32,179 nucleotides of DNA from Flammeovirgaceae bacterium BBD 1991-12 (GTDB lineage: Bacteria > Bacteroidota > Bacteroidia > Cytophagales > Cyclobacteriaceae), in contig LYSV01000068.1 of assembly GCA_001657315.1 (NCBI GenBank), forward strand, positions 1 through 32,179. The letters are read 5' to 3'. Position numbers and translations under genes: made by a program. Numbering within the stretch: position 1 is the first letter of the stretch; each line of letters begins with the position of its first letter. The notes beneath the pieces were generated by a model. That model saw only the letters and a program-made list of their open reading frames with translations. It searched no databases and was not told the origin of the DNA. Shown here piece by piece: positions 1-32,179 of the stretch.

Positions 1-106
1 TTTTGCTTGCACTTTGCTCCTTCAATATCAGCATAATTACTCCTCTAATAAAACTTAAATCCAGATTTTAGACTTTATCAGCAAATCCTAAGTATACTAA
101 GCGCAG
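1..106. other. window edge, no gene seen
   Basis: I see no convincing coding frame, RNA gene or repeat in this AT-rich stretch. It is probably the intergenic space between the minus-strand locus that ends near position 260 and a gene outside the window. Confidence 0.4.
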
Positions 107-170
107 TTGTAAACGTCCGGTAAAGTACTTCTTTCTAAATGGGTGAGGATAGTGCAGCGGACGTTTACAA
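107..170. repeat. long inverted repeat with 13-bp arms
   Basis: TTGTAAACGTCCG at 107-119 is perfectly repeated in inverse orientation as CGGACGTTTACAA at 158-170, with 38 bp between the arms. Each arm contains TGTAAACG, which resembles a LacI-family half-site core but does not match the ACTAAA-type operators of this locus. It could be a mobile-element relic, a recombination site, or a paired regulator site. It lies beyond the terminator at 261-293, so it is outside the minus-strand transcript. Confidence 0.6.
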
Positions 171-260
171 TGATAGCAATAATCCTTTTTAGTAATGCTG
201 CCAGATCATCTGCCTCAGTATCTATGCTCAATAAAGAAGGAATCAAAATATGCAAACAAA

Positions 261-293
261 AAGCCATCCTGCTCAGTTAAAACAGGATGGCTT
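261..293 (-). terminator. rho-independent terminator of the locus
   Basis: AAGCCATCCTG (261-271) pairs perfectly with CAGGATGGCTT (283-293) around an 11-nt loop. Read on the minus strand, the stem is followed directly by TTTGTTTG. It sits 55 bp after the stop codon of the last minus-strand gene, so it is the natural 3' end of the long operon. Confidence 0.85.
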
Positions 294-348
294 CTAATCA
301 TTCGGATTCTAATATGGATATAACTTCCTGAAGTTATTATTATAATTC

Positions 349-1368
349 CTATTCCTGCACCCAGGTCAGCCCTGTTGCCGTTGCTTTATAATTACCTGTA
401 ACATCATCTATATTCTCCCCTAAATTAGCGTTAAGAGGGAAATAAAGTGCCAGGTCAGGATAGTTGGAGAAAGGTCCGGGCAAATAATCCTCCATATTAT
501 CACTAATCTCTTGCGCTGTTCTCTCCACATCCCAAAAACGAACGTCTGTTATAATTCCATTCGTGAACCTGCCATCTTTAAAAGCACTGTTGCCAATTCT
601 AAAAAAGCCTAACGCAGCATCAGGATTTATAGGCTGCGATACCCCTTCCGTCAAGAGCACTCCATCAACATAGATTTTCAAATTCTGATTGTTATACGTT
701 AACGCTAAACGCACCCACTGATCCAGGGGTAGAACATACGGAACTGCTGCAGTACTAACAACAGACCAATATACACCATCATTACCTGATCCTATCACAA
801 CCTGTAACGTTCCATGTGAAGAAGGAGCATTACTTGAAGTGAGGTATCGTAGCGTCCAACCAGATGTGTTAAATGTTCCGGGAGTTTGGTTTTCAGTCCC
901 TATCAGGTTAGCTACTCCTGAATTGGCATCATAGCTTTGTAGTTTAACTCGCAGTTCTACTGTAAATTCATCAGGAGAAAGTTCAGCATCCGGATTTGTG
1001 GTGATTACCTCGGAGGACAGGCCGGAAAACCTGGGGATGGCCTGCTCTACGAGACTAACCTCAAATTCATCCAGTGCAGATTGCAGTACAAGGCGTGCAC
1101 TTTCAATACGAATATCTTCCGTTGCGCGGTCCGCTATGCCCTGGGCAAGGTCGATGCCTTCTCTTAATTTCGCAATTGAACCTACGAAAAAATCTCCCGG
1201 CAACGTTCCTTCCGTAGAGTTATCAGCCAGCTCCCTTGCTGCCGTAACTTCCCTTTCCCACGTTGCGAGAAGTGTCGGGTCCAAATTAACATCTCCGGAA
1301 TCATCATCGCCACAAGAGGCGAAAATAAAAGACGAACATATGAATAATAGTAATGCTCTTGTTTTCAT
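349..1368 (-). CDS. LamG-domain surface lipoprotein
   Basis: This 339-residue protein has a lipoprotein signal peptide ending in FASC (Cys19), followed by an acidic GDDDSG stretch. That resembles the export signal that places Bacteroidota lipoproteins on the cell surface. Residues about 30-115 are helical and resemble FIVAR/DUF4972-type spacer segments. From about 120 to the end there is a concanavalin-A/LamG-like sandwich (FTVELRVKLQSYD, WVRLALTYNNQNLKIYVDG, ITDVRFWDVERTAQEI). It is the last gene of the locus, 189 bp after the lactonase, with a LacI-type operator in the gap and a terminator after its stop. By position it is probably a surface glycan-binding protein that helps the SusC/SusD pair, but a catalytic role cannot be excluded because LamG folds also occur in hydrolases. 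Confidence 0.85.
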   Translation of the reverse strand: MKTRALLLFICSSFIFASCGDDDSGDVNLDPTLLATWEREVTAARELADNSTEGTLPGDFFVGSIAKLREGIDLAQGIADRATEDIRIESARLVLQSALDEFEVSLVEQAIPRFSGLSSEVITTNPDAELSPDEFTVELRVKLQSYDANSGVANLIGTENQTPGTFNTSGWTLRYLTSSNAPSSHGTLQVVIGSGNDGVYWSVVSTAAVPYVLPLDQWVRLALTYNNQNLKIYVDGVLLTEGVSQPINPDAALGFFRIGNSAFKDGRFTNGIITDVRFWDVERTAQEISDNMEDYLPGPFSNYPDLALYFPLNANLGENIDDVTGNYKATATGLTWVQE

Positions 1369-1541
1369 AGTCTTTATAGTTTTAATTACTTCAATACTTC
1401 TGATTCGATTAAAAAACCCTCTTTATGTAAGTCCAGCGTCTCCATGAGCTTTTGTGTAGCAAGGAGTAGTTATGAGGTAATTTTCCATTCTCTCAAAATG
1501 AACACTTTACCTAAATAAAGACAGTCTTTTGTTAACATATT

Positions 1542-1557
1542 ATTAAAACGGTTTAGT
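1542..1557. promoter_or_regulatory. LacI-type operator 3 (internal)
   Basis: ATTAAAACGGTTTAGT matches the ACTAAAnCGnTTTAGT core of the two operators upstream of the mannosidase gene at every fixed position but one. It abuts the lactonase stop codon, 173 bp upstream of the LamG lipoprotein start. This suggests a second promoter for that last gene under the same repressor. Binding is inferred from sequence only. Confidence 0.55.
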
Positions 1558-2628
1558 TTACCTTTCTTTTCCAAATAGCACACAACTTGGGGTTTTTACC
1601 TCATTATTCACATTAGCTTGTGACAGGTTCCCTGATTTTTGATCAATGCTGAATACCACCAGGTTGTCTGAGTCCTGATTCGCACATATTAACCAGTTTC
1701 CATCAGGGTCTATGTTCATATCACGTGGAGTTTTTCCTCCTGAAGGCACAAAACCGATCAAAGACATCTTTTCATGGTCTTCATCAAAACGAAAGATCGT
1801 GATCCCATCATATCCCCTGTTGGAAACGTAAATGAACCTGCCACCAGGGTGCATTCTTATGGCTGCACCGCTTGGAACTCCTTCAAAATCAGGAGGAAGG
1901 GTCAATATCGATTCCAATGGTCCAATTTTTTGGCCACCCTTTCTGAAGCTGTGGATCTTCGCATCCAATTCAGAGAAAACAAAAACGTAGTTTCCCGATG
2001 GGCTTGTGACCATATGTCTTGGGCCGGAACCCGAATTGATCTGAATACACTCGTCCGGTTGTTCCCTGATCCAATCATGTGTAAACCGGTAAGACTTCAC
2101 CATATCCGTTCCCAGGTCCACAGCGTAGAATTTACCAGCATCATGAGCAGAAACAAAATGAACATGGGGAGCCTCCTGGCGTATTTTATTTGGTCCGCTA
2201 CCTTTGTGAACCACATTATGGATATAAGGCTTAATACGGCCCTCACTGGTGACAGGGTAAACGAGTATATTACCAGACATGTACGCTCCCACAATCAAAT
2301 GGTCCCCTGATTTTGAAAGTGTCAAATGACAAGCAAACGACCCCGGTAATTCCTGCTCGTTAACAGGTTCCAGGTGCTGGCTATTGTTGGACTTATTTAC
2401 TCTGAAAGCATGTATTCCGGGCGATTTCTCAATGGGTTTTTCCTCCAGAGCAAACAAAAATCTGCCGTCATTGGACATCGCCAGATAACCGGGGTTGTTT
2501 GCCTTAACGCAATCAACGTAGTTAATGGCTCCATCCACCGGGTCAAAGTCCAATATGTATATTCCCTGTCCTTTTCCCACCAGTTCTTCGGTAAGTTTTT
2601 CAGTGTAACAGCCAATATATAATCTCAT
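1558..2628 (-). CDS. 6-phosphogluconolactonase-family beta-propeller lactonase
   Basis: This is a seven-bladed propeller of the YbhE/Pgl lactonase family (PF10282), which hydrolyses sugar lactones to aldonic acids. Typical blade signatures are visible: YIGCYTEK at the start, NPGYLAMSNDGRFLFALEE, GSGPRHMVTSPSGNYVFVFSELD, HPGGRFIYVSNRGYDGITIF, and GGKTPRDMNIDPDGNWLICANQDSD (read with its middle omitted: GGKTPRDMN then NWLICANQDSD). I chose the ATG at 2628, giving 356 residues as usual for the family. The frame extends to 2721, but the extra 31 residues match nothing and form no signal peptide. With either start the protein looks cytoplasmic. Located between SusD and the LamG lipoprotein, it may open mannono- or gluconolactone made by the SDR of the same operon. 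The true lactone is unknown. Confidence 0.88.
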   Translation of the reverse strand: MRLYIGCYTEKLTEELVGKGQGIYILDFDPVDGAINYVDCVKANNPGYLAMSNDGRFLFALEEKPIEKSPGIHAFRVNKSNNSQHLEPVNEQELPGSFACHLTLSKSGDHLIVGAYMSGNILVYPVTSEGRIKPYIHNVVHKGSGPNKIRQEAPHVHFVSAHDAGKFYAVDLGTDMVKSYRFTHDWIREQPDECIQINSGSGPRHMVTSPSGNYVFVFSELDAKIHSFRKGGQKIGPLESILTLPPDFEGVPSGAAIRMHPGGRFIYVSNRGYDGITIFRFDEDHEKMSLIGFVPSGGKTPRDMNIDPDGNWLICANQDSDNLVVFSIDQKSGNLSQANVNNEVKTPSCVLFGKER

Positions 2629-2748
2629 TGATCCGTACGGTTTAACTTTTCGATATAGAACAAGTTGATGCTTCTGCAACTGTGAAAGGTTATGGCACTG
2701 TTTCAACCGCACCATAACCAATGCTATTATACAATCACGTTATCATTC

Positions 2749-4227
2749 CTAATCCGCTAAATTAGGATTCAATAAAACTTCATTCGCGGGTATAGGGAAG
2801 TAGATATTTACTTCACTTAATGTACTTCCATTGGGCAACGTGGCGCCAACGAAACTGTCAAATCCGGTACCGTTAAAAACCTGCATGGTGCGTTTCATAT
2901 CAAACCAGATCAATCCCCCTTCAACCGGAAACTCCCAAACTCTTTGTCTCCATACCTCTTCCCTGAAGTCACCCTGAGAAAGTCCGGCTACAGGAGATAA
3001 TCCAGCTCGCGTTCGAATGCCATTCAAGGCATCGTAAGCTACCGTATTTGCCGATCCTGCTTCGTTTTGTGCTTCCGCATAAGTCAACAGAACATCTGCA
3101 TACCTTATTAAGGGAAAATTTTTGATCCCGTGGCCTTGCTCTTCTTCTCTAAATTCATCGTAAAAATATTTGTACACAGAAAGATTAAAACTGACACCGT
3201 CAAAAGAATCAAAGAAAAAACCCTGGTTTTCTCCCCTTCTGTCTGCGGGATCATAACTGTTATAGAAATCAACTTCAGGCTCCATACCACCAAAGTGTAT
3301 GAGCATATTGGTTATAGAGGTACCCCCTAAAGGAGTGAAATACTCGGAAAAGGAGCTTACCACGTTTTCTGAATATTGAACCATAAAAATATGCTCTTCC
3401 TGCAAATCAAATTCCGGTTCCCTTAGTTTAGTGATCCAACTCACGCCTCCGCCATCCTGGAACAACGAATAACTACCGGAATTGATCACGTCAAGCGCTT
3501 TTTCTGCCGCCAGCGCATACTTATCGGTCTGGTTCAACGGGCTACCCGCCATAGTCAGGTATACCTTAGCCAGCAAAGCTTTTGCCGCCCCCTGCGATAC
3601 CCGCCCCTCTGACCTTGAAGTCAGGGGAAGTCCTGCGCTCTCAGCGTTTTGCAGATCAGGAACAATTACCTGTTCGTAAATGTCCTGCACACTGGACTTT
3701 GGGAGCTTACCATCCTCTGAGGATTGGGTGGGAGTGACATTCATAGGGATATCTCCAAATATCTGGACTAACTGGAAATAGAAATAGGCACGAAGAAAAT
3801 GGGCTTCACCCAGTAACATTGCCGCTTTATCTTCTGTAAGATCCGGATCTGTAATCTGTGGTATACCGGCAATAGCAACATTAGCTGCCTCTATTCCAAA
3901 ATAATAGGTCCGCCAAAGAACATTCGCGTCACCATTGGTATCATCGAAATTCAACACATAAGCCTGCTCCTTTGCTGCATCCTGGGTATTGGGAGCAGGC
4001 TTCATTACACCTGTGGGAACCTCCAGTATACTGAATGGCATTGCGGCAAATCCAGATTTGCGATAGGGACCCCTCAAAAACTGATAGATCCCATCGACTG
4101 ACTTTTGTGCATCCAAAAGTGTTGTTCCTACAATACCCTTAAAAGACCGGGGGGTAACTTCCAGGTAATCCGAGCATGAAGTAATGATCAGAATACTTAT
4201 CATCACGAAAACTATATATTTTTTCAT
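2749..4227 (-). CDS. SusD/RagB-family nutrient-binding lipoprotein
   Basis: This is the outer-membrane surface lipoprotein that forms the lid of a SusC transporter and captures glycan. The signal peptide ends in IITSC with an acidic SDYLEVTP just after it, the usual SusD start. The helical TPR-like core includes EAHFLRAYFYFQLVQIFGDIP and ADVLLTYAEAQNEAG, and a RagB C-terminal part has RVWEFPVEGGLIWFDMKRT and FPIPANEVLLNPNL (motifs listed in pieces). The length of 492 residues is normal. An ATG two codons earlier (4233) is equally usable. It starts 11 bp after the SusC stop, so the two are cotranscribed. Binding specificity cannot be read from sequence; the mannosidase in the operon suggests a mannose-containing glycan. 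Confidence 0.95.
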   Translation of the reverse strand: MKKYIVFVMISILIITSCSDYLEVTPRSFKGIVGTTLLDAQKSVDGIYQFLRGPYRKSGFAAMPFSILEVPTGVMKPAPNTQDAAKEQAYVLNFDDTNGDANVLWRTYYFGIEAANVAIAGIPQITDPDLTEDKAAMLLGEAHFLRAYFYFQLVQIFGDIPMNVTPTQSSEDGKLPKSSVQDIYEQVIVPDLQNAESAGLPLTSRSEGRVSQGAAKALLAKVYLTMAGSPLNQTDKYALAAEKALDVINSGSYSLFQDGGGVSWITKLREPEFDLQEEHIFMVQYSENVVSSFSEYFTPLGGTSITNMLIHFGGMEPEVDFYNSYDPADRRGENQGFFFDSFDGVSFNLSVYKYFYDEFREEEQGHGIKNFPLIRYADVLLTYAEAQNEAGSANTVAYDALNGIRTRAGLSPVAGLSQGDFREEVWRQRVWEFPVEGGLIWFDMKRTMQVFNGTGFDSFVGATLPNGSTLSEVNIYFPIPANEVLLNPNLAD

Positions 4228-4238
4228 CGTCATTTCGT

Positions 4239-7200
4239 TTAAAAACTAGCTCTAATTCCAATATTGGTTATGAAAGATTTCGGATAAGCGCTCAGCTCGT
4301 ATCCTACCGTACCTGGAAATTCACCTATCGAACTTGCCTCAGGATCATACCCGTGATAATCCGTGATCAGGAACCAGTTTTGTAAGTTTACATAAACGCT
4401 GGCGGACCCCATACCGATCTTTCCAACTAAACCGGGATCGAAATCATAAGTGAGACTCAAATTTTGTCCCCTGAGAAAACTTCCGTCAAACACATGCCCG
4501 GAATCAATCCCCCTAAAGAACTTAACATCCTTCCTGATCCGTGGATACATTGTATTTTGATTGTCAGGGGTCCATGCCCGGTCAATAAACTCTTTGTAAA
4601 CATTGCCATACCCCATGCGATCAACGTTCAACAAAACAGAATAGTCAACGATCTCATTTCCGAAACTTCCCCTGATATCAAATGACAACGTGAAATTTTT
4701 ATAGGTAAAGCTACTACCGAAGTTCAGCGTAAAATCCGGCAATGGGTTACCAATGATCTTTGCGTCTTTCGAATCAATATCTCCGTCGTTATCCACATCC
4801 TCAAACCTGATATCACCGGGTTCTGCTCCGTAAACAGCCGCCTCGTCTTCTTCACCAATATTCCATGTCCCCAGCCGGCTATAGCCATGAAAAGATCCAA
4901 AGGTTTCTCCAACTCTAAAGACCTGATCCGGGAGAAGATCAGCCCACTGCATAGACCGGAACAGATCTGCATCGTCAGTACCCAGGGATAATATCTCGTT
5001 TGTATTCCTGGTGTAATTCGCATAAACGTTCCAGTTGAAGTCGCGCGTATTGATGACCTGTGCACTGAGCATTAACTCAATCCCCCTGTTGCGAATAGAC
5101 CCGGCATTACCAAGAAGAGAATTATAACCAGAGAAAACAGCTATTGGCACATTGAAAAGCAAATCGTCACTTTCCTTGTTATAATAATCCAACGACAGGT
5201 CTACATGGTTAAACAATCCAATGTCAAGACCTATATTAGTTTCGGTAGTAACCTCCCACTTGAGTCCGTTGTTACCGATGGCCAATGGAATCGTTCCATT
5301 AATTGCACTCTCACCAAAAACCGAGACAACGCCAACATCATCAAGTCGACCGAACCTGTCGAACGCCCCTATGCCTGAATTCCCGGTCTTACCCCAACTG
5401 GTTCTCAATTTCAAATTGCTTACTACGCCATTGTCTGCCAGGAAACTCTCATTACTGATATTCCAGGCTGCTGCCGCAGATGGGAAAAAGGCAAACTCAT
5501 TGTCCAGGCCGAACCGGGAAGAGCCGTCATATCTACCCGTAACCGTGAGCAAATACCGATCATCATAGGAGTAATTCGCTCTTCCGAAAAATGAGACCGC
5601 CTTACTTTCAGTAAAACTACTACTCGCACGATTTTGCTCCGGGTTACCATCTCCTAAATTATAGACGCCAAAAAAATCATCAAGCTCAAAGGACGCAGCA
5701 ACCGATGAAAAACTTTCTGTTTTATACAGGGAAGCTCCCCCCAGCACGTTAAGGCTTTGATTATTTCCAAACGCCAGGCTGTAATTAAGGGTATTCTCCC
5801 ATTGCAGATCGATCAACTCGGTATTCGAAACGGTGGCAGCAGAACGGTTAACGAAAGTGTCCAGCTCCTTTGGCTCGTGTGTTCTATTATCCCGTCTGAT
5901 GTCCTGTTGGGAGTAAGCCGTTCTGAACTTGAGGTTTTTCAAAATATCTACTTCTATAAAGAAGTTCCTCAGCACCTGGAGCGTATTGGTCTCCCGGGTG
6001 AACATATTCAACCGGTCTACCGGAGTCCTGCCATACCATACATCCAATTGACCATCCAGGCGTCTTAGATCATCAGCATTTACTATACTACCATCTTCGT
6101 AGCGTGTGGGATATATCGGTAAATAAAAAAGTGCTGCGTTTGCAAGTGCATCCGCACCTATCCGGTAGTCATCCAATATATTCGTCGTAGTTTCTGCGAA
6201 GGATATACCACCACCCACTTTTAGCCAGTCTTTTATATCATAATCCCCATTAAACCGCATAGTGGTTTTGTCCAGGAATGTATTGAGCATAATCCCCTCG
6301 TCTTCTTGCCTGCCAATTGAAAATGATGCCGTGTAGTTGTCACCGCCACCACGCACATTTGCAAAGTATTGATGGGATACACTTTTCCGGGTGGACTCCT
6401 CCAGCCAATCGGTATCGTGTACCGGGTCTCCGTACACCGGGTCATCGCCAGGGTTGAACAGGAATGGATGCATTGCTGCATAGTTATCAATAAACGCACT
6501 GGCAGGAACAGGACCATTAGTACGTGTTCTCAGATCTTCATCAATAGCAGGTTTTATTCTTGTCCAATACTCTTCTGAATTCAACATTTCAGGAGCATTG
6601 GTTAACTGACCTACTTGCAGGTTGTAATTCAAGTCTACTGTTACTCCTCCCTTTTTTCCTTTTTTGGTGGTGACGATCACAACACCATTAGCTGCCTGAA
6701 AACCATAAATAGCTGTGGCCGAAGCATCTTTTAAAACGGTAATATTCTCGATATCATTCGTATTGATCAGTTCAATGTCTGCGTTTAAAATGCCATCGAT
6801 AACGTACAATGGTTCATTACCACCATTAATTGAGCCACTACCCCTGATCCTGACCTGCATACCACCGCCTGGCCTACCTGAACTATTGGTAACAGCCACG
6901 CCAGGCATTTGCCCCTGGATATTGTCGAGGGGATTTACAGAGACCCTGCGCTCGATCTGCCTGGCATCCAATGTGGCCAAAGCACCGGTCACATCTTTCT
7001 TCTGCGTCTCACCGTAACCTATAACAATGATTTCCGCCAGCTGGGCTAAATCCGGCACCAGATCTACGTTAAGAACCGTTCGGCCATTAACGTTTATTTC
7101 CTCCCTTGCGTATCCAACATAGCTGAAGATCAAGATCCCGTCTTCGGGAACCTCAATCTTGTAATTACCATCAAAATCCGTTACTGTTCCACTGGTTGTT

Positions 7201-7400
7201 CCCTTGACAATTACACTGGCGCCTGGCAATGACTCGCCGTTTTCATCCAACACCTTGCCAGAGACCTGAATATTCTGTGATCTTTGCTGTCCGAACAAAT
7301 CACCTGCCACTAACATATTGATGAGTAATATCTGACAAATGATTCCATAAGAAGTCAACTTCATTAATTTTTTAATCCTATGTAAAACTTCATTTTTCAT
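4239..7400 (-). CDS. SusC/RagA-family TonB-dependent outer-membrane transporter
   Basis: This 1053-residue TonB-linked porin imports oligosaccharides across the outer membrane together with SusD. The order is: signal peptide to about residue 37 (ending near LFG-QQR), CarboxypepD_reg-like beta domain at 44-117 (GKVLDENGESLPGASVIVKG), the IVIGYG linker at 125-130, plug domain with the PLYVIDGI and ANGVVIVTTKKGKKG signatures, then the 22-strand barrel to a terminal ...IGIRASF aromatic end. I chose the ATG at 7400 because it gives a proper signal peptide. The frame runs open to 7508, but that extension crosses a hairpin and adds no recognisable sequence. The gene lies 158 bp after the dehydratase stop, the largest gap in the core of the locus, and no operator is seen there. 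Confidence 0.95.
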   Translation of the reverse strand: MKNEVLHRIKKLMKLTSYGIICQILLINMLVAGDLFGQQRSQNIQVSGKVLDENGESLPGASVIVKGTTSGTVTDFDGNYKIEVPEDGILIFSYVGYAREEINVNGRTVLNVDLVPDLAQLAEIIVIGYGETQKKDVTGALATLDARQIERRVSVNPLDNIQGQMPGVAVTNSSGRPGGGMQVRIRGSGSINGGNEPLYVIDGILNADIELINTNDIENITVLKDASATAIYGFQAANGVVIVTTKKGKKGGVTVDLNYNLQVGQLTNAPEMLNSEEYWTRIKPAIDEDLRTRTNGPVPASAFIDNYAAMHPFLFNPGDDPVYGDPVHDTDWLEESTRKSVSHQYFANVRGGGDNYTASFSIGRQEDEGIMLNTFLDKTTMRFNGDYDIKDWLKVGGGISFAETTTNILDDYRIGADALANAALFYLPIYPTRYEDGSIVNADDLRRLDGQLDVWYGRTPVDRLNMFTRETNTLQVLRNFFIEVDILKNLKFRTAYSQQDIRRDNRTHEPKELDTFVNRSAATVSNTELIDLQWENTLNYSLAFGNNQSLNVLGGASLYKTESFSSVAASFELDDFFGVYNLGDGNPEQNRASSSFTESKAVSFFGRANYSYDDRYLLTVTGRYDGSSRFGLDNEFAFFPSAAAAWNISNESFLADNGVVSNLKLRTSWGKTGNSGIGAFDRFGRLDDVGVVSVFGESAINGTIPLAIGNNGLKWEVTTETNIGLDIGLFNHVDLSLDYYNKESDDLLFNVPIAVFSGYNSLLGNAGSIRNRGIELMLSAQVINTRDFNWNVYANYTRNTNEILSLGTDDADLFRSMQWADLLPDQVFRVGETFGSFHGYSRLGTWNIGEEDEAAVYGAEPGDIRFEDVDNDGDIDSKDAKIIGNPLPDFTLNFGSSFTYKNFTLSFDIRGSFGNEIVDYSVLLNVDRMGYGNVYKEFIDRAWTPDNQNTMYPRIRKDVKFFRGIDSGHVFDGSFLRGQNLSLTYDFDPGLVGKIGMGSASVYVNLQNWFLITDYHGYDPEASSIGEFPGTVGYELSAYPKSFITNIGIRASF

Positions 7401-7491
7401 ATATTTGAAAGTTTTAATTAATAAGTAGTTAAAGTGGTCTGGTGTCATAAATTTTGCGAGGTTTTTGACACTCCAGACGCTTACATGAACG

Positions 7492-7517
7492 GTGCTACCT
7501 GGTAGCACTGTTTTTTT
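7492..7517 (+). terminator. palindromic hairpin plus T-tract in the susC leader
   Basis: GTGCTACC (7492-7499) and GGTAGCAC (7501-7508) form a perfect inverted repeat, followed on the plus strand by TGTTTTTTTT. This has the form of a rho-independent terminator pointing along the plus strand, opposite to the operon. Read on the minus strand, the hairpin has no T-tract after it and would be an mRNA hairpin about 90 nt before the SusC start, in the untranslated spacer after the dehydratase gene. It may end an antisense transcript or modulate SusC expression. No plus-strand promoter was confidently found. Confidence 0.45.
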
Positions 7518-7558
7518 TGGTCCTTTGATTACTTCATATCACTGGGTTTTATGTTTTT

Positions 7559-8629
7559 CTACTCAACTTGCCTGATCAAAGCTTTCATGTATCCCATGGC
7601 ATAGGCCATCCCGGCATGCCATGGTGCATCGCAACTCATTTGCGGTGTATGATCAGGAATGATCACGCCGTCAAATTCATTTTTCTTTAAGATCTTTAAG
7701 ATCTCCAGCATATCGATATCTCCTTCATCCACGAACACCTCCCTGTATTTCGGAACTTTGCCTACCACATTTCTAAAGTGTATGTAGGCGATTTTTTCCT
7801 GCCGGCTGTATTGGTCTGTGGCCTCATAAACATCACCTTCCGTCATTTCCGCGATAGATCCCAGGCAGAATTCCAGAGTGTTGGCCTTACTATCTTTTAT
7901 ATCCAAAAGCTTCTGATACAGATCCGGCTGAAAAACCAACCGTGGAGTCCTTCTTATATAAGGCAACGGGGGGTCATCCGGATGTGCAGCCAGTTTTACA
8001 CCAGCCTCTTCAGCAACTGGTAACAATTCCTTTAAGAAATACTCTACTCTGCTCCATAGCTCATTGTGATCGACCTCCGGTATCACTCCCTCAGGGGCAT
8101 TTTCATCATACACCATGTTCCAAACCATGCCGTTGGGGATGGGAGTGTCATCTCCTTCCTCCATAGCCACTGAAACTGCGCCACCCCGGGCAAATTCACC
8201 CGTGATCCTGGAACTGACACCAGCAAGTGAAAAGTTGTATCCAAAAACAGGAATACCAGCTTCTCCTACATTTCGGATGAGCTGCTTCAGGTTTTCTGTT
8301 TGTTCCTTCTTCCCTGGGCCGTCGAGCAAAACATCATGCCAATGTGCCGGGTCAAAGTTTTCAATGGCTTCCAATTCCAACCCATAGCTGTTGATCTCCG
8401 ATCTAATGGCCTTCAATTCCCCGGTTGACCATACAGGGGTACCGATACCCGCCCTACCCCAACCTTCCTTCTCTCCTACCGGCTGGTTAGTGTCGTCTTT
8501 CGAATTTTTTTCGTGCCCGAAATAGTCCACCATGTGTATCACCAAATGCGTAGCGCCACACTGTCTGGCAAATTTGTAGTGCTCTTCATTGAGCATGTGT
8601 TTGTATAGTCCGAAACCGAGCTTGATCAT
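7559..8629 (-). CDS. uxuA: mannonate dehydratase (UxuA family)
   Basis: The family dehydrates D-mannonate to 2-keto-3-deoxy-D-gluconate, using a divalent metal in a TIM barrel. The protein has 356 residues and aligns by eye with E. coli UxuA around AHPDDPPLP (residues 215-223), LEFCLGS (253-258 region), YIHFRN (282-287) and IPDHTPQM (324-331). The family's metal ligands correspond to His216, Cys255, His284 and Asp326, all present. It is shorter than the E. coli enzyme (about 394) and has its own insert around residues 40-60, so the exact aldonate could differ. There is no signal peptide, so it is cytoplasmic. It starts 9 bp after the SDR stop and is clearly cotranscribed with it. Confidence 0.88.
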   Translation of the reverse strand: MIKLGFGLYKHMLNEEHYKFARQCGATHLVIHMVDYFGHEKNSKDDTNQPVGEKEGWGRAGIGTPVWSTGELKAIRSEINSYGLELEAIENFDPAHWHDVLLDGPGKKEQTENLKQLIRNVGEAGIPVFGYNFSLAGVSSRITGEFARGGAVSVAMEEGDDTPIPNGMVWNMVYDENAPEGVIPEVDHNELWSRVEYFLKELLPVAEEAGVKLAAHPDDPPLPYIRRTPRLVFQPDLYQKLLDIKDSKANTLEFCLGSIAEMTEGDVYEATDQYSRQEKIAYIHFRNVVGKVPKYREVFVDEGDIDMLEILKILKKNEFDGVIIPDHTPQMSCDAPWHAGMAYAMGYMKALIRQVE

Positions 8630-8638
8630 CTTATACCA

Positions 8639-9493
8639 TTATTTTCCAGGTTGTAATTCATTTTGATCAGATCCCAGACTCCCGGGCTGACCATTACTGT
8701 TCCTTCTGGGAGGTCTCGGGTCATATTGGATGGTATTGTTCATATAACCACCATCAATGTACAGGTCTGCGCCATGTATATAAGAGGAAAGACTGCTTGC
8801 TAAAAACACGACGGCATTAGCTACGTCTTCAACTTCCCCGATGTTTCCGGATGGGATCCACTTTTCGAACTTCTCCACTCCGAATTTCATGATCTCCTCG
8901 CGGTTCATTTCTGTATAAATGGCCCCCGGAGCTATTGAAACCACCCTGATGTTTTTATCAACCAGCTCCAGTGAGAGGCATTTTGTCATCATTTTCAACC
9001 CTGCCTTGGACACGCAGTAATGTACCAGCCCCTTCCTGGGAACCACATCATGGATAGATGAAATATTAATGATCACCCCACCTCCGCTGGTTTCCATTCT
9101 CCGGCCCGCCTGTTGTGCACATAGCCATGGTCCCTTAAGGTTTACGTCCATGATCATGTCCCATTCCTTTTCCGTCATCTCCAATACATGAGTGACTGTT
9201 TCAACTCCCGCATTATTCACCAGAATATCAATACCCGACATCTTATTATCCAGAAAAGCGAACATGTCCTCAATATCCGAACCACTGGCAACGTTTGCAT
9301 AACAGGTCCAGGCATTCACCCCAAATTCTGATGTAATCCGCGACGCCAGTAATTCCGCTTTTTCCTTATTTCGATAGTAATTGATCACTACATCAGCGCC
9401 ACAAGCCGCCAGTTTTCTACATATACCAGCGCCTATGCCCTGGCTGCCACCAGTGACCAATGCCTTTTTCCCCTTAAGATCTATTGTATTCAC
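8639..9493 (-). CDS. SDR-family oxidoreductase (glucose 1-dehydrogenase-like)
   Basis: This is a classical short-chain dehydrogenase of 284 residues. It has the cofactor loop TGGSQGIG (14-21), NNAG (93-96), Asn118, Ser145/146, and the catalytic pair Tyr159 and Lys163 (YCVSK). The C-terminal VFLASSLSSYIHGADLYIDGG is typical of the sugar-dehydrogenase/FabG-like group. The tail after about residue 255 is Pro/Arg/Asn-rich and longer than usual. SDRs near UxuA commonly interconvert sugars, aldonates or keto-aldonates with NAD(P). In this operon, oxidation of free mannose at C1 to mannonolactone would link the mannosidase to the lactonase, but a fructuronate/mannonate reductase role is also possible. 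The start is 11 bp after the RraA-like stop. Confidence 0.85.
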   Translation of the reverse strand: MNTIDLKGKKALVTGGSQGIGAGICRKLAACGADVVINYYRNKEKAELLASRITSEFGVNAWTCYANVASGSDIEDMFAFLDNKMSGIDILVNNAGVETVTHVLEMTEKEWDMIMDVNLKGPWLCAQQAGRRMETSGGGVIINISSIHDVVPRKGLVHYCVSKAGLKMMTKCLSLELVDKNIRVVSIAPGAIYTEMNREEIMKFGVEKFEKWIPSGNIGEVEDVANAVVFLASSLSSYIHGADLYIDGGYMNNTIQYDPRPPRRNSNGQPGSLGSDQNELQPGK

Positions 9494-9504
9494 TATTCCT
9501 GAGA

Positions 9505-10197
9505 TTACATAATTCCAAATTTGTCAAAGGCATCCACTGTACTCATTCCTTCCCGGAGTGCCTTTTGTACCAGTTTTTCTCCGCGGGCTTTCTCTATGGC
9601 CCCTGCAAAAGCGTCATTTTCTACTTCCTGCGGAACGACAAGCACACCGTCCCTGTCTCCATAGATAATATCTCCGGGATTGACCCGAATATTGTCAAAC
9701 TCAATGGAAACGTTATAATCGATCACCTTACCCCGTGGTCCCTGGTCCTGAGCATATCCGCCAAATGAGAAGGTAGGAAAGTTGAGGTTAAGGATCTCAC
9801 TGGTATCCCTGGAATACCCATTTAATACTGCCCCGGCCGCTCCAAGCCTGATGGCTCGTGTGCTCATGAGCCCTCCCCACAACGCATATCGTGGTGAAGC
9901 TCCCGAGCAGATATAGACCTCATTTTCCCTGAGGCTATCCAGTGCTTCAAACATGATCCCAAAAGGCTTTTTCATAACGGGGTTGTGAGTATTTTGCACC
10001 TCTTCTTCGAATACATCGGCCTCCAGGACAGGCATTGCACGACCGATGGTTATAAAATCATCACGAAGTGGCTTGACCTGTGGCGCCAGAAATTGATGTT
10101 GAAACCCCAGTTTATCCAAAACATCTCCCACCAAAGCAACAAAAAGTTCCTTTTTAGCTATGTCAAACAGCTCACTATCGTTTTTCCAAATTCCCAT
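9505..10197 (-). CDS. RraA-like / HMG-aldolase-family protein
   Basis: This 230-residue member of the RraA-like family (formerly annotated as dimethylmenaquinone methyltransferase) carries the hallmark metal and substrate motif at 108-131. The motif begins GGLMSTRAIRLGAAG and ends NGYSRD, with Arg130 and Asp131 in the positions of the 4-hydroxy-4-methyl-2-oxoglutarate aldolase active site. GDRDGVLVVP follows at 180-189. Active family members are divalent-metal aldolases releasing pyruvate, while others (RraA itself) only bind RNase E. Clustering with a sugar-acid dehydratase and a sugar transporter favours the aldolase role, for example on 2-keto-3-deoxygluconate. Its start overlaps the end of the cupin gene by 23 bp, which implies translational coupling. 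Confidence 0.85.
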   Translation of the reverse strand: MGIWKNDSELFDIAKKELFVALVGDVLDKLGFQHQFLAPQVKPLRDDFITIGRAMPVLEADVFEEEVQNTHNPVMKKPFGIMFEALDSLRENEVYICSGASPRYALWGGLMSTRAIRLGAAGAVLNGYSRDTSEILNLNFPTFSFGGYAQDQGPRGKVIDYNVSIEFDNIRVNPGDIIYGDRDGVLVVPQEVENDAFAGAIEKARGEKLVQKALREGMSTVDAFDKFGIM

Positions 10198-10633
10198 TTA
10201 CACGCTCACTTAGGTTTGCTGTATTAAGTACATTCAACACTTTCTCTCTCATGTCCAGACACGCATGGTCGTCCAGGTCAAAGAATTCAAAATCGGAGAG
10301 ATGTGTTTCCGACTTCTCCACAATGATCACTTCGCTACCGGGTGTCATCGCTATGTTGTGCCATACACCTTTTGGTACGTTATACACAATTTCCGGCAAC
10401 ATTAATTCTGCGTAAAATATAGGTTTATCGCCCTCAAGCTCGGCAGTAATCAACGCCACCTTTCCCTTCTGCAACCAAAAAGCCTCATCGGTATGTCTGT
10501 GTACATCAACTTTTCTGATATTCATAATATCCTGTTCTGTCATATAATTGAGCTGAGCTACCTGCCAGCCCTCACGTATCAAAACAGGATGATAGCCCTG
10601 GTCTTTATTGCTGTATTTTTCTATTGAATTCAT
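10175..10633 (-). CDS. small cupin-domain protein
   Basis: This is a 152-residue single-domain cupin. Motif 1 is VHRHTDEAFWLQKGK, with His45, His47 and Glu50. Motif 2 is PKGVWHNI, with His92 as the remaining metal ligand. No signal peptide is seen, so it is cytoplasmic. Cupins of this size in sugar-acid operons include isomerases, epimerases and tautomerases, but the sequence does not identify the reaction. It lies 7 bp after the transporter stop and overlaps the next gene by 23 bp, so it is a fixed member of the operon. It could handle anomer or keto-enol conversion of a pathway intermediate; this is inference. Confidence 0.8.
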   Translation of the reverse strand: MNSIEKYSNKDQGYHPVLIREGWQVAQLNYMTEQDIMNIRKVDVHRHTDEAFWLQKGKVALITAELEGDKPIFYAELMLPEIVYNVPKGVWHNIAMTPGSEVIIVEKSETHLSDFEFFDLDDHACLDMREKVLNVLNTANLSERVNGNLEKR

Positions 10634-10640
10634 GGAGATA

Positions 10641-12035
10641 TTAACTTTCTTTAGCCCACATTTTTTCTATTTCTTCCAGTGTCTTGTTCTTTGTCTCCGG
10701 TACCACCTTCCATACAAAATATAAACCCGGGATCATGACAGCGGCATAGACCCAGAAGGTAGGCCCTACACCCAGCCAGCCGCGGAGCATAGGAAAAGTC
10801 TGCGTAACGAGAGTGGATCCGACAAAAAGACAAAACGTACCTATGGCCATGGCTCTCCCCCGGACTTTGGTAGGATAGATCTCTGCCAAAAGGACCCAAA
10901 CGCCCGGGCCAATAGTGGCTGCAAAAACCATAATATAAAATAAAAACGACGCAACTATGGTTACTCCGGCCTGCTCTACTCTCTGACTTCCGGAAAACTG
11001 AAAACCGATGAGAAAGAGTGCTATACTCAAGCCGAAAAAGCCGGCCATTAAAATAGGTTTTCTACCAAAATGATCTATTTTCCAGATGGCTACAACCGTG
11101 AATATCATGTTGACAAATCCAATCAGGGCGGCTGTTCCAAAAGCCGAATCTGACTGAAAACCTGCCAGTTCGAAAATTGTGGGGGCATAGTACATTACTG
11201 TCGTAATCCCTGTAAGCTGGCTTATGAGGGGTAATGCCAGTCCTATGACCAGGGCAACCCTGAGTTGTTTGCCAAACAGTTGTTTAAAACTGCCTGATTC
11301 ATGGCTGATAGTATCCGCGATCTCCTCCATTTCATCCCTCGCCATCGTTTCACCATGTATTCTTGTCAGGATCGCCAGCGCCTCTTCAGGCTGGTCTTCT
11401 TTTGTTAACCATCTGGGGCTCTTCGGAACAAAAAACAACAACAGGAAAAACAGGGTAGCCGGTAATATTTCAGAACCAAACATGGCACGCCAGACTTCTT
11501 CAACAAATACATAGTTTAAAAAGCCGCTGGTTACTTCACTGCTGCTGGCATTGCTGAGCAAGAAGGTATTGGAGAGATATGAACACAATATGCCAAGGGT
11601 AATGGCAAACTGATAGAGAGATACCAGCCTGCCCCGTAGATTGGCCGGGGCCAGCTCGGAGATATACAGAGGGGCTACCATAGCCGCGATCCCTACTCCC
11701 ACACCTCCAATAAGCCTGGCCATCACTAAAAATCCAGGAGACTCAGGTATGGTGGAAGCCACAGCGGATACCAAGAAGAGCAAAGCAGAGAACATCAGGA
11801 TAAGCCTTCGCCCGTATTTGTCACTCAAATACCCTGAAATGGCGGCTCCAATAACACTACCCAATAGCGCAGAGCTCATGATCCAGCCTTCCATAACATC
11901 ATTGAGTGAGAATTTTTCTCGCAGAAAACCAATGGTACCGGAAGCCACGGCGGTGTCAAACCCAAACAAAAAGCCTCCCAGCCCCGCAGTGATCGAGATT
12001 AGAAATAAGTACTTAGTGTTCTGGTCTGAATTCAT
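10641..12035 (-). CDS. sugar-porter-family MFS transporter
   Basis: This 464-residue, 12-helix inner-membrane symporter is of the sugar porter (XylE/GLUT/AraE) family. The family signatures are present: GGFLFGFDTAVASG in helix 1, DKYGRRLIL in loop 2-3, ISELAPANLRGRLVSLYQ, VPKSPRWL after helix 6, QLTGITTVMYYAPTIF in helix 7, DHFGRKPIL in loop 8-9, and PETKNKTLEEIE at the C-terminus. It most likely imports the monosaccharide released in the periplasm by the upstream GH38 enzyme using a proton gradient. Mannose would fit, but specificity is not readable. It starts 18 bp after the mannosidase stop. Confidence 0.93.
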   Translation of the reverse strand: MNSDQNTKYLFLISITAGLGGFLFGFDTAVASGTIGFLREKFSLNDVMEGWIMSSALLGSVIGAAISGYLSDKYGRRLILMFSALLFLVSAVASTIPESPGFLVMARLIGGVGVGIAAMVAPLYISELAPANLRGRLVSLYQFAITLGILCSYLSNTFLLSNASSSEVTSGFLNYVFVEEVWRAMFGSEILPATLFFLLLFFVPKSPRWLTKEDQPEEALAILTRIHGETMARDEMEEIADTISHESGSFKQLFGKQLRVALVIGLALPLISQLTGITTVMYYAPTIFELAGFQSDSAFGTAALIGFVNMIFTVVAIWKIDHFGRKPILMAGFFGLSIALFLIGFQFSGSQRVEQAGVTIVASFLFYIMVFAATIGPGVWVLLAEIYPTKVRGRAMAIGTFCLFVGSTLVTQTFPMLRGWLGVGPTFWVYAAVMIPGLYFVWKVVPETKNKTLEEIEKMWAKES

Positions 12036-12053
12036 GCTTCAGGTTTAGTACAA

Positions 12054-14909
12054 TCAAAAACCAATTTTGAATGTCTCAATGGCGTTTTGGCCCATGGAAA
12101 CACTCAGGGTTTTGCCACCATTCGGATCAATCTCTTTATAACTCTCCTCTACCAGATTGGTTTTTCCCCATTTTTTAAAAGTCCACTGAAAATCAACGTC
12201 ATACCGGCTGTCTGTACCACTCATTTCCGTGAGCCGTAAGATCACATCATGGTCATAGTCACTCTTCTTGAAGGTACTCACAAACGCAAAGGGGGAACTC
12301 ACCTTTATAAAGCTGTTCCTGGCTCCAAGTTTGCCCGAAGTATTGCTGTCGGGAAGTTTTACCACCCATGGTTCATGCTGGAATTCCCTGGCAAATACGT
12401 AGCCATTTTCCCAGCCGCTTTTATGTGAAGTCAATGAAAAATGGAAGGTGTGACGCCCCTCCTGTGTGTAGTAGGGTCCCATACCATGGCAGCTTTTGTG
12501 CGTGGAGAGCATAATTCCCTGTAATACCGGATGATACCGGGCATCACGTTTCGGGTCGACCCAGTCCATTACGGCTACTGTACCGGAGACCGTGATGCCA
12601 AACTCAGGTCCATTCAGTGACATAAAATCCAACACTTCCCTAGGATGGATGTACCTTGGCATTTGGCGATACGTACCTTCCCATGACCACCCTCCTGGCT
12701 CCATATCCAGATCGTCTTTACCTACGGTCACCACCCCTGCGGGAGATTCGTAGTTCACCTCTACTTCCATAGCATTCATGGGGAGGGCAAATCTCCATTG
12801 ACGTTCCTTACGCCCGTCCCATTCCGGAATGTCGTACTCAAAATCAATTCTTTTCATGTTGTTGAAAATGGTAATGCGCTGGATAACCGGCATTCCGTTA
12901 AGTTTATAGTCACATTCAAACGAGGTGAAGACCGGTCCGCTACTTTTTACTGTCCAACTACTGTTTTTTAAGCTTAGCTTATCCAAATTGTGCTCAGTGG
13001 GCTTTTTCATCTGGTTGAATTCTCCGGCTCCATGGCCATCGTAATGCATGGAAATGACATCGCCCCCGGCATACCGTGAAGTATTAAGAATATCCTGATC
13101 CAGCTCCTTGTCATACAAAGAGGTTATGCCGCCATTTCCGAGGGTTACCCTGTAATAGTCATTCTCGTAAAAATTAATGGCAGATCTTGCTTCGGTATTG
13201 TTCTTTTGCGCTGTTTCTGATAAATAGAGTACATTATACCCGACGGAAGAAATGTCTTCAGCGGCCACTATTAACCGGGTTCCCTTGTCATCGGTCACTT
13301 TTTGACTTGGAATGGTTTTTCCCATGTCGTTTTTAACCGAATAAGCTTTGCCTGCCGAAGGCAGAGAAATAGATATGGCCGCATTCCGGTTCCACGTGAG
13401 GTCATTGAAAACGGCATACCCGTTCGGTTGGGTCGTTTTGATATGTTTCGTTATGTCTTTGAGCGCTCCCTGCAGGATATCGATACCTTCCTCGTCAGCC
13501 TGGCTCAGTTTGGCAAGAAAGGTACTATCTGTGATCCCACCGTTAAGGCCTCCCCAGCCATGATCCGGATAAATAGCCTTAAACCAGGCCTGCTCAAAAT
13601 TGTCACCCGGATAATTATTGAAATCACCATTGATCATGGCCGAAATGGTGGAGAACATCTCCGCGGCCGGCAAGCTAACGGCCGCTTGTTTCTTTGCCCT
13701 GATTGCCTGATAATGACCGGGGCCGTGAATGTACATCCAGATGTTGGCCCTTTCACCATATATCTCATCAAATTCAGCTTCAGGTACGTTCACAAAACTC
13801 AGAAACTCATCGGCTGTTGAATGACGTAACCGGGGCAGTTTAATGCCGGACATACTCACAATATTGTTCCATTCCTTTATCACTTCCCTGTAGTAGATCG
13901 GGCCTGAGGCATCCTGACTGATCATAACTGCATAATGTGGAGGGATGTTTCTTTTCTCATAGTAATCATGCCAATCTTTCAGGTTGGCATGGAGTGCCTT
14001 CATACCGTAAGGGGCTTCCTTCTCGAAGTATTTGTAAAAGATCACAGGCCAGCCGTAGTTGCCTGGACTATAGGTAAAAATACGGGAACCATCCGGGCTT
14101 TTCCAATGGTAAAAGCCCTCTTTGAACCTACTGATCACCAAGTTTTTAACCCCTCCCTTATTCAAGATCTGCGGGAATTGAAAACTACGACCCGGAACGT
14201 CCACGTTGAAGGCGGTCCGGGCATCCATACCAGGTATATTGTCCCTGATCCACTTCCTTCCAAGGTAAAGCTGACGTATCAGTTGCTCCCCGCTTTCTAT
14301 TCCTTCGTAGGGTTGATTAAAGGTGGCTCCCCATTCAAATTGCCCTTTTTGGTAAGCGTTTAATACCACCGGTTTCTTTTCCGGGTATTCATCCAACAAC
14401 TCCATCAGGTTCAAGGTCTGCTCCATCTCGAAGCGATATTCATCGTAGAGATCCATGGTGTCCAGCGCCGGAAGGATAATGTCATGGATCCTTTCCTCCC
14501 TACAATACTCAGGTGTATTCATCCACGCAATATCCTGATGGGACGAAACAATAATGTGTATGGTACCTTCCTTAAAATATTTCCAATCGTCCGGCACAAG
14601 TGGAGTATAGGCCTTCACCAGGTCGGACTTCCCTTTTCGTTTTATGATCAACTTCGATGTACTTCCAATTAAAGGTAGCTGCAGTTCAACAGTATCTTTG
14701 GCAATTGACTTATATGGAACTTTCACCCCATCTCTGAACACAATTAGTCCTTTAATTCCACCTTTGAGATACATTCTGGAGCTAACCACAATATCTTCTC
14801 CCTGCTTTTGATAGCTTAAAGGGGTCGTGTAATGGATACTACCCTCCTGGGCCCATAGCTTCAGCAAACCTGAAACAAACGCCAATAGTATAAGAATGGG
14901 TCTTCTCAT
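12054..14909 (-). CDS. secreted GH38 alpha-mannosidase-like glycoside hydrolase
   Basis: This 951-residue protein has a Sec signal peptide (about 1-20, ending KLWAQ), so it is probably periplasmic. The GH38 catalytic domain begins near residue 115. VSSHQDIAWM gives the zinc ligands His124 and Asp126 of the family's H-x-D-x-x-W motif, and FNVDVPGRSFQFPQIL places Asp237 at the nucleophile position. A mid-helical domain and a large C-terminal beta-sandwich follow, as in other GH38 enzymes. An extra beta domain of about 90 residues precedes the catalytic domain. GH38 enzymes retain configuration and cleave alpha-mannosides. It is the first gene after the two LacI operators and therefore the likely head of the operon. 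Substrate linkage cannot be predicted. Confidence 0.88.
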   Translation of the reverse strand: MRRPILILLAFVSGLLKLWAQEGSIHYTTPLSYQKQGEDIVVSSRMYLKGGIKGLIVFRDGVKVPYKSIAKDTVELQLPLIGSTSKLIIKRKGKSDLVKAYTPLVPDDWKYFKEGTIHIIVSSHQDIAWMNTPEYCREERIHDIILPALDTMDLYDEYRFEMEQTLNLMELLDEYPEKKPVVLNAYQKGQFEWGATFNQPYEGIESGEQLIRQLYLGRKWIRDNIPGMDARTAFNVDVPGRSFQFPQILNKGGVKNLVISRFKEGFYHWKSPDGSRIFTYSPGNYGWPVIFYKYFEKEAPYGMKALHANLKDWHDYYEKRNIPPHYAVMISQDASGPIYYREVIKEWNNIVSMSGIKLPRLRHSTADEFLSFVNVPEAEFDEIYGERANIWMYIHGPGHYQAIRAKKQAAVSLPAAEMFSTISAMINGDFNNYPGDNFEQAWFKAIYPDHGWGGLNGGITDSTFLAKLSQADEEGIDILQGALKDITKHIKTTQPNGYAVFNDLTWNRNAAISISLPSAGKAYSVKNDMGKTIPSQKVTDDKGTRLIVAAEDISSVGYNVLYLSETAQKNNTEARSAINFYENDYYRVTLGNGGITSLYDKELDQDILNTSRYAGGDVISMHYDGHGAGEFNQMKKPTEHNLDKLSLKNSSWTVKSSGPVFTSFECDYKLNGMPVIQRITIFNNMKRIDFEYDIPEWDGRKERQWRFALPMNAMEVEVNYESPAGVVTVGKDDLDMEPGGWSWEGTYRQMPRYIHPREVLDFMSLNGPEFGITVSGTVAVMDWVDPKRDARYHPVLQGIMLSTHKSCHGMGPYYTQEGRHTFHFSLTSHKSGWENGYVFAREFQHEPWVVKLPDSNTSGKLGARNSFIKVSSPFAFVSTFKKSDYDHDVILRLTEMSGTDSRYDVDFQWTFKKWGKTNLVEESYKEIDPNGGKTLSVSMGQNAIETFKIGF

Positions 14910-14939
14910 AGATGTTTGGATTTAAAAGTTCAATTCTAC

Positions 14940-15239
14940 CATTCACCCCGGAATCCCATCGTGATCATACATACTGATCCTCATGATGAGCTTTCTGCCC
15001 CGGTAGCATTAAACCTTAGTATGACGCGGATAAAGTTTGTCTACGCCATTGGGGATATCTTCTGACAAGGTGTCCTCTTAACTGAAAGAAAACCAAACCT
15101 GGTCATTGCCCTGGTTGCTGGTCCCACTGCTCCCGGGCTTCCAGGACTTCAATTGAAAGGGATACTTCCGGCCATTTCTGATTGCCCAAAGACAATACAA
15201 ATAGTGAAACAGCAGGTATTTTATCCTCTTTCCCAACAA
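14940..15239 (-). pseudogene. possible eroded coding remnant upstream of the mannosidase
   Basis: Three consecutive minus-strand stretches read like protein but in different frames and with stops. A C-terminus-like segment containing KYPFQLKSWKPG and GNDQVWFSFS ends at 15078. Then come PNGVDKLYPR, VILRFNATGAES and RISMYDHDGIPG, joined only by frameshifts. This could be the decayed end of a gene formerly between the repressor and mannosidase, or chance. I could not assign a family. The stretch has no intact frame above 55 codons. Confidence 0.22.
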
Positions 15240-15242
15240 CTA

Positions 15243-15258
15243 ACTAAATCGGTTTAGT
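15243..15258. promoter_or_regulatory. LacI-type operator 1
   Basis: ACTAAATCGGTTTAGT is a near-perfect 16-bp palindrome with the central CG typical of LacI/GalR-family operators. Its centre is 56 bp from that of operator 2. It lies about 334 bp upstream of the mannosidase start and 116 bp beyond the LacI stop codon. Confidence 0.75.
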
Positions 15259-15266
15259 CAACAAGT

Positions 15267-15293
15267 AAAAAAACCCGGCTTTACTGGCTTTTT
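15267..15293 (-). terminator. putative terminator of the lacI transcript
   Basis: On the minus strand this reads AAAAAGCCAG, loop, then CCGGGTTTTTTT. An A/T-flanked stem of roughly eight pairs with one mismatch is followed by a seven-T run. It lies between the two operators, 80 bp after the repressor stop. The plus-strand reading is also A-stem-T, so it could act in both directions. The stem is GC-poor, so confidence is modest. Confidence 0.35.
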
Positions 15294-15298
15294 CGATT

Positions 15299-15314
15299 AC
15301 TAAAACGATTTAGT
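15299..15314. promoter_or_regulatory. LacI-type operator 2
   Basis: ACTAAAACGATTTAGT is the second copy of the palindrome ACTAAAnCGnTTTAGT. It lies 60 bp after the stop codon of the LacI-family gene. Two such sites 56 bp apart could be bridged by a repressor or mark repression plus autoregulation. Confidence 0.75.
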
Positions 15315-15374
15315 TCTACAACAATAAAGATTAAATTACTTTAATCCAACAGTTTTATTAAAATATTCGGGGGG

Positions 15375-16379
15375 TCAGGTGTTGCGTATTTCCATGCTGG
15401 GTTCTACCACCTCCTGTGACTTCAACAGGCTATTCGGCTTGTTCTGAATCTGCTTCATGAGCATATCGATGGCATTTTCGGCAATTTGTTCTACAGGTTG
15501 TACCAAAGCCGTTACTTCTGGCCGGAAAATGGAAAACACCTCGTGATCGCCGAAACTCACGATCGATATAGTGTCAGGATAGTCAACTCCCATTTCCCTG
15601 ATCCTGGCAATGCCGTACAAGGCAAGATAATGCGTTTCAAATACAATACCATCAACACCATGGTCGGAGATCAGCTCTTCGACAGCCTTGTGACAGTCCA
15701 GTTTAGCGTTTTGATGGTCAACAATCTTTAGGTTTTGACTGTCTCTTTTACTTTCCTCAATTGCATTTCGAAAACCTCTTTGCCTGTCTTTTATGGCTGT
15801 CAGGTCAAGGTTCAGCCCTACATAGCCTATATTTTTTCTGCCTGTTTCTATCAAATGTTTAACCAGTTTTTTAGCGCCATTGTAGTTATCCACAACAACA
15901 TAAGGCAGGTCTTCTCCGGGGTAGTGACGATCAAACAGCACAATCGGAAGTCCTGCATTGGAAATGGCTTTTATATCTTCAAGGTTATGTTGAGTGGATG
16001 CGATCAGGATCCCATCTACCTGCTGTGCTTCAAAGGTCAACAAAAGTTCCTTTTCCTTAACCGGATCTTCATGAGTGGTTCCAAGTAAAACCTGATATCC
16101 CAATTTCAAGGATATCTGCTCTATTGATTCAGCAATAAGACCGTAGTACGTATCGGTTATACGTGGGACAATCAACGCCAGCGTCATACTACTGCCGGTG
16201 GATAGATTTCTGGCTATCATGTTCGGCCTGAAATTGAGCCTTTTGGCCACACTAAGGATGAGCGCCTGCGTATCTGGATTGATCTTGTGCAGATCTCCCT
16301 TCCCATTAAGTACCATTGATACGGTGGTTTTGGAAAGTTTAACCTCCTTGGCTATCATATCAAGTGATACTCTTTTCAT
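15375..16379 (-). CDS. LacI/GalR-family transcriptional regulator
   Basis: This 334-residue repressor has an N-terminal LacI helix-turn-helix (residues 1-25, MIAKEVKLSKTTVSMVLNGK) with the hinge helix near 50-60 (RPNMIARNLSTG). A periplasmic-binding-protein-like effector domain begins at LALIVPRITDTYYG and includes VDGILIAST, LPIVLFDRHYPG, YVVVDNYNGAKKLVKHLI and a terminal TALVQPVEQIAENAIDML. LacI proteins usually bind a sugar or sugar phosphate and release an operator with a central CG. Two matching palindromes lie just downstream, before the mannosidase, and a third lies before the last gene. It is therefore the probable local repressor. Control by LacI rather than by a hybrid two-component or SusR-type sensor is a minority arrangement for SusC/SusD loci. 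Confidence 0.93.
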   Translation of the reverse strand: MKRVSLDMIAKEVKLSKTTVSMVLNGKGDLHKINPDTQALILSVAKRLNFRPNMIARNLSTGSSMTLALIVPRITDTYYGLIAESIEQISLKLGYQVLLGTTHEDPVKEKELLLTFEAQQVDGILIASTQHNLEDIKAISNAGLPIVLFDRHYPGEDLPYVVVDNYNGAKKLVKHLIETGRKNIGYVGLNLDLTAIKDRQRGFRNAIEESKRDSQNLKIVDHQNAKLDCHKAVEELISDHGVDGIVFETHYLALYGIARIREMGVDYPDTISIVSFGDHEVFSIFRPEVTALVQPVEQIAENAIDMLMKQIQNKPNSLLKSQEVVEPSMEIRNT

Positions 16380-16778
16380 TTTTATGCAAGTTTTAACTTC
16401 TTCTCAAAAGAAGAAGACTAAGGTATGATAACATCAATTTAAAAGTAAAAATACTAAAACAAGAGGCTAATCAGGTATTCTTTTGAATACGATTGGTTTT
16501 GCAAAGTGTTCATAAATTACACTTTCCGAGTGGTAATTCGTAAAAAATTATACGAGTCAAAAATCCACACGTCCATTAACCTGGTACTTTATGGGTGATG
16601 GGTTTTTACAAAAAAAGGCTTGTCTTCTTCTTAAATTTTTGATCATCAACCTGTTACATAGCTTTCATCACCTCTCATGATCACAAAACAGTTCAATGAC
16701 TTCTCCTTAAGCTTCACTCTCTGGTTCATTTTTTTATCGATGGAATGAACCCCCACTGATCCCATGTGTATTACCCTA
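16380..16778. other. divergent intergenic region between lacI and the sigma cassette
   Basis: This AT-rich region has no coding frame. It holds a perfect 8-bp stem, CTTCTTCT/AGAAGAAG (16397-16416), 17 nt before the LacI start in its leader, and AAAGTGT/ACACTTT (16503-16525) with a 9-nt loop. Promoters for the LacI gene (minus) and the FGE-like gene (plus) should both lie here. I found no perfect TAnnTTTG box with a TTG at the expected distance. Confidence 0.5.
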
Positions 16779-16794
16779 TGACTTCCGGAAGTCA
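16779..16794. promoter_or_regulatory. perfect 16-bp palindrome upstream of the sigma cassette
   Basis: TGACTTCCGGAAGTCA is a perfect palindrome ending 32 bp before the ATG of the FGE-like gene, where an operator or mRNA leader element would act. The cognate regulator is unknown. It does not resemble the LacI or MarR sites elsewhere in the window. Confidence 0.5.
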
Positions 16795-16826
16795 GAACGG
16801 CATAACCTTAAACAAAATTTACACAC

Positions 16827-18776
16827 ATGAAATCAATAAAAATCATCTTTCTGTGCCTCCTGGCAGGTGCCTCGCATCCCGCATGGGCCATGGACAGGCC
16901 TGAAAATATTCCGGACAATATCACAGAGATCAAAGCAACACAATGGTACCTTGAAAAATACAGATCATGGCGAGCCTTTCTGACCGAAAAGCCCACAGAT
17001 CTTGATGGGTGGCACGAGTGCTTTAAAGCAGCCCTGTACAGCAAATTAAGCGAGGATGAGATCAGCGGGCTACTTGCAGACATGGAGCTTCACTTCCCGG
17101 ACTCTCCGGAATTAAAACTAATGAAAGGCAGATCAAAGGGATGGACCGCTGAAGGTCTTAACATAATGTCCTGGGGACTGGCTGACCTTCCCAAAGATAA
17201 ATACCTGATCGAGCGATTGCTGGTGGCTGAGTTTATGAAGGGTGACCGGCTGGAATGGTCTGTACAATTATTTGCCAGTGAAAAGATCTACCCAAGCCTG
17301 ATGAATTATTCATACAATGTGTTGATGTCTGTCAGTGAAAATGGGGCGTTGTTTGTAACAGGAGAGAATACGACTATTCCTCTTTGGATACTACAGGATG
17401 TATATGGTCTGCGAAGGGACGTAAAAATCCTGAATACGGACCTGTTGCAAATTCAGGAGTACCGTCAAAGGATATTTGAGTCATTCGGTTTGAAGATGAC
17501 CGAAGATCCATTCGATCTGCCAGAGGCGCATCCTGATATTCCGTTTTTCTATGCGCTTACCATTTCCATGCAGGAGATCGAATTTATGCAGGACCGGCTG
17601 TACATCGTGGGGCTCACTTCGCTGCTTAGTGAACATCCCATTGACAATTATACGCTCCTAAGGGAAAATATTGAAGAGAAATTCCTGCTGGACTACCTGA
17701 CGGTCGATTTTAACGGAGAACCTAAAACAGCTACAGGCCGAATGCTGGAAACCAACTACATTGCTCCTTTTTACCTGCTAAAGCAATATTATGACCGTGA
17801 GGGTGATATAGTGAATTCAGGAAGGTGGCAGAATATCATCAGGGACCTTGCGGAACGATCTCAGCTCTCAGGAAGGATCAATATGCTCCTTGCGAAGGAG
17901 AATGTAACCAAAAACTTTAAAACAGTCGAAATTGATGTGAAGCGGCTCGATAAAGAACTGATGAAGGTAAAGGATAATATTTATGCTAAGTCTTTTGAGC
18001 TTACCAACCGGGAGTACGGAGAGTTTTTAGACTACCTGGAGTCCAATAGCTACAAGGATCTGCTGGAGATCGCTGAAATTAAACTGGATAAATATAACGA
18101 CACCAACAGGCAATTCTACACCAATTACCATTTCAACCATAAAACATCCCCAATGAACTATGGCGACTACCCTGTTTTCAACATAACCCATGAAGCTGCC
18201 AAACTCTACTGTGAATGGCTCACAAGTCAGTACAATGAGCAAAAAGGTCGGAGATTCAAAAAAGTGAAGTTCAGACTTCCAACTAAAAATGAATGGACCA
18301 TGGCCGCCCTTGGCTATAAGGATTTTCAATCATGGATCTTTGAAGACAATATCATCAGGCTAAAATCCAATGGCCGTAAAAGATCAAAAGAAATCACGGA
18401 GTACAGGTTCTCCGAATATAAAGACCTTTTGTATCCGTGGTATAGCCGCGATTGGGAAAATTTGCGAAGTAGTATAAAAAATGAAAAGGGCTGCTATCTT
18501 GCCAATGTAAAGGTGCCTGAAGACATAGTATGCCCTTCAGGAGCAAAGGGTGACGGCTTTATCATCGCTTCGCCGGTAGGTTCGTACTTTTCCAATAAAA
18601 TGGGGCTCTATGATGTCATTGGTAATGTTGCTGAAATGACGGACGAGGCCGGAACTGCAATGGGAGGAAGCTATAGTCATGTACCGGAGGAATCCACAAT
18701 AACCAGCATTAATCACTATAACAAAAGTGATCCGGCGGTTGGGTTAAGACTCTTTATGGAAGTAATAGAGGAATAG
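16827..18776 (+). CDS. secreted protein with DUF2723-like and FGE-sulfatase-like domains
   Basis: This 649-residue protein has a Sec signal peptide (about 1-21, ending PAWA). Residues 25-160 are helical. Residues 171-208 (ENGALFVTGENTTIPLWILQ, then YGLRRDVKILNTDLL) resemble the conserved block near the C-terminus of DUF2723 membrane proteins, here without transmembrane helices. Residues about 388-645 have the formylglycine-generating-enzyme/SUMF1 fold: FELTNREYGEFLDYL, YPVFNITHEAAKLYCEWL, FRLPTKNEW, GLYDVIGNVAEMTDE, MGGSY, VGLRLFMEV. The active-site cysteines of true FGE are not apparent, so it is probably not a sulfatase activator. GldJ/GldK of gliding and type IX secretion use the same fold structurally. 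It is followed on the very next base by a sigma factor, which suggests an envelope sensor or output role. Confidence 0.8.
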   Translation: MKSIKIIFLCLLAGASHPAWAMDRPENIPDNITEIKATQWYLEKYRSWRAFLTEKPTDLDGWHECFKAALYSKLSEDEISGLLADMELHFPDSPELKLMKGRSKGWTAEGLNIMSWGLADLPKDKYLIERLLVAEFMKGDRLEWSVQLFASEKIYPSLMNYSYNVLMSVSENGALFVTGENTTIPLWILQDVYGLRRDVKILNTDLLQIQEYRQRIFESFGLKMTEDPFDLPEAHPDIPFFYALTISMQEIEFMQDRLYIVGLTSLLSEHPIDNYTLLRENIEEKFLLDYLTVDFNGEPKTATGRMLETNYIAPFYLLKQYYDREGDIVNSGRWQNIIRDLAERSQLSGRINMLLAKENVTKNFKTVEIDVKRLDKELMKVKDNIYAKSFELTNREYGEFLDYLESNSYKDLLEIAEIKLDKYNDTNRQFYTNYHFNHKTSPMNYGDYPVFNITHEAAKLYCEWLTSQYNEQKGRRFKKVKFRLPTKNEWTMAALGYKDFQSWIFEDNIIRLKSNGRKRSKEITEYRFSEYKDLLYPWYSRDWENLRSSIKNEKGCYLANVKVPEDIVCPSGAKGDGFIIASPVGSYFSNKMGLYDVIGNVAEMTDEAGTAMGGSYSHVPEESTITSINHYNKSDPAVGLRLFMEVIEE

Positions 18777-19364
18777 GTGGGTATTTTCACCAACTACCAG
18801 AAAAAAACGGATGAACAACTGATGGTCTGCATAAAACATGGAGACCATCGGGCTTTTAGTCAATTGTATGATCGCTATGCATTGCGGCTCAATGGCTTCT
18901 TCTTCAAAATGTTATGGGGTGACCGGGAACTGGCTTCAGACCAGGTCCATGAACTGTTTACAAAGATCATAGAACGACCGGAATTGTTCAATACGGACCA
19001 TTCTTTTCAGTCATGGGTATTTCAGGTGGCGGCCAATATGTGCAAGAACCACTACCGCAAAAGAGATTTTGAGCTGGCCTACAGGAAGCAGTTGGAAAAG
19101 GAAGGAATTGAGCTACCGAGGATTCAGCAGCAGTTGGATGAGCCCCTGCAGCTTAATCTGGTACTGAAAGTACTGGCTGCCATGGAAGAGGACAAACGTA
19201 CCCTGTTCCTATTGAGGTACCAGCAGGAGATGTCGATCGCCTCCCTGGCTGATCACTTTGACGTACCTGCAGGTACCATTAAGTCGAGATTACACAACAT
19301 CAGAAACTATATACTGGATATTCTTGAAAAGGAAAATAAAACGGTAGGATATGGAAAATCATGA
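18777..19364 (+). CDS. ECF-type RNA polymerase sigma factor
   Basis: This 195-residue sigma-70 family protein has sigma region 2 at about 20-90 (AFSQLYDRYALRLNGFFFKM, SFQSWVFQVAANMCKNHYRK) and region 4 at about 125-180 (RTLFLLRYQQEMSIASLADH, VPAGTIKSRLHNIRNYI). The start is a GTG immediately after the TAG of the preceding gene (TAGGTG), with AGAGGA seven bases upstream as ribosome binding site. Translation is therefore probably coupled. The gene overlaps the next one by 14 bp. Its target promoters are unknown. Confidence 0.92.
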   Translation: MGIFTNYQKKTDEQLMVCIKHGDHRAFSQLYDRYALRLNGFFFKMLWGDRELASDQVHELFTKIIERPELFNTDHSFQSWVFQVAANMCKNHYRKRDFELAYRKQLEKEGIELPRIQQQLDEPLQLNLVLKVLAAMEEDKRTLFLLRYQQEMSIASLADHFDVPAGTIKSRLHNIRNYILDILEKENKTVGYGKS

Positions 19365-19896
19365 TTTTGAACCGCTTGATCAGTTGTTGAGGTCAAAATC
19401 CTATGCTGACCTTACGTCAGAAGAAAGGGACTATGTAAACAAGGCGGTTGGTGGAGAATTTCAATATGCAAACCTTCAGCAGTTGATCCATGAAACATCA
19501 CGTTCCCGGGAAAGCACACTAAATGAACACGTGAAAAAGGATCTGATGAGAAGGATGAAAAGAAATAACCCTTCTTTTCTTTATCAGATATATCATTATA
19601 AAATCCCGGCCTACGCAGTTGCCATGCTATTGATCATTCTTGTGACAGGGTTTATGACGTTTGGCCCGGCCCGGGTGATAACGGAGGTGAAAATAAAAAC
19701 AATTGCGTTACCGGTCAAAGTAGATACCCTGTGGGTACAACTACCGCCTGATACGATCGTCATTGAAAAGATCATCAAAACAGAGGCGCTAACCACTTTG
19801 AGAACCAGCACCACCGACGAGCCGCAAAAAGCGGTCAAAGGTAATTCCATGGCAGATCAGAAAGTACTGCACGACTTCCTGGTGAGTACCCGGTAA
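19351..19896 (+). CDS. single-pass membrane protein, candidate anti-sigma factor
   Basis: This 181-residue protein has a cytoplasmic N-terminal part of about 80 residues, rich in charge (LTSEERDYVNKAV, then HVKKDLMRRMKRNN), one transmembrane helix at about 85-104 (YAVAMLLIILVTGFMTFG), and a periplasmic tail of about 75 residues. It overlaps the sigma gene by 14 bp. The layout fits anti-sigma factors encoded after ECF genes, but no zinc-binding HxxxCxxC motif is present and I recognise no family. The anti-sigma role rests on gene order and topology. Confidence 0.65.
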   Translation: MENHDFEPLDQLLRSKSYADLTSEERDYVNKAVGGEFQYANLQQLIHETSRSRESTLNEHVKKDLMRRMKRNNPSFLYQIYHYKIPAYAVAMLLIILVTGFMTFGPARVITEVKIKTIALPVKVDTLWVQLPPDTIVIEKIIKTEALTTLRTSTTDEPQKAVKGNSMADQKVLHDFLVSTR

Positions 19897-19944
19897 ATCC
19901 CCGAAAACCATCCGTGGAGTTCGACATGTATAATTCATTTTGCC

Positions 19945-21087
19945 TTACATCCATTTCTCAAAAAGGAAAATGGTGAACATTCCCCATGCTGTGCCTGTCA
20001 CCATACTCAGGATAGCCAGGAGAATGGCATGAGGCATCAGCTCCTTTTTATACGCTGAGGTGACCGCAGGGGCGGTGGAGATCCCTCCGAGATTGGCCAT
20101 ACTGGCAATGGGCAGCCATGCTGTATTGAGCCTCAGGAAAAGAGCGGTGAAAAACATAAACAGGTAGTGACTGACCAGCCACGTAATAACGAGCATCACC
20201 AATACCGGTGGCAGCGAAAATTTGGAAAAATCAAGCTTCAGCCCCAGTATGGCCATGATCAAAATAATAGCCAGCCCACCTGTTTTCAAAACATAGTTCA
20301 CATTCCATCTCCTGATCAGATTTCCCAGCGCCAAACCAATAAAGGAGAGAATGATGATCTTCCACAGGAAAGAGGATACCAGCAGATTTACCACAAGGGT
20401 GATCAGCACAATCACGCCGGCGGTTGCCAATGGCGGAAGAAAAGTGGAATGCGACATACCTTCATCAGGGGTCATAAGTTTCATATCGTCCTTTATACCG
20501 AAGAACTGATTCAGCCGGTCACTCTTTTGGATAAACTGGAACATTAGCAGGGTCCAGATATTTACCAGTATATTGTCCAGCACCAGTACCGAAAGGAACA
20601 GCCCTTCTTCCGTTCCCACCAGCTCCTTCAGCACAAGTTGGCTGGTGCTCCCTCCTATCCATCCACCAACGATCGGGACCAGGCCCTTCCAGTATTCCTG
20701 ATCCATAAAAAGCTGATGGTGATCCGCGCTGAGCAAGCCAGAGAGGTACACCAGGATAACAGGCAATACCGCGATACAGAAGGAGCCACTCACAAACAAA
20801 ACAATAGGCTTGATCCCGACAATCCTGAGCTGCCGGTAGGGTAAGGCGCTCATAACGGTGAGAACGGCGAAGGGGATGATCCAGTCTTTGCTGAGCGAGT
20901 GCAGATAAACTGTTTTCAGTTCGAGGGAAAACACATGAGTGAACAATGCCGGAATTACATAGGCAAAGAGAATGGCGGGGAACCAGTCCAGGATAGCCCT
21001 GATCCACCGGATCTCCTGCCGGTTCAGCCAGACCACACTCGTCACGGTTACGACTACAATTATGACGGCCGTTACTTCATTCTGCAT
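19945..21087 (-). CDS. DUF819-family integral membrane protein
   Basis: This 380-residue protein has about ten hydrophobic helices and matches the DUF819 (YjcL-like) family by its GLVPIVGGWIGGSTSQLVLK segment, the following LDNILVNIWTLLMF, and near the end MANLGGISTAPAVTSAYKK, a repeat of the same Gly-rich half. The internal duplication suggests a transporter-like fold, but the substrate is unknown. Its ATG overlaps the TAA of the peptidase gene by one base (TAATG), so the two are translated together. This may link it to uptake or export of peptidase products or a related small molecule. Confidence 0.85.
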   Translation of the reverse strand: MQNEVTAVIIVVVTVTSVVWLNRQEIRWIRAILDWFPAILFAYVIPALFTHVFSLELKTVYLHSLSKDWIIPFAVLTVMSALPYRQLRIVGIKPIVLFVSGSFCIAVLPVILVYLSGLLSADHHQLFMDQEYWKGLVPIVGGWIGGSTSQLVLKELVGTEEGLFLSVLVLDNILVNIWTLLMFQFIQKSDRLNQFFGIKDDMKLMTPDEGMSHSTFLPPLATAGVIVLITLVVNLLVSSFLWKIIILSFIGLALGNLIRRWNVNYVLKTGGLAIILIMAILGLKLDFSKFSLPPVLVMLVITWLVSHYLFMFFTALFLRLNTAWLPIASMANLGGISTAPAVTSAYKKELMPHAILLAILSMVTGTAWGMFTIFLFEKWM

Positions 21088-22604
21088 TATTCAACAGGCT
21101 GGGTCAGTATGCCGAGGCATGTTTGTATACCTTCCAGGAAATTCCCTATACGCAGGTTTTCATTGGGACCGTGAATGTTATTGTCAGGATTGGGTATGCG
21201 GACAGCTACGGCCGGTATACCGAGTGTATGGATAAACGGCGCTATAGGCTGGGACCCACCGGTGGTGCGCATTTTTATAAAACTGTTCCCAAAAACCCGA
21301 TACATGGCTTTTTCCAGCCATACCGCCAGATCCGATTGCATGTCGGTACGAAAAGGCCGGGAGCCAATCCTGTGAGTTATTGAAATGATATCCGGGAATT
21401 TCTTCCGCTCCGATGCAGTAGGCACAGCGTCTGTTATGTAAAAACCCTGTCTCTTTATGTAGTCTCTTACCAATTGTACTATACGCTCCCCCTCTGTTTC
21501 AGGCACCAGCCGGATATCGATCTCTGCTACGGCCTCCGAGGGGATCAGTGTACGCACCTCCTCACGCACCCAGCCTGCGCGAAGTCCTCTCACATTGAGA
21601 GAAGGATACTGAAGCGCTTCCTGATAGGTCTCTCCTACTTTTTCAGCCTCCGCAATGCCAAGCATGGTGTTGATCTCCTCCATATCCTCGGGCACACTGT
21701 TCAGAATCTGCTTCTCTTCCCCGGACAGACCAATGTTGTCATAATACCCGGGAATAGTCACCCTTCCGTTTTCATCTTTCATTCCTGCCAGTAACCGGCT
21801 GAGCTTAAAGACGGGGTTGGGAGCAAAATTGCCATACTGACCACTGTGCAGGTTCCTTTCAGCACCGTAGACCGTCAACGTCATGGTAGCAATGCCACGT
21901 GCGCCAAAGGTAAGCGTAGGCAGATTGGACAGATGCCGGGTACCGTCCATGATGAGCATCATATCCGCCTGCAGCAGATCACGGTGAGTCTTAACCAGCC
22001 CCGGTAAGGCCGGCGATCCGATCTCCTCCTGAAAATCCATGATCACCTTGATATTGAAGGGAGCTTTTAATGACCTTTTTGCTAGTATGTCCAGCGCGGC
22101 GATGAACGCCATGGCCGGCCCCTTGGAATCTGAAGCTGACCGGGCGAATATACGGAGATCAGGATCAGGGCCCTCCTCCAGGGCTGTCCATGATACGGTC
22201 TGCCACGTACTTTTCTCCTTCCTCTTTAAAACGGGAGTAAAGGGATCCGGCTGGTCCCATTCCCGCGGATCTACCGGCTGCCCGTCAATCTGGAGGTAGA
22301 ACAATATGGTCTCCAGTTCTTCACCATAGTGCAGTTCAGCAAAAACATGAGGCACGTCCTCCGCCACGATCCGTTGGGTATCGAACCCCCTTTTCTGAAA
22401 TGCATCAAGGCACCACTCCACATTCCTTTGAATATTTTCCTTATCACGGCTGGTGTTGGGAATGGCCAGAAATGACCTGTATTCTGCCATAGCTTCATTG
22501 AACTGATCCCGTGAAGCATCCTGTATCTCTTCCCTCGTAAGTGGTTGACCTGTGAGAGGAAGAGAGATCAATCCGGTCAGGAAGAAAAGAAGAAACCTTG
22601 TCAT
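21087..22604 (-). CDS. secreted M20-family metallopeptidase-like protein
   Basis: This 505-residue M20/M28-type dipeptidase or deacetylase has a signal peptide of about 20 residues (MTRFLLFFLTGLISLPLTG). I chose ATG 22604; the frame is open to 22703 but the extension hides the signal peptide. Expected active-site features are Asp107, Asp159 in ASDSKGP, Glu193-Glu194 in FQEEIGSP, MDGTRH, and the late IHGPNENL histidine. At the first metal position, where M20 enzymes have His in HxD, this protein has Gln105 (FYLQIDGQPVD). The rest of the metal site is intact, so activity may persist with altered metal binding, or this subfamily may differ by design. It is coupled to the DUF819 gene. Confidence 0.88.
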   Translation of the reverse strand: MTRFLLFFLTGLISLPLTGQPLTREEIQDASRDQFNEAMAEYRSFLAIPNTSRDKENIQRNVEWCLDAFQKRGFDTQRIVAEDVPHVFAELHYGEELETILFYLQIDGQPVDPREWDQPDPFTPVLKRKEKSTWQTVSWTALEEGPDPDLRIFARSASDSKGPAMAFIAALDILAKRSLKAPFNIKVIMDFQEEIGSPALPGLVKTHRDLLQADMMLIMDGTRHLSNLPTLTFGARGIATMTLTVYGAERNLHSGQYGNFAPNPVFKLSRLLAGMKDENGRVTIPGYYDNIGLSGEEKQILNSVPEDMEEINTMLGIAEAEKVGETYQEALQYPSLNVRGLRAGWVREEVRTLIPSEAVAEIDIRLVPETEGERIVQLVRDYIKRQGFYITDAVPTASERKKFPDIISITHRIGSRPFRTDMQSDLAVWLEKAMYRVFGNSFIKMRTTGGSQPIAPFIHTLGIPAVAVRIPNPDNNIHGPNENLRIGNFLEGIQTCLGILTQPVE

Positions 22605-22731
22605 ACATATCAATTTATGACAATATAAGGTATTGTTTGTAGATAGTAAAACCTGATAACTCCGGTTTACCCAGGCAAATTCTACAGCCACTCCTATTTG
22701 CATAAGAAGGGTTTTATTACTATCATTGCAA

Positions 22732-22749
22732 TAGTTGAACTTTCAACTA
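22732..22749. promoter_or_regulatory. perfect palindrome, likely MarR operator
   Basis: TAGTTGAA-CT-TTCAACTA is a perfect 8+2+8 palindrome centred about 42 bp before the MarR start codon, in the divergent gap to the peptidase gene. MarR-family dimers bind AT-rich palindromes of 16-20 bp and usually repress their own gene, so autoregulation is the simplest reading. Control of the divergent M20-DUF819 pair is also possible. Confidence 0.65.
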
Positions 22750-22782
22750 ATTGATTACTCTAAACTGAAACCTCTCAAAATA

Positions 22783-23274
22783 ATGGACAAAAGAATTCTC
22801 AGGGAAATAGGCAAAACCTACCGGATCGTGAATACATTCGATGATTTCATTTTTGCCTCTTCCGGGCTGACAAAGGGTCAGTATCAGTTTCTCATGAGGA
22901 TCTATGAAAACCCTGGAATCAATCAGAAAGACATTTCATCGCTACTCTGTGTTGACAAGACCACTACCAGTAAGGCTATTTCCAAGCTTGTGGCCAAGGG
23001 CTATGCCCTAAGGAAAAATGATGATCAGGACAATCGCAATCTTAGGGTATACGTGACGGATCATGGAAAAACTAAGTGTGAATTCATAAGCCGGGAAGAA
23101 CAGTTTGTGAACAAGCTGGCACTGAAGGATTTTGACATCAATGAATTGGAGCAGTTTTTAAGCCTGCTGCAAAAATTAAATGGCGCCTTGCAGCCTTTGT
23201 ATGACACTGCCCGGAGCAAACCCAGAGACCATTTTATTACATTGATCGAAAAGGAAGAATTGAGCTGCCATTGA
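22783..23274 (+). CDS. MarR-family winged-helix regulator
   Basis: This 163-residue protein has the MarR winged-helix core: YQFLMRIYENPGINQKDISS, LLCVDKTTTSKAISKLVAKG as helix-turn-helix, and the wing YALRKNDDQDNRNLRVYVTD. Flanking helices serve for dimerisation. I chose ATG 22783 (MDKRILREIG); an upstream TTG in frame would start inside the palindrome at 22732-22749. It precedes the PaiA-like acetyltransferase by 43 bp on the same strand, so it probably controls it. Family ligands are often phenolics, drugs or metabolites; none can be inferred here. Confidence 0.9.
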   Translation: MDKRILREIGKTYRIVNTFDDFIFASSGLTKGQYQFLMRIYENPGINQKDISSLLCVDKTTTSKAISKLVAKGYALRKNDDQDNRNLRVYVTDHGKTKCEFISREEQFVNKLALKDFDINELEQFLSLLQKLNGALQPLYDTARSKPRDHFITLIEKEELSCH

Positions 23275-23317
23275 ATGATGATACATCTTTTGTTGAACCA
23301 GCTTTAACGCTGAAAAT

Positions 23318-23854
23318 ATGGACAAAACGCAAATCAGGAGGGTAACGCCCGAGGACATCAGGGAACTTCAGCATATTGCCAAAATGACATTCTACGAAAC
23401 GTTTAAGAATGAAAATACAGAAGCTGACATGAAGCACTACCTTGCCGGGTCCTTTTCTGTCAGCAGGATCACCGAAGAGCTTAACCATGCTGATTCTGAA
23501 TTCTATTTCGCACTACAGGGTGAAGAAGTAATAGGTTACCTCAAAATTAATTTGAACAGCGCGCAAACAGAGATCAGGGAGGAAAACGGGCTTGAAATTG
23601 AACGTATTTACGTGTTGAGGGAGTTTCATGGAAAAAAAGTGGGGCAGGTTTTGTACAACAAGGCGCTTGAGATAGCAAAAAAGAAAAATGTCGACTTCGT
23701 ATGGTTAGGCGTTTGGAAGCACAATCCACGAGCGATCAGCTTTTACAGAAAAAATGGCTTTGTTGAGTTTGATAAACACATATTCAAATTGGGAAGTGAT
23801 GAACAAACGGACATTATGATGAGGATGGAAATCGTTGAAAACCAGGACAGTTAA
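23318..23854 (+). CDS. PaiA-like GNAT N-acetyltransferase (polyamine type)
   Basis: This 178-residue GNAT enzyme closely resembles, from memory, Bacillus subtilis PaiA, which N-acetylates spermidine and spermine with acetyl-CoA. Shared blocks are LEIERIYVLREFHGKKVGQ (92-110, with the acetyl-CoA pyrophosphate loop), WLGVWKHNPRAISFYRKNGF (129-148), and a terminal GSDEQTDIMM. The N-terminal TFYETFKNENTEADMKHYL also matches. The MarR gene lies just upstream in the same direction, suggesting a ligand-induced detoxification pair. Substrate remains inferred from similarity. Confidence 0.85.
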   Translation: MDKTQIRRVTPEDIRELQHIAKMTFYETFKNENTEADMKHYLAGSFSVSRITEELNHADSEFYFALQGEEVIGYLKINLNSAQTEIREENGLEIERIYVLREFHGKKVGQVLYNKALEIAKKKNVDFVWLGVWKHNPRAISFYRKNGFVEFDKHIFKLGSDEQTDIMMRMEIVENQDS

Positions 23855-23862
23855 GCGCTATT

Positions 23863-23985
23863 ATGGAAACCACAAAAATTAAGCTCCGGCAACATTCTGA
23901 AACGGCAATGAAGCTGGAGAACGGATCGCTTAACATACTCATAGATCGGAACAGCTATTTATCGTCACTGCGAGCCTTTCTGTAG
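23863..23985 (+). pseudogene. short truncated ORF interrupted by a repeat element
   Basis: An ATG 8 bp after the acetyltransferase stop opens a 40-codon frame beginning METTKIKLRQHSETAMKLEN. Its last eight codons come from the ATCGTCACTGCGAG end of the repeat starting at 23961. It looks like the 5' end of a third gene of the MarR-PaiA group cut off by insertion of the element, though a chance ORF is possible. No family recognised. Confidence 0.35.
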
Positions 23986-24278
23986 GCAAAAGGGTTGGAA
24001 AAGGCGTGGCAGTCCCCGGTTTGAGGAGATTGCCACGGCTTTTCAACACTAAAACCCAGCCAAAAGCCCTGTCAGCCGACTCCCGGAGTCCTGTGGACAG
24101 GCAGGCTGCCTATGACATACTATTATTTTTATCGTAATCGCGAACCTGTGAGTTGGCCTTAGCAGGGCGTGAAGCGATCTCCTCGTATTAAAATGCGAAG
24201 GGTATCCGTTACCGTTTCCCGGGAAGGGGACGGCTTCGTAGCCCCCTGCACTGACACCGCCGGCCTCGCCGTGACGAT
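23961..24278. repeat. MITE-like intergenic element with terminal inverted repeats
   Basis: ATCGTCACTGCGAG (23961-23974) is mirrored by CTCGCCGTGACGAT (24265-24278), matching at 13 of 14 positions, across 318 bp. Inside are a hairpin of 14-base arms, AAGGCGTGGCAGTC / GATTGCCACGGCTT (24001-24041), and a partial internal copy of the end near 24133. It has no coding frame of its own. It resembles the non-coding palindromic repeats built on CGTCATTGCGAG ends found scattered in bacterial genomes. The stretch 24279-24430 up to the SusD stop shows nothing further. Confidence 0.6.
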
Positions 24279-24430
24279 CTGTTTTTTCATCTTGTCATCC
24301 AACTTCAAGCATTTTTTAAATCTACCCACTCGCAAAGACGTTATCTGTTTGTTTAGATACATTTTAGCATATGTCTAAACCCAAAACTCACGTCTTCTTA
24401 ACACATTATCGACTATCCGTGCTGTTAAAC

Positions 24431-26140
24431 TCAGTATCCCAAATTTTGTTTAAGCTCCCCGTTCGAAGCCGTGATCTCATCCAACGGTATGGGAAACCAG
24501 TGATGCTGCTCCCCGAACTGTTTACCGGACAGCCCTTCATTGCTATATTCATAGCTTAGGGTGCCATCTCCCGCCCGGGTAATGGAGACCCTGCGTGCAG
24601 GCTGGTTCTCTACATCCATGGCTATTTTCCAGCGTCGCACATCAAAATAGCGGTGCTCCTCAAAGCTTAATTCTATCCGGCGCTCATTATGTATACGGGT
24701 GCGCATATCGTCTTTTGAAAGCCCTGGTAGAAGGTCAGGCATACCTGCCCGGTTCCTTACGGTATTCACTGCATCATATACGGACTGTTCCGGCCCCACG
24801 GCTTCATTTTGAGCTTCAGCATAGTTCAGCAGCACCTCAGCATACCGCATGTAGCGCCAGGGTGAGGAGCCCATTTCATTCCAGTCGTCAAGGGTGATAT
24901 CCTCGCGAATGAATTTCCTCATCAGGTATCCGGTTGGAGACGTGTTCCATGGCTCATTTCCGTCCGGGCTGTCCCGTCCTCCGGGTAAAAAGCTCTCATA
25001 GGGCCTGTCACGGATCATGCTACCGTTGAACACTATAGTGGCGTAAAACCTGGGATCACGATCCACGTAGGGGTCCTGATCGTCATAGCCTGAACCGGGA
25101 TCGTCAATGGGCAGGCCGTTGGACATCTCAAAGTCATCCACAAAGTTCTGCATAGGACAGTTGCCTCCCCAGCCACCGGAGCCATTGGGCCCGTTCATAC
25201 GCTCGATAGGAATAGCACGCCCTCCTGAAAGACTCGTTTCCATGTAGAACCGCATGAAAATATCTTCTTCCGTCATACGGCGCTGCAGAAACAACTGCTG
25301 GTAGTTTTCCGCCGGATCACTATCCAGATTGGTCACCAGGTTGTACTTGCCCATGTCCATGACTGCTTTGGCTGCATCAGCCGCCTTTTGCCACTTCTGC
25401 TGATCGTCCACATCGTCCGTATACAAAGGACTGGCACCATACAGCAGTAGCCTTGACTTCAGGGCCATGGCCGCTCCACGGGTGGCCCGGACTCCATTGT
25501 CATCCGGCAGTCCGGCAATGGCCAGGTCCAGCTCGCTTTCTATATAAGTCACCACCTGTTCTATACTTTTTCTGTCAAAAAGCTCTGAAAAATCGGTGTC
25601 ATCCAGTGATGTTACGCGGTCACCTACCAGGGGGATCTCCCCAAACCCTTTGAGCAGATCGAAATAGCGGTAGGCACGGATAAAGTGAAGCTCAGCTATC
25701 AGCTCCTGTTTCTTGTCTCCCTCGAACGGAGAATCCTCCGAGTCAATGTTTTCCAGCGCCAGGTTCACCTCCCGTATAGCACGGTAGCCCCGGGGCCACG
25801 CCGTGCTCATAAAACCAAAGTTGCTGGGCGTCATCTGGCCACGCTGCACCAGGTAAGTCTGGTCATCGTTGCTGTAGACCGTTTCATCCGATACAGAACT
25901 CCACAGAGCCCAGTGAAACCCCCGGCCAAAACCTGCCGGTGTATCATTCCCGTTATGACCTGGCTCCTTGTCGGCCACCCGTATGCTGGTATACAATCCG
26001 ATCACATAGGCCTCGGCCAGCACAGGGTCCGCCCATACCGCCTGATCCGTAAGGTTCGGACTGTCCACTTCCAGAAAATCCTCGTCACATGCGCTGAACA
26101 AAAAGGATACGGTTATCAGTATGAATAGTATATTTCTCAT
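24431..26140 (-). CDS. SusD/RagB-family nutrient-binding lipoprotein (second pair)
   Basis: This 569-residue lipoprotein has a signal peptide ending in FSAC and DEDFLEVDSPN after the Cys. SusD core signatures are ELHFIRAYRYFDLLKGFGEI, RGAAMALKSRLLLYGASPLY, YAEVLLNYAEAQNEA, VRNRAGMPDLLPG and HNERRIELSFEEHRYFDVRR. It is longer than the SusD of the first locus because of a long middle section (about 250-400). It follows SusC by 5 bp. No hydrolase or regulator accompanies the pair, so the substrate is unknown. Confidence 0.95.
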   Translation of the reverse strand: MRNILFILITVSFLFSACDEDFLEVDSPNLTDQAVWADPVLAEAYVIGLYTSIRVADKEPGHNGNDTPAGFGRGFHWALWSSVSDETVYSNDDQTYLVQRGQMTPSNFGFMSTAWPRGYRAIREVNLALENIDSEDSPFEGDKKQELIAELHFIRAYRYFDLLKGFGEIPLVGDRVTSLDDTDFSELFDRKSIEQVVTYIESELDLAIAGLPDDNGVRATRGAAMALKSRLLLYGASPLYTDDVDDQQKWQKAADAAKAVMDMGKYNLVTNLDSDPAENYQQLFLQRRMTEEDIFMRFYMETSLSGGRAIPIERMNGPNGSGGWGGNCPMQNFVDDFEMSNGLPIDDPGSGYDDQDPYVDRDPRFYATIVFNGSMIRDRPYESFLPGGRDSPDGNEPWNTSPTGYLMRKFIREDITLDDWNEMGSSPWRYMRYAEVLLNYAEAQNEAVGPEQSVYDAVNTVRNRAGMPDLLPGLSKDDMRTRIHNERRIELSFEEHRYFDVRRWKIAMDVENQPARRVSITRAGDGTLSYEYSNEGLSGKQFGEQHHWFPIPLDEITASNGELKQNLGY

Positions 26141-26145
26141 GGCTC

Positions 26146-29100
26146 TTAAAACTTAATATTAACCCCTACGTTGAAAATTTTCTGCTGTGGGTAGAACTGT
26201 CCGCTCCCGCTGTTTCCCTCAGGATCTATGTCTTCCACATCGGTAAAGGTCAGCAGGTTGAATCCACTCACATAAACCCTTGTGGCATCCAATCCTACCT
26301 TTCCAAGCAGTGACCCGGGCAGGTTATAGCCAAGTTCCAGGTTTTTCAATCGCATAAATGCTGTATTCTGCTGCCAGAAATCATTCCGGTTCAGCCCTTC
26401 ATTGATGCTGGAAGAGGTTCGGACATCCACCCTGGGAAATGAACCATTCGGACGGTCCGGGCTCCACCGGTTATCTGCCCAACTGCTGAAAAAGTTACCG
26501 ACCTCACCGGACTCCGCCACTACATACTGCACGGACCTTGCCTGGCCCTGAAGCAGGATGCTGAGATCGAAATTTTTCCAGGAAGCACCCATAGTAACCC
26601 CATAAACGATCTGAGGTACATTCGTAAGATCCTGCCTTACACGATCCAGATCGGTGATCTCTCCGTCACCGTCCACATCCCTGTAGATGAGGTCACCCAA
26701 CTGCTGGCCGGGTAACGTGGGGTTCTGGTCCAGGTCATCCTGGGTACGGAATATACCGACCGCCTCGTACAGCAGATCGGCGCCAAGAGGCTTACCTTTT
26801 CTCAGCTGGTAGTCAGGAACACCCTCGGCATCATCCAGGAACACCACTTCGTTTTTATTATAGGTAAAGTTGGCAGAAGCAAACACCTGCACATTGCTGA
26901 AGCTCTGATTGTAGTTGAGCGCAGCTTCAAATCCATTGTTTTTAACCTCCCCGATATTCTCCTGAGGAATGATAGAGGGCGCACCCCGCTCATCAATGAT
27001 ACCGGAAACCTGCGGCAACGAGCCCTGCCGTGCGGTGAGCAGATCTTCACGTGTTTCACTGAAGTAGTCCAGCTCAAGGTTGAAAAACCTGAACAGTCCT
27101 ATTTCCAGGCCAATATCGAGCTTCCTGGCGGTCTCCCATGTAATTGAGGGGTTGGCAAGCTGGTTAATAATAAATATGGGCAATGGGCTGAGGTTTTCAG
27201 ATACATAGTCGGTCGGGCGCAGCTCAAATGAGTTCAGGTACTGAAATGCATCCACCCGATCATTTCCGAGCTCACCATAAGATGCCCGTAGTTTAAGATT
27301 GTTGATAGCGGAAACATCAAACCACGACTCATCCGACATACGCCACCCTACTGAAACGCTCGGGAAAAAACCAAACCGGTTGTCATCCGCAAAACGTGAA
27401 GAACCGTCATAGCGGAACTGGGCTTCCAGCAGGTACTTCTGGTCGTAATCATACGAGACCCTTCCAAAATAATTCCTCCTTGTAAACTTTTCACTGAAGC
27501 CTCCATTGGTACTTTGCTCAGGCTCAGCACCGCCCAGGTTAAATTCAGGGATCTCAGTAGACAAAAATCCGCTTCTGAATGCCTGGAATTCATTCCGGTC
27601 ATCCTCCTGCTGTTCGTAGGCAGCAAAGGCCTTCACATAGTGCTTACCAAATTCCTTCTCAAAATTAATGCTGAAGTTGGCCGTTTTCAGCGCCGTGTTG
27701 GTCTGCTTTTCGAAAAGCTCCGGAGTACGGCTGTCGGGCCCGCCTACTACTTCATTGAAGCCGGGAGGATCGGTGCTGTTGTCGATCTGGTACACAATGT
27801 AAGGTTTGGCAAATTCCTTTTGCCTGGTAAAACCACGATCTTCAGCATAAAATCCCTTCAGGGAAACACTCTGGAGAAAAGGTAATTTATACTCAAATGT
27901 CATCATGGTATTGAGTATGGTGGTCGGTGATACATCCGTACCCGGTATATCCGTCATCAATATCAGCGGGTTGGCACCGGACTCCACACCGGCTGAAGGC
28001 AGCCCGTTGGAATACCGGATGGGGATGGTAGGATATGTCCGGTAAATAGCGCGGAATATATCCCCGGCGCTGCTGGTAGGAAACTGTCTCTCCTCCTGCC
28101 GGGCGGTGACGTCCAGTCCTACTTTCAGGTTATCCGTGAGGTTAAGGTCAAGGTTGGATCTGAAACTGATCTGATCGTACTCAGTGATACCATTCTCATA
28201 GATACTTTCCTGATGCACCCGGCCCAGCGAAGCAAAATAAGACACTCTTTCACCTCCGCCACGGACGGAAAGATTTTGCATGTCCTGCAATGCAAAATTG
28301 CGAATGGAGGCATCTACCCAGTCAGAATTGGGATAGTTATCGGGATCCGTGCCGTCTCCAAAGCGCCGGATCTCCTCTTCAGAATAGATCTGGTTCATAC
28401 CGCCACCGGGGTTGCGGTAGTAATTGATCTCGTTGAGTATTCTGGCATACGTAGGGGCATCCGCCATGTCCGGCAGTGTGGTAGGTTTTACAAACCCCTG
28501 ATTGTAGGAAAAGTTGAATACCGGCTTACCCTTAACACCCCGTTTTGTGGTGACCAGTATCACCCCGTTCGCTGCCTGCGCGCCATAGATAGCAGCAGAA
28601 GCATCCTTAAGTACGGAAACGCTTTCAATATCATTTGGGTCAAGCCGGTTGAGCCCTCCAAGCCGGTTGGCTACACCATCGATCACCACAAGAGGGTTGT
28701 TGTCTCCGGGTGTGCTTATTCCCCGGATGCGCAGGGTGGCTCCATCGAAGCCCGGTTCACCGGACCGGTTGAGGGCGATCACGCCTGGTACACGTCCTGC
28801 AAACGATGCTGAAAGGTTGGGCTGTGGACTTTTTACGAATTCCTTACCCTCCACAGACGATACCGATCCCGTGAGGGTCTGTTTGGATTGTGTGCCGTAG
28901 CCGACCACTACCACTTCTTCCAGGCCGACCAGATCGAGGCTCATATAAACATCGATCACAGACTCTGAATTTACCGGGATCTCCTCGGGCACATAGCCCA
29001 CAAAACTAAAGATCAGTACGGCACCGTCACTGACCTGAAGGCTGTATTTGCCGAAGTTGTCGGTTATGGTACCTTCCGTAGTGCCTTTTATCAGAATGTT

Positions 29101-29250
29101 CACCCCGGGTAACATCTCCCCGGAGGACCTGTCCTGAACAGTACCCGAAATCGTCCTGGTGCCTTGTCCCCACGCTACGGAAAAGGACATTAAAAGCCCC
29201 AGCGTAATAGTTAAGGGTGGACCTGAACATAGTTTTCGTAGTTTTTTCAT
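26146..29250 (-). CDS. SusC/RagA-family TonB-dependent transporter (second pair)
   Basis: This 1034-residue outer-membrane transporter has a signal peptide to about residue 29 (ending SVAWG), a CarboxypepD_reg-like domain (ISGTVQDRSSGEMLPGVNI, then FSFVGYVPEEI), the VVVVGYGTQ linker near 118-126, plug motifs PLVVIDGVANRLGG and AAIYGAQAANGVILVTTKRG, and the barrel ending ...IFNVGVNIKF. I start it at ATG 29250; an adjacent ATG at 29253 and one at 29277 are also in frame. By eye the pair looks more GC-rich than SusC/SusD of the first locus. It stands alone with repeat DNA on both sides. Confidence 0.95.
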   Translation of the reverse strand: MKKLRKLCSGPPLTITLGLLMSFSVAWGQGTRTISGTVQDRSSGEMLPGVNILIKGTTEGTITDNFGKYSLQVSDGAVLIFSFVGYVPEEIPVNSESVIDVYMSLDLVGLEEVVVVGYGTQSKQTLTGSVSSVEGKEFVKSPQPNLSASFAGRVPGVIALNRSGEPGFDGATLRIRGISTPGDNNPLVVIDGVANRLGGLNRLDPNDIESVSVLKDASAAIYGAQAANGVILVTTKRGVKGKPVFNFSYNQGFVKPTTLPDMADAPTYARILNEINYYRNPGGGMNQIYSEEEIRRFGDGTDPDNYPNSDWVDASIRNFALQDMQNLSVRGGGERVSYFASLGRVHQESIYENGITEYDQISFRSNLDLNLTDNLKVGLDVTARQEERQFPTSSAGDIFRAIYRTYPTIPIRYSNGLPSAGVESGANPLILMTDIPGTDVSPTTILNTMMTFEYKLPFLQSVSLKGFYAEDRGFTRQKEFAKPYIVYQIDNSTDPPGFNEVVGGPDSRTPELFEKQTNTALKTANFSINFEKEFGKHYVKAFAAYEQQEDDRNEFQAFRSGFLSTEIPEFNLGGAEPEQSTNGGFSEKFTRRNYFGRVSYDYDQKYLLEAQFRYDGSSRFADDNRFGFFPSVSVGWRMSDESWFDVSAINNLKLRASYGELGNDRVDAFQYLNSFELRPTDYVSENLSPLPIFIINQLANPSITWETARKLDIGLEIGLFRFFNLELDYFSETREDLLTARQGSLPQVSGIIDERGAPSIIPQENIGEVKNNGFEAALNYNQSFSNVQVFASANFTYNKNEVVFLDDAEGVPDYQLRKGKPLGADLLYEAVGIFRTQDDLDQNPTLPGQQLGDLIYRDVDGDGEITDLDRVRQDLTNVPQIVYGVTMGASWKNFDLSILLQGQARSVQYVVAESGEVGNFFSSWADNRWSPDRPNGSFPRVDVRTSSSINEGLNRNDFWQQNTAFMRLKNLELGYNLPGSLLGKVGLDATRVYVSGFNLLTFTDVEDIDPEGNSGSGQFYPQQKIFNVGVNIKF

Positions 29251-29277
29251 CATAGGATTATAGATTGATTGGAACAT

Positions 29278-29776
29278 AAATTATGCTAGTCAAGTAAGTA
29301 AAAGATCTCTAACACGTACGGGGAACTATCATGCGAATTCGGGGCCTGCATAAGCCAAAACAAAAATCCGGCAACTACCTATAAATATGTTGATTATCAG
29401 ATGGTTAAATTTTTACTTCTCAAGTAATTTATTACCTGATTGCACCTTCAAAATGAAAAGAGCCGACGGTAAGCAGGTATTTTCTTTGCCCCCGGTAATT
29501 ACCGGACTACGAAAATTCCAGCATAACGATCAGGATAAAAAACCTATCAGGGTTTAAGATCCAGGTAGGTTTGTCCGTGTGGAAATGATGATCATTATAC
29601 TCTATAAAATGCGTTGTGTATTAAACCGGGAGAGATTGCCTCCCATATCCTGGCTTAAATAACGTGAATATCGGATAAGGAAAAGGTCAAAAGTACTTCT
29701 TGCCATAGAATGACTGTTATCGCGGGTAATCACATTTTGGAAAACGCATGAAGTGGGATGACAAAATAAAAAATTG
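29278..29776. other. leader and upstream region of the second susC
   Basis: No plausible gene is seen. The region should contain the minus-strand promoter of the SusC/SusD pair. Visible structure is a perfect 14-bp palindrome CCGGTAATTACCGG at 29492-29505, listed separately, and short inverted AACCTA/TAGGTT near 29540-29570. A 60-codon minus-strand frame at 29602-29784 has no signature and is probably spurious. Confidence 0.45.
29492..29505. promoter_or_regulatory. perfect 14-bp palindrome upstream of second susC
   Basis: CCGGTAATTACCGG is a perfect palindrome about 240 bp before the SusC start, in otherwise featureless DNA. It may be an operator for an unlinked regulator. There is no other support. 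Confidence 0.35.
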
Positions 29777-30260
29777 AACGTCACTGATGAGTGAGGTACG
29801 AGCGAAGAAGTCCACAGGACTCCTCACAGAGTCCTGAGGATCCACGGGATTCTCCACAGGATTCAGCGAATGTGAACGTGAGCAGTCCCCTGATCGGGAA
29901 GGGGATTGCCTGTCTGCCGTATTACTTTAGAAGGCAGGCTTCACCTCAAACCCCACAATCCAACGCTGGTGTTCGCAATGACGATTAAGATGTAGTATGT
30001 CATGGGTAGCCTGCCTGTCGCAGGCGGGCTTCTTCCTTTTGCTTTGTTTCACTCATCAATGACGAATTACTCCCCCTTTGAAGGGCCCCGGGGGTGTTAT
30101 ACTATTTTTCGGTGCCACAAACCCTGGAATAAACCTGCCTTTGTCGGCAGACTTGTTCAGGACCCCAAACAACACTGACCTTTCCATTAAGGATGGATCT
30201 CTCACTTCGTTCAAAATGACAACGATATAATACACACTTGTCATCCCGACCACAGGGAGA
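29777..30260. repeat. degenerate intergenic palindromic repeats
   Basis: Non-coding DNA made of the same kind of material as 23961-24278. It opens with AACGTCACTG near 29778 and has an inverse end GCAATGACGATT near 29977-29988. Internal hairpins include AGGACTC/GAGTCCT near 29817-29836 and CCTGCCTGTCGCAGGCGGG near 30011-30029. It closes with GTCATCCCGACCACAGGGAG near 30241. Small frames in it have no protein features. Confidence 0.5.
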
Positions 30261-30318
30261 GATATTTACTCCTCCTTCTTTGGTGCAGGTTGTAGCTACG
30301 TCTTAATTATAGATTTTG

Positions 30319-30523
30319 CCCTGCAACTGTGCCAGATGGTTTCGCGCTCTGCGAAAACGCCCTCCACCGCTGCGGGACGGTTTCTAACACCTGGAAAAGG
30401 CCCTGCAACTGTGCGAGGCGATTTCCAGCACCTGGAAAACGCCGTGCACTGCTGCGAGATGGTTTCGCGCTCTGCTAAAATGCCTTGCAGCCCTGCGGGA
30501 CGGTCTTCGGGCCGGGTCGCGCA
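30319..30523. repeat. five contiguous 41-bp tandem repeats
   Basis: Units start at 30319, 30360, 30401, 30442 and 30483, each exactly 41 bp, beginning CCcTGCA/CCcTCCA and carrying a CTGyGmGAnGG-type segment then a hairpin. The hairpin is 7+3+7: unit 1 TTTCGCG/TGCGAAA (30340-30356), unit 3 TTTCCAG/CTGGAAA (30422-30438). Arms are partly broken in units 2, 4 and 5. Because 41 is not a multiple of three and the units are adjoining, neither protein repeats nor CRISPR spacers explain it. Confidence 0.75.
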
Positions 30524-30629
30524 GACAGGTTGTCCCGCATCGTTGAGAGTGGGAAATCCAGCTTGCCAGGTTCACGAGGGGTAGTATGCATGCCAGGGGC
30601 GTATGAGTAAAAGAAGTCCCTCACTTCAA

Positions 30630-30684
30630 CCACCGAAGCATGGCGAAGGTGGTCTTTTCAGTCACCGTAGCTTTAGCGAAGGTG
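30630..30684. repeat. pair of short hairpin repeats
   Basis: Two related units, CCACCGAAGCATGGCGAAGG (30630-30649, continuing TGG) and CACCGTAGCTTTAGCGAAGG (30663-30682, continuing TG), each begin with CACC and end with GCGAAGGTG, so each can fold on itself. From 30685 to 30947 I see only AT-rich leader sequence, with no clear promoter box. Confidence 0.45.
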
Positions 30685-30947
30685 AACATTTGCCATTTAT
30701 CGCATAGATTCTAATGGTTTTCGCATAGTCTATTCACCCCCTCCTCCGTCAACTTTGTATTCTTTAGAAGACTTAATATTATATAAATAAAACAAGTGGA
30801 AAGTATGGTGGATCAGGCAGATAGCCATTGGCTTGCTACCCCTGATTTCCTGGCAATGAATGACACAACAAATCTGCCCAATAGCTACGATCATGAGAAA
30901 CTTCAATTTTAACCATGTTCCTGATAATTAATCAAAGACCAAAGATC

Positions 30948-32179
30948 ATGAAAAAACAATTACTATTAATAATAGTTGCTATCTGTTTAACGAGCCTTAC
31001 CACTTATGGTCAACAAAATGAAGGAGACCAATTTGAGATTGATGATATCACATACAAAATTACCTCTACCTCTCCAAACGAAGTAGAGGTGGTGGGCTAT
31101 ACCGGTACGACAAAAGAGGTGACCATTGAGGATGAGGTCACCTACCAAAATATCGGTTACAAGGTGACCGCTATTGGCAAGAGTGCTTTTCAGGAAAAGG
31201 GATTGACTGAGGTGACCATACCCAACAGTGTGACCAGTATCGGGAATCATGCTTTTGGCGATAACCAATTGAGCGAGGTGATCTTACCCGATGGTGTAAT
31301 CAGTATTGGAACAGCAGCTTTTGAGAAAAACGGAATGTCCAGCTTGACCATACCCAGCACGGTGACCAGTATTGGTGATTGGGCTTTTTATATAAACCAA
31401 TTGACTAGTGTAGAGATACCCAATAGTCTGACCAGTATTGGAGAAGCAATTTTTCGCGACAATCTACTGACAGAGGTTATTCTACCCAATGGATTGACCA
31501 GTATTGGAAAGATGGCTTTTCGAGACAACCGTTTCACCGAGGTGACCATACCGGCGAATGTAGAAAATATAGGGCAACGAGCCTTTAGTGGAAACCCCAA
31601 TCTTGCCCTGGTGACGGTGAAGGCTAACGATCCCCCAGCGCTCCCTGCAGATGCCTTTCAAAATCCAGGCCGTGACCAAATAGATGTGATCGTTCCCAGG
31701 GGTACCCCTGCCGGTAGTATCAAAACTGCTTATGAAGCTGCTGAATGGACAAATTTTGCATCCATCACGGAAGGGATTGAGCTTTTAATAGAAGGCGCGC
31801 CGTCAGAAATAGAAAGTTTAAGCCCTTTTGATATTACCTTCCAGTTTGCCAGGGATGTAACAGGTTTTACGGTAGGTGACATTAGTTTGGACCATGCTAC
31901 ACTCAGTGATTTTACAGGGGACGGTTCCAGCTATACGGTTAAAGTGACACCTATATCCTGTGAGGGTACCATTACCATTAATGTCCCTGAAGATGTAGCG
32001 GAATATGCGCCCGGTTTCCCCAATTTGGAAGCAAGTGCAACGATAGCGGTCAAGGCTACCCCATCTGCGCCAACGGTAAGTAGTTCGCCCGTGGAATACT
32101 GTGTGGGCGAGACGGCCACTGCATTGACGGCGACAGGAGATAACCTGTTATGGTATACCTCCGGGACGGGAGGAACGGG
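30948..32179 (+). CDS. BspA-type leucine-rich-repeat and Ig-like secreted protein, 3' end outside window
   Basis: The open frame continues past the window (410 codons plus 2 bases seen). Residues 1-22 are a signal peptide (LLLIIVAICLTSLTTYGQQ). Residues about 72-225 are seven 23-residue BspA/LRR_5 repeats of the form TSIGxxAFxxNxLTEVxIPN. At 283-369 there is a bacterial Ig-like domain similar to the Big_12 type (FDITFQFARDVTGFTVGDI). From about 375 an Ig_7 (CHU_C-associated) module begins (PVEYCVGETATALTATGDNL). Such Ig-like arrays often belong to proteins exported by the type IX system and displayed on the cell surface, with an adhesive role, but the C-terminal sorting domain is not visible here. 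Confidence 0.88.
   Translation, partial: MKKQLLLIIVAICLTSLTTYGQQNEGDQFEIDDITYKITSTSPNEVEVVGYTGTTKEVTIEDEVTYQNIGYKVTAIGKSAFQEKGLTEVTIPNSVTSIGNHAFGDNQLSEVILPDGVISIGTAAFEKNGMSSLTIPSTVTSIGDWAFYINQLTSVEIPNSLTSIGEAIFRDNLLTEVILPNGLTSIGKMAFRDNRFTEVTIPANVENIGQRAFSGNPNLALVTVKANDPPALPADAFQNPGRDQIDVIVPRGTPAGSIKTAYEAAEWTNFASITEGIELLIEGAPSEIESLSPFDITFQFARDVTGFTVGDISLDHATLSDFTGDGSSYTVKVTPISCEGTITINVPEDVAEYAPGFPNLEASATIAVKATPSAPTVSSSPVEYCVGETATALTATGDNLLWYTSGTGGT

Follow-up and report, generated by a model that had tools for sequence, protein, structure and literature searches.

A predicted LacI-controlled mannoside operon in a Flammeovirgaceae bacterium and a possible route of mannose oxidation without phosphorylation

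For marine Bacteroidota, glycans rich in mannose are an important source of carbon, and the usual picture of mannose catabolism runs through ManA. The locus described here raises the question of whether mannose released from a mannoside could be oxidized without a sugar kinase. The window, meaning the whole stretch of DNA analysed, covers 32,179 nt of contig LYSV01000068.1 (assembly GCA_001657315.1, Flammeovirgaceae bacterium BBD 1991-12). On balance, we lean towards a LacI-controlled mannoside operon whose cytoplasmic arm would oxidize mannose without phosphorylation. The front half, from mannose to 2-keto-3-deoxygluconate (KDG), is likely; we infer every substrate and reaction of the route.

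In the proposed route, a mannoside would be taken up through SusC/SusD, the GH38 enzyme would release mannose in the periplasm, and the sugar porter would carry it into the cytoplasm. There the SDR would oxidize mannose at C1 to mannonolactone, the propeller lactonase would convert the lactone to mannonate, and the short UxuA-type protein would dehydrate mannonate to KDG. The RraA-fold protein would then act as a metal-dependent pyruvate-type aldolase, cleaving KDG to pyruvate and glyceraldehyde.

Table 1. Features of the window, with positions, strand and the basis of each assignment.
Feature	Position	Strand	Basis
LacI-family regulator, predicted operon repressor	15375..16379	-	ORF; homologue cluster
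Predicted LacI operator ACTAAAACGATTTAGT	15299..15314	.	exact match to ACTAAANCGNTTTAGT
Predicted LacI operator ACTAAATCGGTTTAGT	15243..15258	.	window match; kept in relatives
GH38-type hydrolase (alpha-mannosidase family), Sec-type signal sequence	12054..14909	-	PF01074 3.1e-27, PF07748, PF17677
Sugar porter (MFS; XylE/GlcP-like), predicted monosaccharide importer	10641..12035	-	PF00083 1.5e-114
Cupin-fold protein	10175..10633	-	AF2 model pLDDT 91.4
RraA-fold protein, predicted metal-dependent KDG (2-keto-3-deoxy acid) aldolase	9505..10197	-	PF03737
SDR, predicted aldose (mannose) 1-dehydrogenase	8639..9493	-	NF005559 223.3 vs 215
Short UxuA-type protein, predicted mannonate dehydratase	7559..8629	-	PF03786 4.2e-52
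SusC-type TonB-dependent receptor	4239..7508	-	TIGR04056 822.3 vs 368.25
SusD-type lipoprotein	2749..4233	-	PF14322, PF07980
7-bladed propeller lactonase, predicted mannonolactonase	1558..2721	-	PF10282 2.8e-92
Near-operator ATTAAAACGGTTTAGT, 1 mismatch	1542..1557	.	between lactonase and LamG lipoprotein genes
LamG-domain lipoprotein, possible surface glycan binder	349..1368	-	PF13385 1.4e-21

From Table 1, the nine genes from GH38 to lactonase form a single minus-strand series, as the preliminary description had stated from their order and tiny gaps; the ORF coordinates give gaps of 18, 7, -23 (an overlap), 11, 9, 50, 5 and 27 bp. Its sequence features were also recovered: by eye, a Sec-type sequence at the GH38 N-terminus; S146/Y159/K163 in the SDR, where an intact Tyr/Lys pair had been named; H216, C255, H284, D326 and H327 in UxuA, whose metal ligands had been noted; and Arg130/Asp131 of the RraA-fold protein, inside an intact G-X20-R-D-X2-E motif. 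Among the window ORFs each operon family lies above its Pfam cut-off, the cupin excepted. With a SusC/SusD pair and a glycoside hydrolase, the window qualifies as a PUL. The ORF listing begins SusC at GTG and the lactonase at TTG; judged by eye, both real starts probably lie further in, that of the lactonase probably at codon 32, as in its L083 relative, which would leave it without a signal sequence. The LamG lipoprotein is a possible member of the same regulon; a homologue lies 3' of the lactonase in L007 alone (a 2-locus cluster).

The LacI gene and the operators at 15243 and 15299 lie upstream of the operon. At up to 2 mismatches, the operator had 3 matches in the window against 0.08 expected. 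Across the 81 loci, 42 sites of the shared operator fell in 22 loci, against 0 for the reversed control, and 15 of the 17 loci in the LacI homologue cluster (the window and 16 of the 80 relatives) contained it. The genome scan at up to 1 mismatch found the operator in 6 places, compared with 3 for the reversed control; the places elsewhere in the genome are at GH38, GH92, GH130, GH3 and CoA-transferase genes. Genes for an enoyl-CoA hydratase, a signal-less SBP-like protein and a second SDR also belong to the predicted regulon. From these comparisons, the LacI gene and the shared operator are predicted to define a mannoside regulon. Its GH130, CoA-transferase and enoyl-CoA hydratase fall outside the scheme of the preliminary description, and mannose oxidation leaves the CoA-transferase, enoyl-CoA hydratase and SBP-like genes unexplained.

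For hydrolysis and import, all 7 PDB matches of the GH38 protein were alpha-mannosidases or fusions containing one, and the protein has the motifs HQDIAW at 124, DVPG at 237 and DHG at 449. The sugar porter scored 372.9 against TIGR00879 (cut-off 237.8). The cupin had neither a Pfam nor an NCBIfam match; AF2 models it as a beta barrel that is closest to 3d0j and then to cupin-type dioxygenases, and the search of this model against solved structures named no function.

The UxuA-type protein matches PF03786 with 177.5 bits (gathering score 23.7). It is below both NCBIfam cut-offs for mannonate dehydratase (PRK03906, 146.2 vs 191; TIGR00695, 118.3 vs 199.55), and therefore we call it UxuA-type rather than a UxuA equivalog. 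The five residues above do not vary in any of the 80 rows, the window's among them; following work on S. suis ManD, we take the H, C, H and D to be metal ligands and the further H to be catalytic. The Arg that precedes the PDH motif in canonical UxuA is absent, with Ile there in 78 of the 80 rows, and this absence together with the low scores means that the substrate could differ. The earlier identification as UxuA thus holds for the family and its ligands, but the protein is a divergent short form. Loci with UxaC use the same UxuA type, their SDR belongs to another clade, and the lactonase is missing from them. This pattern agrees with mannonate being the compound that both kinds of locus share, and the window protein is predicted to be a mannonate dehydratase.

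The same difference in SDR clade and lactonase fits the window SDR as an aldose dehydrogenase. The SDR passes the NF005559 cut-off (Table 1), that of the PRK07231 'glucose 1-dehydrogenase' subfamily, a broad one that the SDR of UxaC locus L069 and the second regulon SDR pass too. In the SDR tree it fell in a group of 50 rows with support 90, of which 47 came from mannosidase loci, and apart from the UxaC-locus SDRs and the UxuB-like SDR of its own genome, this being a quick tree with some long branches. The SDR is predicted to be an aldose (mannose) 1-dehydrogenase.

The search for conserved co-occurrence that the preliminary description proposed gave a positive and wide result, pointing to more than a chance grouping. 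We kept 80 loci with this UxuA type, 68 of them usable for co-occurrence counts. RraA was present in 57 of the 68, the sugar porter in 50, alpha-mannosidase-type genes in 51, the cupin in 45 and the lactonase in 39, with alpha-mannosidase-type genes alongside in 36 of those 39. SusC and SusD, correctly placed in the window's set, fall outside the conserved core: they occur in 14 and 13 of the 80 loci (cut-off 1e-5), and with at least 50% identity only in L007, L028 and L033. The Fisher tests of co-occurrence ignored the kinship of the loci. The independent-pair tests on the UxuA tree, with 1 to 6 pairs each among the outputs listed, gave nothing significant because the pairs were too few. Among the recurrent families identified in the loci, no obvious glyceraldehyde-using enzyme was seen, a point against the proposed route.

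The last step depends on the RraA-fold protein, which matches PF03737 and has the RraA fold. The metal motif G-X20-R-D-X2-E/D, a wording reportedly from Mazurkewich 2014, spans residues 109-134 in the window protein and is present in 53 of 60 rows; of the other 7, 6 have E at the G position and L080 has Q at the end. The window protein is below the NCBIfam aldolase equivalogs (NF006731, 55.0 vs 179; TIGR02798, 49.9 vs 304.5). The known RraA-like class II pyruvate aldolase, 23% identical to it by structural alignment, differs in having aromatic-pathway substrates, and the X20 motif starts with G in the window family, whereas we take the known aldolase to have D there. Two motifs exist for such aldolases (PMC5065237, available text).

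Close RraA homologues are rare, being found in 5 of 395, 3 of 390 and 3 of 395 genomes with the own genome counted each time. Of the ten loci with a close RraA (the window, C35, C238, G134, G119, G171, G182, G683, G630 and G1047), in seven an intact gene from a family that includes dehydratases lies close by (UxuA in 2, MR_MLE in 5). At G171 the only such sequence is an MR_MLE-like N-terminal piece that is fused to a RidA domain, the G119 locus is cut by the contig end, and C35 has no dehydratase-family gene nearby and has GH88 and MFS genes instead. The placing of close homologues beside other sugar-acid dehydratase families fits a 2-keto-3-deoxy-acid aldolase and lends some indirect support to the KDG aldolase suggested in the preliminary description. 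In the wider family, PF03737 at 1e-15 gave 57 matches in 36 of 296 genomes: 7 from earlier loci, 43 in 40 further regions, and 7 left out (G003, G155, G103:C1:2556590, G249:C1:343741, G119:C210, G203:C22 and G227:C4). Judged by eye, the 43 are mostly of other subfamilies, many of about 310 aa with N-termini that look signal-like; they served only to find FlDet-like proteins and were weighed neither for nor against. That the window protein cleaves KDG as a metal-dependent aldolase is, from its sequence and setting, about an even chance.

Counting against the aldolase reading, the MR_MLE family includes racemases and cycloisomerases as well, and the sole match of the G1047 MR_MLE protein was a cycloisomerase model, far below its cut-off.

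The operon holds candidates for the dehydrogenase, dehydratase and KDG aldolase of a non-phosphorylative pathway and has no sugar kinase. The line-up from mannoside to pyruvate in the preliminary description is supported by gene context from hydrolysis to KDG, but its 'no kinase' stands for the operon and fails for the genome, which has KdgK and KDPG aldolase genes in a uronate operon (contig C157), 5 ROK matches and 2 PF20511 (ManA-type) matches over the cut-off. An early suggestion that the organism lacks ManA was dropped: PF01238 had no match, yet it also missed Bacteroides ihuae. Given the two PF20511 matches, the organism is not driven to oxidation by the lack of an isomerase. The Pfam name of the GH130 in the regulon is phosphorylase, and GH130 includes phosphorylases yielding mannose 1-phosphate; this gene together with the ManA-type and ROK genes allows phosphorylated routes.

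The main alternative is that KDG is reached likewise, phosphorylated by KdgK and cleaved by Eda as KDPG, with the genes elsewhere and RraA handling a by-product or some other 2-keto-3-deoxy acid. Besides contig C157, KdgK and Eda lie near UxuA in 6 of the 68 loci (L013, L037, L038, L041, L044 and L047), in addition to RraA, and therefore an RraA aldolase is not needed; the KdgK route is also what is proposed for haloarchaeal mannan users in the available text of PMC10963439. However, neither KdgK nor Eda was seen in the other 62 loci, against the frequent RraA, and contig C157 is without an operator site at up to 1 mismatch. Moreover, 4 of the 6 loci with UxaC and Nramp have RraA, and none of the 6 has KdgK/Eda within the stretch covered. 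We consider this route rather unlikely as the whole explanation, and KDG may be partly diverted to KdgK/Eda.

A glucuronate (glucuronomannan) pathway, in which the SDR would reduce fructuronate to mannonate and UxaC would be supplied in trans, draws on families of UxuA and SDR that serve there too and on the UxuA type common to UxaC loci. It has no place for the lactonase or the sugar porter, alpha-mannosidase-type genes are absent from 7 of the 8 UxaC loci, and the genome's separate uronate operon is without the operator. Because the SDR grouping and the lactonase speak against it, as does the fact that UxaC and mannosidase genes almost exclude each other, this reading was rejected as very improbable.

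Slightly less probable still is an FlDet-like dehydratase/decarboxylase working on a further oxidized 2-keto-3-deoxy acid to give alpha-ketoglutaric semialdehyde (alpha-KGSA): FlDet, a Flavobacterium RraA-family enzyme, acts on 2-keto-3-deoxy-D-glucarate (PMC8563752, available text), and G1047 has an aldehyde dehydrogenase before RraA that is distantly like alpha-KGSA dehydrogenase (133 bits vs 770), but the window operon has no evident C6-oxidizing enzyme, and FlDet relatives are 63-80% alike whereas the window RraA is only 27% identical to L131, the most FlDet-like protein found, which has the published stretch KLKTVSTPT and stands in for the FlDet sequence. FlDet resembles the proposed aldolase in being a flavobacterial RraA-family enzyme for a 2-keto-3-deoxy sugar acid and differs in its reaction; it is the sole RraA-family enzyme found assayed on KDG and was inactive (PMC8563752, available text), which counts against the proposed KDG aldolase.

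Returning to mannose oxidation, this is known in outline, from Thermoplasma in vitro and from haloarchaea as a proposal. The Thermoplasma KDG aldolase Ta1157 is presumably not of the RraA family. In the available text of PMC6901390, AldT, ManD and KDGA of Thermoplasma acidophilum built an oxidative non-phosphorylative route in vitro through the same intermediates as proposed for the window (mannose, mannonolactone, mannonate, KDG, then pyruvate and glyceraldehyde), and the dehydrogenase and dehydratase genes are said to be adjacent. That route differs in being archaeal and in vitro with an in vivo role only suggested, in its spontaneous lactone opening and its aldolase Ta1157; no mannosidase operon or LacI regulon is described in that text. 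In Natronoglomus mannanivorans (PMC10963439, available text), mannonate dehydratase genes occur in mannanase clusters, mannose oxidation is proposed and a cluster-figure legend names an RraA-family gene, but the organisms are archaea using beta-mannan, KDG goes via KdgK and KDPG aldolase, and RraA is given no role there. In Paenibacillus sp. B2 and Agrobacterium sp. B1, uxuA adjoins or lies near an RraA-family gene, but this was read as lignin-fragment (DDVA) degradation (PMC12673573, available text). The available texts of PMC11036162 and PMC9122927 mention mannonate dehydratase in PULs without a mannose-oxidation scheme, and that of PMC10444878 gives non-phosphorylative sugar routes of SAR202 without RraA. 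In the open-licence PMC papers searched, neither this Bacteroidota operon and its regulon nor an RraA KDG aldolase was found.

A wider reading is tentative and falls somewhat short of an even chance. RraA proteins of this type would be new KDG/2-keto-3-deoxy-aldonate aldolases that replace KdgK and KDPG aldolase, kinase-free, for several Bacteroidota sugars (mannose, uronates, probably galactose), behind UxuA, MR_MLE or altronate/galactarate-type dehydratases, and the LacI regulon would add an unrecognised CoA-thioester step (CoA-transferase III, enoyl-CoA hydratase, signal-less SBP-like protein). If the main reading holds, a widely shared LacI regulon would route mannose into oxidation instead of through ManA, and the RraA fold, commonly labelled an RNase E regulator, would be an unrecognised sugar-acid aldolase.

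The operon consists of nine genes in one series, and the features that we discuss here are collected in the table. The residues pointed out in the preliminary description were found in the window proteins. A LacI gene lies upstream of the operon and a LamG lipoprotein gene downstream. The genome itself comprises 8.59 Mb in 282 contigs, and the closest named relatives of the window UxuA in the GTDB scan are from Agaribacillus aureus (90%) and Fulvivirga sp. M361 (89%).

Features in the window, on other contigs of the same genome (C) and in loci with homologues, mostly UxuA-type relatives (L)
Feature	Location	Strand	Content
Nine-gene series	window, 14909 to 1558	minus	GH38, sugar porter, cupin, RraA-like, SDR, short UxuA-type, SusC, SusD, propeller lactonase
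Second SusC/SusD-like pair	window, 24431-29277	minus	assigned by eye
Operator places, own genome	window: two ahead of the operon and one in the lactonase-LamG interval; C199 and C237: three
CoA-transferase module	L120:3310-6425, L121:8141-12776 (C237)		SBP-like protein, enoyl-CoA hydratase, CoA-transferase III
Metallopeptidase family gene	L062; L065; L121:1353-2921		M81/MlrC-type
Second short UxuA	C41:13397-14377 (L087:9398-10447)		64% identical, flanked by two large ORFs
Canonical uronate operon	C157 (L088:8421-18075)		UxuB-like SDR, UxuA, UxaC, two KdgK-type kinases, KDPG aldolase, TRAP-type transporter genes
Galactonate-type set	C238 (L099); L103; L111		RraA, galactonate-dehydratase-like MR_MLE protein, SMP-30-type lactonase, SDR

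The regions around LacI have a palindrome in common, ACTAAANCGNTTTAGT. When at most one mismatch was allowed, this predicted operator was found at 42 sites, which are spread over 22 of the 81 loci searched (the window and its 80 relatives; 1.43 Mb), while the reversed pattern gave 0 sites in the same loci. It is present in 15 of the 17 LacI loci, the exceptions being L008 and L072. The gene next to the site is LacI in 12 cases, GH38 in 9, a CoA-transferase gene, which the operator precedes, in 8, and another gene in 13. In the organism's own genome the operator occurs in 6 places at no more than one mismatch, 5 of them exact, against 3 places for the reversed control, for which mismatch numbers are not given. 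No operator match was found near the second SusC/SusD-like pair of the window. Around the operators on C199 and C237 there are genes for GH3, GH38, the module of SBP-like protein, enoyl-CoA hydratase and CoA-transferase, MFS, GH130 and a glucosamine isomerase/PIG-L protein, together with a GH38b-SDR-CoA-transferase-GH92 series. Since the window operon shares its operator with these glycosidase genes, it is a member of a predicted mannoside regulon. C199 and C237 are probably adjacent in the genome; each terminates in part of a GH38 gene.

The preliminary description had asked for conserved co-occurrence of the gene families, and this was borne out. A GTDB scan with the UxuA-type protein was performed, and the best 80 of 446 relatives were kept. 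By tblastn (1e-5) on these, the SDR was detected in 65 of the 80 loci, RraA in 60, the sugar porter in 52, GH38 in 50, the cupin in 48 and the lactonase in 43, with LacI in 17, SusC in 14 and SusD in 13. For the counts by ORF clusters, 12 loci were set aside and the other 68, which extend 5 kb or more upstream of UxuA, were used; a gene was accepted anywhere in the locus stretch of up to 21 kb. These counts gave RraA in 57, the sugar porter in 50, the cupin in 45 and the lactonase in 39, and an SDR in 59 if any SDR of the cluster, UxaC-type included, is counted. Alpha-mannosidase-type genes, assigned by Pfam on cluster representatives to three GH38 groups, GH92 or a GH76-like group, are present in 51 of the 68. 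Their association with the other genes, by Fisher tests that ignore kinship, has p values of 2.2e-10 for the porter, 2.5e-9 for the cupin, 2.1e-5 for RraA and 1.8e-4 for the lactonase; in tree-based tests the pairs were too few for a decision. The metallopeptidase family gene of the table recurs near mannoside clusters.

We then consider the compound on which UxuA acts. In six loci, UxaC and an Nramp-like transporter stand beside the same type of UxuA, 69-74% identical to that of the window, and in the UxuA tree these six fall into one group of 12 rows (support 92) that also contains five mannosidase rows. Neither the lactonase nor the window-type sugar porter was found in the six loci by ORF clusters. 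Their SDR falls in a group of 11 rows (support 99) that is distinct from that of the window SDR and is joined loosely (85) to the UxuB-like SDR of the own genome, in a quick tree with long branches in places; the SDR of L052, a mannosidase locus, lies outside there on a very long branch. As the UxuA type is common to mannosidase and UxaC loci while the SDRs belong to different groups, the simplest reading is that UxuA would act on one compound, mannonate, which would be reached from glucuronate via one SDR and from mannose via the other. This reading is weakened, however, by the divergence of UxuA: in 78 of 80 rows its PDH motif is preceded by Ile where canonical UxuA has Arg, and the window protein scores under the NCBIfam cut-offs.

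The CoA-transferase module lies within or adjoining mannoside loci (L038, L047, L055 and others), and a CoA-transferase was counted in 26 of the 68 loci by ORF clusters. By eye, the SBP-like protein has no signal sequence. For the regulon CoA-transferases, the closest solved structure is succinate-hydroxymethylglutarate CoA-transferase, and the best models are glutarate- and formyl-CoA-transferase, all under the cut-off.

Other sugar-acid loci were also observed. Near the second short UxuA, neither RraA nor a window-type SDR was found in the 19 kb seen. The genes of the uronate operon were assigned by likeness to classified relatives. The galactonate-type set resembles a pathway of the same design for oxidising galactose or a similar sugar. 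Many of the loci L136-L161, which come from several of the sampled Bacteroidota genomes, encode RraA-domain proteins of about 310 aa whose N-termini are signal-like; these lie in other neighbourhoods.

Thermoplasma enzymes were assembled in vitro into a route from mannose through mannonate and KDG (2-keto-3-deoxygluconate) to pyruvate and glyceraldehyde (PMC6901390), and a similar mannose oxidation was proposed for haloarchaea (PMC10963439). In the haloarchaeal proposal KDG leaves via the kinase KdgK, whereas in that for the window operon it would leave via the predicted RraA aldolase. Neighbouring uxuA and RraA genes of Paenibacillus and Agrobacterium were interpreted as lignin genes in PMC12673573, and our analysis suggests an alternative reading of them. 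As far as the literature searched shows, two things are new: the operon and its LacI regulon in Bacteroidota, and the proposal of RraA as a predicted KDG aldolase.
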